Position numbers and translations under genes: made by a program. From positions 62,001 to 126,000 of the forward strand of contig NZ_FNZR01000011.1 in assembly GCF_900109365.1 (NCBI RefSeq): 64,000 nucleotides of DNA. The letters run 5' to 3'. The DNA is from Parapedobacter koreensis. Its GTDB lineage: Bacteria > Bacteroidota > Bacteroidia > Sphingobacteriales > Sphingobacteriaceae. Below, piece by piece: positions 1-64,000 of this stretch; the first letter of the stretch is position 1, and each line of letters begins with the position of its first letter. The notes below the pieces were generated by a model. That model had not been told where the DNA came from and searched no databases. It saw only the letters and a list, made by a program, of their open reading frames with translations.

Positions 1-471
1 GGCGTTACGATCACGTTGAGTTCGCATTTCGCAGCAGCCAACAGCCAAGCGATGCACATTGAGGGAAATACGTCACTCATCATTTTCAGCGAGCCGCATG
101 CTTACATCTCGCCCAGCCATTACGACAAACGGGAAAGTGTGCCCACCTGGGATTACATCGCCGTCCATGCCTACGGCACGTGCCGCATGGCAGACGGTGT
201 CGACGCCAAGTTGGCGCTACTGGAAAAAATGATAGCGGTCTACGAGCCGGAATACCGAAACCAATGGGATGCGCTTCCGCTTCAATTTAAAACGGGTATG
301 CTGCATGGCATTGTGGCGTTTACCTTGGAAGTAACCGACCTACAGGGACAGCAGAAGCTCAGCCAGAACAAAACAGCCGCCGAGCGCACGCGCATTGTCC
401 AACAGTTGGAGGCAAGTCCAAGTGGTATTGAGCGAGACCTCGCCACATACATCAAAAAGTCATTGGCATGA
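1..471 (+). CDS. PaiB-like FMN-binding protein, 5' end outside window
   Basis: The reading frame is open from base 1, so the N-terminal part is missing; the first in-window start-like codon (TTG at 16) is internal. The visible part carries the PaiB hallmark of a short AxANxQ stretch followed by a strand ending in PHAYISPSHYD, then WDYIAVHAYG, which matches the FMN-binding split-barrel fold of the PaiB family. The C-terminal half (KTGMLHGIVAFTLEV, then KLSQNK) is also typical. Bacillus PaiB is described as a regulator of sporulation and protease genes, but most homologues are uncharacterised flavin-binding proteins. It overlaps the next gene by 4 bases (ATGA), so the two are probably translationally coupled. 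Family assignment is firm; function is not. Confidence 0.85.
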   Translation, partial: GVTITLSSHFAAANSQAMHIEGNTSLIIFSEPHAYISPSHYDKRESVPTWDYIAVHAYGTCRMADGVDAKLALLEKMIAVYEPEYRNQWDALPLQFKTGMLHGIVAFTLEVTDLQGQQKLSQNKTAAERTRIVQQLEASPSGIERDLATYIKKSLA

Positions 472-1007
472 ATCAACATCCTATACAAATGATCCCATTT
501 CCGATACCTCCCCAACTGGAAAACGACCAAGCCCTCCTGCTGCCGTTACTGAAGACGGATTTCGAAGCGCTGTATGCTTTGGCATCAGATCCGGCCATAT
601 GGGCGCAGCATCCCCAACCGGATCGTTGGAAACCGGATGTTTTCCGGGCATTTTTCGAAGGTGCCATTCAAAGCGGAAGTGCTTATAAAATTTTCGACAA
701 AGCTACCGATAAACTGGCAGGCACAACACGGTTCTATGACTACAACCCTGCAACCGACAGCATCGCTATCGGCTACACGTTCCTGGCGGTTCGGCATTGG
801 GGAACGGGACTGAACAGATCCGTGAAACAGTTGCTGCTGGACTATGCCTTTCGATGGGTATCCAACGTGATTTTCCACGTGGGTGCCACCAACTACCGAT
901 CGCAGCAAGCGGTGATGAAATTGGGTGCCCAAAAGGCGGGCGAAATGGACATGGCCGCCCCAGGTGCGCCGTCCAAACCTTATTTCGTTTATGCACTTCA
1001 TCGGTAG
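468..1007 (+). CDS. GNAT family N-acetyltransferase (RimJ/RimL type)
   Basis: A 179-residue single-domain protein of the GNAT_3 type. The N-terminal LLPLLKTDFEALYALASDP resembles the RimL-like opening. The central IGYTFLAVRHWGTGLN corresponds to motif A, where acetyl-CoA is bound, and the later GATNYRSQQAVMKLGAQK is the usual N-x-x-S-x-x-x-x-x-K-L-G segment. It would transfer acetyl from acetyl-CoA to an amine of a protein, amino acid or small molecule in the cytoplasm; the acceptor cannot be read from the sequence. The ATG overlaps the stop of the PaiB-like gene, and the kinase-like gene starts 17 bases downstream, so all three look like one operon. Confidence 0.88.
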   Translation: MNQHPIQMIPFPIPPQLENDQALLLPLLKTDFEALYALASDPAIWAQHPQPDRWKPDVFRAFFEGAIQSGSAYKIFDKATDKLAGTTRFYDYNPATDSIAIGYTFLAVRHWGTGLNRSVKQLLLDYAFRWVSNVIFHVGATNYRSQQAVMKLGAQKAGEMDMAAPGAPSKPYFVYALHR

Positions 1008-1024
1008 AAGCGTATATTTGCGCC

Positions 1025-2020
1025 ATGGCCATCTTTCCCACCCGCTATTCGCTGCTTTCCGCGACGGCACTCAATGATTACTTACGGCAACGCTATACAC
1101 TCCGTGGCACTACCTGCCGCTTGTTGATCCACAACGTCAGCGACACCTACTTGCTCGAAAGCCCTGATGTAAGGTACATCTTCAAAATTTACCGCGATGC
1201 ACATCGGAAATTGGAAGAGATAAACGGCGAAGTCGAATTGCTCAACACGCTGTATACTGGCGGTGCCTCGGTAATCCGTCCGATGCCGGATAAAGAAGGT
1301 GGCTATTCACAGGCATTCCAGGCAGCGGAAGGCATCCGGTACGGAGTGCTTTTTACGTACGCCGAAGGGCAGGTTTGCCCAACGATGAGTGATGCACAAC
1401 TGCTGGCCGTAGGGCAGGGTATGGCGCGTATCCATAACATCACAGCCGGATTGCAACTAAGCTACTATCGCCAGCCGCTGGATATGGACGCGCTTGTGGA
1501 TATTCCATTGCGCATCATACAACCGGCATTTGATGATGGGCTGGAAGCCGAATACCAATACGTGCACGATACGGCTACCCGCGTGAAGCAACAATTGCTG
1601 GCTTTCGACTTGTCCGAATTCAGCCACGGATATTGCCACTACGATTTCCTGCCTAAGAACTTCCATTTTGATACAAGTGGTCAAATTACCTTCTTTGACT
1701 TCGACTTTGCCGGAGCCGGGTACCTCGCCAATGATCTGGCTTCATTCTACGTCCATTTTTTTATGGATGTGCTCCACAACAACATGAGCCAACAGGAAGC
1801 TGACCGCCAATTTGCGGTATTCATACAGGGCTATCGCGAACTCCGGTCGCTAAGCGAAGCTGAATTGGCTTCCATCCCCTATTGGGGATACCTCTTTTGG
1901 CTGTTTTATTTCCGCTTCCATTATGAGAACTTTGAGGACTGGTCCAACTTTTTCTTTCACCCCAGGTTCATCAAAGCCCGGGTGGGCTGGATGAAAACGT
2001 GGGAGGAATGGTACCTTTAG
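1025..2020 (+). CDS. APH-fold phosphotransferase (homoserine kinase II / SrkA-like)
   Basis: I chose the ATG at 1025, which gives a 331-residue protein; the frame stays open further upstream, but that stretch is coding for the previous gene. The protein has the aminoglycoside-phosphotransferase/choline-kinase fold. An N-lobe lysine-containing strand (RYIFKIYR) is followed by a glutamate helix (INGEVELL). The catalytic loop is HGYCHYDFLPKNFHF (HxDxxxxN pattern) and the metal site is ITFFDFDFAG (DFD). It probably phosphorylates a small molecule or protein Ser/Thr, as in the SrkA/RdoA and HSK2 branches; nothing points specifically to antibiotic resistance. It lies 17 bases after the acetyltransferase and ends 2 bases before the convergent stop of the MG2/plug protein. 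Confidence 0.82.
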   Translation: MAIFPTRYSLLSATALNDYLRQRYTLRGTTCRLLIHNVSDTYLLESPDVRYIFKIYRDAHRKLEEINGEVELLNTLYTGGASVIRPMPDKEGGYSQAFQAAEGIRYGVLFTYAEGQVCPTMSDAQLLAVGQGMARIHNITAGLQLSYYRQPLDMDALVDIPLRIIQPAFDDGLEAEYQYVHDTATRVKQQLLAFDLSEFSHGYCHYDFLPKNFHFDTSGQITFFDFDFAGAGYLANDLASFYVHFFMDVLHNNMSQQEADRQFAVFIQGYRELRSLSEAELASIPYWGYLFWLFYFRFHYENFEDWSNFFFHPRFIKARVGWMKTWEEWYL

Positions 2021-2022
2021 GA

Positions 2023-4791
2023 TTACTGATCCGATTCGGAAACCTCATATATCAGTTCTTTATAACCGATTTCACCGTCGGTTGATACGGCTTCCACAAC
2101 AATGACCGTTTCACCTGTGGCATCTGAATGGTAATACGACGTCATGGCTTCTCCATTATCGTCCGTAACCAACTCGGGCGCCCAATGAATCAGCGTCCGC
2201 AAATCCGGTCTCGCCAGATCCGCTTCGGTGGGCGACTCATAATGCGGCGCATAAAACTCGATGACAGGCGAATACACCGGTACGGTGGCCTGCAACAGGC
2301 CAGTAGGCTTATGCACGGCAAACAAGCCCTTTCCTGCATGTGTATAAATGGCAATGATGCTTCCCACGGCTGGTACATCAAGTGGGGGTACTTCCGGATA
2401 AACCTCCCGATACAACGAACTGAAATTTTTGGCAAATCGGATGAGTTCTACACTTTTGACTTCACTTGGCGGAATATTGGGGATAATATTGTAGCTGTAA
2501 CCCATTACCGGGACACCATCTATGACGACAAGTGTACTTTCTCCACCGATGATGCTTGCCTGGAGGTAACCACCATTACCTCCTACCCTATCGATGCGCA
2601 AATCGTCGGGAAAATTAAACAACAATACGCTGTACAACCCATAAGACCACTTTTCCTCTTTTTCCTGAATGGCCTCACCGGGGATTACGACATCCGACTC
2701 GCCATATCGATCGAACATCTTTTGCTGCTGCGGGCTAAGCGCCCGGCGTTCCACCAATACTTCATCCAACAGGATCTCGCCGGCTGACAGCCGATACGAA
2801 TATTCGCGCTGTGCGCGCTCCTGCCTTGTCTGTACCAAATTGGAAACCACGCTGTCTACCAATTCAACAGACTGGCCCTGATCATAGGCAATCGCCGGTG
2901 GCTTCCTTTCGTCCAGCGATAGGGTGTAGTTCCGGTTTTTCCCGGATTTATTTGCACTTTGGATCAGCACATCCAATGAATCAACGTATGCATCTGCCAA
3001 TTCAAAATAAAAATGCCCAAGACTATCTGTATTTTGCGTAGTTATGGACTGAGCCTCTCCGAATGTCATTAACGTAAGTCCTACCCCCTCTTGTGTCTTT
3101 CTGGAAAAAACGCCCCCCACCGTCCCACTGACATATGGCCGTGGCTCGTTTGGGTAAAGAAAGGTGTCTTGTGGCGGTGTAGTATAATTATACCATCGCC
3201 ATCCTTGGGTAAGCATAAGCGCGTCCAGATCTTCAAATGGCGGGCGAGGCTCCTGCTGAAAATAGTAGCCGGGATCCTCGATATTACCACGGAGCTCCGA
3301 TGACAACAGTAATTGGGTGAGCAAGTTTTTCCGTGTTGTCCGCGCTCTTCCAACATGATCTCTATTCATCACCAAAACGGAAATCTTTGCATCGACGGCC
3401 TCTCCTCCACTGCCGAGCACTCGTACGGAAACGTTCATTTTATCCCGTTTTCGGTGGTCGGTCTTATCCGTTGACACATCGATGTGCAGCCTTGTATCCG
3501 GCCGTTGGTTAAAAAAAAGCCTTTCAGCCAACGGCCGCATGTGCCTATCCAGCAGCGTGAATGAAAGGATGCCTTCGGGAAGTTCCGTAGCTGGAAGCGA
3601 TGTGGTTATCCGGTGATTCTTCAACGACGCCCTGATGAAGTAATACAGTACACCACGGCAACTTACTTGGACAAATAAACTATCGGTCTCCCGGCGATTG
3701 GAATAAACGGCCACCCGGATGTCTTCCGCTGCTCTCGTAACAGCGAGGACACGGCCTTCACCGACGACTTCAGGAAGTGGATAACGATGGGAAACATCCT
3801 TGGTGGATGAGGGATCCAATACCGCATAATACGACAATCCGCTGTCAGCCGTCAGCGTGAAGCTGCCCATCCCCAAATGATTGCTTTTGAATGGCGTAAG
3901 GGTATTTCCGTGGCTATCCATCACAACGCCAGATACCATTACCCCCCTGCCAAGGCTATTGAGCGCCTTGAAACCGACCTTGCTGGCAATACCATCCACG
4001 AGCAGCCCGCTTTCGGCGAAAAATTGCAAATCCAGCATACGGTCTCGCAAGGCTATCGTCTTGGTATAGCGGGTTCCATGTTGTGTCTCCATATTCAAGG
4101 TAGCAATCTTTGCACCATTGGGTATGGGATAATCAAGCGGGTAATATCCATTGCGTGCACCCTTTAGGGAAAGCGTGTCTTTTTTGCCATCTACAGTCAA
4201 ATAGACCGTAAGCTGCTTTTCGTGCTCTTCATCTATCAGCTTGGGGTTTAATTGAGCTTGTAACCAATACGATCCGGGTTCCCGCTCATTCAAGTATAAC
4301 GACGTCATGGGATTGCGGCCGATCTCCCTTGACGCGGGAAACACGTCTACATAGGTCTGGAAGATAAAATCTGCACCAAAGTTCTTGTTCCATTCCGTAT
4401 AAGCCCGTAGCAAATACTTACCTTGTACGTATGCTTCTTCCAGCTCAAAACCTCCTGATCCAACACCATCGGTCAATTTGATACGCTTACGATCCACAAC
4501 CTGCTCATTCGGTCCTATAAGCTCTACATGGAGGACGCCGCTCACCGTGCTGGGGCGGTGGCTTGCAGACTCCACAACCACCGCCTTAAACCAGATGGTC
4601 TGGTCATTGGTATATACATCGGCATCCAGCTGCAGGTAGATCTTTTCAGCAAAAGCCGAGTACGCCACGAAACGCTCAGCTTGTGCATAAACGGAAGCCG
4701 TGCATAGCAAAAAAGCGATACCGGCAAGGGCAGCAAGGCTCTTGTTGCACCGAACGGTGTCACCTATGCTGTACATCCGTGTCATTTCCAT
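2023..4791 (-). CDS. Secreted MG2-domain protein with TonB plug-like domain, no barrel
   Basis: A 922-residue exported protein. Three possible starts lie within the first six codons; a signal peptide follows (hydrophobic ALAGIAFLLC, cleavage after SVYAQA). The N-terminal part has a macroglobulin MG2-like domain beginning EKIYLQLDADVYTNDQTIWF. Near residue 650 there is the phrase GEILLDEVLVERR, then a plug-like segment (STLVVIDGVPVMG, then PPSEVKSVELIR) as in TonB-dependent receptors, but no beta-barrel follows. The C-terminus (DDNGEAMTSYYHSDATGETV) resembles the closing segment of alpha-2-macroglobulin-like proteins. This architecture recurs in Bacteroidota as an uncharacterised envelope protein. 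It may bind another outer-membrane component; the function is unknown. A good promoter lies upstream at 4944-4974. Confidence 0.75.
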   Translation of the reverse strand: MEMTRMYSIGDTVRCNKSLAALAGIAFLLCTASVYAQAERFVAYSAFAEKIYLQLDADVYTNDQTIWFKAVVVESASHRPSTVSGVLHVELIGPNEQVVDRKRIKLTDGVGSGGFELEEAYVQGKYLLRAYTEWNKNFGADFIFQTYVDVFPASREIGRNPMTSLYLNEREPGSYWLQAQLNPKLIDEEHEKQLTVYLTVDGKKDTLSLKGARNGYYPLDYPIPNGAKIATLNMETQHGTRYTKTIALRDRMLDLQFFAESGLLVDGIASKVGFKALNSLGRGVMVSGVVMDSHGNTLTPFKSNHLGMGSFTLTADSGLSYYAVLDPSSTKDVSHRYPLPEVVGEGRVLAVTRAAEDIRVAVYSNRRETDSLFVQVSCRGVLYYFIRASLKNHRITTSLPATELPEGILSFTLLDRHMRPLAERLFFNQRPDTRLHIDVSTDKTDHRKRDKMNVSVRVLGSGGEAVDAKISVLVMNRDHVGRARTTRKNLLTQLLLSSELRGNIEDPGYYFQQEPRPPFEDLDALMLTQGWRWYNYTTPPQDTFLYPNEPRPYVSGTVGGVFSRKTQEGVGLTLMTFGEAQSITTQNTDSLGHFYFELADAYVDSLDVLIQSANKSGKNRNYTLSLDERKPPAIAYDQGQSVELVDSVVSNLVQTRQERAQREYSYRLSAGEILLDEVLVERRALSPQQQKMFDRYGESDVVIPGEAIQEKEEKWSYGLYSVLLFNFPDDLRIDRVGGNGGYLQASIIGGESTLVVIDGVPVMGYSYNIIPNIPPSEVKSVELIRFAKNFSSLYREVYPEVPPLDVPAVGSIIAIYTHAGKGLFAVHKPTGLLQATVPVYSPVIEFYAPHYESPTEADLARPDLRTLIHWAPELVTDDNGEAMTSYYHSDATGETVIVVEAVSTDGEIGYKELIYEVSESDQ

Positions 4792-4919
4792 GCCACATCT
4801 ACTCCAATCACCTCAAAGACATTTCGCCCTCGTTCCCGTAGTGGTCTCCTGCTGCGCTGATAGAAAGACACCCCCCCGATTTGCCCTTCCAAAATGATAG
4901 AACCTTGTTGAATGGCCAT
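4782..4919 (-). pseudogene. Frameshifted stub of a small Bacteroidota protein
   Basis: The frame starting at ATG 4919 reads MAIQQGSIILEGQIGGVSFY and then drifts into an arginine-rich tail, ending inside the start of the MG2/plug gene (10-base overlap). The opening resembles a family of short conserved Bacteroidota hypothetical proteins that begin with a similar lysine/glutamine-rich, IGG.SFY pattern; this is recall, not a search. Just after SFYQ, the +1 frame offers AAGDHYGNEGEMSLR, which fits the family's next segment better and stops soon after. A run of seven G lies 5' of this point. I read it as a decayed gene, though it could be a genuine 45-residue leader ORF. Confidence 0.35.
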
Positions 4920-4943
4920 GGGTAATGGTGTTATTGGTTTATG

Positions 4944-4974
4944 CAAAGTTATGGAAAATACAGTGAGGATACAA
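4944..4974 (-). promoter_or_regulatory. Bacteroidota-type promoter for the MG2/plug gene
   Basis: On the minus strand, TTG (4974-4972) is separated by 20 bases from TAACTTTG (4951-4944), an exact match to the Bacteroidota -7 pattern TAnnTTTG. Transcription would begin near 4937, just before the stub ORF at 4919 and the MG2/plug gene at 4791. Confidence 0.55.
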
Positions 4975-4987
4975 CGATAACCCATGA

Positions 4988-5623
4988 ATGAATTATACAT
5001 TCGCCGATAAACTCACCACCACCTTGAACTATGCCCATGTCAGCGATGTGCAGAGTGGTATATTCAGGACACAACCCGGTAGTCCCGTCCTCGAAGAGGG
5101 GTTTGCTAATGTGGCTACAAAGAACAGCTACGGGATTTCCGTGGATTATACCGAAGAAATCACGCCGTGGTACAGCCTTTCTATGGCTATAACCGCAAAC
5201 TATCATCATTTCAGCGGTACATTAGCCGATGAATCGATTGACGTGGGCAGAGCTTCGTGGTTGGGGCAGCTCGCCAATCAGTTTAGCTTTGGCAAATCGT
5301 GGAATGCCGAAGTGCTGGCGAACTACCAGTCCACGATGCAGGAGGATGCCATATCGATATTGCACCAAATGGGACAGGTCAATGGGACTATAGGCAAGCA
5401 AATCCTGAATAACAACGGAAGCTTAAGGCTCTTGCTGATAGACCCCTTCAACATCGGCCGGTATGTGTACGATTCCCGGCTTGGCAATTTGACTTCGGAC
5501 TTCAAACTGCGCTGGGACAACCGCATGGTTGGGCTTTCGTTCTCCTATCGCTTCGGAAGCGGCAAAGGCGCGCAGGCACGTGACCAAACATCCAGCATGG
5601 AAGAAGAATCCAGTCGGCTTTGA
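4988..5623 (+). pseudogene. C-terminal fragment of an outer-membrane beta-barrel receptor
   Basis: A 211-codon frame with alternating beta-strand pattern (TTTLNYAHVSDVQSG, YGISVDYTEEITPWYSL, SFGKSWNAEVLANYQS) and a terminal strand (VGLSFSYRFGSGKG). It corresponds to the last quarter of the roughly 750-800 residue TonB-receptor-like outer-membrane barrel proteins of Bacteroidota. There is no signal peptide, carboxypeptidase-like domain or plug, and an in-frame TGA lies immediately before the first ATG. It is therefore a 5'-truncated remnant, probably left by a deletion whose junction lies near 4985. It cannot be exported as it stands. The neighbouring stub at 4782-4919 supports local decay. 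Confidence 0.7.
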
Positions 5624-5657
5624 CGGACATTCGTCTGCGGCTTTTTTTATTTTTCTC

Positions 5658-5687
5658 TTGACAATAAAAAAAATTGATGTACATTTG
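5658..5687 (+). promoter_or_regulatory. Promoter of the phe/aro operon
   Basis: TTG (5658-5660), a 19-base spacer and TACATTTG (5680-5687) match the Bacteroidota -33/-7 consensus exactly. Transcription would begin near 5694, about 12 bases before the leader peptide start, so the transcript begins with the attenuator leader. Confidence 0.7.
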
Positions 5688-5705
5688 GCTCGTCAAACAA
5701 AAAAG

Positions 5706-5774
5706 ATGTTAACACGGAATAACGCATATTGGTTTTTTGGTTTCTTTTACTTTAGCAGTGAGAGCCGGGATTGA
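5706..5774 (+). CDS. Phe/Tyr-rich leader peptide of the phe attenuator
   Basis: A 22-codon ORF starting at ATG 5706 and ending at TGA 5772-5774. Its middle reads AYWFFGFFYF: five Phe, two Tyr and one Trp codon within 9 codons. It sits between an excellent promoter and an intrinsic terminator directly upstream of pheA, the arrangement of a ribosome-stalling leader peptide. When charged tRNA-Phe is scarce, the ribosome should stall on the TTT/TTC codons (5733-5753). When Phe is plentiful it runs to the stop and covers 5764-5770, the strand needed for antitermination. The peptide itself is expected to have no other function. It is preceded by an A-rich stretch rather than a Shine-Dalgarno sequence, as is common in this phylum. 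Confidence 0.8.
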   Translation: MLTRNNAYWFFGFFYFSSESRD

Positions 5775-5817
5775 TATGCATTGATAACGTAAAGATATAA
5801 ATGTAGAAAGTCCCGGC
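5764..5817 (+). promoter_or_regulatory. Antiterminator pairing of the phe attenuator
   Basis: GCCGGGA at 5764-5770, inside the last codons of the leader peptide, is perfectly complementary to TCCCGGC at 5811-5817, which is also the 5' arm of the terminator. The two pairings exclude each other. A ribosome stalled on the Phe codons leaves 5764-5770 free, so the antiterminator forms and transcription reads into pheA. Confidence 0.7.
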
Positions 5818-5840
5818 AAGAAAGCCGGGACTTTTTTATT
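5807..5840 (+). terminator. Attenuator (intrinsic terminator) before pheA
   Basis: A perfect 11-bp stem (AAAGTCCCGGC, 5807-5817, with GCCGGGACTTT, 5824-5834) with a 6-base loop leads into a T-rich run. It lies 18 bases before the pheA start, so it can only serve to abort transcription before the operon. Confidence 0.85.
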
Positions 5841-5857
5841 GTCCATTTACATGATTT

Positions 5858-6682
5858 ATGAATATAAAAGTAGCGATACAAGGTATTAAAGGTTCATTTC
5901 ACGAAGAAGCAGCCTATAAATATTTCGGCGACCAAATTGAAACGGTGGAATGTGAGTCGTTCAAAAAAATGTGCGAGCTGTTGAAGCAAGGCAAAGTAGA
6001 TTACATCGTGATGGCCATCGAAAATTCCATCGCCGGAAGCTTGCTTCCTAATTACAACCTGCTCCGTGACTACCGGTTTCCCATCGTAGGTGAAGTATAC
6101 TTGCATATCAAGCTGCACCTGATGGCCCTGCCCGATGTAACACTCCAAGACATTAAATTTGTGGAATCCCACCCGATTGCTTTGCAGCAATGCAACGATT
6201 ACCTTGAAGAGAATCCGCAGTTTAAGGTGACGGAAGCGGAAGATACGGCCGCGAGTGCCAGGAAAGTGAGCGAATTGCAACTTAAGGATACCGCAGCTAT
6301 CGCTCCCCAGCTGGCAGCAAAATTATACGGCCTTGAAATCGTGGAACGCCGCATCGAAACCAACAAGAAAAACTATACCCGCTTCCTTATCCTGACCAGC
6401 AAGCCCGAAGAACGGGGCAAAGTGAATAAGGCTTCGCTATCGTTCCAAACCGGCAATGGCGTAGGCTCATTGTCTACGGTACTGCAATGCTTCGCCGAGC
6501 AAAATATCAACCTCAGCAAGATTCAGTCCATGCCTGTACTGGGCAAGCGCAATGAATACGACTTTTATGTCGATGTGGAATGGAAGGATCAGGCAGACTA
6601 TGATGCAGCCATCCGAAGGGTGCTCAAGCATACCAGCAACTTCAACATCATGGGAGAATATATGAAGAACGAAAAGGTTTGA
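5858..6682 (+). CDS. pheA: Prephenate dehydratase
   Basis: A 274-residue monofunctional prephenate dehydratase, converting prephenate to phenylpyruvate in phenylalanine synthesis. The N-terminal catalytic domain shows IKGSFHEEAAYKYFG, AIENSIAGSLLPNY and the catalytic Thr-Arg-Phe motif in KKNYTRFLIL. The C-terminal ACT domain starts near residue 195 (GVGSLSTVLQCFAEQNINL). The usual ESRP phenylalanine-binding motif is replaced by KIQSMPV, so allosteric inhibition may be weaker or different. It is the first gene of the aromatic operon and is governed by the attenuator upstream. A 57-base spacer made of short, repetitive CAATACTCAATAAC-like sequence separates it from the next gene. Confidence 0.95.
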   Translation: MNIKVAIQGIKGSFHEEAAYKYFGDQIETVECESFKKMCELLKQGKVDYIVMAIENSIAGSLLPNYNLLRDYRFPIVGEVYLHIKLHLMALPDVTLQDIKFVESHPIALQQCNDYLEENPQFKVTEAEDTAASARKVSELQLKDTAAIAPQLAAKLYGLEIVERRIETNKKNYTRFLILTSKPEERGKVNKASLSFQTGNGVGSLSTVLQCFAEQNINLSKIQSMPVLGKRNEYDFYVDVEWKDQADYDAAIRRVLKHTSNFNIMGEYMKNEKV

Positions 6683-6739
6683 AGCCCGAAAGCAGAAAGT
6701 CTCAATACACACTATACGCAATACTCAATAACTCAAAAA

Positions 6740-7846
6740 ATGAAACAGACATTAGACATCGTACCCTTGAAATCATGGTTTGACACCGGTGATGCGCCAT
6801 TGGTCATTGCCGGGCCATGCAGCGCGGAAACCGAGGAACAGCTCGTCGCTACAGCACATTTGCTTGCCAATACCGGCAAAGTGAACGCATTACGTGCAGG
6901 CATCTGGAAGCCCCGCACGCGCCCGGGTGAATTTGAAGGCATCGGCAGTATCGGCTTACAATGGTACCGCCGGGCGAAAGAAGAAACCGGATTGCCCATC
7001 GCTACCGAAGTGGCCACAGCTAAACACGTGGAAGAAGCATTAGCGGCTGGCGTAGACATCCTGTGGATAGGTGCCCGTTCTACAGCTAATCCGTTTACCG
7101 TACAGGAAATCGCCGATGCCCTGAATGGCGTCGATGTCCCCGTATTGGTCAAAAATCCCGTTAACCCCGATCTGTCGCTCTGGCTTGGTGCCCTGGAACG
7201 CGTAAACCGGGCAGGTATCAAAAAACTGGCCGCCATCCACCGGGGCTTCTCGTCATACGAAAAAACGGCTTTCCGCAACGAACCGATGTGGGACATCGCT
7301 ATTCAATTGAAGACCCTCGTTCCGGATCTGCCGGTCATCAACGACCCCAGCCACATTTGCGGCAACAGGGAATTGATTCCTTACATCGCCCAAAAGGCAT
7401 TCGACATGGATATGCAAGGCCTTATCGTAGAATCGCATATCGACCCATCCGTAGCGTGGACCGATGCCAAACAACAGGTCACTCCTCAAGCACTGGTGGA
7501 TATCCTGGCCAACCTAACGTTCCGTCATGCCAAATCAGATGACCCGGTTTTTGAAGATAAATTGGCGCAATTACGTAAAGACATCGACAAACTGGACGAC
7601 CAAATCATCAAAATCCTGAGCGATAGGATGAAAATCGTTGAGCGAATTGGCGAATACAAGCGCGATAACAATGTGACGATCTTGCAGGTAAGCCGCTGGG
7701 ATGAAATCATCCAAAAACGGAGCAATGTGGCCCAGGCACTCAAACTTGATAAAGATTTCACAGTAAGGCTGCTGGAATTGATTCACAATGAATCCATCCG
7801 CAAACAAAATGAGATCATGAATACCAAACCGGTAGCGGAGGCATAA
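6740..7846 (+). CDS. Bifunctional DAHP synthase / chorismate mutase
   Basis: A 368-residue fusion. Residues 1 to about 260 are a type I-beta (KDO8P-synthase-like) 3-deoxy-7-phosphoheptulonate synthase, with APLVIAGPCSAETEEQL, RAGIWKPRTRPGEFEG and the metal site NDPSHICGNRE. From about residue 275 (KLAQLRKDIDKLDDQIIKIL) to the end lies an AroQ-type all-helical chorismate mutase domain with RMKIVERIGEYK. It thus catalyses the entry step of the shikimate pathway and the branch-point step towards prephenate, which the upstream pheA product uses. In fusions of this kind the mutase domain often mediates feedback control. Its stop shares a base with the start of aroA, indicating translational coupling. 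Confidence 0.93.
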   Translation: MKQTLDIVPLKSWFDTGDAPLVIAGPCSAETEEQLVATAHLLANTGKVNALRAGIWKPRTRPGEFEGIGSIGLQWYRRAKEETGLPIATEVATAKHVEEALAAGVDILWIGARSTANPFTVQEIADALNGVDVPVLVKNPVNPDLSLWLGALERVNRAGIKKLAAIHRGFSSYEKTAFRNEPMWDIAIQLKTLVPDLPVINDPSHICGNRELIPYIAQKAFDMDMQGLIVESHIDPSVAWTDAKQQVTPQALVDILANLTFRHAKSDDPVFEDKLAQLRKDIDKLDDQIIKILSDRMKIVERIGEYKRDNNVTILQVSRWDEIIQKRSNVAQALKLDKDFTVRLLELIHNESIRKQNEIMNTKPVAEA

Positions 7847-9108
7847 TGGGAATCCGCGCGTTGAAACTTTCGCACCCGGCGAAATCGTTGAATGGAACCG
7901 TACGCCTTACGGGTTCCAAAAGCGAAAGTAACCGGGCGTTGATTATCCAGGCCCTGAGCGGTGGTAAAGTTCGCATTGAAAACTTATCGTCTGCCGCAGA
8001 CACTGTTACCCTGCAACATGCCTTGGACACTGTTGTGGCTGGTCGGCTTGCCGATGGCGAGGCGCAGCAGACGGTCGTTGATATTGGCCCGGCAGGTACA
8101 GCCATGCGGTTTCTGACTGCCTACCTGTCCATTACCGAAGGCCACTACCTGCTTACCGGGAGCGAACGGATGAAACAACGCCCTATCGGCATATTGGTAG
8201 ATGCACTAAACGTACTCGGTGCCGATGTCCAATATGCGGAGGCAACGGGCTATCCCCCGCTTGCTATCCAGGGCGGATTCAAGCAGCAAACTGCCCATAT
8301 ACGGGTAAAAGGTGATGTCAGCAGCCAGTATTTATCAGCACTCCTGCTCATCGCCGCTACCCTGCCCCAAGGCATAAACTTGCAAATTGAAGGCGAGCTG
8401 ACTTCACGGCCGTACCTCACCATGACATTGGATATGCTGGCCGAGGCGGGGATTCGGCACCAATGGGAGGCCGATACCATCTCCATTCATCCCCAGGTGG
8501 CATCGCCCTGCCAATTGATCATCGAGCCGGACTGGAGCGCAGCTTCTTATTGGTACGCCATGGCGGCATTGGCCGAAGAGGCAAACCTGTTTTTGCCCAA
8601 CCTGAAAAGCAGCAGCTTACAGGGAGATGCTGCCATCGTAGACATCATGGCACACTTTGGCGTAGCCTCTTCGTTTGAAGCTGGCGGGCTACGCATCCAA
8701 AAAACCACCACACATTCCGAAAAGGAGCTGTTTGACTTTAAAGAATGCCCGGATTTGGCGCAAACGGTGATTGTTTGCGCTGCGGCACTACGACGTGATT
8801 GCGCTTTTACCGGACTCCATACCCTCAAAATCAAGGAAACTGACCGCATCGCGGCCTTGCAAAATGAACTGGGAAAATTCGGAGTTAAACTGGTGGAAGA
8901 CGGGGCGATATATCACCTGCAAACCAAAGGGCTGTGCAATCCCGAACAACTTGCATTTGACACGTACGAAGATCACCGCATGGCCATGGCTTTCGCACCC
9001 CTTGCACTGATATTCAATCAAGTGCAAATTAATGAGCCTAATGTGGTAGAAAAATCCTATCCCGATTTCTGGAAACATTTGAAAGAACAGGGATTTGTTA
9101 TATCTTAG
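7846..9108 (+). CDS. aroA: 3-phosphoshikimate 1-carboxyvinyltransferase (EPSP synthase)
   Basis: A 420-residue EPSP synthase joining shikimate 3-phosphate and phosphoenolpyruvate. Near the N-terminus, RLTGSKSESNRALIIQAL carries the substrate-binding Lys/Ser/Arg set. GPAGTAMRFLTAYL corresponds to the PEP-binding G-x-A-G-T-x-x-R region, GDVSSQYLSALLLIA to the conserved SSQ loop, and the C-terminal KETDRIAALQNELGKFG and YEDHRMAMAFA are typical. The pattern is of the AroA group found in Bacteroidota rather than the canonical E. coli sequence; I cannot judge glyphosate sensitivity. It starts on the last base of the preceding stop codon. Confidence 0.95.
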   Translation: MGIRALKLSHPAKSLNGTVRLTGSKSESNRALIIQALSGGKVRIENLSSAADTVTLQHALDTVVAGRLADGEAQQTVVDIGPAGTAMRFLTAYLSITEGHYLLTGSERMKQRPIGILVDALNVLGADVQYAEATGYPPLAIQGGFKQQTAHIRVKGDVSSQYLSALLLIAATLPQGINLQIEGELTSRPYLTMTLDMLAEAGIRHQWEADTISIHPQVASPCQLIIEPDWSAASYWYAMAALAEEANLFLPNLKSSSLQGDAAIVDIMAHFGVASSFEAGGLRIQKTTTHSEKELFDFKECPDLAQTVIVCAAALRRDCAFTGLHTLKIKETDRIAALQNELGKFGVKLVEDGAIYHLQTKGLCNPEQLAFDTYEDHRMAMAFAPLALIFNQVQINEPNVVEKSYPDFWKHLKEQGFVIS

Positions 9109-9117
9109 CCCGATTGT

Positions 9118-9176
9118 TAAAAGTCAGGAGTCTAATGTCTGTTGTCTAACATCTAATATCTAACGGCTAATATCTA
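9118..9176 (+). repeat. Degenerate TCTAAT-type spacer repeat
   Basis: The spacer between aroA and aroC is built from imperfect copies of a short unit: GTCTAATGTCT, GTCTAACATCTAATATCT, AACGGCTAATATCT. A near-identical composition recurs at 61085-61135. No hairpin or promoter stands out inside it. Confidence 0.6.
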
Positions 9177-9182
9177 AAAAAA

Positions 9183-10286
9183 ATGGCAGGAAACTCTTTT
9201 GGCGACGTATTCCGTATTACCACTTTTGGCGAATCGCACGGGGAGGCAATCGGTGTGATCATCGATGGTTGCCCGCCGAATATCGCTATTGACACGGCGT
9301 TTATCCAATCCGAGCTGGACAAGCGGCGTCCGGGACAATCCAAAATAACCACCCAGCGGAAAGAAAGTGATATCGCCAAGATATTGTCCGGCGTATTCGA
9401 GGGTAAAACCACCGGCATGCCTTTAGCCATGGTAATCCCCAATGAGGACCAACGTTCTAAGGACTATTCGCACATTCAAGACAAATACCGCCCATCCCAC
9501 GCAGATTACACGTACCAAATGAAGTACGGTATCCGCGACTATCGCGGTGGTGGGCGCTCGTCAGCCCGTGAGACGGCTGCCCGAGTGGCTGCTGGTGCCA
9601 TCGCGAAAAGTTTGCTCGCCCAACAGGGAATCCACATTTTTGCGCATGTTTCCGGCGTGGGCAAAATCGAAGCACCTAACCTGACGTCTGCTGATATCGA
9701 CGAGCTTGTAACCATGCGCGAAAACAATATCGTACGGTGTGCCGACCCCGCCACGGCAAATGAAATGATCGATTTCATCGATAGCATACGCAAAGCCGGT
9801 GACACCGTGGGCGGCCGTATCAGTGCTATTATCCAAGGGGTGCCTGTAGGCTTGGGTGAGCCGGTATTCGACAAGCTGCATGCCGACTTGGCCAAAGCCA
9901 TGATGGGCATCAATGCGGTACACGGGTTTGAATACGGGTCGGGGTTCGCCGGGTCGGAAATGCAGGGTTCTGAGCACAATGACATCTTTGTCAATCCGGA
10001 CAATGATGCCGCCAAGCTGCAAACATTGACAAACTTCTCCGGCGGTATCCAAGGGGGTATTGCCAACGGGATGGACATCACCTTCCGGGTGGCGTTCAAA
10101 CCTGTAGCGACCATCATGCGCTCCCAACAAACCATTAACCAGGCAGGGGAAACTACAGAAATCACGGGAAAGGGCAGGCATGATCCGTGCGTAGTGCCCC
10201 GTGCCGTCGTTATTGTTGAAGCCATGGCCGCATTAGTCATCGCTGACCATTTACTTAGACACCAAAGCTATCATGCAACAAAATAA
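9183..10286 (+). CDS. aroC: Chorismate synthase
   Basis: A 367-residue chorismate synthase, which eliminates phosphate from EPSP with reduced FMN as cofactor. Signatures in order: [19 protein letters not shown] at the N-terminus, [33 protein letters not shown] near residue 120, and [20 protein letters not shown] near the C-terminus. Length and motifs are standard. Its 3' end overlaps the start of the ROK-family gene by 14 bases, so the kinase is likely co-expressed with the aromatic genes. Confidence 0.96.
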
Positions 10287-11130
10287 TCCTTACGTAATCG
10301 CTTCCGATATTGGAGGCACCCACATCACCGCAGCGCTGGTAGACACACAGCAATGGCTCGTTATTGAAGATTCCATTTGCAGGTATCACGTAGATTCGCA
10401 TGCCGATGCTAAATCGATTTTATCGGCCTGGGCAACACCTTTTCAGGAAGTCATACGCAGCTATCCGGATTTGCCCGCGCGCATCGGTATTGCGATGCCC
10501 GGCCCATTCGATTACGAAGGAGGCATCTCCCGCATGCGAGACCAAGATAAATACGACAACCTGTATGGGATGGATATCCGTGGTGCATTGGCTGAGCGGA
10601 CAGGCGTTGAAGGCCCAAATATTCGTTTTATCAACGATGCGGCCGCATTTTTACAGGGTGAGGTTTTCGCCGGAAAACACAATGGCCACGCCAAAATGCT
10701 GGGCATCACCTTGGGTACCGGTCTGGGTAGCGCCGTGTGGGAACAAGGGAAAAATGCGGTGGATGCCGACTTATGGAAAACGCCCTACCTGGATAGCAAC
10801 ATGGAGGAACATTTGGTGACACGGTGGTTTGTACGCCGTACAGCACAGGAAGGTGTGAAGGTCACCGGCCTCCGTGAATTACTCCAACTACGCGAACAAC
10901 ACGCTTTCGTGGATGACATACTGGCCGAATACAGCCATCATTTGTTCGACTTCATGCAGTTCTTTAGTGAAAAAGAAGCAACCAACAAATTCATTATCGG
11001 TGGCAACATTGCTAAAGCTTGGGCTATTTTTTATGGATTCAATTCCGATGGATTTGACCAATTTGACATCCACATCAGCCAATTGGGCGAACATGCGGCA
11101 TTGATTGGCGCTGCAGCAATATTTGCATAA
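10273..11130 (+). CDS. ROK-family sugar kinase-like protein
   Basis: A 285-residue protein of the ROK/glucokinase superfamily. It has the phosphate-binding loop [15 protein letters not shown], the catalytic [11 protein letters not shown] segment, and [16 protein letters not shown]. The cysteine-rich zinc motif (CxCGxxGCxE) of classical ROK proteins is absent, and the chain is shorter than usual in that area, so it belongs to a divergent branch. It probably phosphorylates a hexose or amino sugar with ATP; the substrate is not readable. It overlaps aroC by 14 bases, which may be simple operon packing rather than a functional link. It ends 32 bases before the convergent dehydrogenase gene. Confidence 0.82.
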
Positions 11131-11151
11131 TATATCAAGGCCCGCTACGTC

Positions 11152-11182
11152 ATTGCCCCCCTTCAAAACAAGGCGGGGTAAT
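11152..11182. terminator. Imperfect hairpin between convergent genes
   Basis: ATTGCCCCCCTT (11152-11163) can pair with AAGGCGGGGTAAT (11170-11182) with two imperfections. It spans the stop codon of the E1 dehydrogenase gene, just after the ROK gene. There is no good T-run on either side, so activity is uncertain. Confidence 0.35.
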
Positions 11183-13580
11183 CCGCTGGATTAGCCTCGT
11201 GCATGATGGCATATACCGCTTCGATAACATCGTCGGCAGAAGGTTTGGAAAAATAATCGCCATCTGAGCCATATGGCGGGCGATGTGCTTTGGCCGTCAA
11301 GGTACGGGGTTGCCCGTCTAAGTGGTAATAGCCATTTTGCTCTTCGAGAACCTGCTGTAAGATAAAAGCAGAAGCTCCTCCGGGCACGTCCTCATCCACC
11401 ACGAGCAGCCGGTTGGTTTTGCTAAGCGATAGTGCACATAAGTGATCTTCATCAAAGGGTTGCAACGTCTGCGGATCGACGATCTCGACGGAGATGCCAA
11501 GTTTTTCAAGCTCAGCAGAAGCTTCCTGTACCACGCGTAGGGTAGATCCGTAGGAAACCACGGTTACATCACGGCCTTCTTTTATCACCTCTGCCTTTCC
11601 CAACGGTACGGTAAATTCGCCCACATTATCCGGCATACGCTCTTTGAGCCGGTACCCATTGAGGCACTCAATAACAATCGCCGGTTCATCGGCGCGGAGC
11701 AACGTGTTGTACATGCCTGCAGCTTGGGTCATATTACGGGGTACGCATACGTGGATACCCCGTAGGGATCCCAATATCATGCTCATGGGTGATCCGGAAT
11801 GCCAGATACCTTCCAGTCGATGCCCACGGGTACGGATAATGAGTGGCGCTTTCTGGCCGCCCTTTGTACGGTAGCTGAGACTGGCTAAATCATCCGTCAA
11901 CACCGTGAGGCCATACACCAAATAATCCAGGTACTGGATCTCAGCAATGGGGCGCAGCCCGCGCATGGCCAATCCCATCCCCTGTCCGATGATGGCTGAC
12001 TCCCGGATACCGGTATCAAAAATGCGGTGTTCGCCATACTTGGCTTGCAACCCGGCAAACCCTTGGTTTACGTCACCGATTTTCCCCACGTCCTCACCGA
12101 AGGCTACCAAGCGGTTATCTCGCGCAAAATTAGCGTCAAAACACGCATTGAGTACTTCCCGGCCGTCTACCACCTGGCTCTCAGCACCATATTCCGGAAG
12201 TACCGTGGTCACGTGCTTCGGTGCTTCAACGGTATCAGAAAACAAATGGGAGTTATACCGATCGGCGTTGATTTGTTGTTTCTGCGCATACCATGCCAGC
12301 AAAGCGGATTTCTCTGCACTTTGTTTTCCCCGCAATAGCCGGATGACACGCCGTACGGCACTATATACTTCCTTAAGTGACGGCTCGCTGAGCGACTTCA
12401 ACTCGTTGAGCAGGATTTGTACAGTCTCATCCGTAATGGCTGCCAATAAGGCGATTGCTTCGTCTACGTCTTTTCTCAAGGTTTTTGTATACGCTGTCCA
12501 TGCCCGTTTCTGTTCGCTACGTACACTTTCTTTTACCGAACGCTCAATTTCAACCAACTCGTTTTCATTGGCAATGCCCGATTCGATCATCCACGCCCGC
12601 ATCTTGATGATGCAATCGTGTTCCTGCTCCCAGGCCAGCCGTTCCTTGGACTTATAACGTTCGTGTGAGCCGGATGATGAGTGACCTTGGGGTTGGGTCA
12701 TTTCCGTCACGTGGATGAGTACAGGGATATGATGCTCCCGGCTAATCGCCGCTGCGCGTTCGTAGGTCTCGCACAAGCCCGGGTAGTCCCAGCCCTTTAC
12801 CTTGAAAATCTCAAATCCTGCCCCATTTTCATCCTGCTGGAATCCTTTAAGCACTTCCGAGATATCTGCCTTGGTAGTCTGTACCTCGTTTGGCACTGAA
12901 ATGCCATACCCATCATCCCATATCGAAATCACCGTCGGGATCTGCCGTACCCCTGCGGCATTCACGGCCTCAAGGAATACACCTTCGGATGTTGAGGCAT
13001 TGCCCACGGTTCCGAAAGCAACTTCATTGCCATTGTTGGAAAAGGTATTCATGCCGATCAAGCCGGGATTATTGCGGTACATTTTTGAAGCCAATCCGAA
13101 GCCCAGCAGACGCGGCATCTGCCCCCCTGTGGTGGAAATATCAGAAGCCGAATTTTTCATGAGCGTCTGATCAACCCATCTCCCTTCAGGTGTGACCATC
13201 CGTGTCGCAAAGTGGCTGTTCATCTGCCTCCCAGCAGAAGATGGATCAGCGTCTACATCGGGATGAGCATATAGTTGAGAAAAAAATTGGTAAACCGACA
13301 CGATACCTGCGGCAAACATAAAGGTCTGGTCGCGGTAATAGCCCGAACGCCAATCGCCAAGCTGAAATACCTTCGCCATGGCAATTTGTGCCAATTCTTT
13401 GCCATCCCCAAAAACACCGAATTTGGCTTTGCCGGTAAGCACCTCCTTGCGGCCAAGCAAACTCACAAATCTGCTTTTGGCTGCTAGCTGATAATCCGCC
13501 ATGACGATGCTCCTGAAATCGTCAAAACTGAGTTTGTCATAAGTGGGGTGTTCGCTTTGTTTAATATGGGTATCCGACAT
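11163..13580 (-). CDS. 2-oxoacid dehydrogenase E1, fused alpha and beta subunits
   Basis: An 805-residue thiamine-diphosphate enzyme in which E1-alpha and E1-beta are one chain. The N-terminal alpha half has the cofactor region from FGTVGNASTSEG to WDDGYGIS and the loop QGHSSSGSHERYKSK near residue 300. The beta half begins about residue 465 with REVLNACFDANFARD and includes FGEDVGKIGDVNQGF, FDTGIRESAIIGQGMG and the transketolase C-terminal part (DVTVVSYGSTLRVVQEA, VVDEDVPGGASAFILQ). It would decarboxylate a 2-oxoacid, most likely branched-chain (2-oxoisovalerate type), and pass the acyl group to a lipoyl E2 encoded elsewhere. It stands alone, convergent to the aromatic operon. A minus-strand TACTTTTG (13607-13600) is a plausible -7 element, but no -33 TTG is seen. 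Confidence 0.9.
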   Translation of the reverse strand: MSDTHIKQSEHPTYDKLSFDDFRSIVMADYQLAAKSRFVSLLGRKEVLTGKAKFGVFGDGKELAQIAMAKVFQLGDWRSGYYRDQTFMFAAGIVSVYQFFSQLYAHPDVDADPSSAGRQMNSHFATRMVTPEGRWVDQTLMKNSASDISTTGGQMPRLLGFGLASKMYRNNPGLIGMNTFSNNGNEVAFGTVGNASTSEGVFLEAVNAAGVRQIPTVISIWDDGYGISVPNEVQTTKADISEVLKGFQQDENGAGFEIFKVKGWDYPGLCETYERAAAISREHHIPVLIHVTEMTQPQGHSSSGSHERYKSKERLAWEQEHDCIIKMRAWMIESGIANENELVEIERSVKESVRSEQKRAWTAYTKTLRKDVDEAIALLAAITDETVQILLNELKSLSEPSLKEVYSAVRRVIRLLRGKQSAEKSALLAWYAQKQQINADRYNSHLFSDTVEAPKHVTTVLPEYGAESQVVDGREVLNACFDANFARDNRLVAFGEDVGKIGDVNQGFAGLQAKYGEHRIFDTGIRESAIIGQGMGLAMRGLRPIAEIQYLDYLVYGLTVLTDDLASLSYRTKGGQKAPLIIRTRGHRLEGIWHSGSPMSMILGSLRGIHVCVPRNMTQAAGMYNTLLRADEPAIVIECLNGYRLKERMPDNVGEFTVPLGKAEVIKEGRDVTVVSYGSTLRVVQEASAELEKLGISVEIVDPQTLQPFDEDHLCALSLSKTNRLLVVDEDVPGGASAFILQQVLEEQNGYYHLDGQPRTLTAKAHRPPYGSDGDYFSKPSADDVIEAVYAIMHEANPADYPALF

Positions 13581-13915
13581 AATTAAATTGCGTTTGCTCC
13601 AAAAGTAGGAAAAATATGTTTTTTTAAAAGCGACATTGACTTTTAAATTCAGGTGCGTTTACTGGTTTTGGCAAAATCGGCCGTTATTATTGCCAGGAAA
13701 CTCAGACCTAATTGGCTATGTTTAAGTTTCCAATTACTATAAATAACGTCAACTACGGTAAAAGATTGTAACCGCTGCGATTTTGTGGATTGATTTTTGC
13801 TTTTTTTTGAATCTGAAAAGATTTAAGCATCTTCGCTAAACCTTTTGAAAGGCATTGCTGTTTATCGTACTAAGGAAAGCTAAAGGTTGAATAAAGCTAA
13901 AACTACAAATATACA
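13581..13915. other. 335-base divergent intergenic region
   Basis: This gap separates the E1 dehydrogenase gene (minus) and tamB (plus). It is A+T-rich with several T-runs. A possible -7 element for the dehydrogenase gene lies at 13600-13607 on the minus strand. I see no clear plus-strand TAnnTTTG promoter for tamB, no hairpin with a T-run and no small ORF worth reporting. Confidence 0.5.
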
Positions 13916-16900
13916 TTGAATAAGTTCGGTCGGATAGCCATTAAAACACTCCTTTGGATTATTGGGAGTATCATTGGATTGGTATTGCTCATTTTTGTAT
14001 TGATACGTATCCCTGCTGTCCAGAATTATGTCGTACAGAAGGTGACAACCTACCTGGAGAATAAGATAAAAACACCCGTACGGATCGCACGTGTGCGTAT
14101 TGATTTACCCAAAATGCTGGTGCTTGAGGACATATACTTCGCGGATCAGTCTGGAGATACTCTTCTTGCCGGTGAAAAATTGCGGGTAGACATCAGCATG
14201 CTGAAGCTCTTGAAAAATACGGTCGAAATCGGCCGTATCGATTTGCAGGGGATTACTGCCAAAATAAACCGGACGCTTCCCGATAGTGCATTTAACTTTG
14301 ATTACATCATCAATGCTTTCGTAACCGAACAGGCAGAACCGACCCAGCCGGATAGTACCGCCCCGATGAAATTCGACATCGACCGGGTAAACCTCAACCG
14401 CATCCGATTCCTTTACCGCGACGAGGTGATGGGCATGGCGGCGGAGGTCAACCTCAACCACCTGGATACCCGCATCGAGACGTTTGATTTGGCGGACAAT
14501 ATGCACTTTGGCATCCCCCGTATCAACATCAATGGCCTGCAAGGTTCGGTCAGGCAATGGGCAGTCGCCCAACCGGAGGAAACGCCTGATGCGGCAGATT
14601 TTGGTATTACGGATACGGCGGAGACTTCGTTGCTGCCTGAGCTGGACTTCGAAACGTTTAACCTCGCTGACATTGACTTTGCGTACGTGGATGAGGCCGG
14701 CGCGATGGATACCCGCTTCCGGATTAATAAACTGCTGGCCCGGCTTAATAAGCTGGATCTGAATGGTGAATTTGTCGACATCCGCGAAATTGACTTGGAC
14801 GGTTCGGACTCGCGTGTATTTTTTGGGCAGACAGCCAAATCCACTACTGCCAGCACCTCATCGGGCGAACCCGTTAATTGGCAAGTACAAGCGACCGCCA
14901 TACGGATAGCCAATACCAATTTTGCGTTTGAAGACGCCAACCAGCCGCGCATCGCCAAAGGCTTTGACTACGGAAATATCGGTATTACAGGCTTTGAGGG
15001 GGAACTGACCGACTTGCACTATTCCGCGGATACCATCAGCGGCCGCGTAGCGGGATTAAAAGCCCGTGATCACAGCGGCTTCGTACTGAATCGCTTGCAG
15101 GCCGACTTTACCTATACCAACCAAGGTGCCGAATTGGAAGATCTGTATGCGGAAACACCGCATACGCTTTTCCGCGATTACATCAAGATAGCCTACCCCT
15201 CGCTGGAAACCATTACCGAACAGTTGGGCAGCATACAGGTGACGGCCGATATCAAGGAAAGCCACTTGGGAATGGAAGATGTGCTGTATTTTGTACCCGA
15301 CTTGGATACCATGGCGATCATGAAACCGCTCTGGCCGGTCACCTTCCATATCAATACGGAAATCGATGGCAGATTGGATGACCTCCAAATCGCCTCCCTC
15401 CGGTTGACTACGCTTGACAAAACCCGCATCGTGGCACGCGCGCATATCAAAGGATTGCCCGATGTCGAAAGGCTGGATGTTGATCTTGACCTACAGGAAT
15501 TGGTAACGGGAAAGGCAGACCTGGATCGGTTGATTGCGCCAAGCCTCCTGCCAGACAGCATCAGCCTCCCGGCCGATATTCGGCTCGCGGGCTCATTCAA
15601 TGGCGGCCTGAACAGCTTCCAAACGGATATGCGACTAAAAACCACCATGGGCAGTGCCAGTGTGGATGCCGACTACCGCATCAACAGCCGGACACGGGAT
15701 ACCGTATACGATGCCCAGGTAAGCATCTCGGATATCGATATCGGCCAACTGATGAAGATGGATTCGGTAGTGGGCAAGGTGTCGCTTGCGGCACATGCCA
15801 AAGGTACGGGGCTCGATCCGGCGACGGCCGTTGCGGATATCCAGGCCGAACTCATCAGCCTCGAAGCAATGGGCTACGAATACACCAACATCGGCATCAA
15901 CGCAACGGCAAAAAATGGTGACATTAACGCATCCATAACCAGCGATGATACCAACATCGATTTTGATCTGGATGCACATGCCGACATGCGGGGCCAATAC
16001 CCGAGGGTAAACGTCAACCTGATGGTGGATAGCATCAACTTAAAAAATCTTGGCCTGATGCAGGATGAATTCCGCTATCACGGCCGCCTTGTGGCTGATC
16101 TGGAAACTGCTGATATCGACCACTTAAATGGAACAGTAGACATCGTAAACTCGTCCATTGCCTATAACGACGAACGCTATATGCTGGATACCGTGAGGCT
16201 GCGGGCCGTCGCGCAGGACTCGTCCAATATGCTGCAATTGCGGTCGGAGTTTCTAAATGCACACATGGTGGGCAATTTCAAATTGAGCGAATTGGGCGCT
16301 TCCGTGCAGGACATTGTTGCCGTGTATTACCAACCAGATTCAATAGCGCCCACCTTTACGTATTCGCCGCAACAGTTTGATTTCAGTGCCCAATTTACGC
16401 GTTCCCGGTTTATCCAAGGACTGCTGCCCGATCTCACGGAAATGCAGGATGTACTGCTGGATGGTTCATTCAACAGCGACGAAAAATTACTGCTTGCCAA
16501 AGTGACTGCTCCGCGCGTCGTATATGCGGGCACCACGATAGACAATGTCGGCCTGGATATCAATACCTACGACAGTACCTTATACTACAACGCGCTCATC
16601 AATCGGATTGGCGTGGGCAATATTGAGCTTATCAATACCTTGTTCAGCGGCACCGTGGTCAAAAATCAGCTTGACTTCGGCCTGTGGATTAAAGATGATG
16701 CGGATAAAGAACGCTACCACCTTGGTATGGCCCTCAAGGTAGATGCGAGAAACTTCCTGTTCAACCTGCGGGAAGATGGACTCATGCTGAATTATGAGCA
16801 ATGGCGGGTAAATCCTGAAAATGTCATCCTATTCGGCAGTGATGGGCTCCGGGCGCACCAATTTGTGCTGAGCAATGAGGGCCAGGAAATGGCCGTACAA

Positions 16901-19174
16901 TCGCAAGATTCTACATTAAACGCACCGCTCGATCTGGTCTTCAAGAATTTCAGGATAGAAACGTTCAGCAAGATGCTCGAAAGCGAATTGTTTGACATGG
17001 GCGGCGGCATTAATGGCACCGCTACCGTGTCCCGGCTGGAAGCGTCCCCAGTGTTTGTATCCGATATTACAATTGACCGTTTTTTCTTTGGGAATGACAC
17101 CGTGGGCGATATCAACGTCAAAGTAAACAACGAACGCGAAAATATATTTGCCGCTGACATCAGCATCACGGGCAATGGCAATGATGTAAGCCTTACAGGC
17201 GACTTCATCAGCCCTCCGGGCGAACCCTCGCAACTGGACTTTGTATTGGACGTCAATCCCCTATCGATGCATACCCTGGAGGCCTTTAGCCTGGGCTACC
17301 TCCGGAATACCGCTGGTGCCATCAACGGCAAATTGGACATTTCGGGCACCATCGATCAGCCCCGCATCAACGGCGCGCTCCTATTTGATAAGGCTACGCT
17401 GAATGTGGCCATGCTCAATGCGACATTCAATATTGATGACCAGAGCATCAACTTCAATGACAAGGGGCTACGCTTCAATAAATTCCGATTGGAAGACAGC
17501 GTGGGTAACGATGCTGTACTCAATGGCACCATCAATACGACCACTTACTCCGATTTTGCCTTCGCATTGACGCTTATCGCGGATGATTTTCAGGTGCTCA
17601 ATTCCACACAGGAAGATAATGACATGTATTATGGGCGGCTTTTTGCTTCCAGCAACCTACGCATCCAGGGCGATATGAACAATCCAAATGTAAGTGGTAG
17701 TTTGCAGGTAAATGAAAAAACAAATGTCACCTTTGTACTCCCGAATGATGACCCCGGCATGGTTGATCGCCAAGGGATTGTGCGGTTTGTGGATCGGAGC
17801 GACACTGCACGTGTAAACGTATTTGCCAAGGTGGATTCCCTTACGCATACCGAACTGGGCGGGCTCAATGTATCGGTTAATATCGCGACAGACAAGGATG
17901 CCATTTTTACCATCGTGATGGATCCCGGAAGCCAGGATGCACTGACTATCCAGGGAGAAGCTGAATTGAATGCCGGCATTGACCCCAGCGGCGATATTAC
18001 GTTGAATGGCACCTACACGGTGGAAACAGGTAATTACTCGTTTTCTTTTGGCCCCGTAAAACGCTTATTTCAGTTCAGGCAGGGCAGCACACTCACCTGG
18101 ACAGGCGACCCGTTGGATGCCCGCATGGATATCACCGCTGTATATAACCTGAAAGCACCGACATTGGAGTTGGTACAAAACCAAATCGGGGCAGAATCCT
18201 CAAATCTGTATAAGCAGCGCGTCCCTTTTAATGTCAATCTCCACATCACCGAACAGCTCTTTCAACCGCAATTGCGGTTTGACATCGATTTGGACGAAGA
18301 CAATGCCATGATTTCACAAGATGTGGCCAGTAAGGTCAATACAGGATTGACCCAACTACAGGAAAACGAATCTGAAATGAATAAACAGGTGTTTTCGCTG
18401 ATTGTGCTCGGTCGTTTCATGGCGGCCAATCCTTTTGAAAGCCTTTCAGGCGGCGGGGGTGCCGAAGCCATTGCCCGCAATACCGTGAGCTCGTTCCTGA
18501 GCGGCCAGCTTAATCGCCTCGCGGGCAATCTCATCCAAGGTGTGGAATTTGATTTCAACTTACAATCACAAGAAGATTATAGCATGGGAACCGGGCAAAA
18601 CCGTACCGACCTCAATATCGGCGTATCTAAAATGTTATTTAATGACCGCATGAAAGTAAGCGTAGGATCCAACTTCGAACTGGAAGGCAATGCCCGGCCG
18701 GGCGAGCAGACGACCAACATTGCCGGGGATATCGCCGTGGACTACCAACTTACTGATGATGGCAGATACCTCGTAAGGGCTTACCGTAAAAATCAATACC
18801 AAATTACTTTACAGGGCCAATTTGTGGAAACGGGCCTCGGTTTCATTGTAAACATGGATTACAACGAATTTAGGGAAATATTCAACCGCACCAGTCGCCA
18901 GGCAGATGAATTCAACACTGAAAGCCGCCAATTCAGGAGGCGCTGGGACGTAGAACGTATGGAAACGGATTCGGTATACCGCGACAGCGTGCGTAGAATC
19001 ATCTTGGATAGCCTCCAACGCAACGACCCGGAGTTTAGGGAACGTATGCAGCAAAGGCGGCAAGAACGGAAAAAGTCACAGACTCCCGATACTACGCGGA
19101 ATAATACCGCCATGCGCAACGAACGGGACGAAGATCTATCGCACCAAGAAGAAGGGGGTACCGATGGGCAATAG
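13916..19174 (+). CDS. tamB: Translocation/assembly module protein TamB
   Basis: A 1752-residue AsmA/TamB-like protein. It starts with TTG at 13916; an in-frame stop upstream and the lack of any nearby ATG support this. A single N-terminal inner-membrane anchor (WIIGSIIGLVLLIFVLI) is followed by a very long, beta-rich periplasmic rod of repeated short strands. The C-terminal TamB domain (former DUF490) includes FSLIVLGRFMAANPF, NTVSSFLSGQLNRLAGN and TDLNIGVSKMLFNDRMKVSVG. The tail is charged and low-complexity (REPMQQRRQERKK-like, then acidic). TamB proteins bridge the periplasm to help outer-membrane protein insertion or phospholipid transport. The gene overlaps tamL by 11 bases, so the two partners are co-translated. 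Confidence 0.92.
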   Translation: MNKFGRIAIKTLLWIIGSIIGLVLLIFVLIRIPAVQNYVVQKVTTYLENKIKTPVRIARVRIDLPKMLVLEDIYFADQSGDTLLAGEKLRVDISMLKLLKNTVEIGRIDLQGITAKINRTLPDSAFNFDYIINAFVTEQAEPTQPDSTAPMKFDIDRVNLNRIRFLYRDEVMGMAAEVNLNHLDTRIETFDLADNMHFGIPRININGLQGSVRQWAVAQPEETPDAADFGITDTAETSLLPELDFETFNLADIDFAYVDEAGAMDTRFRINKLLARLNKLDLNGEFVDIREIDLDGSDSRVFFGQTAKSTTASTSSGEPVNWQVQATAIRIANTNFAFEDANQPRIAKGFDYGNIGITGFEGELTDLHYSADTISGRVAGLKARDHSGFVLNRLQADFTYTNQGAELEDLYAETPHTLFRDYIKIAYPSLETITEQLGSIQVTADIKESHLGMEDVLYFVPDLDTMAIMKPLWPVTFHINTEIDGRLDDLQIASLRLTTLDKTRIVARAHIKGLPDVERLDVDLDLQELVTGKADLDRLIAPSLLPDSISLPADIRLAGSFNGGLNSFQTDMRLKTTMGSASVDADYRINSRTRDTVYDAQVSISDIDIGQLMKMDSVVGKVSLAAHAKGTGLDPATAVADIQAELISLEAMGYEYTNIGINATAKNGDINASITSDDTNIDFDLDAHADMRGQYPRVNVNLMVDSINLKNLGLMQDEFRYHGRLVADLETADIDHLNGTVDIVNSSIAYNDERYMLDTVRLRAVAQDSSNMLQLRSEFLNAHMVGNFKLSELGASVQDIVAVYYQPDSIAPTFTYSPQQFDFSAQFTRSRFIQGLLPDLTEMQDVLLDGSFNSDEKLLLAKVTAPRVVYAGTTIDNVGLDINTYDSTLYYNALINRIGVGNIELINTLFSGTVVKNQLDFGLWIKDDADKERYHLGMALKVDARNFLFNLREDGLMLNYEQWRVNPENVILFGSDGLRAHQFVLSNEGQEMAVQSQDSTLNAPLDLVFKNFRIETFSKMLESELFDMGGGINGTATVSRLEASPVFVSDITIDRFFFGNDTVGDINVKVNNERENIFAADISITGNGNDVSLTGDFISPPGEPSQLDFVLDVNPLSMHTLEAFSLGYLRNTAGAINGKLDISGTIDQPRINGALLFDKATLNVAMLNATFNIDDQSINFNDKGLRFNKFRLEDSVGNDAVLNGTINTTTYSDFAFALTLIADDFQVLNSTQEDNDMYYGRLFASSNLRIQGDMNNPNVSGSLQVNEKTNVTFVLPNDDPGMVDRQGIVRFVDRSDTARVNVFAKVDSLTHTELGGLNVSVNIATDKDAIFTIVMDPGSQDALTIQGEAELNAGIDPSGDITLNGTYTVETGNYSFSFGPVKRLFQFRQGSTLTWTGDPLDARMDITAVYNLKAPTLELVQNQIGAESSNLYKQRVPFNVNLHITEQLFQPQLRFDIDLDEDNAMISQDVASKVNTGLTQLQENESEMNKQVFSLIVLGRFMAANPFESLSGGGGAEAIARNTVSSFLSGQLNRLAGNLIQGVEFDFNLQSQEDYSMGTGQNRTDLNIGVSKMLFNDRMKVSVGSNFELEGNARPGEQTTNIAGDIAVDYQLTDDGRYLVRAYRKNQYQITLQGQFVETGLGFIVNMDYNEFREIFNRTSRQADEFNTESRQFRRRWDVERMETDSVYRDSVRRIILDSLQRNDPEFRERMQQRRQERKKSQTPDTTRNNTAMRNERDEDLSHQEEGGTDGQ

Positions 19175-21476
19175 GCTCGTATCACTATGTTGCATCACTG
19201 CGGCCTTATTTTGTTTGGCCAGCTGTAGTAGCACCAAATATTTGCCCGAAAACGAACACCTTTATGTCAAAGGCGAGGTAGAAATCGATTCGGACACCAT
19301 ACCCGAGCAGTATATCGATCCCTTGAGCGAGAGCCTCGAAGAATTGCTGCGACCAAAGCCAAACACCACCATCCTGGGGATGCGGCCGCAACTCTACCTG
19401 TACAATATCGCAGGCGAACCCAAAAGTGATCGCGGATTCAGGAATTGGCTGAAAAACAAAGTGGGCCAACCGCCCGTGCTCTTAAGCGATGTCAACCGCG
19501 AATACAATGAAAACCTGCTCCGCAACCGCCTCGAAAACCTGGGCTTCTTCCAGGCGCAGGTCGTTTCGGATACAACCATCAACAACCGGAAGGCCACCGT
19601 CACCTATACCGCTACCCCCAATATCATCTACCGGATCAATTCGGTCACTTTCGATGTGGATAGCAGTGACTTGGGCAAAGCCATCAAATCCACCGAATCC
19701 GCCTCGCTCTTACAGGCGGGTAGGCCCTATAACCTGGATAATATCATTGCCGAACGCGAACGGATTGACAATGACTTGAAAAACAAAGGCTATTATTATT
19801 TCAGCCCGGATCACCTCGTCATTGAGGTGGATAGTGTCTCTGATGGCCATCAGGTAGACCTCTACGTCATGATCAAGGACGAAACACCTGCAAGGGCAAA
19901 GCGGCCCTATTATATCAACAACATTTATATCTATCCCAATTATACCCTTACGCAGGGAGGCTACCGGCGTGCCGACCCCGATGAAGCGGATTTTTATCGG
20001 GGATTCTACTTTATCGATCCCGACCATACTTTCCGAAGGTTTGCACTGGCAAATGCCATGATTTTCAGGGAAGGCGAATTGTATACCCGGGGCAATCACA
20101 ACCGTACCATCCGGCAGCTGGTGGGTATGGGTAGCTTCCGCTTTGTCCGCAATGAATTTGTGGATGTAGACTCCGCCGGCAAGGCAACGAACAAATTGGA
20201 TGCGTACTATTACCTCACGCCAATGCCCAGGAAAGGACTTCGGATAGAGCTGCTCGGCAAGACGGCAGCGGTATATAACGGATCGGAAATCAATGTCAAC
20301 TGGCAGCACCGCAATGCATTCCGGAGCGCAGAGCTGCTCACGTTTACGGTGTATGGCGGCTTTGAAACGCAGACGGGCGGCAATGTAAACCTCAACTCCA
20401 GCTTTTATCGTTATGGTGTCGAAGCGAGCCTCTCCTTTCCCCGCATGATTGCGCCTTTTGAATGGAAACCTACAAAGCGGTTCGTTCCCCGCACGGTGTT
20501 TACCGCCGGCTATGAATTTCTCAACCGACGCACGGCTTATAGCCTGAATTCCATGCGGTTTTCATTTGGGTATATGTGGCGGGAAAATACAGAAAAGGAG
20601 CATGACCTGAAAGTGCTTGAAGTCGCTTATGTGCAACCCTGGAACATCACCGATGCTTACCAGGCACTGATGGATACAGTGCCCCCGCTGCGGCATGCCA
20701 TTGAGCCGCAATTTACCTTCGGCCCAATTTATAATTATACCCGCACCAATACGGCACGTACAGACCTCAAACACACCTACTATTTCAAGGGCGGCTTGGA
20801 TTTGTCGGCCAACCTTTATGGGATTATCCGTAGAGCCAATGTCAGCGAGGGCAGGCAATACCAGATCTTCAATGCCAATTTTTCACAATACGTGAAGGTG
20901 GAGGCTGATTTCAGGCATTACATGCGTGTTGGCCTGCATGCCACGGTAGCCTCACGTGCCATGGCGGGCTTTGGTTATTCCTACGGCAATTCAAGGCAAC
21001 TTCCCTATGTAAAACAATTCTTCTCAGGTGGTCCCAATGGAATAAGGGCTTTTCGTGCCCGCACGCTGGGGCCCGGCTCTTATACACCCGAATTTTACGG
21101 AGAAGACAATTTCTTTGCCGACCAAACCGGCGATATCAAAATCGAACTCAATACCGAATACCGTGCACGGTTAGCTAGCATTGTGCATTGGGCAGCATTT
21201 ATCGACGCCGGGAATGTCTGGTTGCAGCATGCCGATTCCGAAAAACCCGGAGCAGCATTCAGCAGCAACTTCGTCAACGAAATGGCTGTCGGGGCCGGAA
21301 TGGGATTGCGGTTTGATTTGAGCTTCTTGATCCTTCGGGGCGATTTCGCCATGCCGCTGCGCATCCCATACCGGCCAAGGGGCGAACGCTGGGTGTTTGA
21401 CGAAATCAACTTCCGCAGCCCGGATTGGCGACGGAATAATTTGGTGTTTAATTTGGCGATAGGATATCCCTTCTGA
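19164..21476 (+). CDS. tamL: TamL, lipidated TamA/BamA-family outer-membrane protein
   Basis: A 770-residue Omp85-family protein. The N-terminus is a lipoprotein signal (CCITAALFCLASC, lipobox LASC), distinguishing TamL of Bacteroidota from non-lipidated TamA. POTRA-like repeats follow (NLGFFQAQVVSDTTINN, RINSVTFDVDSSD, RIDNDLKNKGYYYFSPDHL). The C-terminal half is a beta-barrel with the conserved loop motif RAFRARTLGPGSY, corresponding to the VRGF/Y motif region of Omp85 proteins, and it closes with NNLVFNLAIGYPF, whose terminal aromatic is typical. The start ATG at 19164 is preceded by a purine-rich GAAGGGGG and lies inside the tamB 3' end. Confidence 0.9.
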   Translation: MGNRLVSLCCITAALFCLASCSSTKYLPENEHLYVKGEVEIDSDTIPEQYIDPLSESLEELLRPKPNTTILGMRPQLYLYNIAGEPKSDRGFRNWLKNKVGQPPVLLSDVNREYNENLLRNRLENLGFFQAQVVSDTTINNRKATVTYTATPNIIYRINSVTFDVDSSDLGKAIKSTESASLLQAGRPYNLDNIIAERERIDNDLKNKGYYYFSPDHLVIEVDSVSDGHQVDLYVMIKDETPARAKRPYYINNIYIYPNYTLTQGGYRRADPDEADFYRGFYFIDPDHTFRRFALANAMIFREGELYTRGNHNRTIRQLVGMGSFRFVRNEFVDVDSAGKATNKLDAYYYLTPMPRKGLRIELLGKTAAVYNGSEINVNWQHRNAFRSAELLTFTVYGGFETQTGGNVNLNSSFYRYGVEASLSFPRMIAPFEWKPTKRFVPRTVFTAGYEFLNRRTAYSLNSMRFSFGYMWRENTEKEHDLKVLEVAYVQPWNITDAYQALMDTVPPLRHAIEPQFTFGPIYNYTRTNTARTDLKHTYYFKGGLDLSANLYGIIRRANVSEGRQYQIFNANFSQYVKVEADFRHYMRVGLHATVASRAMAGFGYSYGNSRQLPYVKQFFSGGPNGIRAFRARTLGPGSYTPEFYGEDNFFADQTGDIKIELNTEYRARLASIVHWAAFIDAGNVWLQHADSEKPGAAFSSNFVNEMAVGAGMGLRFDLSFLILRGDFAMPLRIPYRPRGERWVFDEINFRSPDWRRNNLVFNLAIGYPF

Positions 21477-21479
21477 TAG

Positions 21480-21565
21480 AACAAGGAGTAAGGATTAAAA
21501 GAATAAGGATATTTGCCCTTGGACGAAAACAGTCCTTAATCTTTGCTCTTTATTCTTTGTTCATT
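21480..21565 (+). repeat. Spacer with imperfect inverted AAGGA/AATAAAG-type repeats
   Basis: The tamL-mdh spacer contains GAACAAGGAGTAAGGATT followed, about 35 bases on, by an inverted and degenerate counterpart (AATCTTTGCTCTTTATTC, then TTTGTTC). The two halves could fold into a long imperfect hairpin at the end of the tam operon. A possible mdh promoter follows: TTTG (21578-21581), 21 bases, then TACCTTAG (21603-21610). Confidence 0.4.
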
Positions 21566-21652
21566 TATCATCGCTCCTTTGTCATTGTTCCCAAATAATT
21601 CCTACCTTAGCTACCATTGAACAGTAGTGAACACCAAAATAATATTAACCTT

Positions 21653-22591
21653 ATGAAGATAACCGTCGTAGGTGCCGGAGCAGTAGGCGCCACCACCGCT
21701 GACAACATCGTCCGCAAAGAACTTGCCGAGGAAGTCATCTTGCTTGACATCAAAGAGGGATTCGCCGAAGGCAAGGCGCAGGACATTTCACAGACCGCAG
21801 CTTTACTGGGATTCGATTCTAAAATTACCGGTGTCACCAATGATTACAGCCAGACAGCTGGTTCAGCTGTGGCCGTCATCACCTCCGGCATTCCCCGCAA
21901 ACCGGGAATGACCCGCGAGGAGCTCATCGGCACCAATGCCAACATTGTGCGCAATGTCGCAGAAAACCTACTGAAGTATTCACCGGATATTATTCTGGTG
22001 GTGGTATCCAACCCGATGGATACCATGACTTATCTTGCACTCAAAGCCACCGGATTGCCCAAGCACCGCATTATCGGCATGGGAGGTACACTGGATTCTT
22101 CCCGTTTCAGGTATCAGCTTAGCTTGCGGCTCGGCGCTTCACCGGCAGATCTCAATGCCATTGTCATTGGTGGGCACGGCGATACGACCATGATTCCGCT
22201 TATCAAACATGCCACATGGAATAGCCTGCCTGTGACGCAATTCCTCTCCGATGAAGAGCAGCAGCAGGTGGTGGCCGATACCATGGTGGGCGGGGCCACA
22301 TTGACCAAGCTTATCGGTACCTCGGCGTGGTATGCGCCCGGCGCTTCCAGCGCGGCCGTAGTGGAAAGCATCGTGCGCGACCAAAAGAAACTCTTCACGG
22401 CTTCGGTGTACCTTGAAGGTGAATATGGACAAAGCGACATCAACCTTGGGGTGCCCGTCATCCTTGGCAAAGGCGGATGGGAGCGTATCCTCGAACTGCC
22501 GCTCAATGAAGACGAAAAAGCTGCCTTCGCAAAAAGCGCCGATGCCGTACGCAACATGAATAATGTGCTGAAAGAAATCGGGACACTTTAA
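21653..22591 (+). CDS. mdh: Malate dehydrogenase
   Basis: I place the start at ATG 21653, giving 312 residues, the usual length of LDH-like malate dehydrogenases; an upstream in-frame TTG would add an implausible 12-residue extension. The NAD-binding glycine motif is at the very N-terminus (ITVVGAGAVGATTADN), the substrate-binding arginines are in IPRKPGMTREEL, and the catalytic histidine is in GGHGDTTMIPL. It interconverts malate and oxaloacetate in the citrate cycle, in the cytoplasm. The retropepsin-like gene starts 3 bases after its stop, so the two are probably co-transcribed. Confidence 0.95.
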   Translation: MKITVVGAGAVGATTADNIVRKELAEEVILLDIKEGFAEGKAQDISQTAALLGFDSKITGVTNDYSQTAGSAVAVITSGIPRKPGMTREELIGTNANIVRNVAENLLKYSPDIILVVVSNPMDTMTYLALKATGLPKHRIIGMGGTLDSSRFRYQLSLRLGASPADLNAIVIGGHGDTTMIPLIKHATWNSLPVTQFLSDEEQQQVVADTMVGGATLTKLIGTSAWYAPGASSAAVVESIVRDQKKLFTASVYLEGEYGQSDINLGVPVILGKGGWERILELPLNEDEKAAFAKSADAVRNMNNVLKEIGTL

Positions 22592-22594
22592 TCG

Positions 22595-23035
22595 ATGGTA
22601 TCCGTTCCCTTGACTTTACTTAATCTGCAGGACGATGGCTTCCACTTATTGCTGGAAGTCATTGTTTTTGATACGCCCTTTAAGGCTGTACTGGATACCG
22701 GGGCATCCAAGACCGTATTTGACAAGGCTACGGTAGAAACGTACCTCCACCAGAATATGGCGTTGCAGCATACGGACATGGTTTCTACGGGATTGGGCAC
22801 TACATCCATGCAAAGTTTTACGCTCAACGTACCCGACCTCCAAATCGGCGGGCTTCACCTGAAGCATTACGAGGTGGCCGTATTGGATTTATCCACCATC
22901 AACTACGCGTACGAACAATTGGAAATCGAGCCCGTCATCGGGGTCGTGGGTGGCGATATCCTCACCGCCTACGGTGGAATCATTGACTACCGCAAATCCA
23001 TGCTGAAACTGAGGCAACGGAAGCTCCGTCATTGA
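22595..23035 (+). CDS. Retropepsin-like aspartic protease family protein
   Basis: A 146-residue soluble protein with the clan AA signature AVLDTGASKTVFD near residue 30 (catalytic Asp in D-T-G-A) and the later hydrophobic-glycine segment VIGVVGGDILTAYGGIIDYR, which forms the second part of the retropepsin fold. It has no signal peptide. Such proteins act as dimers like viral proteases; the substrate in Bacteroidota is unknown. It follows mdh by 3 bases and overlaps the convergent rpiB-like gene by 7 bases at their 3' ends. Confidence 0.82.
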   Translation: MVSVPLTLLNLQDDGFHLLLEVIVFDTPFKAVLDTGASKTVFDKATVETYLHQNMALQHTDMVSTGLGTTSMQSFTLNVPDLQIGGLHLKHYEVAVLDLSTINYAYEQLEIEPVIGVVGGDILTAYGGIIDYRKSMLKLRQRKLRH

Positions 23036-23523
23036 GTATCCGGAATCTCCGGATCCCATTGTTCGTCAGCGAAATTTACCGCTTCTGCCTGTTCAATCAG
23101 CCCCAGTGAGATGTCATGGCGACCACCCTCATAAGGTGTGTTCAGCCACATATCCACGATATCGATCGCCTCAAATGCGCCGATGCACCGCCCCCCGAGA
23201 CAAAGGATGTTGGAATTATTGTGTGCCGAGGTCATCTTACCCTGGTATGAGCTGTTGCACAGCGCTGCCCTTATTCCTTTAAACTTATTTGCAATAATGC
23301 ACATCCCTATCCCGGTAGAACAAATCAGTATCCCCCGACAGTCGGGGTTTTCAACAACCTCCCGGGCTACCGTTGCCGCATAATACGGATACCTGACCAG
23401 CTCGCCGGAATGCGACCCGATGTCTTCTACGGGGTATCCCTGCTGTTGCAGGTGGTTGATAAGGGCAAGCTTGAGATCATAGCCTCCATGGTCATTGCCA
23501 ATGATGATTTTCGTTGTTTTCAT
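23029..23523 (-). CDS. rpiB: RpiB/LacA/LacB-type sugar-phosphate isomerase
   Basis: A 164-residue RpiB-family isomerase. IIIGNDHGGYDLKLALINHL is the N-terminal substrate-binding loop, ILICSTGIGMCIIANKFKGIRAA carries the catalytic cysteine, and SAHNNSNILCLGGR the catalytic histidine region. It interconverts ribose 5-phosphate and ribulose 5-phosphate, or related aldose/ketose phosphates such as allose 6-phosphate. It is the last gene of the first SusCD operon and overlaps the TIM-barrel isomerase gene by 4 bases, implying a pentose or related sugar phosphate as the intermediate of that pathway. Confidence 0.88.
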   Translation of the reverse strand: MKTTKIIIGNDHGGYDLKLALINHLQQQGYPVEDIGSHSGELVRYPYYAATVAREVVENPDCRGILICSTGIGMCIIANKFKGIRAALCNSSYQGKMTSAHNNSNILCLGGRCIGAFEAIDIVDMWLNTPYEGGRHDISLGLIEQAEAVNFADEQWDPEIPDTQ

Positions 23524-24365
23524 GATTGCTTTGTTTGGAACACCGTTTCATTGTACGCCCGTATTAAAGGTAGCAAAAATTCAATGGATTGGCGCGCTGC
23601 GGTATCGGGATCAGGCTTCGGCAAGATCTCTACCGACATCCACCCGCTGTACCGCACGGCAGACAAGGTGTCAAAAAGCTTTTTGAAGTTGGTATGCCCC
23701 TGTCCGGGTGCCAGCCTATTGGAATCGGCCAAATGGATGTATGCAATGTGCTGGATGTGTTTGACCAGTTCGTTATCAATCGTGATATCCTCAATGTTCA
23801 TGTGGAAGACATCGGGCATCAGCTTGAAATTGGGTTTCTTTATTTTTTCCAATAGCCTCACTCCTTCTTCCACCGAATTGATAAAGTCAGTTTCATACCG
23901 ATTGACCGGTTCCAGCATCAAGGTCACTTGCTTCGGTGCAGCGTAATCACACAATTCCCCCACCGTTTCACAAAACAACGTCTCCACTTCCTCCACCTGC
24001 CGATCCCCGATTTGCCCCCGTACCCTACCGATATTAACCAAGTTTCCAAACTGCTGCGCCAAATCAATCAGTTCCTTGAATATCGAAATGACCTCCCCCC
24101 GTTTTTGGCTATGAGTTGCGGTCAGGGTCAATCCACCATCGGCATACACCTGCCCCGTGGAGATACAGGAAACCTCGATACCATGTTCGTCAAGGAGCTG
24201 TTGCAGGCGTTGTTCGTTTATCTCGCTGCTTCGTTTCAACGCCAGCTCCACGCCATCAAAACCCAGTTTTGCGGCCTTGGGTATACACTCGTCAAACCCC
24301 CTGAATACTACAAAAGCACTCGGCAGTGCATGTGTATCAGCTATTGCAATAGACAATTTTATCAT
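23520..24365 (-). CDS. Sugar phosphate isomerase/epimerase (xylose isomerase-like TIM barrel)
   Basis: A 281-residue AP-endonuclease-2/xylose isomerase-like TIM barrel. Recognisable strands are KLGFDGVELALKR near residue 35, VTLMLEPVNRYETDFINS with the metal-binding glutamate, and LMPDVFHMNIED with the metal-binding aspartate and histidine, then the C-terminal GWMSVEILPKPD glutamate. Members isomerise or epimerise free or phosphorylated sugars (hydroxypyruvate, tagatose/psicose type). It overlaps both the MFS gene upstream and rpiB downstream by 4 bases, so it is tightly coupled in the operon and probably feeds RpiB or receives the oxidised sugar made by the SDR enzyme. Confidence 0.83.
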   Translation of the reverse strand: MIKLSIAIADTHALPSAFVVFRGFDECIPKAAKLGFDGVELALKRSSEINEQRLQQLLDEHGIEVSCISTGQVYADGGLTLTATHSQKRGEVISIFKELIDLAQQFGNLVNIGRVRGQIGDRQVEEVETLFCETVGELCDYAAPKQVTLMLEPVNRYETDFINSVEEGVRLLEKIKKPNFKLMPDVFHMNIEDITIDNELVKHIQHIAYIHLADSNRLAPGQGHTNFKKLFDTLSAVRYSGWMSVEILPKPDPDTAARQSIEFLLPLIRAYNETVFQTKQS

Positions 24366-25645
24366 GAGTTTAATTTATAACTAATCATTTCTACCCGTTT
24401 GATAATGACAAAAAGCAGGATGAAGCTCAGTGGATGCAATAATCCCGCAATGAAGAAAGCGGGGCCATATCCGTAGCGGTCAATAATGAATCCGATAACC
24501 AGGCTGAACAGCATCGCCCCATAGGTGGCTGCACACCCCATGAGCCCCGATACAGAACCGACAACACGGGATGGAAACATATCGGCCACCAGCGTCTGCA
24601 CAATCGTTGAATACAGCTGGTGCCCGCACATGGCCATGCCAAACAAGAATACGGCCGTGAGCAACGAAGCGTCTGCAATAAACAAGGAAAGTGGGAGCAA
24701 TGCGGCGGCGATTCCGAGTGGAATCTTCCGGGAAAGATCCAGGGAGAATTGTTTCCGTAGCAGAAAACTGCTTAGCCACCCGCCCAGAAAACTTCCTCCG
24801 CCCGCCATCGCATACGGGATCCATGCATACGAACCGATACCCTGGATATCCAAGCCGCGCACGTCATTCAGGTATTTGGGAAGCCAGAAAATAAAAAAAT
24901 ACCAGCCCGCATCGGGAAGAAATTTGATGGCCAGGAGCCCCCATAACTTCCGGTAGCGAAACAAGCTTATCCAAGGGATATGTAGTGCTGTATCCTGCCC
25001 TACCGACTGTTCTTCTTCCTGGCCTGCGGCGATCAGCGCGCGTTCCCCGGCGGTGACAAATTTACTGCGTGACGGCACGGCATAGACCATCCACCATACG
25101 GCTGCCCATACCAACCCAACGATACCGAAAATAAAAAATGTCCACTGCCAGCTCCACGTGGCGATGATAAGTGCAATCACGGGAGGCGCAACAACCGCCC
25201 CCACGCTGGAGCCGGTATTGAAAATCCCGAAGGCCAATGCCCGTTCCTTTTTGGGAAACCATTCGGATACCACCTTCGCCGAGCCTGGAAAAGCCCCTCC
25301 TTCGCCGATGCCCAATAAAAACCGGGCGATTCCCAATCCCATGACGTTGGACACCAGCCCATGGAGCATGTTGGCGATAGACCACCATACAATCAAAATA
25401 AAATAACCGAGCCTGGAGCCCAACACATCGATGATCCGCCCACCCACTGCATACATGGTGCCATAGGCGAACAGGAAAAGGCTATTGATAAGGCCATAGT
25501 CTACATCGCTGATTTCAAAGTTTTTCCTGATTTCACTCAACGCGACGGGTAGGTTCTGCCTGTCCAAGTAGTTGATAGCTGTTGCCAATGCTATCAAGCC
25601 GACAATCCACCAACGGAAATTCTTGATAAGGGGGAGTTTACGCAT
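24362..25645 (-). CDS. MFS transporter, ExuT/ACS-like family
   Basis: A 427-residue major facilitator with 12 predicted membrane segments. The opening RWWIVGLIALATAINYLDRQNLPVAL is the anion:cation symporter (hexuronate transporter) signature, followed by FLLGIGEGGAFPGSAKVVSEWFPKKERALA, shortened here to its typical pieces GIGEGGAFPG and EWFPKKERA. These carriers take up sugar acids or related organic anions by proton symport, which suggests that the product crossing the inner membrane in this operon is an acid such as an aldonate or uronate. The gene lies 12 bases after the SDR and overlaps the isomerase by 4 bases. Confidence 0.88.
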   Translation of the reverse strand: MRKLPLIKNFRWWIVGLIALATAINYLDRQNLPVALSEIRKNFEISDVDYGLINSLFLFAYGTMYAVGGRIIDVLGSRLGYFILIVWWSIANMLHGLVSNVMGLGIARFLLGIGEGGAFPGSAKVVSEWFPKKERALAFGIFNTGSSVGAVVAPPVIALIIATWSWQWTFFIFGIVGLVWAAVWWMVYAVPSRSKFVTAGERALIAAGQEEEQSVGQDTALHIPWISLFRYRKLWGLLAIKFLPDAGWYFFIFWLPKYLNDVRGLDIQGIGSYAWIPYAMAGGGSFLGGWLSSFLLRKQFSLDLSRKIPLGIAAALLPLSLFIADASLLTAVFLFGMAMCGHQLYSTIVQTLVADMFPSRVVGSVSGLMGCAATYGAMLFSLVIGFIIDRYGYGPAFFIAGLLHPLSFILLFVIIKRVEMISYKLNS

Positions 25646-25657
25646 TTAACTGATAGT

Positions 25658-26446
25658 TTAATCTTCAAAGGGTTTTCCAAATGAGGTCACCAGTCCACCG
25701 TCTACATAAATAAGCTGTCCGTTGACGAAATCCGAGGCTGCGGAAGCCAAAAAAATAGCCGCCCCCACCAAATCCTCCGGGGTTCCCCAGCGTCCGGCCG
25801 GCGTGCGACTGACAATGTACCGGTTTAAGGGATTGCTGGGAACGCGATAGGCCGTATTGATTGGCGTAGCAATATAGCCCGGACCGATTCCATTCACCTG
25901 GATGTTATAAGGTGCCCATTCGGTAGCTAAATTGCGGGTGAGCATCTTCAACCCGCCTTTTGCAGCGGCATAGGCCGATACCGTATCGCGGCCAAGCTCG
26001 CTCATCAACGAGCAGATGTTGATGATTTTCCCCTGCTTCCGGTTGATCATGAACTTGCCCACATGTTTTGACAAGAGGAACGGCGCCGTAAGGTTGGTTT
26101 GGATGACCGCATTCCAGTCCGGCTCCTCCAGATCTTCCGTTGGCACACGTTTGATGATGCCGGCATTATTTACCAAGATGTGTATGGCACCGATGGAAGA
26201 CTCGATATCGGCTACTGCCTTGCGCACCTGCTGTTCATCGGTCACATCAAACGGATAGCCTGCCGCTGCCAGTCCTTCCGCCTGCAACGCCGTAACGACC
26301 TCGTGCACGTTGCGTTCGTTCCGCCCGTTGATAAGCAATTTCGCGCCAGCATGGCCCAATCCTTTGGCGATAGCCAATCCGATACCCTGCGTGCTACCGG
26401 TGATCAGGGCATTTTGGTGTGTTAGATCAAACAATTGTTTACCCAT
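25658..26446 (-). CDS. SDR oxidoreductase, gluconate 5-dehydrogenase-like
   Basis: A 262-residue classical short-chain dehydrogenase. It has the cofactor motif ALITGSTQGIGLAIAKGLG, the structural motif ILVNNAGIIKR, and the catalytic Ser...Tyr-x-x-x-Lys in SAYAAAKGGLKMLTRN. The basic residue in INGRNER after the glycine motif would permit NADPH. Overall it resembles gluconate 5-dehydrogenase and 2-deoxy-gluconate 3-dehydrogenase, enzymes that oxidise or reduce a hydroxyl of a sugar acid. That fits the sugar-acid type MFS carrier next to it. It starts 1 base before the stop region of the ARH gene (26448) and is part of the first SusCD operon. Confidence 0.87.
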   Translation of the reverse strand: MGKQLFDLTHQNALITGSTQGIGLAIAKGLGHAGAKLLINGRNERNVHEVVTALQAEGLAAAGYPFDVTDEQQVRKAVADIESSIGAIHILVNNAGIIKRVPTEDLEEPDWNAVIQTNLTAPFLLSKHVGKFMINRKQGKIINICSLMSELGRDTVSAYAAAKGGLKMLTRNLATEWAPYNIQVNGIGPGYIATPINTAYRVPSNPLNRYIVSRTPAGRWGTPEDLVGAAIFLASAASDFVNGQLIYVDGGLVTSFGKPFED

Positions 26447-26447
26447 A

Positions 26448-27980
26448 TCAGTAAAGTCCTTTCGGGTCTACCCAAACTACCTCGCTGTATACTTCGTTGT
26501 CCGTCAGCCGATGGGCTGGAGCGGTGAAGCCAGCGGCAGTAAATTTCTGCTGCAATGCCGTTAGCGATTTAAAATCACCCCCGTGAAATACGTTGTTCAT
26601 GACTTTCACATAACCGCTCAGCGATTGCTTGGCCGCCGCCCATTCCGATGGGTATTTCTTGCTAATCTCGGGATACAGGTCAAGGCAAACTATGATGTAA
26701 GCAGCCCGCGCCTGCTCTTCTTTGCTCCCTTCCCTGATTTTTGATACCAGCGCTTCTACCGGTTCCCGTTGCAACAACTCACTTTTAAGCGCTTCCTTCG
26801 GCTTGATCAGGATTAAGGGCTTAGGTTCCTCCCGGACAATGTTGTATACAAGTGCCTGGCCGGAAACCGATTTACTGCCCCCATTATTTTCATTGACCAC
26901 CTCAAAGAGGTCGACCAGGCGATCGGCAAAGCTTGTAATCGTTTCGTCCATCGGCATATTATCGCGGGTGGTATTCTGATAACGATCAACAATGCGCCAT
27001 TCGTTGCTCATCAGTTTTCGATAGCCCTCCAATACCCCTACAATCGTCCCAACGGTTGCGGCATTGCAGTCTGCATCCCATCCCATGTTGAAGGCCAGTT
27101 TCAACGTTTCAGCGAAGTCCCCCGCTCCATACAGCAAAGCAGCCAGAATCGCAGCCGTATTCAGTTCCGTACCGTTCATGTCCCGGATTGCGCCCCCTTC
27201 TTGGGTATAGGTATCCCGTATCTGGCGCCTCGCCGCTTGCCAGTCGCCAGGATACTGATGGTGCCATTTCTTGACATTTTCAATAATCTTGAAGGTATTG
27301 CTTTTCGGGTCGATGGCCGCGATGCCGGCCCCGATCACTTCGTTGATGTCCGGAGCCAAAAAAGCTGCCGCAATCATCGCGGTAAACAGTTGGGTCGTTT
27401 GTGCCGGTTCGCCATCAATTGCCACTTGCGTGTAGTTGAGGCCTATCTTGGCGGCCGTCTGCGGCATCGCCGGAGCAAGTAACCCGAAAGTCTCGCATAA
27501 AAACTGACCGGAGACATTGAAATCAGCCCACGGATTCAACAATACATTTCCCGTATACGGCGGATCGATATTCAAATCCATCAAGTGCCTTGCATACCGA
27601 TTTGAACACCAAATCCGCCGGTTGATTCGATCTTTCCATAATAATTCGATATCATCGTAAGGCAAGAAGACATTCCTTTTCTTTTGCATCTCGAGGATAT
27701 ACACCCATTCAAAGTCGGTGTCGTCGTCTGTTTGGGCACCTTCCAGGAGTTGTGGCACGTAATTCTTTACTTGGCCCGGCTCCTTCTCATACTTAAATTC
27801 ATGGGGCAACCCATTTAAGTTGCCCAGAATCTGTCCCAGCAAACCGCCCCTTATTTTATCAACGACGGTCTCGACAGGCAGTTGCAGGGTTTCCGGCTTT
27901 TGGGCTGTTTGGGCGTATACAGCATATTGCTGCACCACGAAAAATAAAACAGCCAGGTAAATCATCATTCTTTTCATCAT
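26448..27980 (-). CDS. Exported ADP-ribosylglycohydrolase-fold protein (ARH 1)
   Basis: A 510-residue protein with an N-terminal signal peptide (MIYLAVLFFVVQQYAVYAQ). The ARH/DraG fold is shown by DKIRGGLLGQILGNLNGLPHE, the first metal-binding motif AQTDDDTDFEWVYIL (DDDTD) and the second metal-binding motif NMGWDADCNAATVG (DxDxxxA) about 210 residues later. A C-terminal helical part of about 130 residues follows. Cytoplasmic relatives remove ADP-ribose from proteins, but this one is exported and sits directly after SusD in a nutrient-uptake operon. I infer a role as a ribosidase or similar glycosidase acting on the imported substrate in the periplasm. Two more members lie at 39998-43659. Confidence 0.85.
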   Translation of the reverse strand: MMKRMMIYLAVLFFVVQQYAVYAQTAQKPETLQLPVETVVDKIRGGLLGQILGNLNGLPHEFKYEKEPGQVKNYVPQLLEGAQTDDDTDFEWVYILEMQKKRNVFLPYDDIELLWKDRINRRIWCSNRYARHLMDLNIDPPYTGNVLLNPWADFNVSGQFLCETFGLLAPAMPQTAAKIGLNYTQVAIDGEPAQTTQLFTAMIAAAFLAPDINEVIGAGIAAIDPKSNTFKIIENVKKWHHQYPGDWQAARRQIRDTYTQEGGAIRDMNGTELNTAAILAALLYGAGDFAETLKLAFNMGWDADCNAATVGTIVGVLEGYRKLMSNEWRIVDRYQNTTRDNMPMDETITSFADRLVDLFEVVNENNGGSKSVSGQALVYNIVREEPKPLILIKPKEALKSELLQREPVEALVSKIREGSKEEQARAAYIIVCLDLYPEISKKYPSEWAAAKQSLSGYVKVMNNVFHGGDFKSLTALQQKFTAAGFTAPAHRLTDNEVYSEVVWVDPKGLY

Positions 27981-28007
27981 TTCTGCTATTTAATGGTGTA
28001 TAATTTG

Positions 28008-29675
28008 TCACTGATATCCTTCGTTTTGCGGAAATTCGGTATCCGTGCGATCAATCTGATCTTGTGGGATAGGCCGCAGGGCATGAAAAGGCTGGATGTT
28101 GTTTGCCGCGTCCGGGTTGTACATCCGGACCCGCTCAACCAGTTTTCCCGTGCGGACCAAATCAAGCCAGCGCATCATCTCGCCCAACAGTTCGCGCGCA
28201 CGCTCGTCCAAGATAAAATCGATATCCACTTGATCCGCGCGGACCTCCATTTCCAATTGGTTGGCCAACGTCTCGTCCGGTGTATTGCCCTTCTTTGCTG
28301 CCCGGCGGCGCACGGCATTGACATATGCCACAGCTTCCTCGGGCTTATTGTCCATCACCAGCGCTTCCGCCGCAAGTAGGTACGTTTCCGCCAACCGGAA
28401 AACAATGAAATCCCTGGAGCCGCGCATTTCCTGAGGATCAGGGCGATCGGGATCCAAAAATTTGGTCAGCGTAGGATAGACCCGCTCGTTCTGCCGACTT
28501 GGTGGGAATACGTTATAGTTTACGCGGCTCAATTCAGCTGCGCTCCATTCCCTATCCGACACAAAAACGGCGGTATCCCCTGTATTTAATGTCACCTGCC
28601 TTCCGTTTATCGTATAAGTGCCCGGCCTATTGGCATAAAAGACGCGTTTGAAGCTCTTGTCATAGCGATCATCCAATGTGCGGTCAAACAATTGCTCCAG
28701 TGTAAACCGCGTGGGCCGGAATCGTGCCCATGGTCTTCCATTTTCGATATCGCGCTGCATGCCGGGCAAATCGTCATACTTCATTAAAAAATACGTGTGC
28801 AACGTGTTCCCGCCGTCGCAGCACGCTGTTTGTCCTGCAGTGATAAAATTTTTGCTGTTTTGGATAGACCAGATGACCTCTGCATTCTTCTCCCCCTCGC
28901 CTTGTTCAAAAACGTCGGCAAAATCGTCCAGCAGTCCAAAATTATAATTATCAATCACGCTGCTGGCGTAGTTAGCGGCATTTGCATAATCATCCGGCTG
29001 CTGGGCTGCCGTGCTGGCTTTGGTCAGGTAAACTTTGGCAAGCAAGTGTTCGGTCGCGGGCTTGGTGGCACGCCCATAATCCGAAGCAACGGCTGGCAAT
29101 CGCTCCAATGCAAAGGCCAGATCGGCGATGATAGCGGCATAAATATCCCCAACGGGCGCGCGCGTTGCCGCAGTTTGGACGCCCTGCACTTCCTCCAGGG
29201 TCAGATGCACGGGGCCAAATAGCTGGACAAGCAAGAAATAATATTGGGCACGTAAAAACCGCACCTCCGCCAGCCGGATGTCTTTAAGATCGTCAGCCAG
29301 CCCCGTTACCTCCGGCGCGCGGCTAATCACCGCATTGCACGTGTTAATGGCGATATACAGGTTATTCCAAAGTGAATTGACGACGCCGTTTCTGGGGTTC
29401 AGCCCAAAATCGTAAAAATTGAAGCTTTTCAGCCCGCCGTCAAAGCCGTTTGTAAACTCATCCGTTCCAAACACTGTCACCGTAGCCCCATTCTCGTCTA
29501 TCCCATAAAACGACCTCAAAAAACTATAGGATGCATTTACACCTTCGAGCCATCCACCGGCCGTACCGAGGTGGTTGTCTGTAATCTGTGACCGCACATC
29601 CTCTTCCAATAGCTTACTGCAGGAAAAAAATGAGGCAATCACCAAGGTAAGTATAAAACAGTTAACCGTTTTCAT
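28008..29675 (-). CDS. SusD/RagB-family substrate-binding lipoprotein
   Basis: A 555-residue surface lipoprotein with signal FILTLVIASFFSC (lipobox FFSC). It shows the SusD pattern: an N-terminal TPR-like helical part (LRAQYYFLLVQLFGPVHL), NAEVIWSIQNSKNF in the middle, the C-terminal RLAETYLLAAEALV and YVNAVRRRAAKKG repeats, FILDERARELLGEMMRWLDLVRTGK, and the ending PFHALRPIPQDQIDR. It binds the nutrient above the SusC pore. It follows SusC by 11 bases and precedes ARH 1 by 27 bases, so they form one operon. Confidence 0.93.
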   Translation of the reverse strand: MKTVNCFILTLVIASFFSCSKLLEEDVRSQITDNHLGTAGGWLEGVNASYSFLRSFYGIDENGATVTVFGTDEFTNGFDGGLKSFNFYDFGLNPRNGVVNSLWNNLYIAINTCNAVISRAPEVTGLADDLKDIRLAEVRFLRAQYYFLLVQLFGPVHLTLEEVQGVQTAATRAPVGDIYAAIIADLAFALERLPAVASDYGRATKPATEHLLAKVYLTKASTAAQQPDDYANAANYASSVIDNYNFGLLDDFADVFEQGEGEKNAEVIWSIQNSKNFITAGQTACCDGGNTLHTYFLMKYDDLPGMQRDIENGRPWARFRPTRFTLEQLFDRTLDDRYDKSFKRVFYANRPGTYTINGRQVTLNTGDTAVFVSDREWSAAELSRVNYNVFPPSRQNERVYPTLTKFLDPDRPDPQEMRGSRDFIVFRLAETYLLAAEALVMDNKPEEAVAYVNAVRRRAAKKGNTPDETLANQLEMEVRADQVDIDFILDERARELLGEMMRWLDLVRTGKLVERVRMYNPDAANNIQPFHALRPIPQDQIDRTDTEFPQNEGYQ

Positions 29676-29686
29676 ATTGCAATGGA

Positions 29687-32600
29687 TTAAAATCTAACGT
29701 TCAGCCCAGCCAAAAAAACGCGGCTTGGCGGTGTACTATTTGTGGGGGTTTCCGGGTCAAGACCATTATATTGGGATACGTATTCGGAGAAAACCAGTGG
29801 ATTCTGTGCGCTCACATAAATCCACAGGGATTGAGCCCCGATGCTACGGGCGACATGCCCGGAAAAATTATAGCCCAGGTTGATGTTCCTTATTTTCACA
29901 AAGGATCCGCTAAAATAACGGAGTGTAGAGCCGAAATATGGCGTCTCCAAATTGGAATTGGGCTGCGGGAATGCATTCGTCGGGTTATTCGTTGTCCAAT
30001 AATCCAATCGGTACTGGTTCACCCGCCCGGATAAGAACCTAAACGTCCCGTATTCGGTACTCTGGATCATGCCCCCTAGCCGGGCAAACGCAAAAATTGA
30101 CAAATCAAATCCTTTGTAGCGAAATCGGTTTGTCAGGCCACCCGACAATTTTGGAATGTCACTTCCCAATATTTGCCGATCATCGGGATCAATCACACCA
30201 TTCCCATTGACATCCTTTACTTTGATGCCTCCCACTATCGAGCTGTATTGCTCGGCTTCCGCTTCTTGTCCCTGCTGCCAGATACCTTCCTTGACGTAAT
30301 CGTAATAGACCACCGCGGGTTGCCCAATGAATCTCAAATTCCCTATGTCATCCACCTTCCCCTGTGAAAGTTCAAGGATCTGCTCCTGATTGGTGTAGAG
30401 GTTCAAATCGGTTGTCCATTCAAACCCCTGCTCATCCGGGGATACGATATTCAGTGAAGAAAGGGACACTTCCAATCCCCTGTTCCGTTTCACACCGACA
30501 TTGGACAGTATCGAACTGTATCCGCTCGTTATCGGCAAAACCCGCGGAAGCAGCAGATCCGTAGTCCGCGATTGGTATACCTCGATGGCTCCGGTAATCC
30601 GGTTATTCCACAGTCCAAAATCCAATCCGATATTCAGCGACGCCGTGGTTTCCCATTTCAGCCCATCATTCCTGATGGACGATGGCCGATAGCCAAATGC
30701 CGAACTGCCATCAAAATCGTAAACCGTCCGGGAAACCAATCCCTGCGTTTGGTAGGGCATGATGCCTTCGTTGCCGGTCTCCCCATAGCTTAGCCTCAGT
30801 TTCAAATTGGAAAAAAGGTTGCTTTCCTGCAAAAATTGTTCGTTCTTCAAATTCCAGCCAAGCGCAAAGGATGGAAAATACCCCCATTTATTACCCGTGG
30901 AGAATTTCGAGGACCCATCCACACGTCCTGTCAATGTCAGCAAAAAGCGCTGGTCAAAAATGTAATTGATCCTGGCCATATAAGAAAGGATGGTCCACTT
31001 TTGGTAATCACTCCCCACAGCGTTGATAATAGAAGCCGCCCCAAGATTATAGTATTCCAACGATTCCACGGGCAAGCCCAGCACATTGATGGTCGTGCCT
31101 TCCTGCTGCAACGATTGCACGCTGTATAGGCCGGTCACATCCAGTTGGTGCTTCTCACCGATGGTTTTTTGGTAGGTGAGGATGTTTTCCCAGGCGTATT
31201 GAAAAGCAAAATTCTCGGCATTATTGGCGGCCGGATCGCCTCCTTGCCGAACATTGGTGAGGCTACCGCGAAAATCACCTTTTCGATCCTGACGCAAGTC
31301 CGGGCCGAAATTCATCCGGAATTTCAACCCGTCGAACACTTCGGCTTCACCGTATATGCTGCTGAATAAGCGCACTACCTTGGATTTGTTAATGACAGAA
31401 CCCGGTACGATTTCCAATAGCGGATTTGTGCGTAGTCCATCGCTCGTTGGGCGAAAGATGAGATTTCCGTTTTCGTCATAGGGCACCCCGAGTGGATTTT
31501 CCGTCAAGGTGCCAAAATCTGCTCCGGCATTGTACGGGTTGACGTCCTCCCCATTCCGCTCACTGTACGAACCTAATGTAGACATGCCTACTTTTACGCG
31601 CTGGCCTATCTTTTGGTCTACATTAAGCCGCGTCGTATAGCGGGTGAAATCCTGTCCTTTGATAATGCCTACATCATTGAAGTACCCAAGCGATATATTG
31701 AAATTGGTATTTTCGGTGCCGCCCGATACACTTAGCCCGTGGTTCTGCATCGATCCGTCGTTGATCATCAGGCGCTGCCAGTCGGTCGATCGGCCCTCGG
31801 CTATCGACTGAAGTTCAACCGCGTCAAATATCCCCGAATTCACGTCGGCATTGGGATCCTCGTCATCGTATAAGGGCCTGCCCGTCACGGGGCTGATCAC
31901 CGCCCGCCTTGACTCCCTTTTATACTCGGCAAATTCCTCACCGTTCATCAGATCTGCATACCGCATGATATTCGAAACCCCGTAATAAGCATCATAGTTG
32001 ATGTTTGTACGTCCGACTTTCCCCCGTTTGGTCGTGACCAAAACGACACCGTTGGCGCCTCTTGATCCATATATTGCGGTTGCGGATGCATCTTTCAACA
32101 CGTCGATGGACTCGATGTCATCCGGGTTGATATCATTGAATCCACCCGATATGGGTATGCCATCTACCACATATAAGGGATCGTTTCCTGCATTGAACGA
32201 TCTCCGCCCCCTCACCCGCACCGTGACACCCGCGCCGGGCTTGTTCCCTGCATGTACAACGTCTACCCCCGCTGCCCGTCCTTGCAACATCTGCGGGGCG
32301 CTTGTCGCGGGAACCTCGCGGAGTGCCTGTGTGGAGATGGACGTTATGGCTCCCGTGATGTCCTGTTTCTTTTGTGTACCATAGCCCACCACGACTACTT
32401 CATCCAGGCTCCCTTCCACCAATTCCAACTGGATGTTTACCGTACTGGCCTCCCCTACGACCACATCCTGCTGTCGATAGCCGACATAGGTAAAAAGCAG
32501 GGTATCTCCTGCGGCAGCGTCTATCGCAAACATGCCCGATTCGTCCGTAGTTGTGCCCCTTTCTGTGCCCTTTACCATCACGGATACACCATTCAGTGCA

Positions 32601-32713
32601 GCTTGGTCCCCCATTGAGGTCACCTTGCCGGAAATCCGCTTACCTTGTCCCAAAGCCGCCAAACACCATGGAAGAAAAGTGAACAACACAATGAAATGTC
32701 TAATTTTCTTCAT
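29687..32713 (-). CDS. SusC/RagA-family TonB-dependent outer-membrane transporter
   Basis: A 1008-residue protein. It has a signal peptide (FIVLFTFLPWCLAALGQG), then a carboxypeptidase-regulatory-like domain (RISGKVTSMGDQAALNGVSV), a TonB box region EVVVVGYGTQKKQDITGAI, and the plug with ATAIYGSRGANGVVLVTTKRGK. A 22-stranded barrel ends in PPSRVFLAGLNVRF. With the adjacent SusD it forms a pedal-bin importer for an oligomeric or complex nutrient. It is the first gene of the seven-gene operon that ends with rpiB. The 220-base region upstream holds a short inverted repeat (ACTTGG 32738-32743 with CCAAGT 32756-32761) but no clear consensus promoter, suggesting an activator-dependent promoter. Confidence 0.94.
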   Translation of the reverse strand: MKKIRHFIVLFTFLPWCLAALGQGKRISGKVTSMGDQAALNGVSVMVKGTERGTTTDESGMFAIDAAAGDTLLFTYVGYRQQDVVVGEASTVNIQLELVEGSLDEVVVVGYGTQKKQDITGAITSISTQALREVPATSAPQMLQGRAAGVDVVHAGNKPGAGVTVRVRGRRSFNAGNDPLYVVDGIPISGGFNDINPDDIESIDVLKDASATAIYGSRGANGVVLVTTKRGKVGRTNINYDAYYGVSNIMRYADLMNGEEFAEYKRESRRAVISPVTGRPLYDDEDPNADVNSGIFDAVELQSIAEGRSTDWQRLMINDGSMQNHGLSVSGGTENTNFNISLGYFNDVGIIKGQDFTRYTTRLNVDQKIGQRVKVGMSTLGSYSERNGEDVNPYNAGADFGTLTENPLGVPYDENGNLIFRPTSDGLRTNPLLEIVPGSVINKSKVVRLFSSIYGEAEVFDGLKFRMNFGPDLRQDRKGDFRGSLTNVRQGGDPAANNAENFAFQYAWENILTYQKTIGEKHQLDVTGLYSVQSLQQEGTTINVLGLPVESLEYYNLGAASIINAVGSDYQKWTILSYMARINYIFDQRFLLTLTGRVDGSSKFSTGNKWGYFPSFALGWNLKNEQFLQESNLFSNLKLRLSYGETGNEGIMPYQTQGLVSRTVYDFDGSSAFGYRPSSIRNDGLKWETTASLNIGLDFGLWNNRITGAIEVYQSRTTDLLLPRVLPITSGYSSILSNVGVKRNRGLEVSLSSLNIVSPDEQGFEWTTDLNLYTNQEQILELSQGKVDDIGNLRFIGQPAVVYYDYVKEGIWQQGQEAEAEQYSSIVGGIKVKDVNGNGVIDPDDRQILGSDIPKLSGGLTNRFRYKGFDLSIFAFARLGGMIQSTEYGTFRFLSGRVNQYRLDYWTTNNPTNAFPQPNSNLETPYFGSTLRYFSGSFVKIRNINLGYNFSGHVARSIGAQSLWIYVSAQNPLVFSEYVSQYNGLDPETPTNSTPPSRVFLAGLNVRF

Positions 32714-32933
32714 TTTTAAATTACTTTTGGTTATATAACTTGGTTAATAAATCCCCCAAGTACAACTTAGGTACTCGATGATTTACAGGCACTAAGGTAT
32801 TGCCAAAACCCTGCGTTGGCTACAAGTATTCTGTTTAATGCTTAAATTATTTTGACAGTATTACCTGCAAAATAATTCACCTGACGAGCAAAATACTTTA
32901 ACTCTATCGGCAAGGCAACGAAAAAGTATGGAA

Positions 32934-33809
32934 TCAGCTCAATGCCAGGTGCTGCCGCTGGTATTGGCTGGGGGTCACACCGATGATCCGTCTAAACTGG
33001 CCATTGAAATGGGTAAAATTGTTGAAGCCCACCTCAAAGCAGATTTGCGAGATGGGCAATTTATTATCCATCAATAATTTACAGGCATTCCCAATTTTGA
33101 TCTCGTTCAAAAACTGGGTATACGTCTTGTTGGAATGCTGTTTGAAATAGCGGCAGAAGGCTGATGGGCTCATGTTGGCAATGGCCGAAACTTCTTCCAA
33201 AGAAGGATTATGTACATAGCGGTTGATAATATATTGATAGACATCATTCATCCGTTTGCATTCATCTTCCTCCACTGGCAACACGAATCCGCGGCTGGAG
33301 AGTAGCTCATATTCTTTTGAATTGGCCATTGCCTGCAAAATGGACAGCAAATCAATCAATTTGGCCAGGCTATCCTTGTGGTCGTCCAACCGTTTGATTT
33401 GCCGTTCCAATTCTATTTTGGATTTGCCAGTGAATTTGATTCCCCGTTTTGAATTGGTGAATAATTTCTTCAATTGCACATTCTTGGGAAGCTCCCAAAA
33501 TTCCTTCCCCAAAAAATCTTCTTTGAAATAAACGACAATGGCTTGGGCTGCCGAGGCAGATACCGGCTGATAGAAACTCCGGTCATTCTGGTAAAAATGA
33601 GGGATATCCCTACCATAAAACACGAGGTCCCCGGCCTGAAACCGTTCCATGCTATCCCCTACAAACCGGATCCCCGTTCCTTTGAGCACCAGCATGATTT
33701 CACACTCCGGGTGAAAATGCAACGCCGGGAAAAAGTGGGGCTCGCATACCTTCATCAATTGAAACACATCCTGCTGCTCCTTATTGATAATTTTCAATAG
33801 CGCCTTCAT
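32934..33809 (-). CDS. AraC-family regulator with N-terminal cupin (1)
   Basis: A 291-residue regulator. The N-terminal cupin-type sensor (FPALHFHPECEIMLVLKGTGIRF, shown in part by HFHPECEIMLV) would bind a small sugar or sugar acid. The C-terminal AraC/XylS double helix-turn-helix includes LEEVSAIANMSPSAFCRYFK and ISQICFEVGFNNFTHFNGQF, ending in GVTPSQYQRQH. It is cytoplasmic. It lies between SusC 1 (same strand, 220 bases downstream) and a divergent paralogue at 33903. The natural targets are the SusC 1 operon and/or the sugar-acid cassette. The LVGDSMERFQAGDLVFYG-type strand is shared with the paralogue, so the two arose by duplication. Confidence 0.9.
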   Translation of the reverse strand: MKALLKIINKEQQDVFQLMKVCEPHFFPALHFHPECEIMLVLKGTGIRFVGDSMERFQAGDLVFYGRDIPHFYQNDRSFYQPVSASAAQAIVVYFKEDFLGKEFWELPKNVQLKKLFTNSKRGIKFTGKSKIELERQIKRLDDHKDSLAKLIDLLSILQAMANSKEYELLSSRGFVLPVEEDECKRMNDVYQYIINRYVHNPSLEEVSAIANMSPSAFCRYFKQHSNKTYTQFLNEIKIGNACKLLMDNKLPISQICFEVGFNNFTHFNGQFRRIIGVTPSQYQRQHLALS

Positions 33810-33871
33810 CTTCTTGCATTTCTATGTTGCTTGTTATGCCTGTGGTCTATAACAAGGTTTATAATTTAATG

Positions 33872-33889
33872 TAAATTTGGTAAAATTTA
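33872..33889 (+). promoter_or_regulatory. -7 element inside a palindrome before the second AraC gene
   Basis: TAAATTTG (33872-33879) fits the TAnnTTTG -7 pattern and lies 23 bases before the GTG start of the plus-strand AraC gene. It is half of a perfect inverted repeat TAAATTT-GGTA-AAATTTA (33872-33889), which could serve as an operator for either of the two divergent regulators. No TTG at -33 is present. Confidence 0.4.
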
Positions 33890-33902
33890 TCAGCAAAACA
33901 AA

Positions 33903-34781
33903 GTGAAGCCCATTCTCCGAAAAATCGATACCGGCGCGGACTATTCCTTCAGTATCCGTGAGGATATCCATCCGTATCTCTATAACCACTGGCACTATCA
34001 CCCCGAAATCGAGCTTACCTTCATCCGCAAGGGGAAAGGTATCCGATTGGTTGGCGATAGCATGCAACCTTTTGAAGACGGCGATCTGGTTTTATTGGGC
34101 ACCAATATTCCCCACCTATGGCGCAGCGACGCCAGCTACTTCGAACAGTCATCGGGCCTTACCATTGAAGCGATTGCTATCCATTTTAAGTCCGATTTTT
34201 GGGGGGATACGTTTTTAGCTTTACCTGAAATGGCGCCCATAAAAAGACTGATGGAAAATGCGCAACGCGGGATAAAACTCTTGGGTAGTACCCATAGCCT
34301 AATAACAAACAGGATGGAAGGTATCATCCACGCGCAGGGTGCCGCACGTATTGAGCAGCTCTTGCATATCCTCAATCTTATCGCTTCTTCCCAAGAAATC
34401 GAGTTGCTATCGAGTGCCGGGTTTGTCCACACGTTCAATGCCAATAATACCGACCGCATCGACCAGATATTCAACTACACATTTACCCATTTCAAAGAAC
34501 CGTTGTCCATCGAACAAGTTGCGTCGGCCGTCAACCTCAGTCCGCATTCGTTTTGCCGGTACTTCAAAACCCGTACCTTGAAAACGTATTGGCAATTCTT
34601 GCTGGAAATACGCATTGGCTACGCGTGCAGGCTATTGATAGCAGATCGGCACAACATCTCACAAGTCGCTTTCGAATCCGGGTTTAGCAACCTCTCCAAC
34701 TTCAACCGCCAGTTTAGAAGCATCATGCAGATGACTCCCCAGCAATACGTGAAAACCTATCGGACAACCCCTCAATTATAG
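33903..34781 (+). CDS. AraC-family regulator with N-terminal cupin (2)
   Basis: A 292-residue paralogue of the divergent regulator, starting at GTG 33903. The cupin sensor part has [21 protein letters not shown], given here by its core [11 protein letters not shown], and [19 protein letters not shown]. The DNA-binding part contains [19 protein letters not shown] and [20 protein letters not shown], ending in [11 protein letters not shown]. Because the two regulators are divergent and alike, they may answer to related ligands, one for each neighbouring catabolic unit. Its 3' end overlaps the convergent FAH-family gene by 10 bases. Confidence 0.9.
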
Positions 34782-35623
34782 GCCACGGTGTTGCTCAACG
34801 TGCCGATGGGGCCTATCGTGATGTTCACGGTATCCCCTACCTGCAAGGTAAAGTCATCAGCAGGCACTAAGCATGTACCTGTCATCAGGAAACTGCCATG
34901 GTCGAACGTGCATTCACGGTATAAATATGCTGCCAGTTCGCTGAGCGACCGTTTTATCCGGCTGATGGCCACCGAGTCCTGGAACATCAGCTGTCCATTG
35001 CGGACAATAGCCATCTCGATGATCGTGTCGGAACCAATGGGTGATTCAGGAATATAGAGGCATGGCCCCAATGCCGCACTACGGTCGTACACCTTGGCTT
35101 GGGGAAGGTACAACGCGTTTTCGCCCTCGATACTCCGCGAGCTCATGTCGTTTCCCACGGTGTAGCCTTGGATGCTCCCGGATGAGTTGATAAAAAGGGT
35201 CAGTTCCGGCTCCGGTACATCCCACGCGGAATCCTTGCGAATGCTTACCCGCTGCCCATGCCCGGCTACCCGATGGGGCAATGCCTTGAAAAACAACTCC
35301 GGCCGCTCCGCATGGTACACTCGGTCATATAAATCGGCTCCTCCCGAATCTTTCGCTTCCTCCATACGGGCCTCCATGCTCCGTAAATAAGTCACTCCCG
35401 CAGCCCATACTTCCTGATTGCCAATAGGCGGCAGCAATTCATTGGCTATCCATGCCAACGCCGTTGCTTCGGGAATGGGATCAAACAGGCTCAATTGCTT
35501 GCGAAGATAGGGATGTAGCCCATCCCGGTTAACGAGTTCGTCCCAGTCTTGACGAACCAGGTGGTAGCGGTCGTCCGCATGGAGAACATGGCCTTGTGTT
35601 GTTTTATACAATTTCATATGCAT
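34772..35623 (-). CDS. FAH-family 2-keto-3-deoxy-aldonate dehydratase candidate
   Basis: A 283-residue fumarylacetoacetate hydrolase-fold protein. The metal site carboxylates lie in [16 protein letters not shown] and in the preceding [13 protein letters not shown] region; [18 protein letters not shown] is the usual FAH core. [19 protein letters not shown] is characteristic of the branch containing 2-keto-3-deoxy-D-arabinonate dehydratase. In context (an aldonate dehydratase and a semialdehyde-type dehydrogenase just upstream on the same strand) the likely reaction is 2-keto-3-deoxy-pentonate to 2-oxoglutarate semialdehyde, step four of a Weimberg-type route. It is the last gene of that cassette. 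The start may be 35623 or the Met two codons later. Confidence 0.8.
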
Positions 35624-35650
35624 ATAATTGATTGGTTGCTAAGTTAATCA

Positions 35651-37306
35651 TTAAAGCGAAATCCCGCGTTTCCAGGGGATGAAATCATCGTGTCCCCCAA
35701 CCTCTGCTTTGACAATCTCCTCACCGCTGGCTACCCGTATGATGTGCTCCAATATCCGTTCGCCGGCGGCTTCAATGCCTTCTTCCCCCCGGACTACTGT
35801 GCCCGCGTCGAGATCGATGATATCATTCATTTTTTCATACAATGGCGTGTTGGTAGCAACCTTCACCACCGGTGCAATCGGATTTCCAGTCGGCGTACCG
35901 AGCCCCGTTGTAAAGACTACTACCGTGGCACCGCTGCCTACCTCCGCCGTGGTCGATTCAATATCGCTGCCGGGGGTGCACAATAGGGTCAGCCCGGGCT
36001 TGGTTACCTTATCCGGATAATCCAGCACATCCACCACGGGCGAAGTGCCTCCTTTTTTTGCGGCACCGGCAGACTTGATGGCGTCGGTAATAAGCCCATC
36101 GCGGATATTCCCCGCCGAAGGATTGGAATCGAAGCCGGATCCCACCGCTTCCGCACGGTGCTGATAGGCCTGCATCAGATGCACGAATTTGCCTGCCAAC
36201 TCCTCATCCACGCAGCGGTCGCTAAGCTCCTGTTCTACACCGCACAATTCGGGAAACTCCGAAAGCACGACCGAGGCACCCAACGCGACCAATACATCAG
36301 CGGTATAGCCCAGAGCTGGATTGGCGGAAATACCCGAAAATCCGTCAGAGCCGCCACACTCCAGCCCGATGCATAGCTTGCTGAGCGGCGTGGGCTGGCG
36401 GACAACTTCATTGGCCTGCACGAGTCCCATGAAAGTTTGCTGTACGGCTTCACGCAGCAAGTCGGCTTCATTGCCGATACGCTGCTGTTCGAGTATATAC
36501 AACGGCTTGTTGAACGAGGCATCGCGCTTAGCAATTTCCGCTTCCAGCAAGCTAATTTGTGCATTTTGGCAACCGAGACTCAGCACGGTGGCTCCTGCAA
36601 CATTGGGATGGGTGACATAACCGGCCAACAGCCCGCATAGTGTGCGGGCGTCGTCTTTTGTCCCTCCACAGCCGAGCGTATGGGTAAGCATCTTGATGCC
36701 GTCGACGTGTGCAAACAACCGATCTCCGGTGCCGATCGTTTCAGTGTCAATGGCTGTTGCCAGTGTCGCTTCATCGGTGCCGCCAGCTTGGTATAGCCGT
36801 TTCAACTCCCTGACCAACCCGGCGTAAGGGGATGAGGCACGTTGATAGCCCAGTTCTTTTACAAGTGTTTCATGGATGAGGCTTACGTTTTTATTTTCGC
36901 AGAACACCAATGGGATAAGCAGCCAATAATTTTTCACGCCTACGGCTCCATTGGAACGGTGGTAGCCCATAAAGGTACGCTCATGCCAGCGGGACACATC
37001 GGGTCGTATCCAATCGGTTTTCCGTTGGCTTACCCGGTATTCGCCGGAAGCATGCCGGATATTGGACGTCGAAAGCAACGCACCTTTTTTTATGGGTTGG
37101 GTGGCCTTCCCCACCAATACGCCGTACATGATTACGTCGGCATCGGTATCGATATCACGCATCGCATACTTATGTTTTGCCGGCACATCGTCCAGCAGCG
37201 TGATCCTGTCTTTTCCGACCGTCATCTCATTGCCCTTTACGAGGCCAACCAATGCTACGGCCACATTGTCCTGCGGATGTATTTGCAGCGATTTCGTCAT
37301 CATCAC
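35651..37306 (-). CDS. UxaA/GarD-family sugar-acid dehydratase
   Basis: A 551-residue protein joining a UxaA N-terminal SAF-like domain (NVAVALVGLVKGNEM, then YGVLVGKATQPIKKGALLS) and the large altronate/galactarate dehydratase C-terminal domain (GYHRSNGAVGVKNYWLLIP, THTLGCGGTKDDARTLCGLL, LECGGSDGFSGISANPALG). Conserved cysteines in LGCGG and LECGG probably take part in the metal centre. It removes water from an aldonate or aldarate to give a 2-keto-3-deoxy acid. With the FAH-family and aldehyde dehydrogenase partners, a pentonate is more likely than altronate, but this is inference. Three successive Met codons open the frame; it starts 4 bases after the aldehyde dehydrogenase stop. Confidence 0.86.
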   Translation of the reverse strand: MMMTKSLQIHPQDNVAVALVGLVKGNEMTVGKDRITLLDDVPAKHKYAMRDIDTDADVIMYGVLVGKATQPIKKGALLSTSNIRHASGEYRVSQRKTDWIRPDVSRWHERTFMGYHRSNGAVGVKNYWLLIPLVFCENKNVSLIHETLVKELGYQRASSPYAGLVRELKRLYQAGGTDEATLATAIDTETIGTGDRLFAHVDGIKMLTHTLGCGGTKDDARTLCGLLAGYVTHPNVAGATVLSLGCQNAQISLLEAEIAKRDASFNKPLYILEQQRIGNEADLLREAVQQTFMGLVQANEVVRQPTPLSKLCIGLECGGSDGFSGISANPALGYTADVLVALGASVVLSEFPELCGVEQELSDRCVDEELAGKFVHLMQAYQHRAEAVGSGFDSNPSAGNIRDGLITDAIKSAGAAKKGGTSPVVDVLDYPDKVTKPGLTLLCTPGSDIESTTAEVGSGATVVVFTTGLGTPTGNPIAPVVKVATNTPLYEKMNDIIDLDAGTVVRGEEGIEAAGERILEHIIRVASGEEIVKAEVGGHDDFIPWKRGISL

Positions 37307-37310
37307 TTTT

Positions 37311-38819
37311 TTATAAAGATTGTTTCGTCAGTTCACCGTCTAACTTTCTCCAAATGCCCAGTCTGTTGCCATCCCGCAACTCAACGGGGAGTAGCCTATC
37401 GGGATAATTCTGGTAGCTTACCGGCCGGGTAAACCGGTAGATGGCCTGCGTCCCTACCGAAGTGCTCCGGGCATCTGTAGTGGCGGGGAAAGGCCCCCCG
37501 TGCACCATCGCGTGGCCTACTTCCACCCCGGTTGGCGCGCCATTGATGATCAATCTGCCAGCTTTACCTTCCAATGCCTGGAATAGTAGCCCAAATGAAT
37601 CAATATCCACATCGGTGCACCAGACACTGCTCGTTAATTGCCCATCAAGCACTTTTGCTATTTCCAGTAATTGTGCGGTATCTTCTGCGATCACATGGAT
37701 GGATGCCGGGCCGAAATACTCTTCCCGCAAAGCATCGTTTCGAAGAAAATCCGCTCCGCGTACCCGGAATGCAACCGGGACGGCTGCATCGGATGGCAAC
37801 CCTTCCGTTTTTCCCTCACCGAGTACCTGAATCCCGTTGATGGATTTTAGCCGCTCCACGCCTGCTGAATAGGCCGTATAGATACCCGGTGTCAGCATGT
37901 CGTGGCAGGTCTGCTCAGCCAGTTGACTACCATAAGTTGAGAGAAAATGCTCCGTTTCGGGCGACTGTAACATGACCATCAATCCGGGATTGGTACAAAA
38001 CTGTCCAGCACCCAAGGTATTGGAGGCTGCCAAAGCTATGGCCGTTGCTTCCGCATGGTGTTTCAACTGGTCGGGCAACAGAAAAACGGGATTGATACTT
38101 CCCATCTCGGCATATACTGGAATGGGTACCGGCCTCCTTGCCGCCGCATCGTACAGGGCCTTGCCTCCCGAAAAAGAGCCCGTAAAGGCTACCGCTGCTA
38201 TGGAAGGATGGGTGACCACTTGTAGACCTATCTCCCGCGCGACCATCAGCGAGGCGAATACACCCTGAGGCATGTCCGTTTGGCTTGCCGCCCGTTCGAT
38301 ACAACCGCTCACCAGTTGGGATGTTTGCGGGTGCCCCTCGTGTACTTTATACAATACGGGACACCCAGCGGCCAAAGCCGATATTGTATCACCTCCAGCC
38401 ACTGAAAACGCAAACGGGAAATTGCTCGCACCATATACACATACTGGGCCGAGAGGCAGCTGCATTTGTCGGATATCCGGCTTTGGAGCGGGTATACGCT
38501 GTGGGTTTGCTGTATCGATAATGGCATTTACCCATGATCCCTCCTCCAACACCTCGGCAAATAAGTTAATCTGGTTGATGGTTCGGTCGATCTCCCCGTG
38601 GAGGCGCCCTTCGGGAAGGTGGGTCTCTTGGTGAGCGATTTCAACGAGATTTAACCGAATAGTGGCTATTTCTCGGGCGATCTGCCGCAGAAAATCGATG
38701 CGCCGCGAGGCTGGATATCGCCGATAGTGTTCGAATGCTACTTCGGCGCTTTCCATATAAGTGATGACCTCCGGCCACTCCAATAAGGTATGGGATTCTT
38801 TTAATTTTCCATTCATCAT
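37311..38819 (-). CDS. Aldehyde dehydrogenase, 2-oxoglutarate semialdehyde type
   Basis: A 502-residue NADP-type aldehyde dehydrogenase. It shows PLGPVCVYGASNFPFAFSVAGGD, represented by ASNFPFAFSVAGGD, the glycine motif VAFTGSFSGGKALYDAA, the catalytic glutamate in YAEMGSINPVFLLP and the catalytic cysteine in LGAGQFCTNPGLMV. The ASNFPFAFS and QFCTNPG motifs are typical of the 2,5-dioxovalerate (2-oxoglutarate semialdehyde) dehydrogenase branch. It would complete the oxidative pentose route by making 2-oxoglutarate. It is the first gene of a three-gene minus-strand unit (dehydrogenase, UxaA-type dehydratase, FAH-family dehydratase). No consensus promoter is seen in the 134 bases upstream. Confidence 0.88.
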   Translation of the reverse strand: MMNGKLKESHTLLEWPEVITYMESAEVAFEHYRRYPASRRIDFLRQIAREIATIRLNLVEIAHQETHLPEGRLHGEIDRTINQINLFAEVLEEGSWVNAIIDTANPQRIPAPKPDIRQMQLPLGPVCVYGASNFPFAFSVAGGDTISALAAGCPVLYKVHEGHPQTSQLVSGCIERAASQTDMPQGVFASLMVAREIGLQVVTHPSIAAVAFTGSFSGGKALYDAAARRPVPIPVYAEMGSINPVFLLPDQLKHHAEATAIALAASNTLGAGQFCTNPGLMVMLQSPETEHFLSTYGSQLAEQTCHDMLTPGIYTAYSAGVERLKSINGIQVLGEGKTEGLPSDAAVPVAFRVRGADFLRNDALREEYFGPASIHVIAEDTAQLLEIAKVLDGQLTSSVWCTDVDIDSFGLLFQALEGKAGRLIINGAPTGVEVGHAMVHGGPFPATTDARSTSVGTQAIYRFTRPVSYQNYPDRLLPVELRDGNRLGIWRKLDGELTKQSL

Positions 38820-38882
38820 AATTGCTTGTCTATATTATGGGCCAACAAATTGGTTTATATACGCTCAAAAAGATGAACACAA

Positions 38883-38928
38883 AATAAGCTAACAATTTAA
38901 TGGTTTCCCACCAATTTGTTAGCTTATT
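38883..38928 (-). terminator. Long hairpin after the ribose-type operon
   Basis: AATAAGCTAACAA (38883-38895) and TTGTTAGCTTATT (38916-38928) form a perfect 13-bp inverted repeat around a 20-base loop, whose ATGG and CCA can pair further. It lies just beyond the nucleoside hydrolase stop and before the aldehyde dehydrogenase gene. There is no long T-run. A smaller hairpin (AACCGAC/GTCGGTT, 38947-38965) encloses the stop codon of the nucleoside hydrolase gene. Confidence 0.5.
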
Positions 38929-38953
38929 CTGATACTATATTGGCTTAACCGAC

Positions 38954-39979
38954 TTATTGTCGGTTTGAGGCTTGCAGCATTAATGCCTCAATGACCTTCC
39001 CAATGTAGGCATACGGATATTTATGACTGATGAAATAGTGACCGGCGTCCACTGTGGGGTCCCATGTATTCGATCCATCTTCACTGACCGTAAATTTCCC
39101 GGGTCCGTTGACATAGAAGTAATCTTCAGGACTGCGCACGGCGCACAAAACGGCCGTTTGATCCCATGAATTACGATTCGTTTCCCCTTCCTTGGTGTAT
39201 GTCATAAGGTTATACGCATAGGCCTTGCTTACTGGGTTATTGCCTCCCTGCCTTGCCACTGCGCTTCCTGTAAAAATCTTGGCACCGATTTCGAAGCCGC
39301 TGAACAATATTGGCCTGGGCCACTTGCTGATCACATTTACGGAAGCCTGGGCATGTTTGTTGACGTTAAATTCACTGCCCTCGGGGAATGCACCAGCCAT
39401 GGCAACCAGTTGCTTAACCTTTGCCTTGACGAGATCAACACCGTTCAGCTCCGAATACGCGTCAGGCTGCGAGTCCAACAGCGCACTGATATTCGAAAGG
39501 AATCCCACTGTTACAATGGTCACGCTGTTGGCTGGCTGGTTGGCCAGCGAACGGCGGTATACCTCCACGGCGCTGGGATAGCTTCTTGCACGCACATCGG
39601 GCGCGAAGGTATTAATCAGCGTATCATTCCAACCATTTTCCGCAGTGAAGTCCGGTGCGCCCCGCATGGCAGTGCCAACCGGTAGGCTATCCCGACCAAA
39701 ATAACGATTGAACAGCGCTATCGTGGGCGCAATGGATGGATGTGCGTCACTGGCAACCGTAGCCAATACGTCACATTCACCACTATCGGCAAGGGCGTGC
39801 AACACCGCAATGGCACCAACGTCATCGTAATCAGGCCCCATGTCGGTATCAAAAATGATTTTAGGTTTACGCTCATGCCCAGCATCCGTAGCCTGTGGCC
39901 CGGTACCGGACCTACAGCTTATACACCAAATGCAGCCTATCGAAGCAATCACAGAGAAACTGGCAGAAATACGCATCAT
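38954..39979 (-). CDS. Nucleoside hydrolase, lipoprotein
   Basis: A 341-residue inosine-uridine preferring nucleoside hydrolase family protein. The N-terminus is a lipoprotein signal (FSVIASIGCIWCISC with cysteine at the lipobox), so it acts in the envelope rather than the cytoplasm. The calcium-binding ribose site is IIFDTDMGPDYDDVGAI (DTDxGxDxDD), and the C-terminal SWDQTAVLCAVRSPEDYF holds the second aspartate. It cleaves the N-glycosidic bond of ribonucleosides to base and ribose, although some bacterial members prefer other ribosides. It is the last gene of the ribokinase-SusCD-ARH operon, 18 bases after ARH 2. This is the expected supplier of free ribose to the permease and ribokinase. 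Confidence 0.92.
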   Translation of the reverse strand: MMRISASFSVIASIGCIWCISCRSGTGPQATDAGHERKPKIIFDTDMGPDYDDVGAIAVLHALADSGECDVLATVASDAHPSIAPTIALFNRYFGRDSLPVGTAMRGAPDFTAENGWNDTLINTFAPDVRARSYPSAVEVYRRSLANQPANSVTIVTVGFLSNISALLDSQPDAYSELNGVDLVKAKVKQLVAMAGAFPEGSEFNVNKHAQASVNVISKWPRPILFSGFEIGAKIFTGSAVARQGGNNPVSKAYAYNLMTYTKEGETNRNSWDQTAVLCAVRSPEDYFYVNGPGKFTVSEDGSNTWDPTVDAGHYFISHKYPYAYIGKVIEALMLQASNRQ

Positions 39980-39997
39980 CCGTTTATATTAATACAA

Positions 39998-41560
39998 CTA
40001 CTCTACATGATGGCTGTTTATCCCATCCACCGGTTTGTCGGAATACACTACATAGTTATTTGCCCATATCCTGTAGCCATCACGAGGGTTCGCCACCACC
40101 AGCTTTACGGCGTGTTTGCCCTTGGGCAGTTGGTATTTCCAAAAAATCTCGTGCCGACGCTTGGTGTAATCCGTAGACATGGTGAAAGTTTCCACTTTTT
40201 CACCATCGATATGCAAATCTACCGAAAAAACATAGTCGGTCAATTCTTCCCCATCCTTATGGGCAGATCCTAACAATACGACGCCCGTGCCCTCAAAGTC
40301 AAACGCATATTCCGAAGTAATGTTTTGGTTGACCGTCACCCGTTCAACGGGATATAAGCCTTCAAAACTTTTCTCATACCGCACGGGTTCGGGTTGTTGG
40401 ATGGCAATTGTTGCCGTGCTATCGCCCACTTCTCCTCCATTGCGCTTGATCATTTCAAGCGCATGCCGATATCCGGTTTCATAGACCTTGTTTAAGGACA
40501 TCGTCGTATATTTGAAGTTCATGTCTTCCACATCGGCCAGTCCCATCTTCCAATATGACGGGATACTATCGTAGCCAATCATCGTGCCCAATATTCCACC
40601 CGCACTCGATGGATTACAATCGGAGTCCTGCCCTGCGCGCGTGGCAATTTCCAGGGTTTTGGTATAATCACCATTGCCATAGAGTAGGCCCAGTACAATA
40701 TAGGCTGCATTGATTTTCGCATCGATATTGAACGTGGCAAACACGCCTTCCGGGCAGCCCACTTCTTCCGACCATTTCTTTTGTATCTCAAACCAAGTCC
40801 GCTTCCAATCATCCGGATACTGCTCATGCCAGTTAATCACGTCGGCGATACATTTGTAAAAGTCGCTTTCTGCGGGAACGGTACGGAGGGCTTCTTTCAC
40901 CACATAGTGGACGTCATCCGACACAAATGCGAGCGAATACATGGCACCCACGTACACCCCGCCATACCAGCCATCACCATAGTTCATGATATGGCCAATT
41001 TTATCACTGATAGCGGATGCCGAGTTGGGCATTCCGGGATTCATCAATCCGGCAAAATCAGATTCTATCTGGTAATCAATATCATCGGCATGGGGATTAT
41101 TCAGCCAATGCCCGGACTCGGGGGCCTTGATACCATTGAGAATATTGTAGCGTGCGGCTTGGTTGGCATGCCATAGGACATATTCCGCGTTGGCAAAGGC
41201 GTTGGCAAAGGAATCTACGGGTGCATCCAGTCCCGCGCGTTCAAACACATCTACGAAGGTGAGATCCATATAAATGTCATCATACAAACCCGGCTCTCCT
41301 TCCATCCATTTCCGGATGTAGCCATCGTACCAGGGGATGGTTTGGTAATCCTGGATGAATGTCCCGTTGTAGCGAAATTCGGTAGGCCCACCGAAAGTCA
41401 CCCCTATCGTCTGGCCGGCCCAGCCACCTTTGATTTTATCTTTTAGTTCTGCAAGCGATAGCACTTTTGAGCCCGATGTTGGGGCGTCTTGCGATGGCTG
41501 ACTACATGAGCCCAGCCAAGAACATGCCAGCACTCCGAAGGTTAACGTTAGTCTGTTCAT
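39998..41560 (-). CDS. Exported ADP-ribosylglycohydrolase-fold lipoprotein (ARH 2)
   Basis: A 520-residue lipoprotein (LTFGVLACSWLGSC, lipobox LGSC). The ARH fold is seen in KIKGGWAGQTIGVTFGGPTEF; the first metal motif reads EPGLYDDIYMDLTFVDVF, so the usual DDT is replaced by DDIYMD, while the second motif RAGQDSDCNPSSAGGILG is intact. From about residue 385 there is a separate beta-rich C-terminal domain (YAFDFEGTGVVLLG, EIFWKYQLPKGKHAVKLVV), which looks like a sugar-binding or jelly-roll module. The variant metal motif marks it as a subfamily distinct from ARH 1 and ARH 3. It lies between ARH 3 (53 bases upstream) and the nucleoside hydrolase (18 bases downstream). Confidence 0.85.
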   Translation of the reverse strand: MNRLTLTFGVLACSWLGSCSQPSQDAPTSGSKVLSLAELKDKIKGGWAGQTIGVTFGGPTEFRYNGTFIQDYQTIPWYDGYIRKWMEGEPGLYDDIYMDLTFVDVFERAGLDAPVDSFANAFANAEYVLWHANQAARYNILNGIKAPESGHWLNNPHADDIDYQIESDFAGLMNPGMPNSASAISDKIGHIMNYGDGWYGGVYVGAMYSLAFVSDDVHYVVKEALRTVPAESDFYKCIADVINWHEQYPDDWKRTWFEIQKKWSEEVGCPEGVFATFNIDAKINAAYIVLGLLYGNGDYTKTLEIATRAGQDSDCNPSSAGGILGTMIGYDSIPSYWKMGLADVEDMNFKYTTMSLNKVYETGYRHALEMIKRNGGEVGDSTATIAIQQPEPVRYEKSFEGLYPVERVTVNQNITSEYAFDFEGTGVVLLGSAHKDGEELTDYVFSVDLHIDGEKVETFTMSTDYTKRRHEIFWKYQLPKGKHAVKLVVANPRDGYRIWANNYVVYSDKPVDGINSHHVE

Positions 41561-41613
41561 AATTTTTCAGTTTTATTTAAAACGGTGTTTACTATCATTT
41601 GATTATCCTGGTA

Positions 41614-43659
41614 CTAGTTGGGTATCGGCCCGTAAATTTCCAGCTCACTGATGGATGTAAAATAGGCCGGCTTCCCATACCAGTGTTCCCCGCCCCCGGC
41701 ATTTCCGATTATCCGGATTGCCGTAGCTTCCAGCGGCTCGAAATTAAGGGTATACATCACAAAATGCGGTTTATCATAAGGCGCATTCCCCTCAACCAAG
41801 GTAGGTGAAATCTTCATGTTTTTCACACGCTTCCAGCCACCTTTCCCATCTTTATATTCTACGGAAAGGCTTGTAAACCAACCTGCAATTTCCTCCATTG
41901 CCCCGGTATAGAAAACTACCGATCCGACTTTAATCGGCTCGCGCCATTGATAGCCATAATAATCGACCTTGGGCTCATGCGTGCCATCAATGCTGTAATA
42001 AGTAGAACCTTCGCCAGCCACGTTTCCATCCCGGATAGCCTCTACGTCATTGGCATACAATGAATAGGGTACGGTGAGCCATAGGGAATCACGCGCAGCG
42101 ATATCCAATCTGCTTACATTACTCAATACGCGCGTAGCTTGGAGTGCCAGGTTGGGGCCGGTCACCCGCACCTTCAATTCCCGCGTGGCCTGTTGCGTGC
42201 CCCGCTGCGCTGCGATAAGAAGCCGATAATTTCCGGGCTGGCTGGTCGTTCCAACGATATTGCCCTTGTCAAACTGAAGTCCTTCGGGGAGCGACCCATC
42301 CGCGACCCGCCATTGCACGTCATCGCCATCTCCCACGATGGCCATGCGGTATGACACTGGCTTACCGACTTCAATCCGTAGATCAGGCCCCTCCGGCAGT
42401 TCGAGGGGTGCTTGAAACGACGCAGCACGTTTTATCACGTAGTAGTCTTTTCCATCCTCCGTGATTTTTTTGCCCCCATTCATCAGGATGATGCGTTCCC
42501 CTTGCATGGCTGTCCGAAGCGCCATATCATGGATACCCGCATCCGGCAAGTCATACCGGCTGACGTTGATATACCGGTCATTGAACGGTTGCTCCCAACC
42601 CGTTATCGGGAATAATAATTCATCCGGAATCGCTTCCATTCCGTTGATAAGCGCGATCAGTCCGCACATCGTGGCGGTTTGATTGTCGGCATCAAACCCC
42701 ATTACCACCGCCATATCCAATGTTTTCTGGAAATCCCCTTGCCCGTACAGCAAAGCGAGTATGCCACATGCACCATTTAGGTTGGCATTCCATATCGTCT
42801 TGGTGTCGGCAGGTTCATGCTGGTAATACCGCTCCGCCATCGTTGCCCGTGCCGCCTTCCAATCCGTTGGGTGTGCCTTGTACAGTGCTTTCATATCTTC
42901 CACGGTTTGCGCAAACCGGCTACCTGCCGGAAGGGCCGCCGTTCCGATATCAATAAGGCGGTAAATGTCGGATTCAAAGAAAGCTGCGGCAAACATGGCT
43001 CCATAGTGGATGGTGGGTTCCACCCCCCAATCATCACTGGTAATACGGGCGGCCCATTCCGACTTTCCTGCGGCATAATGCACCATGCCGGGTGCCGTGA
43101 TCGCCCAAATTTCATTGACCAATTGCGGGTCGATTTGAAACCAGTGCGGATTATATTGTTTATAGCCCGTCAATGGCGGACTGTATCCCACATGCATCAG
43201 CCCGAGTGCGGCCCGATTAGCCAGCCATACGCGCTCGCGGATGTGATGTTTCCACGCTCCAGCCAATTGCGCATAGGTAGGCTCCGCGCCATATTTTTCC
43301 ATTTGGAGCAGGTACATATATTCCACATCCGTGTCGTCGTCTGAAAACGCGCCGTCTACGTCCCGGAGCTGCTGCAGCCTGGGGCCGTAGCCAAAAGGGA
43401 ACGTTTCCGGACCCGGCTCATCGATATAGGCATTTTCGTGGGGCAAACCATAAGTATTGCCTACGATCTGTCCCAACCACGATGCATACACCTTCTGCTG
43501 GTAGGTTTCCACGGCAATTTTCAGGTATGGGCCGTTATCCTGCGCCTTCAATGTCCTTGCTCCGCCTGCCGGCCCAAGCAGCACGGCAAGCAGGCACCAC
43601 GCCGCCCATATCCGACGACGCCATAACTTGTCTTTATCCGTTGCGTTAATAATCATCAT
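41614..43659 (-). CDS. Exported ADP-ribosylglycohydrolase-fold protein with Ig and discoidin-like domains (ARH 3)
   Basis: A 681-residue protein with a signal peptide (AAWCLLAVLLGPAGGART). The ARH domain has WLGQIVGNTYGLPHENAYI, the metal motifs GAFSDDDTDVEYMYLL and VMGFDADNQTATMCG, and ends near residue 400. It shares GLPHE and DDDTD with ARH 1, so these two are close relatives. A putative Ig domain follows (LPEGLQFDKGNIVGTTSQPG), then a C-terminal region with discoidin/F5-8-like features (VGSVVFYTGAMEEIAGWF, AIRIIGNAGGGEHW), often carbohydrate-binding. Such an appended binding module supports action on a large or surface-bound substrate. The start overlaps the SusD stop by 14 bases. Confidence 0.85.
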   Translation of the reverse strand: MMIINATDKDKLWRRRIWAAWCLLAVLLGPAGGARTLKAQDNGPYLKIAVETYQQKVYASWLGQIVGNTYGLPHENAYIDEPGPETFPFGYGPRLQQLRDVDGAFSDDDTDVEYMYLLQMEKYGAEPTYAQLAGAWKHHIRERVWLANRAALGLMHVGYSPPLTGYKQYNPHWFQIDPQLVNEIWAITAPGMVHYAAGKSEWAARITSDDWGVEPTIHYGAMFAAAFFESDIYRLIDIGTAALPAGSRFAQTVEDMKALYKAHPTDWKAARATMAERYYQHEPADTKTIWNANLNGACGILALLYGQGDFQKTLDMAVVMGFDADNQTATMCGLIALINGMEAIPDELLFPITGWEQPFNDRYINVSRYDLPDAGIHDMALRTAMQGERIILMNGGKKITEDGKDYYVIKRAASFQAPLELPEGPDLRIEVGKPVSYRMAIVGDGDDVQWRVADGSLPEGLQFDKGNIVGTTSQPGNYRLLIAAQRGTQQATRELKVRVTGPNLALQATRVLSNVSRLDIAARDSLWLTVPYSLYANDVEAIRDGNVAGEGSTYYSIDGTHEPKVDYYGYQWREPIKVGSVVFYTGAMEEIAGWFTSLSVEYKDGKGGWKRVKNMKISPTLVEGNAPYDKPHFVMYTLNFEPLEATAIRIIGNAGGGEHWYGKPAYFTSISELEIYGPIPN

Positions 43660-45247
43660 TCTGTGTCAGATTGGGATTCTTGTCGATTTCTTCCTGCGGG
43701 ATCGGCAAGAAATAAAATGCATCCCGCCAAGACCGGGGTTCCATTACCTCTTCGGTATATTGAAAGCCGCCACCGCCCTGCCGTTCGATCGTCATTTTAT
43801 GCACCGGCACATTGAGTAGTTGGGGAGCTGTTTTCCACCTGCGCACATCAAAGAAGTACTGCTCTTCAAAAGCCAGTTCGACCTTCCGTTCATTCATATA
43901 TCGTGCACGTAAGGCTTGCCCCGATTCATCATTGGGTATTTCGGGCATGTCCGATCGTTCCCGCACCCGGTTAATATAGGCACGCGCTTCGTCCTCATGG
44001 CCCAAATTCAGTTGTGCTTCGGCATAGTTGAGCAGGACTTCTGCATAACGGATCACTATCCAGTTGGCACTCCACCGGTTATCGCCGTAGCTCAGGGGAT
44101 TCTCCTCGTTAAGGAACTTTTTGAGGTAGTAGCCGGTCATGGTGAGCGACGTCGCATATTCGTCATAGGCCCCTGGTCCATTGGCTCCGTCTACGAAGGT
44201 TTCCAGCGTCCTACCCCGCCATGATGCGCCGTTATATAAGATAGATGCATAAAACCGCGGATCCCGCCCCACATAAGGAGCCGCCAAATCATAGCCGGAT
44301 TCCGGATCTCCGATGGCCCTGCCATTGGCCATTTCGTAACTGTTGACCAGCTCCTGCGTGGGCCTGGTCATACCATACGCACCATTGAACCCCTGCGGAT
44401 TGGTCATGTAATCCCAGTCGTTTGTCCGGTAAGGATAAGCAAACTGGATGTCGAATATCACCTCCTCGTTATTATCATTCAGGAAGAGCCCATTGTAATC
44501 GGGATATAGTGCGTATTGTTCTGAACTGATGACCGCCCATGCGGCATCTGCGGCAAGTTGCCATTTGGCCAAGTCATTCCCTTCATTGTGGAGCGGGCTC
44601 GCCGCATAAAGCAATGCCCGTGATTTCAGTGCTAAAGCAGCGCCAGATGTCGCTTTGCCAACCTCGGTGGGCGACCATTCCGACGGCAGCAGTCCGGCGG
44701 CGGCATCAAGATCCGCAACGATAAAATCCACGCATTCTTCGTACGAATTTCGGGGCACAAATAAGTCTTCATCCAATGACTGAGCGGATGAAATGATGGG
44801 TACGCCCCCGAAGAAATTAACCAGCTCCGAATAAAACAGGGCCCGGAGGAAGTAGGCCTGCCCCAGCAATCCGTCATTTGTCTCCGCATCGCCCTGCCCG
44901 GTATTGTATTGCGCGATGAATTGATTCAAACTCCGTATCGGATAATACAGATCCCAAGCATCCGCAAACGGGGCATTGCCGGGTGTGACCTCGCCGGTAT
45001 TGAACGGCTGGGCCGGATGCCAGTTGTGCCCTCCTTCCCCGATTTCGGTTGCACAGTCCAATCCACGCCCCAGACCACCCGGGATATTCAGGTAGACGTC
45101 ATTCAGATACAATTGCGCTAAATTAGCATCTTCCCATACCAGTTCTTGGTCGATAACGTCCAAGGGGTTTTTATTCAAGACATCTTTCTCACATGAAAAG
45201 AAGAAACCTGCCACAAGCGCCGTCAATAATTTGATATAACCTTTCAT
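43646..45247 (-). CDS. SusD/RagB-family substrate-binding lipoprotein (2)
   Basis: I choose ATG 45247 (533 residues), since it gives a clean lipoprotein signal (LLTALVAGFFFSC); the frame extends 7 codons further only through a TTG. The SusD pattern is present: LGQAYFLRALFYSELVNFFGG, then GAALALKSRALLYAASPLHN (given in shorter pieces such as ALKSRALLYAASPLHN), VIRYAEVLLNYAEAQLNLG, and RKVELAFEEQYFFDVRRWK, with the final FYFLPIPQEEIDKNPNL. It captures the nutrient at the cell surface with SusC 2, whose gene ends 21 bases upstream. It overlaps the ARH 3 gene by 14 bases. Confidence 0.93.
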   Translation of the reverse strand: MKGYIKLLTALVAGFFFSCEKDVLNKNPLDVIDQELVWEDANLAQLYLNDVYLNIPGGLGRGLDCATEIGEGGHNWHPAQPFNTGEVTPGNAPFADAWDLYYPIRSLNQFIAQYNTGQGDAETNDGLLGQAYFLRALFYSELVNFFGGVPIISSAQSLDEDLFVPRNSYEECVDFIVADLDAAAGLLPSEWSPTEVGKATSGAALALKSRALLYAASPLHNEGNDLAKWQLAADAAWAVISSEQYALYPDYNGLFLNDNNEEVIFDIQFAYPYRTNDWDYMTNPQGFNGAYGMTRPTQELVNSYEMANGRAIGDPESGYDLAAPYVGRDPRFYASILYNGASWRGRTLETFVDGANGPGAYDEYATSLTMTGYYLKKFLNEENPLSYGDNRWSANWIVIRYAEVLLNYAEAQLNLGHEDEARAYINRVRERSDMPEIPNDESGQALRARYMNERKVELAFEEQYFFDVRRWKTAPQLLNVPVHKMTIERQGGGGFQYTEEVMEPRSWRDAFYFLPIPQEEIDKNPNLTQNDDY

Positions 45248-45268
45248 GATTGTTTGTTTTTTAGCCAA

Positions 45269-48200
45269 CTAAAATTCAACATTAAGCCCTACCATCATCG
45301 TTTTCTGAATCGGGTAAAAATAAGGTGCACCCGATGGGGCTTCGGGGTCGAATATCTTCACCTTGCTCCAAGTGAGCAGGTTTGTCCCCGTTAGGTATAT
45401 GCGCAGCCGTTTGAGCACATTTTCCGGAATGAGGCTCTTTGGAAACGTGTAGCCCAGTTCGGCATTTTTCAGCCGCAGATAGGCGGCATCTTGCAACCAG
45501 AATGAGGACGTCTCTTGTTTGTAATTGTATTGATCGAGGGAAAGCCTTGGATAGGAGGCATTGGGATTTTCCGGGGTCCACCGGTCAAGGTGATGTTCCA
45601 TCGCACTGCTTCCATAGATAAACTCAAGCGTCGCCTCGCCTTGGAAATTGACATTATACCCACCTGCACCCTGCAGCAATACATTCAGGTCAAATCCTTT
45701 ATAGCTTCCACCCAGCGTGATCCCGAATATGCTTTCGGGAATGTCAGATTTTCCTATCGCACTGATATCGTTTGAATTGATGACATTATCGCCGTTCAAA
45801 TCTTTATACCGGATGTCTCCGAGGCGGGGTTCTACACCCACAATCTTCGGGGAATTGTCGATTTCTTCCTGGGTCTGGTAAAGCCCTTCGCTCACGTAAC
45901 CGAAAAATTGCCCCATGGGTTTGCCCGTACGCTGCCGATAAGCGGGTATGTTGGCCGGTTCATCGATGAAGGCAATTTTGTTCCGGGTAAATGTGTAGTT
46001 GGCATTCACAAAATAGTTGAATGCACCGATGGTATGGTCATGCCGCAACTCCACCTCGACACCATGGTTTCTTACCCGTGCGATATTCTCCACCGGCAAG
46101 GATGCTCCAAAGGTCACGGGGACAGATTGGTTGCGCATGGCCAGGATATTAGCACGTTGCTCAAAAAACACATCGGTACGGAATCCGAAAAATCCACCTT
46201 TAAATGAGGCATCCACCCCAAAATTGGTTTTACGTGCCCGCTCCCAGGTAACATACGGGTTGGCCAATTCACCGATGTACAACGACTGTACGGGTGTGGG
46301 CGACGATCCGCCAAAAACATAGTCGCTACCGTAATAAACGGGCTGCCGATATAAAAAGCGCCTGTCGCTTACCAAGTCGTTGCCCACCTCTCCATATGAA
46401 CCCCGTATCTTGAGCATATCGATATAATCGATGCGTTTGAGAAACGCCTCATTGGCCATGTTCCATCCCAACGAAAATCCCGGGAAAAAACCATATCTCC
46501 GGGAAGGTGCAAAATTCTCGGATCCGTTATAGCCAAAGCTAGCCTCTACCAGGTATCTCTGATCGTAATTGTAGTTGATACGCCCCACCACACCTTCGCG
46601 TCCGCTTTCCGAGGCTCCCCCATAATTGTTGATGTTGGTCCGTGGGCCGGCGAACAGCTGGTCGAGCGCTTTGGATGGAAAATCGGATCGGTAGCCACTG
46701 AGGGAATTGCTGTAGCTCGCAAATTGCGTATAGAGCGCCAGTATGCCCAATTCATGCTTGCCGAATGTCCGGTTGTAATTGATATGTGTTTCAAACGTCC
46801 GGTTGTTGTACTGATCAAACCCTTCGTCCAAACTGGGCAGGGGCACCCCTATCTCTTCTAGCCCATCGCCCGTGGGAATGAAGGTTTGGTAGGGTGTATA
46901 CCAGTTTTTGTAATTGTTAAAACCAAAATCATAGGCATATATCACTTTTGCCGATAGCCCCTTGACCCAAAAATCAAACTTCTGATCAATGGTAAATGAA
47001 GTTTGGATATTCCTTGCACCATTTTTCCGATAGCCAGCCTCCGTCAGATCGGCTACCGGGTTGGTACCCCACAACGATGCCCACGAACCGTCTTCATTTT
47101 TAATGGGAAATGCGTTTGGTGGCAGATAGGTCGTCGTGCTGAATATCCCCCCGTCTTCCCTGGATGTCACCACGCCGGGATGCCGCCAGTCCCCTAATTC
47201 CCCGCCCAATCCAACGGTCAGTTTCGTGGTATTGCTGAGATCGGCGTTAATATTGGCCCTGAAATTATATTTGGAAAAATTCACGCTTCTATACATCCCC
47301 TGCTGATCAAAATACCCCAGCAGCAAAAAGTAATTCAGATGCTCCGAACCGCCCGTAGAAGACAGCGAATGCCTTTGCTGCAATGCGTCTGGTTTGATCA
47401 CTGCATTATACCAATCGACATCAGGATGCGTATATGGGCTTGAATGGTCGCGGTATTTCTGCAGATCTTCCGCTGAGTAAGGTGGTGTCGCGTCGGGATT
47501 GTCATTCAACGCCGCTTCGTTATATAATCGGGCGAAGTCATAGGAATTCAGGTATTTGGGCACCTGCGAAGGATTCTGGATTCCCGCATATCCATTGTAC
47601 GTAAATGAAGGCTTGCCTGTTTTTCCCCGTTTGGTAGTCACCAGTATAACCCCATTGGCGCCGCGAATACCATAAACCGCGGTCGCAGAAGCATCCTTCA
47701 GTACGCTCAACGATTCGATTTCGTTGGGATCGATTTGCGAAAAATCACGGGGGATACCATCTACAAGAATCAACGGAGCATTATTATTCAATGTTGATCT
47801 TCCCCGGATTAGGAGTTCGTCCGGCGAATCGTCACCCGGCTCTGCATTCCGTTGCACGGCGACGATCCCTGGCAATCGCCCAACCAACGCATTAGCGAGG
47901 TTAGGTGCGTTGCTCCTGACGATTTCGTCGCCTTTCACAGCAGAGACAGATCCCGTTACGTCTTGTTTGGCCTGGGTTCCATAACCGATTACCACGACTT
48001 CCTCCAAGGCCGAATCGGAAGCGACCATGGCGATATCTAACATTTTTTTACCTCCTAGAGCCACCTCTTGGCTGTTATATCCGATATAACGGACCAACAA
48101 CGAAACATCAAACGAACGTACCGTAAGTGTATAGACACCTTCCTCATTGGTGGTCGTGCTGGCATCTTCACCCACGACCGTAATGGTTGCCCCTACCAGC

Positions 48201-48319
48201 GGCTCGCCGCTGGCTGCATCCGTCACCTTGCCGGTCACTGTCTCCTGTGCCACGGTACGTTGGCAAAATAATAGGCAACAGACCAGACCAAGCAAAGTGT
48301 ATTTCATACTTTTACTCAT
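45269..48319 (-). CDS. SusC/RagA-family TonB-dependent outer-membrane transporter (2)
   Basis: A 1016-residue SusC protein with signal peptide (YTLLGLVCCLLFCQRTVAQ), a carboxypeptidase-like domain (TVTGKVTDAASGEPLVGATI), a TonB box-like EVVVIGYGTQAKQDVTGSV, and the plug motif ATAVYGIRGANGVILVTTKRGK (in part). The barrel ends with MVGLNVEF, the typical terminal aromatic. It imports the substrate of the ribokinase-type operon together with SusD 2. The gene lies 46 bases after the permease and in the same orientation, so transcription probably starts upstream of the ribokinase gene. Confidence 0.94.
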   Translation of the reverse strand: MSKSMKYTLLGLVCCLLFCQRTVAQETVTGKVTDAASGEPLVGATITVVGEDASTTTNEEGVYTLTVRSFDVSLLVRYIGYNSQEVALGGKKMLDIAMVASDSALEEVVVIGYGTQAKQDVTGSVSAVKGDEIVRSNAPNLANALVGRLPGIVAVQRNAEPGDDSPDELLIRGRSTLNNNAPLILVDGIPRDFSQIDPNEIESLSVLKDASATAVYGIRGANGVILVTTKRGKTGKPSFTYNGYAGIQNPSQVPKYLNSYDFARLYNEAALNDNPDATPPYSAEDLQKYRDHSSPYTHPDVDWYNAVIKPDALQQRHSLSSTGGSEHLNYFLLLGYFDQQGMYRSVNFSKYNFRANINADLSNTTKLTVGLGGELGDWRHPGVVTSREDGGIFSTTTYLPPNAFPIKNEDGSWASLWGTNPVADLTEAGYRKNGARNIQTSFTIDQKFDFWVKGLSAKVIYAYDFGFNNYKNWYTPYQTFIPTGDGLEEIGVPLPSLDEGFDQYNNRTFETHINYNRTFGKHELGILALYTQFASYSNSLSGYRSDFPSKALDQLFAGPRTNINNYGGASESGREGVVGRINYNYDQRYLVEASFGYNGSENFAPSRRYGFFPGFSLGWNMANEAFLKRIDYIDMLKIRGSYGEVGNDLVSDRRFLYRQPVYYGSDYVFGGSSPTPVQSLYIGELANPYVTWERARKTNFGVDASFKGGFFGFRTDVFFEQRANILAMRNQSVPVTFGASLPVENIARVRNHGVEVELRHDHTIGAFNYFVNANYTFTRNKIAFIDEPANIPAYRQRTGKPMGQFFGYVSEGLYQTQEEIDNSPKIVGVEPRLGDIRYKDLNGDNVINSNDISAIGKSDIPESIFGITLGGSYKGFDLNVLLQGAGGYNVNFQGEATLEFIYGSSAMEHHLDRWTPENPNASYPRLSLDQYNYKQETSSFWLQDAAYLRLKNAELGYTFPKSLIPENVLKRLRIYLTGTNLLTWSKVKIFDPEAPSGAPYFYPIQKTMMVGLNVEF

Positions 48320-48365
48320 AACAATTGGTTTTTTATTGGTTTATAATACCTTGTACAGGCGCTCG

Positions 48366-49370
48366 TTATCCACCAGCGGCAATCACCAGCCCCAGTCCAA
48401 CGACAAACAATACGAACATCGCACTCACAAGCGCATTGACCGTCTTTGATCCGCCCCTAAATTCTTTCCAGATCAATACGCCCCACAGTGCGGCCACCAA
48501 TGTGGCCCCCTGCCCAAGCCCATACGATATGGCCGGCCCGGCTTTGCCTGCGGCAATGAGGTTGAAGAGGTTGCCTACCCCCCAGATACCGCCCCCCAGG
48601 ATGCCCACCACGTGCAGGCCAAACCGTCCTTTGAAATATTCACTGTAACTACTGGGACTCCCCTCAAGCGGCCTGCGCAACAGGATGGTATTAAACAGCA
48701 AGTTGCTCACCACAATGCCGCCTGCAAACACCACAAATGCGGTATAAGGTGTCATCTTTCCGGCAGCAGGAGACACGAAGTTTTCCAAATCCATGCCTGC
48801 GGCGATGAATGGATAAAAGGTAGACATCAACACGCCTGCTATAACGGATACAACTATCCACTTGCCCACGCCTTTTTTGCCGGTACTGCCCGAATGCTTC
48901 TGGTAGGCAACAGCGTTGAGAACAATCGCCACGGTCACCAACCCTACACCAAGGAAAAGCAATACTGGATCACCCTTGCTGAGCATCAGGTAATTGATGA
49001 GCACGCCAATGACCAGTGCCAGGCCGATTCCCACGGGAAATGCCACGGCCATACCCGCGCCAGCAATGGCTGCGGTAAGGAGGATATTGGCCAAGTTGAA
49101 CACCACACCGCCGATAAATGCGCTCCGTATGTTGCTTCCTTCTGCCTGACCCAAATCAGCGACGAATGATCGGCCGGATTCACCGATGCTTCCCATGGTA
49201 AATGCCCCCACAAGTGCCAGTAGAAAAATCCCCAGTACATAGTCCCAATAGAACAGCTCAAAGCGCCATTCCCGTTGCACCAGCTTTTGCGTATTGGCCC
49301 ATGAACCCCAGCAAAGCATCGTGATGATGCAAAAAAGGACTGCCAAGCCATAATTTTCTACGATAAACAT
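48366..49370 (-). CDS. Inner-membrane sugar permease, GRP/RhaT-like DMT family
   Basis: A 334-residue integral membrane protein with about ten hydrophobic segments. The opening YGLAVLFCIITMLCWGSWANTQ and the charged pair near it, followed by WDYVLGIFLLALVGAFTMG, fit the glucose/ribose porter (GRP) and rhamnose transporter branch of the drug/metabolite superfamily. The C-terminal half has SYGLGQGATLVAALWGVLIWKE. Placed between ribokinase and SusC, it most plausibly moves free ribose or an intact riboside across the inner membrane, as the predicted permease of Bacteroides rus loci does. 36 bases separate it from the ribokinase gene. Confidence 0.82.
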   Translation of the reverse strand: MFIVENYGLAVLFCIITMLCWGSWANTQKLVQREWRFELFYWDYVLGIFLLALVGAFTMGSIGESGRSFVADLGQAEGSNIRSAFIGGVVFNLANILLTAAIAGAGMAVAFPVGIGLALVIGVLINYLMLSKGDPVLLFLGVGLVTVAIVLNAVAYQKHSGSTGKKGVGKWIVVSVIAGVLMSTFYPFIAAGMDLENFVSPAAGKMTPYTAFVVFAGGIVVSNLLFNTILLRRPLEGSPSSYSEYFKGRFGLHVVGILGGGIWGVGNLFNLIAAGKAGPAISYGLGQGATLVAALWGVLIWKEFRGGSKTVNALVSAMFVLFVVGLGLVIAAGG

Positions 49371-49406
49371 AATTTTTCCGGTTTTAATTGGTTAATATAA
49401 GCTATA

Positions 49407-50324
49407 CTACTTCACGCTGCTGAGCAGCACTTCATTGCGAAAGGGAATGGACGACTGCGCGCCCATACGCGTCACCGCAATCGATGCCGCCCGGCAAGCA
49501 AAGGCGATGGCGTCTGTCAGCGTCTTGCCTTCAGCTACGGCCACAGCTAATGCCCCATTGAATACATCCCCTGCCGCTGTGGAATCCACGGTTTCCACAG
49601 CGGGAGCCGGAATGTGATAAAATACGCCATCCTCCAACAAGGCAGCACCACGATCGCCCAGCGTAATGATAACATGCTTCACGCCCTGGGCATGGATGCT
49701 TTCTGCGGCCTGCCTTGCATCCGGAATATCGGTAATGCGTATGCCCGAGAGCATTTCCGCTTCGTTTACATTGGGTGTGATGATATCCACCATATGGAAT
49801 ACATTCGGCACAAGCGCGTTGGCAGGCGCTGGATTGAGGATGACCTGCATGCCCCTTGCCCGTGCATGGCGGGCGGCGAATTCAACCGTACGCATAGGAA
49901 TTTCCAACTGGATAAGCAGTATTTTCGCGTTTGCATAATTGTTCATCACCTTTTCTACGTCAGCAGGCTCCAAATGTGCGTTGGCTCCGGGGGCTACCAC
50001 AATGCTATTTTCCCCTTTTTCATCCACGGTAATGAGCGCAATGCCAGACGGGCTCTCCCGATCGGACAGAATACCGTCGGTATCTACACCTTCTTCATCA
50101 AATAACTGTGACGACTGCTTACCAAAGATGTCGTCACCAATTTTACCGATAAACGTCACATCTCCACCCAACCGCGCAACAGCTACTGCCTGGTTGGCCC
50201 CTTTGCCCCCCGGATTCATGAAAAACGAACCCCCCAAAACGGTTTCCCCGGGCTGGGGAATATGACTGGTTTTTACCACCATATCCATGTTCATACTGCC
50301 TACAACGATGATTTTATTATTCAT
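49407..50324 (-). CDS. rbsK: Ribokinase
   Basis: ATG 50324 is the start, giving a 305-residue PfkB-family kinase; only a TTG lies further upstream. Ribokinase hallmarks are IIVVGSMNMDMVVKTSHIP at the N-terminus, MNPGGKGANQAVAVARLGG (signature 1), and the anion hole/catalytic base region DSTAAGDVFNGALAVAVAEG (DSTAAGD in place of the more usual DTTGAGD). It phosphorylates D-ribose to ribose 5-phosphate in the cytoplasm. As the first gene of the operon followed by permease, SusC/D, two ARH proteins and a nucleoside hydrolase, it defines ribose as the expected end product. A -7-like element lies at 50363-50370. Confidence 0.93.
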   Translation of the reverse strand: MNNKIIVVGSMNMDMVVKTSHIPQPGETVLGGSFFMNPGGKGANQAVAVARLGGDVTFIGKIGDDIFGKQSSQLFDEEGVDTDGILSDRESPSGIALITVDEKGENSIVVAPGANAHLEPADVEKVMNNYANAKILLIQLEIPMRTVEFAARHARARGMQVILNPAPANALVPNVFHMVDIITPNVNEAEMLSGIRITDIPDARQAAESIHAQGVKHVIITLGDRGAALLEDGVFYHIPAPAVETVDSTAAGDVFNGALAVAVAEGKTLTDAIAFACRAASIAVTRMGAQSSIPFRNEVLLSSVK

Positions 50325-50362
50325 ATAACTGGTCAAAAAATGATAACGGGTTTATAATGGAT

Positions 50363-50370
50363 CAAAAATA
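50363..50370 (-). promoter_or_regulatory. -7 element for the ribokinase operon
   Basis: The minus strand reads TATTTTTG, an exact TAnnTTTG match, 38 bases before the ribokinase ATG. No TTG occurs at the -33 distance, which would suit a promoter that needs an activator. Confidence 0.4.
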
Positions 50371-50452
50371 AATCAGATAGCCATTAGAAAATAGCCATAT
50401 TTTCGTAATTTTATGAATCTTAACTTGATATTATACAACAACAATAAAACAC

Positions 50453-50503
50453 AAAAATCTTATTTTCAAATATTTATATCATATAAATTCACATAAGATT
50501 TTT
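50453..50503. promoter_or_regulatory. Nested palindrome upstream of the divergent regulator gene
   Basis: Outer arms AAAAATCTTAT (50453-50463) and ATAAGATTTTT (50493-50503) are perfectly inverted. Between them a second near-palindrome ATTTATAT-C-ATATAAAT occurs. The element ends 28 bases before the plus-strand start at 50532 and lies in the only intergenic space between the ribokinase operon and that gene. It is a good operator candidate. Confidence 0.45.
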
Positions 50504-50531
50504 CCCATTATTTCAATTAAGCAGCTAAAAA

Positions 50532-52016
50532 ATGCTCGTCTTCGAATTAGAGAAACTCATCAAATCGCTCTCGGCAACGGAGAGAAAACTTTTCCATCTC
50601 CACAGCAGCAAATTACAAGGACCAAAAGATTACGTGCTTTTGTTTGATTTGGCTACGGATAAGAAGGCCGGACGCAACAAGACGTGGGAACAACGCTTTA
50701 AAGAAAAATACCCGAATAAATTGTTTGAAAATGCTGCCAATTACCTTTATAAAGTGCTCACGGACGTATTAGTACAAATACGCATTGAACAGGACACATG
50801 GTATACACAATACCAGAGCTTGATGAAAGCGCGGCTCTGCTTCGAACGTTCCATTCCCAATAGGGCTCATAAGGAACTACAAAAGACACTTAAACTCGCC
50901 GCTGAAAGCCAAAACCATTCCGTAGCTTATCAAGCCGCCCGTATGGAGCTTACCGCATTGGCAGACATCGGCTTTCCCAGCTTCAATGAGCAGCAATTGG
51001 TGGATAAACAGATGAAAGCCAAGCATACACTGCAGTCGCTTCGCCAACTTCATGAACATTATTCCCTCTATGAATTATTGAGCCACCGCCTTACAAAAGG
51101 AGTGCTCCACAGCAATGGCAAACGCGACAAGCGGATAAATGACCTCATCTTGAGCGAGCTCAGCTTGACGACGCGGGGCAGCCAATACCAATTCGAGCCT
51201 CAAAAGCTTCATTTACTATTCCAGTCCTTCTTTTTTATCCATACCGGTGAATACCGCTCGGCACTACGGATATTCGACGAACTCAACACATTCATTGAAT
51301 CCAATGAATCGATGTGGAATTACCCGCCTTATGATTACCTCTCCGCACTGGACGGCATTTTGGATAGTCTGCGAGGCATTGGCTATTATAGGGAAATGGC
51401 GCATTTTATTGACAAAATCGTTGCGCTATCCAAACGAACATATCCCGACCATTTCCGTAGTTTAGCAGGACTTACTGCGTTGGCTTACCGTTTGAGCATG
51501 TACCTGGGAACCGGTGATGTCCATGAGGCTATGCAATTGCTGGACAGCTCCAAACATGAAAAGCAGCAGACTTCCATCACCGACAGCCATGAAAAACAAC
51601 TGGAATACCTTTATTTCGAAGGCTTGGCATATTTTCTTTCGCAGCAATGGCATGATGCCAATAGGTGCATCAATCACTTTTTCACCTTCGGCAAACAAAA
51701 TTCCCAGCTTTCCGTATACCGCGCAGGAAGGTTGCTGCATATCCTCCTTGGCTATGAACAAGACGATATGGCATATCTTGAATATGAAATCCGCTCCTAC
51801 AAAAGGGCTTTCAGCAAGTTAGGTAAGGCCTTTAAAATTGAAAAATTGGTATTCAACACCATCGCAGCCGATCCCAAACGCCGGGGGAATGCGTGGAAAG
51901 CGGCGGCACGACAAAAGGTAGCCATTAAACTTAGCGAAATCAGATCCGATAAGCGTGAGATGCAATTGCTGAAATTCTTTGATTATGGCAAATGGGTGCT
52001 CAGCAAATACACCTGA
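50532..52016 (+). CDS. Helical-repeat protein, probable regulator of the ribose operon (RusR-like)
   Basis: A 494-residue cytoplasmic protein without signal peptide or membrane segment. I recognise no standard DNA-binding domain. The first 70 residues (MLVFELEKLIKSLSATERKLF, then YPNKLFENAANYLYKVLTDVL) are helical, and the rest resembles TPR-like paired helices (ARLCFERSIPNRAHKELQKTL, AMQLLDSSKHEKQQ, LYFEGLAYFLSQQWHDANRC). It ends in a basic segment (RRGNAWKAAARQKVAIKL). It is divergent from the ribokinase-SusCD operon, with 207 bases between the start codons. As I recall, the Bacteroides rus locus also has a dedicated regulator, RusR, with no familiar domain, next to the ribokinase genes; this protein fits that place. 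It could be unrelated to regulation. Confidence 0.55.
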   Translation: MLVFELEKLIKSLSATERKLFHLHSSKLQGPKDYVLLFDLATDKKAGRNKTWEQRFKEKYPNKLFENAANYLYKVLTDVLVQIRIEQDTWYTQYQSLMKARLCFERSIPNRAHKELQKTLKLAAESQNHSVAYQAARMELTALADIGFPSFNEQQLVDKQMKAKHTLQSLRQLHEHYSLYELLSHRLTKGVLHSNGKRDKRINDLILSELSLTTRGSQYQFEPQKLHLLFQSFFFIHTGEYRSALRIFDELNTFIESNESMWNYPPYDYLSALDGILDSLRGIGYYREMAHFIDKIVALSKRTYPDHFRSLAGLTALAYRLSMYLGTGDVHEAMQLLDSSKHEKQQTSITDSHEKQLEYLYFEGLAYFLSQQWHDANRCINHFFTFGKQNSQLSVYRAGRLLHILLGYEQDDMAYLEYEIRSYKRAFSKLGKAFKIEKLVFNTIAADPKRRGNAWKAAARQKVAIKLSEIRSDKREMQLLKFFDYGKWVLSKYT

Positions 52017-52032
52017 AATCCCCTGCCTACAA

Positions 52033-52596
52033 TCAGTAAGGGATATTCAGCTTCTTAAACACAACGTGCCAGAGCCAAATGGGGCCGAGTGCAAGCAATT
52101 GTAAAAAACTGCGGAAAGGGGGCGCTGTCCGTTCCATACTTCTACCCCAGTATAAAACAATAAAGGATACCAACAGCAATGTCATACAGACCAGCCAAAC
52201 AGCTGGCCCTCCGCGCTGTTCGATGTATTCGAGCTGCACGATGAAAAAGCTGAATATGCCTATTGTAAACAGTACGGCGTAAGACAATGTAGGGGCTAAG
52301 CGTAGGTAATAATAGATGATGGCTGCAATGAGGAAGGAGCCCCAATTGAGAAACATGTCATAGCCATGTTTTTTCAGAAAGGTAATTTCGGGAAAAGGTA
52401 TCATCCATACCAACCCCAGCACTGCAAAAAAGAGAACAGGTATTGCAACCCATTGAATCACTCGGTTAGCCGGATGTTGGTATGCCTTGTCCAAGGTTTC
52501 AAAATAGGCGTCTACCTTCCGCTTGGGCACTTCCGGCTTCGGGCCTCCGCCCCCCCTCTTCGGACCCCTGACTGCTTGCTTCGGACTATTTTGCAT
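52033..52596 (-). CDS. Mpo1-like (DUF962) membrane protein
   Basis: A 187-residue protein with a proline/glycine-rich basic N-terminus ([18 protein letters not shown]) and four hydrophobic segments. [20 protein letters not shown] matches the DUF962/Mpo1 opening with the HxxxN part conserved, though the second histidine usually found there is glutamine here. The C-terminal [19 protein letters not shown] is the other family signature. Yeast Mpo1 is a dioxygenase acting on 2-hydroxy fatty acids; bacterial members are uncharacterised. It overlaps the rny stop by 11 bases and is probably in the same transcript. Confidence 0.75.
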
Positions 52597-54136
52597 ACGA
52601 CACCGAGCGCGTCTCGCGGATTACCGTTACTTTAATCTGTCCCGGATAGGTCATCTCCGTCTGGATGCGGGTAGAGATATCCGCTGCCAGCAACTCCGCC
52701 TGCGCATCCGATACCCGCTCACTTTGCACCACTACCCGCAGTTCACGCCCTGCTTGTATGGCAAATGTTTTTTCCACACCGGGATAGGAAAGTGCCAGCT
52801 CTTCCAATTCCTTAAGCCGCTTGATGTAATTTTCCACCACTTCCCGGCGCGCACCCGGCCGCGCCCCGGAGATGGCATCACAGGCCTGTACGATAGGCGA
52901 AATCAGCGAGGTCATCTCAATTTCATCGTGGTGTGCACCGATGGCATTGCAGACATCGGGATGTTCCTTGTATTTTTCTGCCAGTTGCATACCCAATATG
53001 GCATGTGGCAACTCCGGATTGTCATCCGGCACCTTGCCGATATCATGCAGCAATCCGGCACGTTTGGCGTATTTGACATTGAGCCCCAGTTCGGCGGCCA
53101 TGGTTGCACTGAAGTTGGCCACTTCACGCGAGTGCTGCAATAGGTTCTGTCCATAAGATGATCGGTAGCGCATACGCCCCACCATTCGGATAAGCTCAGG
53201 ATGGAGTCCGTGTATGCCCAAGTCTATCGCTGTACGTTCCCCGATTTCGACAATTTCATCTTCAATCTGGTTTTTAGTTTTTGCCACGACCTCCTCGATA
53301 CGCGCAGGGTGAATACGGCCATCCGTCACCAGGCGGTGCAGGGCCAACCGGGCAATCTCCCGGCGTACGGGATCAAATCCGGATAAGATGATCGCTTCCG
53401 GGGTATCATCCACAATGATTTCCACGCCCGTAGCCGCCTCTAGCGCACGGATGTTCCGGCCTTCACGGCCAATGATACGCCCTTTAATCTCATCGTTTTC
53501 GATATTGAAGATGGATACCGTGTTTTCGATAGCGCTCTCAGTAGCGGTGCGTTGTATGGTCTGGATAACCACCTTTTTAGCTTCCTTGGTAGCGGTCAGC
53601 TTGGCCTCGTCTACAATATCCTTAATCTGAATAATCGCTTTCGACCGGGCCTCTTCCTTCAGGTTTTCCACCAACTGGTTTTTCGCTTCTTCTGCCGAAA
53701 GGCCTGCTATGGTTTCCAATTGCTTGATGTGCTGTGTTTTCAGCTGCTCTACCTCTTCCTGTTTTTTCTCGTTGAGTTCGGTAAGCCGATCCAGGTTTTT
53801 ACGGGTGCTTTCCAACTCCTGTTTCTCACGATTCAGCTGTTCCAGCTTTTGATTCAGCGATTGTTCCTTTTGCCGGACACTGTTTTCACGTTGGTTCAGT
53901 GTATTGTTCTTTTGGTTAGTTTCCTTTTCATGTTCAGCCTTCAGTTGCAGGAACTTTTCCTTGGCTTCCAATAGCCGTTGTTTTTTGAGATGCTCGCCCG
54001 CCTGTTCGGCTTCTTTAAGGATTTTCTTAGCCTTGCTTTGTGCCGCCACCTCCTGCTTTTTAAACAAGAGGCGCAATGCAAACCGCCCAACAACTATTCC
54101 CACAGCAAAACCTATAATGATGTATATAATTTCCAT
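52586..54136 (-). CDS. rny: Ribonuclease Y
   Basis: A 516-residue endoribonuclease. An N-terminal membrane anchor ([20 protein letters not shown]) is followed by a long charged coiled coil to about residue 200, a KH domain ([21 protein letters not shown]), and the HD phosphohydrolase domain with [24 protein letters not shown] and the second metal pair in [10 protein letters not shown]. It starts mRNA turnover at the inner membrane. Length and domain order are standard. It is the second protein gene downstream of zapA, with the 6S RNA candidate between them. Confidence 0.95.
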
Positions 54137-54256
54137 TACCTGTTCGTTTTTATTTATTCATTTTTACACTTGTTCGTTATTTTATCATCAATTATTGATT
54201 GCCCCATCCTCACCATACTTGGTTCCTCACTATGCTCAGTGCCCAGGCAACGGCAT

Positions 54257-54428
54257 AAAAAAAACCGCAATTAAATTAATCAGGTCTCATGTATTATAAA
54301 CTTCTTTACACAGGCTTAGCGTATTGATCCTGACCAGATGGCATTTGCAAAATGGCCTACATCTCATTTACGCTTTGTGATATTGAAGCGTTAAGTTTAA
54401 AATAGTGAAACCCGAATTTAACTGCGGT
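54257..54428 (-). ncRNA. ssrS: 6S RNA candidate
   Basis: In the zapA-rny gap the minus strand carries a long-range closing stem. CCGCAGTTAAATT (54427-54415) pairs with AATTTAATTGCGG (54277-54265), and the next CGGGTTTC (54414-54407) pairs with GAGACCTG (54288-54281 with a small offset). Together that is about 21 bp with G-U pairs. Inside are a large open region, a small hairpin ACGCTT/AAGCGT and a terminal hairpin (AGATG..GGCCATTT / AATGCC..ATCT). The 3' end runs into eight T. A rod with a central bubble, about 170 nt, next to zapA is the 6S RNA pattern; 6S RNA binds housekeeping RNA polymerase in stationary phase. I could not run a covariance model. Confidence 0.6.
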
Positions 54429-54465
54429 AAACTCGTTGTTTTTTAAGCTCTATAAGATAAGAACG

Positions 54466-54756
54466 TTATCGGTTAAAAAATGTCGTTAACATGCCATCCA
54501 GTTCATTCACGGCCCTTACAATCCCTACTTCATCTGCGTTGGATTTTCCTTCAGCTTTCAGCATTCCGGTGGCATAATGAAGCACACACATGGATAATAA
54601 GTCCTGCTTGTCTCTTACTGCATAGTTTTCTTGAAATTCTTTAATCCTATCGTTAATCAATTTTGCCGCTCGCCGGATAACCTCTTCTTCCTCCATATCC
54701 ACCCGCAATGGGTAAATCCGATCCGCGATGTTTATTTTTATGGAAATCTCTCCCAT
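54466..54756 (-). CDS. zapA: Cell division protein ZapA
   Basis: A 96-residue ZapA. ISIKINIADRIYPLRVDMEEEE is the N-terminal strand pair (recognisable in IADRIYPLRV), followed by EEVIRRAAKLINDRIKEFQ and the helical DLLSMCVLHYATGMLKAEG dimerisation segment. It bundles FtsZ protofilaments at the division site. It follows the ZapB-like coiled-coil gene by 37 bases in the same direction and is followed by the 6S RNA candidate and rny, an order I know from other Bacteroidota. Confidence 0.9.
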   Translation of the reverse strand: MGEISIKINIADRIYPLRVDMEEEEVIRRAAKLINDRIKEFQENYAVRDKQDLLSMCVLHYATGMLKAEGKSNADEVGIVRAVNELDGMLTTFFNR

Positions 54757-54793
54757 GTTTGAGCTAATTCACTATATGCCACTCACCTATCAC

Positions 54794-55102
54794 TTACCTG
54801 AGTAATGCGATACACTTATCTATTTCTCGCACAAAATCGTTAATTTTTTGTTTTGTGTCAAGTATTTTTTCATTTATTCCCACTTTGCCAACTTCCATTT
54901 CTTCGAGAGAACGAGCCACGGCCAACGCTTTGACCTTCTCTTCCAGTTGTTTGTTCTTATCGCTACTGGTGTCCAAAGCAACTTTCAACGCCTGCAATTC
55001 CAACTTCAACATGTCATTCTCTTGCTGCAAAGATACACATAAATCCAACAATTTATGCGTCTTATCTACTACATTGGCCAATTGTACCGCTACCGATGAC
55101 AT
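54794..55102 (-). CDS. Small coiled-coil protein upstream of zapA (ZapB-like)
   Basis: A 102-residue hydrophilic protein, almost wholly coiled coil (VVDKTHKLLDLCVSLQQEN, NDMLKLELQALKVALDTS, KNKQLEEKVKALAVARSLE) with a C-terminal KQKINDFVREIDKCIALL amphipathic helix. A protein of this size and pattern commonly precedes zapA in Bacteroidota. By position and shape it may act with ZapA at the Z ring like ZapB does, but no sequence motif proves it. The gene starts 44 bases after pheT. Confidence 0.7.
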   Translation of the reverse strand: MSSVAVQLANVVDKTHKLLDLCVSLQQENDMLKLELQALKVALDTSSDKNKQLEEKVKALAVARSLEEMEVGKVGINEKILDTKQKINDFVREIDKCIALLR

Positions 55103-55146
55103 ATTAAAACTTACGACGACCTATAACTTACGACTTATAACTTACT
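55103..55146. repeat. Degenerate ACGACTTATAACTT-type spacer repeat
   Basis: The pheT/ZapB-like spacer consists of imperfect copies of ACTTACGAC and TATAACTTAC (CTATAACTTACGACTTATAACTTAC). It is of the same style as the TCTAAT spacers at 9118-9176 and 61085-61135 but with another unit. Confidence 0.5.
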
Positions 55147-57546
55147 TCACTTCCTCACTTCCGCTCCTGTTTCTTTCTCAAAGTTATAAATTAATTTTTT
55201 AACTATTGTATCAATTTGTTTATCGTTAAGGGTTTTCTCCTCATCTTGCAAGATAAAATAGAGTGCATAAGATTTTTTACCTGCCGGCAGTTTATCCCCT
55301 TTGTACACATCAAAAATACGCACGCTTTTCAGCAACTTACGTTCTGTCTTCTCAGCGATACCCTTCAAGGTTTCGAAGGTCACCCCGTCATCCAGCAGTA
55401 ACGAAAGATCCCGTCGCACTGCGGGGAACTTGGATACCTCCTGGTAAGTAATTTTATTTTTCCTAATGGCTTTAAGAATTAATTCCCAGTTGAAATCGGC
55501 ATAAAACACCGCTGCGTTTACATCGGCTTTCTGCAAATAGGCCGGACTTACAGCGCCGAATGAAACGAGCGTCTTCCCCGCCCTTTCATAGGCCAATCCA
55601 TATTGGTAATGGGTATCCTGCGTATCCACCACGTGCAACCCCGTGATGTTCAGCCGCCGGAGAATGCCATCCACGCTTGCTTTCATATCATAGAAAGATA
55701 CCGGCTTTGCGATATGGTTCCATTGTTCGGGCCATTGTTTGCCCGTAATTGCCAACGCCAGGTGTGGGCTTTCTACAAAGCCATCCCCAGCGGTGTGATA
55801 GGTATGGCCGAATTCAAAAAGCTTCAAATCGTGGAGTTTACGTTTTTCATTATAGGAAATGGCTTCCAGTGCAGAAAACAGGAGGTTTTGCCGCAAGGTA
55901 TCTAAATCAGCACTCCGGGGATTCAGTAGGCGGACAGCCGAAGCCGGATCATCCATATAGTCCATCTTCGTCAATGAATTGGACAAGATCTCACGGTAGC
56001 CGTTGCCGATAAGCAAATCGGCTACCTGATTTTGTACCACTTCTTTATCCGGTTTGGGCGAGGTATTGAGCGAAGCCTTGATTTGCCGCTTAATTTCGAT
56101 GTTGTTGTATCCATAGATACGGAGCACCTCTTCTATGATGTCCACTTCACGGGTCACATCCACCTTATAGGGAGGTACCTGCACCCTGATCACCCCTCCG
56201 GCCTCATGCAGCACGGTGATACCCAGCGCCTCGATGATGGCCTTTATCTCCACCTCCGGAATGGCCTTCCCGATGAGGCGTTGTACCTGCGTGTACCTGA
56301 CCTCGAAAACAAAAGGCGGAATGGGCGAAGGATAGACATCGGATACCGGACCGGAAATCCGTCCCCCGGCTACTGCAGTGATAAGCAATGCTGCTCTTTT
56401 CAGCGCCAACACCGTGATGTCCGGATCTGTACCCCGTTCGAACCGAAACGAAGCATCGGTCTTCAAACCATGCCGCTTTGACGTTTTGCGCACGGACACA
56501 GCATTAAAATAGGCGCTTTCCAGAAAAATGTTCGTCGTATTTTCCGTCACGCCCGAATGGATGCCGCCAAACACACCGGCAATGCACAAAGGCTTATCGG
56601 CATCGCAGATCATCAGATCTTCAGCATGCAGTGTACGGGTTACCCCGTCCAAGGTCACGAATGATTCGCCAGCTTTTGCATGGCGTACCACCACCTTATT
56701 TCCAGACAATCGACTTGCATCAAATGCATGCAGCGGTTGCCCGAGTTCATGCAATACGTAGTTTGTCACGTCCACCACATTGTTGATCGGACGCACACCA
56801 ATGGCTTGCAGGCGTTCTTTGAGCCATTCGGGCGATTCGCCGACCCGTACGCCATGGATACTGACCGAACTATAACGCGGACAGGCATCCTTATCTTCCA
56901 CCTCAACGGGCAACGCTTCAGTACTGTTATCTTCAACGAACGCAGTAATAGCTGGCAGGCGGTATTCGCTCCGCAAAAAAGCGGCAATGTCACGGGCCAC
57001 CCCCAGGTGCGATGCGGCATCAGCCCGGTTTGGCGTGAGACCGATTTCAAAAACATAATCGTCCTGTATATCGAAATACGCCTTAGCGGCCATGCCTATC
57101 GGTGCATCATCCGGAAGCACCATAATACCTTCATGCGAAGATCCCAGGCCAATTTCGTCCTCCGCACAGATCATTCCTTCAGACACTTCGCCGCGGATTT
57201 TGGATTTATTAATCATGAACGGTTCACCGGCGATGGGATGAACGGTAGTACCTACTGTCGCAACCACAACCCGCTGACCGACCGCTACGTTTGGTGCCCC
57301 ACACACAATGTGCAACGGTACCTCCCCCTTCACATCTACGGTCGTAACCCGTAGACGATCCGCATTAGGATGCTGCTCGCAAGTTTTCACTTCGCCAATA
57401 ACCAAACCTTCAAGTCCGCCCGGTATGCGTTGCACCATTTCCAATGCTTCCACTTCAAGCCCGATGTTCGTAAGAATATCGGAAAGTTGTGACGGCGTCT
57501 TAGCTGTTTGTACAAAATCCTTAAGCCAATTGTATGATATCTTCAT
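55147..57546 (-). CDS. pheT: Phenylalanine--tRNA ligase beta subunit
   Basis: A 799-residue PheT of full length. The domains in order are the N-terminal B1 part (MKISYNWLKDFVQTAKTPSQL), an EMAP/tRNA-binding domain near residues 40-150 (VIGEVKTCEQHPNADRLRV), B3/B4 editing domain (RPINNVVDVTNYVLHELGQPLHAFD in part), B5 domain (VTREVDIIEEVLRIYGYNNIE), catalytic-like core and the C-terminal ferredoxin-fold anticodon-binding domain (FPAVRRDLSLLLDDGVTFE). It pairs with PheS, encoded elsewhere, to charge tRNA-Phe. A near-perfect promoter lies directly upstream. Confidence 0.96.
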   Translation of the reverse strand: MKISYNWLKDFVQTAKTPSQLSDILTNIGLEVEALEMVQRIPGGLEGLVIGEVKTCEQHPNADRLRVTTVDVKGEVPLHIVCGAPNVAVGQRVVVATVGTTVHPIAGEPFMINKSKIRGEVSEGMICAEDEIGLGSSHEGIMVLPDDAPIGMAAKAYFDIQDDYVFEIGLTPNRADAASHLGVARDIAAFLRSEYRLPAITAFVEDNSTEALPVEVEDKDACPRYSSVSIHGVRVGESPEWLKERLQAIGVRPINNVVDVTNYVLHELGQPLHAFDASRLSGNKVVVRHAKAGESFVTLDGVTRTLHAEDLMICDADKPLCIAGVFGGIHSGVTENTTNIFLESAYFNAVSVRKTSKRHGLKTDASFRFERGTDPDITVLALKRAALLITAVAGGRISGPVSDVYPSPIPPFVFEVRYTQVQRLIGKAIPEVEIKAIIEALGITVLHEAGGVIRVQVPPYKVDVTREVDIIEEVLRIYGYNNIEIKRQIKASLNTSPKPDKEVVQNQVADLLIGNGYREILSNSLTKMDYMDDPASAVRLLNPRSADLDTLRQNLLFSALEAISYNEKRKLHDLKLFEFGHTYHTAGDGFVESPHLALAITGKQWPEQWNHIAKPVSFYDMKASVDGILRRLNITGLHVVDTQDTHYQYGLAYERAGKTLVSFGAVSPAYLQKADVNAAVFYADFNWELILKAIRKNKITYQEVSKFPAVRRDLSLLLDDGVTFETLKGIAEKTERKLLKSVRIFDVYKGDKLPAGKKSYALYFILQDEEKTLNDKQIDTIVKKLIYNFEKETGAEVRK

Positions 57547-57565
57547 CCTAAATCTGGAATTTGTG

Positions 57566-57596
57566 CAAACTTAGATTTTTTTTCTTGTTTCTCAAA
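57566..57596 (-). promoter_or_regulatory. Promoter of pheT
   Basis: On the minus strand TTTG (57596-57593), a 19-base spacer and TAAGTTTG (57573-57566) match the Bacteroidota consensus exactly. The start of transcription would fall near 57559, some 13 bases before the pheT ATG, leaving no room for an attenuator. Confidence 0.65.
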
Positions 57597-57636
57597 TACG
57601 GTTATCGAACACCCCCCATCGCCATTTACCCACCGC

Positions 57637-58332
57637 TTAAAGCTGCCCGCTATCCCTGAAGCTATAATAGCCTGCATTGGTAAAAATCACATGATCATTG
57701 ATGGAATAGTCTAGGTATTTGGCTGCTTCCTGTAGTTTAGTGGTCAGTTGCATATCCATGGTGCTGGGCTTGATGGTCCCTGATGGATGATTATGGGTAA
57801 GGACGATGCCTGTGGCTTGGTACTCCAAGGCTAAGCGCAATACCTGTTTAATATCTACGGGGGTAAAATCATTACCGCCTTTGCCAATGAGCTGCTTGGC
57901 AATGAGCTTGCAACCGCCGCCCAAATACAACACCCAGAACTCTTCATAAGGTAAGTCTTTATAAATGTGCTCCATGTATTCATGCACACGCCTACTGTTG
58001 TTGAGTACTGGGCGTTCTTTTTCTTTACGTGTTTTTCGTCGCCTACCCAGCTCCAATGCCGCCACAATGCTGATGGCCTTTGCTTCGCCAATCCCCTTAT
58101 AGCGGCACAGCTCGGATACCGAAAGCCGCGACAGCTTGTTTAAATCATTACCCCGATCATGCAGGATACGCCTGCAAAGTTCTACGGCTGATTCCGTTCT
58201 CGATCCACTGCCGATAAGGATGGCCAACAATTCGGCATCGGCAAGTGCCCGTCGTCCTTGTTCCAATAGTTTTTCGCGTGGCCGGTCCCCTTCCGCCCAC
58301 TCTTTGATGGTGATCCGTGATAAGTTATCCAT
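57637..58332 (-). CDS. radC: RadC family JAB-domain protein
   Basis: A 231-residue RadC/UPF0758 protein. The N-terminal ITIKEWAEGDRPREKLLEQG and helix-hairpin-helix part (LSVSELCRYKGIGEAKAISI) precede the JAB metallo-domain with GIVLTHNHPSGTIKPSTMD (HxHPSG...D zinc motif) and LDYSINDHVIFTNAGYYSF. It was named for a DNA repair phenotype later attributed to another gene; its biochemical role is unsettled. It stands alone, divergent from the cyclophilin gene. Confidence 0.92.
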   Translation of the reverse strand: MDNLSRITIKEWAEGDRPREKLLEQGRRALADAELLAILIGSGSRTESAVELCRRILHDRGNDLNKLSRLSVSELCRYKGIGEAKAISIVAALELGRRRKTRKEKERPVLNNSRRVHEYMEHIYKDLPYEEFWVLYLGGGCKLIAKQLIGKGGNDFTPVDIKQVLRLALEYQATGIVLTHNHPSGTIKPSTMDMQLTTKLQEAAKYLDYSINDHVIFTNAGYYSFRDSGQL

Positions 58333-58365
58333 AGTTGCGATGTGTTAAGGTTGCCCTACTGCAAT

Positions 58366-58373
58366 CAAAGATA
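58366..58373 (-). promoter_or_regulatory. -7 element of radC
   Basis: The minus strand reads TATCTTTG, an exact TAnnTTTG match, 34 bases upstream of the radC start. No TTG is found at the -33 distance. Confidence 0.45.
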
Positions 58374-58474
58374 TGAAATCTATTTTGGTTTATAAATTTT
58401 TTTGCTATTTTTTTTAGTTATATTTTCAGCATCGGACTTCGGAATCCGACTCCTCAACTTCCCAACTAAAATAC

Positions 58475-58482
58475 TATCTTTG
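58475..58482 (+). promoter_or_regulatory. -7 element of the cyclophilin gene
   Basis: TATCTTTG on the plus strand matches TAnnTTTG and lies 24 bases before the ATG at 58506. No clear -33 TTG is seen. Confidence 0.5.
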
Positions 58483-58505
58483 TAGTCCAATTTTTAATAT
58501 CAAAA

Positions 58506-58943
58506 ATGAGTAAAGCAATTATTAAGACTGAAAAGGGTGATCTGACGGTACAATTTTACGATGCGGATGCACCGGGCACGGTAGCCAACTTTTTAAAATT
58601 GGCCAAATCAGGTTATTATGACGGAGTGGCTTTTCACCGTGTGATACCTGACTTTGTCATCCAAGGAGGCGATCCTACAGGTACGGGCGCTGGCGGCCCC
58701 GGCTATTCCATCAAATGCGAGCTCGATGGTGGCAATCAATACCACGATAGGGGCGTATTATCCATGGCTCACCGTGGCCGTGATACCGGAGGCTCCCAAT
58801 TCTTCATCTGCCACAGCCGCACCAATACCGCTCACCTTGACGGCCATCACACCTGCTTTGGCAAGGTTACCGTAAATGTGGATGTGATAGATGATATCCG
58901 ACAGGGCGACAAAATTTTGGGAATTGATATTATTGAAGAATAA
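58506..58943 (+). CDS. Peptidyl-prolyl cis-trans isomerase (cyclophilin)
   Basis: A 145-residue single-domain cyclophilin without signal peptide, so cytoplasmic. The active-site segment is VAFHRVIPDFVIQGGDPTGTG with the catalytic arginine, followed by LSMAHRGRDTGGSQFFICHS (core GGSQFFI) and LDGHHTCFGKVTVN. It accelerates proline isomerisation during folding. The DUF5606 gene follows after 8 bases and is probably co-transcribed. The start ATG is preceded by an A/T-rich stretch and the -7 element at 58475. Confidence 0.94.
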   Translation: MSKAIIKTEKGDLTVQFYDADAPGTVANFLKLAKSGYYDGVAFHRVIPDFVIQGGDPTGTGAGGPGYSIKCELDGGNQYHDRGVLSMAHRGRDTGGSQFFICHSRTNTAHLDGHHTCFGKVTVNVDVIDDIRQGDKILGIDIIEE

Positions 58944-58951
58944 ATAGCAAA

Positions 58952-59383
58952 ATGAATCTAAGAGCACTCGTAGCGGTCACTGGAAGGCCCGGATTATTCA
59001 AACTGATTGGGCAAAACAAAAGCGGCTTTATATTAGAAAGTCTTGACGAGCAAAAGATAAAATCGGTGGTCAATCTGGCTACGACCAAGCTGGCCACCCT
59101 TGAAGACATCACTATCTTTGGCAACGAAGAGGAATTGAAGCTCGTTGATATTCTTGATCGGATGAAAGAACAGGGCAATGTGCCCGACGCTAAGGCTGAT
59201 GGAAAAACCTTGCGCCAATTTTTCAGGGAAGTAGCCCCGGCACACGATGAAGAACGTGTTTATGCTTCGGACATTAAAAAGATCATCACCTGGTATCATA
59301 TTATTAAGGGACTTCCTTTATTCCATGAAGAAGCTTCCCAGCCGGCAGGCCACGATACCGAACAGCGTGTTCAGCAACCATAA
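58952..59383 (+). CDS. DUF5606 family protein
   Basis: A 143-residue soluble protein. The opening MNLRALVAVTGRPGLFKLIG and FILESLDEQK are characteristic of DUF5606, a small family restricted, as far as I know, to Bacteroidota. KSVVNLATTKLATLEDITIF and the later YASDIKKIITWYHIIKG follow, with a variable C-terminal tail rich in Glu, Gln and Ala. No function is established. It follows the cyclophilin gene and ends before a strong bidirectional hairpin. Confidence 0.85.
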   Translation: MNLRALVAVTGRPGLFKLIGQNKSGFILESLDEQKIKSVVNLATTKLATLEDITIFGNEEELKLVDILDRMKEQGNVPDAKADGKTLRQFFREVAPAHDEERVYASDIKKIITWYHIIKGLPLFHEEASQPAGHDTEQRVQQP

Positions 59384-59391
59384 CGCCCCAT

Positions 59392-59430
59392 ACCCCCTTA
59401 TGCCTGAAAAATCATCCGGCATAAGGGGGT
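59392..59430. terminator. Bidirectional terminator hairpin
   Basis: A perfect 13-bp stem (ACCCCCTTATGCC, 59392-59404; GGCATAAGGGGGT, 59418-59430) with a 13-base loop lies between the convergent DUF5606 and receiver genes. It has no T-run on either strand, but its strength and position suggest that it ends both transcripts. Confidence 0.7.
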
Positions 59431-59453
59431 GTTTACCACACCGCTTTAAACCG

Positions 59454-59849
59454 TCAAACTATCACGTCCTGGCGATATTTGAAAAACTCCATCATGTGGT
59501 CAAATTTTGCAAGCGCTGCCTCAAGTTCTTCTTTTTTAACAGGTTTAAGTAAGTAACCAAGGCTGTTTTTGAGGGCAAACGCTTTAAGAGCGTATTCTTC
59601 GTGGGATGTCAAGAAAATAACAGGACATTTAACGGAAGTCTGGTCAAAGATATCGAAGCTCTGGCCGTCAGCCAACCCAATATCCATAATAATAAGATCT
59701 GGCGCTGCTGCATGTTCAGTAAGCCATTCCACGGAGGATGCAACACTATCTTTAATGCCGATTATTTGCGCATTAGGCTTCAACCTACGCAGTTGCTGCG
59801 ATACCATATACACCGCCAATTGTTCATCCTCAATGATTAGTATATTCAT
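59454..59849 (-). CDS. Stand-alone response-regulator receiver protein
   Basis: A 131-residue receiver domain with all key residues: acidic pair in ILIIEDEQL, phospho-acceptor in LIIMDIGLADG, Thr in VIFLTSHEE, and Lys in GYLLKPVKKEE. This subtype (GYLLKPVKKEELEAAL) usually forms the N-terminal half of LytTR-type regulators of about 250 residues, but here the chain ends soon after the receiver and no DNA-binding domain follows. It may be a genuine single-domain regulator or a shortened gene. No histidine kinase gene is adjacent. The long leader, palindrome and promoter upstream (60068-60132) suggest its expression is controlled. Confidence 0.85.
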   Translation of the reverse strand: MNILIIEDEQLAVYMVSQQLRRLKPNAQIIGIKDSVASSVEWLTEHAAAPDLIIMDIGLADGQSFDIFDQTSVKCPVIFLTSHEEYALKAFALKNSLGYLLKPVKKEELEAALAKFDHMMEFFKYRQDVIV

Positions 59850-59928
59850 TAGCCGCTCTTTTTAATAGCCAATAAATTGCCCGCAATTCGCTTCGTACTT
59901 CTTCATTACCCAGTACCAGCAGCTGCAT
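59830..59928 (-). CDS. Possible 32-residue ORF overlapping the receiver gene start
   Basis: From ATG 59928 a short frame reads MQLLVLGNEEVRSELRAIYW and continues to a stop at 59830, overlapping the receiver start by 20 bases in another frame. It is predicted to be helical and is not low-complexity. It might couple translation to the receiver gene, be the remnant of a longer partner, or be chance. I recognise no family. Confidence 0.25.
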   Translation of the reverse strand: MQLLVLGNEEVRSELRAIYWLLKRAANEYTNH

Positions 59929-60067
59929 ATCGTCGGCAAGGAGTAAGTATAAAAAAAAATAAGATAACACTAACCTCGGCGAATAACAAGTCGCCGCGAA
60001 AAAGCAATAAAACCCATTAAATAATCGAACCTCGGTAGACGAATCGAATACGTTAAATTCTGGATTG

Positions 60068-60098
60068 CAAAGATAGTATATAAAGGCCAACTGTACAA
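60068..60098 (-). promoter_or_regulatory. Promoter reading towards the receiver gene
   Basis: On the minus strand TTG (60098-60096), 20 bases, and TATCTTTG (60075-60068) match the consensus. The transcript would start near 60061, leaving an untranslated leader of about 210 bases before the receiver ATG. The leader contains a hairpin CGGCGA/TCGCCG, the 8-mer CCGAGGTT twice, and a T-run (TTATTTTTTTTT) some 15 bases after the hairpin. Confidence 0.55.
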
Positions 60099-60132
60099 TA
60101 GTCAATCAACCGTTGCACAGTTGGCCTTTATA
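60079..60132. repeat. 20-bp inverted repeat overlapping a promoter
   Basis: Arms 60079-60098 (TATAAAGGCCAACTGTACAA) and 60113-60132 are inverted copies with one mismatch around a 14-base loop. The left arm covers the -33 TTG and most of the spacer of the minus-strand promoter. It is either a strong hairpin ending the PorP transcript, an operator for the receiver gene, or both. Confidence 0.7.
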
Positions 60133-60193
60133 ATAGGTTACTTTAAGCGAATAATTGGTAATAAGATAAATAAACCGACTTGTCCGTTGCCTC

Positions 60194-61084
60194 CTATAGC
60201 AATCCCGCCTGTCCGCCGAAACGGTAGCGCAGGCCCAGCTCGTGTGTCGTGTTGCTGATGCGCCGGTTCAATGGCTCACTGCCCGGGTTGAACTGGTAAC
60301 TGTACCCAACACCCAGCGGACCCAGGTTGAGCTGGGCCATCCCCGCAACCTCCCCGTAGCTCCTGACGTTCAGCCCCAGGCCGAAGGCCCTCTTCGCCAG
60401 TACCAGCACAGAACCCTCCGCCTGCGGGCGGAGGCTCTCCGCATACGTCACCAGCAGCCCCGGCCTGAGGTGGAAGTCCGGGCCCAAGGGGAACAGCGCA
60501 CCCGCTGTCAGGTGGTACACGTTGCGGAAGTTGTATCGGCTCCCGTCCCCCACCCCCAGGCTCCCCAGCATCAGCCGTGGGAGCGACAGCCCCACGTAGT
60601 ACCGCTCCGGACGGTACAGCATCACCCCGAAGCCCACCAGCGCATCCGTCTCCCGGACGTCGTCACGGAAGGCCGGATCCTGCGGATCCAGCCCCGAGAA
60701 ACGGCCGTCCAGGTAGCTCACCCCCGCGTTCAGCGACACCCCCACGTATTCCGTCTCCGATATCCGTACAGACTTGGCGAAAAACGCCGAGGCCTCCGTC
60801 AGCTTCTCCACCGCAAGGCTCTCGTGCCGGATGTTCACCCCCGCCGTGGCACCCATCCTTTCAAAGCCCACATGCCCGCTACCCCACATCACCGTGGGCG
60901 CCCCGTCCAGCCCCGCCCACTGCCGCCGCCCGATAAACGACACCTCCCCCTGCGGCACCAGCAAACTCGCCGCAGGGTTCAGGGCCGTCCGTGATTGCCC
61001 ATATTGTGTCGGTGTCAATGCCTGCTGCCCGTGGGCAGTCAGCACAACCAACGCTAAATTTAGTATTGATAACAGTTTTTTCAT
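60194..61084 (-). CDS. PorP/SprF family type IX secretion membrane protein
   Basis: A 296-residue outer-membrane beta-barrel with signal peptide (LLSILNLALVVLTAHGQQ) and the family opening LTPTQYGQSRTALNPAASLL. Further barrel strands include FIGRRQWAGLDGAPTVMWG, YVGVSLNAGVSYLDGRFSG and VGYSYQFNPGSEPLNRR, ending in HELGLRYRFG. PorP/SprF proteins act in the type IX secretion system, often as dedicated partners for type B-signal cargo. Its neighbour upstream is just such a cargo gene, separated by 51 bases of repeat spacer. Base composition is strikingly G+C-rich (43 of 60 bases in each of two sampled lines). Confidence 0.88.
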   Translation of the reverse strand: MKKLLSILNLALVVLTAHGQQALTPTQYGQSRTALNPAASLLVPQGEVSFIGRRQWAGLDGAPTVMWGSGHVGFERMGATAGVNIRHESLAVEKLTEASAFFAKSVRISETEYVGVSLNAGVSYLDGRFSGLDPQDPAFRDDVRETDALVGFGVMLYRPERYYVGLSLPRLMLGSLGVGDGSRYNFRNVYHLTAGALFPLGPDFHLRPGLLVTYAESLRPQAEGSVLVLAKRAFGLGLNVRSYGEVAGMAQLNLGPLGVGYSYQFNPGSEPLNRRISNTTHELGLRYRFGGQAGLL

Positions 61085-61135
61085 GTCTAATATCTAGTGT
61101 CTCTCGTCTAATGTCTATTGTCTCTCGTCTCCCAC
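61085..61135. repeat. Degenerate TCTAAT/TCTCTCG spacer repeat
   Basis: Spacer between the PorP gene and the giant cargo gene, built from GTCTAATATCTAGTGTCTCTCG, GTCTAATGTCTATTGTCTCTCG-like copies (two imperfect units of about 22 bases). It resembles the aroA-aroC spacer at 9118-9176. Confidence 0.6.
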
Positions 61136-64000
61136 CTAATACCTCACCACCAAATATCCCTTATGGTATTCCACCCTTCCATCCACCCGCACTTCCACGA
61201 CGTAGAAGTATGTCCCCACGGGCACCCGTTGCTGTCCGGCACCGATGCCCCGGAATGCTACCCGGTCATTGTCATAGCCCTCCGCCTCATACACGATGGT
61301 GCCGTTGCGGTTGAATACGGTCACCCTATTCTCGGGGTAATCCCGTATCCCTTCTATCATCAGGAACTCGTTTATCCCGTCGCCGTTCGGCGAGACCGCC
61401 TGATGGACACGCACCGGGAAACTCGCCGTGGGGTCCACCACCCGCACGGTCACGGTCACCGCTTGGGCGGCCTCGTAATTACCGTCGCCGGCTTGCGTGG
61501 CCGTCACGCGCACCGTCCCCAGCCGGTGGATGTGCAATATGCTGCCCTCGATGGTGGCCACCTGCGTATCATCAACAGACAAGGTCACCGGAAGACCACT
61601 GCTCGCGGGTGCCTCCAATTGGATGCTTCCCGCATCCCGGTTGGCCTCGGAAGGTGCCTCCAATGTAATGGCCTGGCTTGCTTTCGCTATCCGCAACGTG
61701 CCATCCCTGTAAGCAAAGGTGTAGTTCGGTGACTCACCGCCACCTACATATATAGCATAATCACCGACATTGCTCTCCGCCGTAGCTTCCGTAGTGGCCA
61801 CTGGTACGGAAGCCAATGCAGTGACATCGTCCATATTCACAAATCCGCTGCACAAGATTTCAAATACGGGATTGTCCATCCCATAAGATCGGGTGGCATC
61901 GGCTATAGATACCCTCAAAGGAGCTTTGCCAATGCGCAGTGTACGGGTCACGGGAACTGCAGCAACATATTCCAGATTGCCGACCTGACTTGCCGTCACA
62001 GCTACTTCACCGGCACCATGAATGTGGAGCATATTGCCGTTTTCAATGCTGGCGATAGCCGTCGGACGGCCGTCCACAGTTGTGACCGTATAAGTCACCG
62101 GCAGTCCGCTGCTTATTGCTGCCCAAAGTTCCACCGGTCCATCACCATAGGTTACATCGGCCAGCTCACGGAAGCTGATCGCCTGCGGCCAGCGACCTGC
62201 CGGACCTGAATTAGCCCCTCTGGGCGTGACACCCCCCAGTATTCCGCTGAAGGAGCCGGTACCCATCGCGTTTATCGCAGCCACCCGAAAGGTATAGGTA
62301 CGGTCGTTAAAAAGGTCAATCACTACCGCATTCGTCGCCGCGGATGCGGCGTGATCGACCCTGGTCCAGGTCTGCCCATCGTCATCCGAATATTCGATGA
62401 TGTAATCCGTTACCGAAGGAAATCCTTCTGCTGGAGCCTCCCAACTCAAATCGACTCGCTTATCGCCCGCTATAGCAGAAAGTCCGGCAGGTATCCCCGG
62501 CAAACCGCCTATCGTGAAGCTGAGGGATGTCTCGTTTCCCGCAGCGTCCGTTACAATCAAATCATACGCTCCACCCACTGTAATCTGTGTGCCGGAAGCG
62601 TAAGGTATGCCGTTCAATTTTGCCTCGCCTTCATTAAATACAGGGGTCACCGCGCTATCATATATCTCACCGTCTTCGACTTCCGTCACCACCGGAGCCG
62701 TTTTATCTATTACGAACCGAATCGTTTCCTCATTGCCCGCGACATCGGTCACCACCAGTCTATATTCTCCTTCATCGGAAATAGCATCTCCCCAATGGTA
62801 AGGCTCATCATTAAGCGTGGCCACCCCTTCGTTGAAGGAAATCATCACGTCAGCATTATAGGAGCCCCCATCCTGAACGCCCAATACCACAGGCCTGGTC
62901 TTATCAATACTGAAAGTCACCGCCGTTTCGTTACCCGCTGCATCCACAACCAATAACGTATGATCGCCCTCAGCCACAATTGCTTCGCCCCGTTCGTACG
63001 GTTCTCCATTCAGGGTAGCAGTCGTGTTTTCTTCAAATAAAGGCGTCACATCGGTACGATATATTCCGCCATCCGACACACCTGTCACTCCCGGTGGGGT
63101 CTTGTCAAATTGCACACTGCTTTCATCCGTAGTACCCGTGACATCAGGCGCCTCATCGCCCAGCAGATCAACAATCCCGCTAATCGTAAAACCAATCGTC
63201 CCCTCTGGGTCTGCTACCTGGAATACGTAAGCAGCTTCCCATTGCAGGCCATCACTACCAACAGCCTCCACATCAGCCGTGTTGCCACCCACGCTCACTG
63301 CGGGCCTTTCGATAGGTTTGTTGGCCATAAAGGTGATCGTCACCTTATCGCCCACCTTCGCCCAGGCAGGGATTTCATTGTCTGATGCAATGGATACGTG
63401 CGTCAATACAGGTCCAGTACGGTTGACAACGATATCCGTTGCCAGTTCACCGCAATATGCAAGCTGTACCGCATCGCCGCCGTCTTGATAGCTGATGTTT
63501 CCGTCGGCTATACTGATCATGCCGTCGTCTACCAAACCATCGCTATCGACATCTTCATCCTGTATGACATAGCTGAACAGTACATCTTGCCCGTCTTCAG
63601 CCGTACCGGCATACAATGCCTGCCTCTCGTCGTCACCTATCGTCAATGTAATATAGGATGTGCCCGTCACGGTAATTGGCTTGAAAAAACGAACGGTAAA
63701 GACAAGTTCGTCATCTGCCCTGTAGTTTTTACCTTCGGGATATATCATCCTCGGCGATGGGATATCCTGAAATTCATAGGCACCCAAGTCTATAGCACTG
63801 TGCTGCAAGCGTGCATTGCCAGCCAAATCCACCGCCGTCGACAGCCCCTCCAAGCCACCAGGGTATTTTGTGTTGTCTCCCGCTTCAATTACAAGTGCGC
63901 ATCCATGGAGCCGATAATCCCCTCCAGCAACAGCACCGCCCACCGTTGCCGCCACCGGATTGACAAATAGGTCGGCAACACGACCTGTAAAACGTGTCCC
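61136..64000 (-). CDS. Giant secreted multidomain protein with type B T9SS signal, 5' end outside window
   Basis: The frame remains open to the window edge, so this is the C-terminal part (about 954 residues) of a larger protein. The visible N-terminal end (VAGGDYRLHGCALVIEAGDN) looks like the last turns of a parallel beta-helix. Three tandem Ig-like repeats of about 65 residues follow (each with DKT.P.V, DGG.Y, LN..PY, DAAGNET), encoded about 63110-62516. Next come a fibronectin type III domain (VDLSWEAPAEGFPSVTDYII) and MBG-like repeats (PLRVSIADATRSYGMDNPVF). The end is the gliding-motility-type CHU_C signal: VSPNGDGINEFLMIEGI and GTYFYVVEVRVDGRVEYHKG. Such proteins are secreted by the type IX system and stay at the surface as adhesins or enzymes. 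The adjacent PorP gene is its likely partner. Confidence 0.88.
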   Translation of the reverse strand, partial: GTRFTGRVADLFVNPVAATVGGAVAGGDYRLHGCALVIEAGDNTKYPGGLEGLSTAVDLAGNARLQHSAIDLGAYEFQDIPSPRMIYPEGKNYRADDELVFTVRFFKPITVTGTSYITLTIGDDERQALYAGTAEDGQDVLFSYVIQDEDVDSDGLVDDGMISIADGNISYQDGGDAVQLAYCGELATDIVVNRTGPVLTHVSIASDNEIPAWAKVGDKVTITFMANKPIERPAVSVGGNTADVEAVGSDGLQWEAAYVFQVADPEGTIGFTISGIVDLLGDEAPDVTGTTDESSVQFDKTPPGVTGVSDGGIYRTDVTPLFEENTTATLNGEPYERGEAIVAEGDHTLLVVDAAGNETAVTFSIDKTRPVVLGVQDGGSYNADVMISFNEGVATLNDEPYHWGDAISDEGEYRLVVTDVAGNEETIRFVIDKTAPVVTEVEDGEIYDSAVTPVFNEGEAKLNGIPYASGTQITVGGAYDLIVTDAAGNETSLSFTIGGLPGIPAGLSAIAGDKRVDLSWEAPAEGFPSVTDYIIEYSDDDGQTWTRVDHAASAATNAVVIDLFNDRTYTFRVAAINAMGTGSFSGILGGVTPRGANSGPAGRWPQAISFRELADVTYGDGPVELWAAISSGLPVTYTVTTVDGRPTAIASIENGNMLHIHGAGEVAVTASQVGNLEYVAAVPVTRTLRIGKAPLRVSIADATRSYGMDNPVFEILCSGFVNMDDVTALASVPVATTEATAESNVGDYAIYVGGGESPNYTFAYRDGTLRIAKASQAITLEAPSEANRDAGSIQLEAPASSGLPVTLSVDDTQVATIEGSILHIHRLGTVRVTATQAGDGNYEAAQAVTVTVRVVDPTASFPVRVHQAVSPNGDGINEFLMIEGIRDYPENRVTVFNRNGTIVYEAEGYDNDRVAFRGIGAGQQRVPVGTYFYVVEVRVDGRVEYHKGYLVVRY

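What the first reader, a model, noticed from the sequence alone, without database searches (positions are those of the whole stretch)
38954..52016. Ribose/nucleoside scavenging (rus-like) locus with two added ARH-fold enzymes
Seen: ribokinase - permease - SusC - SusD - ARH - ARH - nucleoside hydrolase in one orientation with short gaps or overlaps, and a divergent regulator-like gene. Known: the Bacteroides thetaiotaomicron rus locus, as I remember it, has regulator, ribokinases, permease, SusC/D and nucleoside hydrolase in the same order. Inference: this is a version in which exported ARH-fold proteins extend the range to substrates such as ADP-ribose, NAD-type compounds or O-linked ribosides.
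Basis: partly seen in the sequence, partly recalled or inferred. Interest (0 to 1): 0.8.

Follow-up and report, generated by a model that had tools for sequence, protein, structure and literature searches.

The report
Ribose-scavenging operon with ADP-ribosylglycohydrolase-like enzymes
This is a ribose-scavenging gene cluster of a Parapedobacter bacterium in which two apparently exported enzymes of the ADP-ribosylhydrolase fold probably cut ribose off some larger compound; enzymes of this kind recur in such clusters in many Bacteroidota, but what they cut is still unknown.

Summary
In detail: a RusR-family gene diverges from ribokinase-permease-SusC-SusD-ARH-ARH-nucleoside hydrolase, gaps -14 to +53 nt, strong hairpin after the last gene. 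The 'regulator-like' gene matches NCBI's BT2802-family (RusR) model at E 3.8e-128, below its cut-off; this is a rus-type locus of a Parapedobacter. ARH genes are no oddity there: orthologues of the second (ARHB) occur in 36 of 80 RusR-linked loci, 29 of 37 copies directly beside ribokinase or permease. The first (ARHA) is rarer; its ARHB partners fall in three ARHB lineages. Both keep the family's acidic motif residues; the ARHB model matches ARH3/DraG. I favour periplasmic ribosidases for O- or alpha-ribosides. Against me: four ARHB-type genes in other Parapedobacter and three of nine in a phylum sample lie away from ribokinase, ARHA kin also sit in glucan loci, and the closest SusD relatives read are not in ribose loci. 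The 2020 rus paper (not held) may, as I recall, already describe such variants. Substrate unproven.

The parts
50532..52016 (+). RusR-family (BT2802 family) gene, 494 aa, predicted all-helical repeat superhelix, no DNA-binding domain recognised
   Evidence: NF058569 E 3.8e-128, 428.6 bits, cut-off 550; AlphaFold2 mean pLDDT 89.9, 25 helices; best PDB match MalT domain III, E 7.3e-4, the only one under 0.001
50337..50531 (.). Divergent intergenic region RusR/ribokinase; block like TAATTTTATGAATTATAA shared with Parapedobacter relatives; an 11-nt inverted repeat AAAAATCTTAT that they do not share
   Evidence: comparison of window with five Parapedobacter loci
49407..50336 (-). Ribokinase
   Evidence: TIGR02152 370.7 bits over cut-off 299.65; PRK11142 358.2 over 341
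48366..49370 (-). Inner-membrane permease of the ureide permease / GRP sugar transporter kind (RusT-like)
   Evidence: PF07168 93.6 bits, PF06800 33 bits; relative present in 61 of 80 RusR loci
45269..48319 (-). SusC-type TonB-dependent outer-membrane transporter
   Evidence: TIGR04056 980 bits
43646..45268 (-). SusD-type outer-membrane lipoprotein
   Evidence: PF07980 211.2 bits; best match in the other genomes of a 395-genome sample 365.5 bits, 42% identical
41614..43659 (-). ARHA: ARH-fold enzyme with signal-like N-terminus and Ig-like and F5/8C-like C-terminal part
   Evidence: PF03747 90.1 bits, PF05345 25.1 bits (cut-off 24), PF00754 23.2 bits (under its cut-off 28.2); E75, D107-D109, D323, D325 invariant in 12
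39998..41560 (-). ARHB: ARH-fold enzyme with lipobox-like LGSC and a C-terminal beta-rich domain; the recurrent rus ARH
   Evidence: PF03747 132.8 bits; E61, D94, D95, D312, D314 invariant in 35; model pLDDT 91.4; Foldseek to ARH3, DraG and others
38954..39979 (-). Nucleoside hydrolase with signal-like N-terminus and variant aspartate motif DTDMGPDYDD
   Evidence: PF01156 60.7 bits; D.D.GPD[YF]DD in 23 of 29 relatives
38820..38953 (-). Stretch with a long hairpin, probable transcription end of the operon
   Evidence: MFE -42.7 kcal/mol, z -6.47; not listed by the simple terminator scan

Best explanation
The locus is a rus-type ribose scavenging operon. SusC/D bring a ribose-containing compound through the outer membrane. 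In the periplasm the nucleoside hydrolase frees ribose from nucleosides, and ARHB, helped by ARHA, frees ribose from another class of ribosides by the metal-assisted glycosidic hydrolysis typical of the ARH fold; O-linked or alpha-linked ribosides, perhaps acylated ones, fit best. Free ribose enters through the permease and becomes ribose 5-phosphate through the ribokinase. The RusR-type repeat protein controls the operon. Shown: gene content, order, families, conserved motif residues, recurrence. Inferred: export and side of the membrane, ribosidase activity, substrate, regulation.
For: RusR-family hit and ribokinase equivalog. ARHB orthologues in 36 of 80 RusR-linked loci, NH in 23, both in 12, ARHB without NH in 24 (lower bounds, as flanks stop at 10 kb: P. 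defluvii shows none in L059 but has NH and ARHB further on, L198). 29 of 37 ARHB copies lie directly beside ribokinase or permease on the same strand. In a sample of 395 Bacteroidota genomes 9 have an ARHB orthologue (57-65% identity, or the query itself) and in 6 of the 9 it is in one gene run with ribokinase. In the runs RK-ARHB-permease of L134 and L166, and of L096 with one unscanned gene more, ARHB is the only recognised hydrolase. Glu and four Asp invariant, placed on motifs of DraG, MJ1187 and 6dre by profile alignment. ARHB model is an ARH fold. ARHA-ARHB-ARHB operons were read in four Bacteroidales; in the two scanned by Pfam the next two genes are PF00756 esterases. The ARHB partners of ARHA fall in three places of the ARHB tree that supported branches keep apart (quick tree, SH-aLRT only).
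Against: No activity is known here; ARH-fold enzymes of known activity (recalled: ARH1, ARH3, DraG) act on ADP-ribosyl bonds. 3 of 9 ARHB orthologues in the phylum sample have no ribokinase in the 20 kb read. Among ARHB-type genes of other Parapedobacter, those of L199, L201, L202 and L205 (633, 818, 861, 650 bits) stand away from RusR, ribokinase and permease. ARHA orthologues occur in genomes of another class, one directly beside a GH13/CBM48 gene, and ARHC in a sugar-acid cluster, so the fold is not bound to ribose. SusD kinship is not with ribose loci. 30 of 80 RusR loci show neither NH nor ARH.
Confidence: 0.5

Rival explanations
1. The ARH proteins are true ADP-ribosyl hydrolases: they strip ADP-ribose from proteins or cleave NAD-type compounds outside the cytoplasm, and the ribose is recovered later.
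For: PF03747 family and ARH3/DraG fold matches; invariant ARH acidic residues. A discussion passage in PMC11699363 suggests cooperation between a phage ADP-ribosyltransferase and ribose-utilization systems of B. stercoris through released nucleosides.
Against: The product would be ADP-ribose, yet Pfam recognises no pyrophosphatase, phosphodiesterase or phosphatase among the seven operon genes, and the runs RK-ARHB-permease of L134 and L166 have no other gene. Sequence kinship to solved ADP-ribosyl hydrolases is weak (ARHB profile: best E 4.1e-5, over 52 positions). Esterases accompany ARHs in the two Bacteroidales loci scanned. One rus locus, L064, does have an Exo_endo_phos gene after ARHB.
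Confidence: 0.15
2. The ARH proteins are glycosidases for another sugar (for example a pentofuranoside or a sugar acid conjugate), and the link with ribose is loose.
For: An ARHA orthologue directly beside a GH13/CBM48 gene (L171) and another with GH77 nearby (L170); ARHC in a gluconate/galactonate-type cluster; four ARHB-type genes of other Parapedobacter away from ribokinase; rus-type loci elsewhere carry GH127, GH106, GH3, GH13 or GH38 enzymes; the closest SusD kin lie in non-rus loci.
Against: ARHB stands beside ribokinase or permease in 29 of 37 copies of the RusR loci, also where nothing else is recognised, and in one gene run with ribokinase in 6 of 9 genomes sampled without regard to RusR.
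Confidence: 0.23
3. The ARH proteins are binding proteins without catalysis.
For: Residues next to the metal motifs differ from those of classical ARHs: mostly Tyr or Phe before DD and Cys after the second motif in ARHB, Asn after it in ARHA.
Against: Glu and four Asp invariant in 35 ARHB and in 12 ARHA/ARHC-type sequences.
Confidence: 0.05

Closest known systems
Bacteroides thetaiotaomicron rus locus (RusR, BT2803-2809; Glowacki et al. 2020, cited in PMC12596196 and PMC11699363)
   Same: RusR-family gene (NF058569), ribokinase, SusC, SusD, nucleoside hydrolase, permease.
   Different: Two ARH genes where PMC10434189 lists a DUF4969 protein; permease second rather than last in that list. B. 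theta proteins themselves were not aligned.
Bacteroidales RusR / RK-SusC-SusD-ARHA-ARHB-ARHB-gene-gene-permease loci (G450, G559, G416, G512)
   Same: ARHA then ARHB directly after SusD.
   Different: A second ARHB and two following genes (PF00756 esterases in the two loci scanned), permease last, no NH seen; SusC/D score higher against the window's other SusC/D pair than against this one.
Parapedobacter defluvii rus (L198) and P. pyrenivorans rus (L206)
   Same: RusR / RK-permease core; ARHB 1027, 922 and 810 bits; L198 also has NH (572 bits) beside ARHB.
   Different: Other SusC/D and other cargo, no ARHA; of 9 genomes of the genus only this one has an ARHA orthologue.
ARH3 / ARH1 / DraG ADP-ribosylhydrolases
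   Same: Fold and acidic motifs. The top Foldseek hit by E-value is a chain of the Orf2971-FtsHi complex (8xks_Q), then ARH3.
   Different: 10-16% identity in the 50 rows listed, extra C-terminal domains, signal-like N-terminus, in a sugar operon.
Inosine-uridine nucleoside hydrolases (RihA/B/C) and HopQ1
   Same: PF01156; weak sequence match to E. coli RihA structures.
   Different: Motif DTDMGPDYDD rather than DXDXXXDD; it contains the DXXXDXDD pattern described for HopQ1 (PMC3608555 passages).

Membership tests
rus ribose utilisation locus | Divergent RusR (BT2802-family) gene | tested here: met
   NF058569 E 3.8e-128, but 428.6 bits against a curated cut-off of 550; only 1 of 395 phylum genomes passes that cut-off
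rus ribose utilisation locus | Ribokinase | tested here: met
   TIGR02152 and PRK11142 over cut-off
rus ribose utilisation locus | RusT-type permease | tested here: inconclusive
   PF07168/PF06800 family; B. theta RusT not aligned
rus ribose utilisation locus | SusC/D kin to other rus SusC/D | tested here: not met
   ten regions with 12 of the 13 best SusD matches show no ribose genes; but SusC/D vary between rus loci of one genus, so it is doubtful that this defines rus
rus ribose utilisation locus | Nucleoside hydrolase | tested here: met
   PF01156 60.7 bits over 34.2
rus ribose utilisation locus | Induction by ribose, growth on ribose or nucleosides | not testable with these tools
   needs culture
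ARH/DraG family (PF03747) | ARH fold | tested here: met
   PF03747 over cut-off for ARHA and ARHB; ARHB model to ARH3/DraG prob 1.00. ARHA not modelled
ARH/DraG family (PF03747) | Catalytic Glu and two Asp metal motifs | tested here: met
   invariant in 35 and 12 sequences, aligned to solved ARHs; their catalytic role is recalled
ARH/DraG family (PF03747) | ADP-ribosyl hydrolase activity or ADP-ribose pocket | not testable with these tools
   no assay; pocket residues were not mapped
IU nucleoside hydrolases | N-terminal DXDXXXDD motif | tested here: not met
   DTDMGPDYDD in the window; D.D.GPD[YF]DD in 23 of 29 NH-labelled relatives

The most novel reading that the evidence does not exclude
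ARHB (with ARHA) founds a new glycosidase family on the ADP-ribosylhydrolase fold: an exported alpha-D-ribofuranosidase of Bacteroidota that frees ribose from O-linked, partly acylated ribosides, so that in one operon the nucleoside hydrolase handles beta-N-ribosides and the ARH pair handles alpha- or O-ribosides. If so, much of the uncharacterised ARH-fold repertoire in Bacteroidota sugar loci would be glycosidases and not part of ADP-ribosylation biology.
Probability: 0.3. Interest if true: 0.72.

Novelty: new variant of a known kind. Interest (0 to 1): 0.5.

Why it matters
ARH-fold proteins are read by default as ADP-ribosylation enzymes. Here one subfamily (ARHB) is tied to ribokinase, a sugar permease and RusR in loci from eight named families of Bacteroidota, in some as the only recognised hydrolase of the operon. 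That gives a direct prediction, release of free ribose, which one purified protein can test, and would tell which ribose compounds besides nucleosides these bacteria live on.

Tried and rejected
Rejected or led nowhere. Glowacki et al. 2020 (rus paper) is not held under its DOI or PMC id; I recall that it describes rus variants across Bacteroidetes, some with ADP-ribosylglycohydrolases, but saw nothing of it. Searches for a paper on ARHs in rus or SusC/D loci showed none in the rows listed; two searches listed 20 of 27 and 20 of 128 papers. In PMC10434189 the one ARH mention is next to a hemin locus. Single-sequence search of the PDB with ARHA or ARHB gave nothing; profiles gave weak matches. 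The 11-nt inverted repeat upstream of ribokinase is not shared with the five Parapedobacter relatives compared, so I do not call it an operator. Promoter and terminator scans are at chance level. The idea that ARHA-ARHB is a unique invention of this strain was dropped after the Bacteroidales loci. The idea that the operon runs on into the aldehyde dehydrogenase gene is disfavoured by the hairpin. ADP-ribose pocket residues were not mapped.

Limits of the counts. The 80 RusR loci are the best 80 of 92 found by patterns built from five RusR sequences that include the window's, so they lean to its kin; several are cut by contig ends and the rest end 10 kb from the match. Labels come from phmmer with the window's own proteins, so distant enzymes appear as unlabelled. 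Alignment A2 holds the window plus 34 of the 47 ARHB hits then in hand. The tree (quick method, SH-aLRT support only) holds 46 ARHB, 7 ARHA and ARHC, leaving out the two short or cut ARHB rows (L117, L176); ARHC has a very long branch and its place is unsure. L096/L174, L093/L036, L085/L037, L072/L038, L134/L039, L056/L206 and L059/L198 are pairs from the same genomes in two collections. In one search only the best three candidates per genome were scored; I read ten regions with 12 of the 13 best matches and not the one at G211:C2:205435. L101 (ARHA) ends too early upstream to tell whether ARHB is present and is not used in statements on pairing; L098 ends 341 nt after ARHB, so a further gene there cannot be excluded.

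Full report
What is there. The window is G000:C10:62001-126000 of a 5.55 Mb genome. Its RusR is 66-77% identical to those of five named Parapedobacter species, and eight other genomes of its genus are held, so I take it as a Parapedobacter. On the minus strand run ribokinase, permease, SusC, SusD, ARHA, ARHB and NH (coordinates in the parts list), with gaps of 36, 46, 0, -14, 53 and 18 nt. The 134 nt after NH fold into a long hairpin (z -6.47, none of 200 shuffles as stable), which suggests that the operon ends there, although the simple terminator scan did not list it. The divergent gene at 50532 matches NCBI's BT2802 family of ribose utilisation proteins (E 3.8e-128; 428.6 bits, curated cut-off 550). 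That cut-off is narrow: in 395 genomes of the phylum one passes it.

Is it rus? Ribokinase passes two curated equivalog models; NH, SusC, SusD and permease families are present. PMC12596196 (passages) gives the B. theta Rus PUL as BT2803-2809 under RusR, with RusT as proposed ribose transporter. PMC10434189 (table passage) lists that operon as ribokinase, TonB receptor, SusD, DUF4969 protein, nucleoside hydrolase, permease. So content agrees apart from the ARHs; the order differs if that list follows the genes. SusC/D are not specific kin of other rus SusC/D: the best SusD matches in the other genomes of a 395-genome sample are about 42% identical, and ten regions with 12 of the 13 best matches hold no RusR, ribokinase, permease, NH or ARH, while SusDs inside RusR loci score 268 bits or less. 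Within Parapedobacter the RusR/RK-permease core is constant and the rest differs.

How common are ARHs in rus loci? I annotated 80 RusR-linked loci with the window's proteins. ARHB (380 bits or more) is in 36 of 80, NH in 23, both in 12, NH without ARH in 11, ARHA in 2, other ARHs in 3; 30 have none of these. These are lower bounds, as loci stop 10 kb from RusR: P. defluvii counts as empty in L059 but has NH and ARHB further on (L198). Among neighbours scanned in loci without NH or ARH, Pfam finds GH127, GH38, GH13, GH106, GH3 and a sulfatase, so rus looks like a core with swappable hydrolases. Of 37 ARHB copies 29 lie directly beside ribokinase or permease on the same strand. Without regard to RusR, 9 of 395 Bacteroidota genomes carry an ARHB orthologue (57-65% identity, or the query itself); in 6 of 9 it shares a gene run with ribokinase and in 3 no ribokinase is in the 20 kb read. 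In L134 (Fibrella) and L166 the run is RK-ARHB-permease, in L096 (Parabacteroides chinchillae) the same with one unscanned gene more. There ARHB should be what yields ribose.

Counter-evidence from the genus. Other Parapedobacter hold further ARHB-type genes. P. composti has one after permease-SusC-SusD and an unlabelled gene (L200, 805 bits), but those of L199, L201, L202 and L205 (633, 818, 861, 650 bits) stand away from RusR, ribokinase and permease. So ARHB-type enzymes are not used in ribose operons alone.

The ARHA-ARHB pair. Four genomes of the order of Parabacteroides acidifaciens (Bacteroidales) have RusR / RK-SusC-SusD-ARHA-ARHB-ARHB-gene-gene-permease; in the two scanned the two genes are PF00756 esterases. 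Bacteroidia MS495-74 (L098) has ARHA between RusR and SusC and ARHB after ribokinase. On the ARHB tree the partners of ARHA fall in three places that supported branches keep apart (window, L098, L175/L177/L178). The six assessable rus loci with ARHA, the window included, all have ARHB. Of nine genomes of the genus only this one has an ARHA orthologue, so it was perhaps gained recently. I saw NH in none of the other loci with ARHA, though L098 and L101 are cut; the window has all three.

Active sites. In 35 ARHB sequences E61, D94, D95, D312 and D314 are invariant; in 11 ARHA-type sequences plus ARHC E75, D107-D109, D323 and D325 are. Profile alignments place E61/E75 on the Glu of the GDxxG...TE motif of DraG, MJ1187 or 6dre, and D312/D314 (D323/D325) on the GxDxD motif of DraG, 6dre, MJ1187 and ARH3; some of these stretches score near zero. 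That these are the catalytic Glu and metal ligands of ARH3 is recalled. The ARHB model (mean pLDDT 91.4) matches ARH-fold entries at probability 1.00 and 10-16% identity: after a chain of the Orf2971-FtsHi complex come ARH3, 6dre, DraG and Thermus ARH. Its C-terminal part is beta-rich. ARHA has an Ig-like and a weak F5/8C-like region. N-termini look like signal peptides; 26 of 45 ARHB have a lipobox-like Cys by my pattern; no predictor was run.

Mechanism. By their families the ribokinase and the permease act on free sugar, so the enzymes should yield ribose. An ADP-ribosyl hydrolase would yield ADP-ribose, which would then need further enzymes; Pfam recognises none in the operon. One other rus locus (L064) has an Exo_endo_phos gene after ARHB, which the rival could use. 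Esterases after ARHA-ARHB-ARHB point to acylated glycosides. I therefore favour ribosidases for O- or alpha-ribosides, with NH for nucleosides. NH has DTDMGPDYDD in place of the DXDXXXDD hallmark; 23 of 29 NH-labelled relatives in these loci share D.D.GPD[YF]DD. It contains DXXXDXDD, the variant that PMC3608555 reports for HopQ1 (passages). RusR is modelled as an all-helical repeat protein (pLDDT 89.9) whose best PDB match is MalT domain III (E 7.3e-4), with no DNA-binding domain recognised; how it regulates is open.

Verdict. A real rus-type locus with a combination of enzymes (ARHA, ARHB and NH together) that I saw in no other locus read, in a class of rus variants that is common. The listings of my paper searches show no paper on ARHs in rus loci, but the founding paper is not held and, as I recall it, treats such variants. 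The function of the ARHs is the open and testable point.

Noticed in passing
window 26448-27980 and 23520-38819: Third ARH-fold gene (ARHC, PF03747 91.8 bits) in a neighbouring SusC/D cluster with a gluconate 5-dehydrogenase-type SDR, galactonate-type MFS, IolO-like epimerase, two AraC regulators, FAH-family, galactarate dehydratase-type and aldehyde dehydrogenase genes. The same cluster is in P. indicus (L202/L203).
   Followed up: partly
L057, L198, L202 against window 34772-39979: NH and/or ARHB lie next to FAH, with or without aldehyde dehydrogenase and galactarate dehydratase-type genes, in the window, P. defluvii, P. indicus and P. soli; such genes over 60 bits were seen in 5 of the 108 sequences scanned (two of them overlapping), from these four genomes. 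Possible oxidative route for a released pentose.
   Followed up: partly
L044-L047, L050-L055: Weak RusR-family relatives stand beside genes of the leuA, leuC, ilvE or gltB families (names inferred from Pfam) in 10 of 16 fetched weak-RusR loci (L040-L055, chosen by me). RusR may belong to a wide Bacteroidota family of repeat-type regulators of amino-acid and sugar operons.
   Followed up: partly
L170, L171: ARHA orthologues (47% identical) in genomes of another class, in L171 directly beside a GH13/CBM48 gene, in L170 with a GH77 gene about 4 kb away.
   Followed up: no
L175-L178, L207-L210: Rus-type loci with three ARH genes in a row (ARHA-ARHB-ARHB) in four Bacteroidales genomes; the two following genes are PF00756 esterases in the two loci scanned.
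   Followed up: partly
L200: P. composti locus permease-SusC-SusD-unlabelled-ARHB (533, 614, 199, 805 bits), a second permease-ARHB association in the genus without RusR or ribokinase in the stretch read.
   Followed up: no
L165: Short RusR-family match with in-frame stops beside RK-ARHB in G249, probably a remnant.
   Followed up: no
window 50337-50531: Block like TAATTTTATGAATTATAA shared by the RusR/RK intergenic regions of the Parapedobacter loci compared (less so in L060), with similar strings in L061 and L062; possible operator.
   Followed up: no
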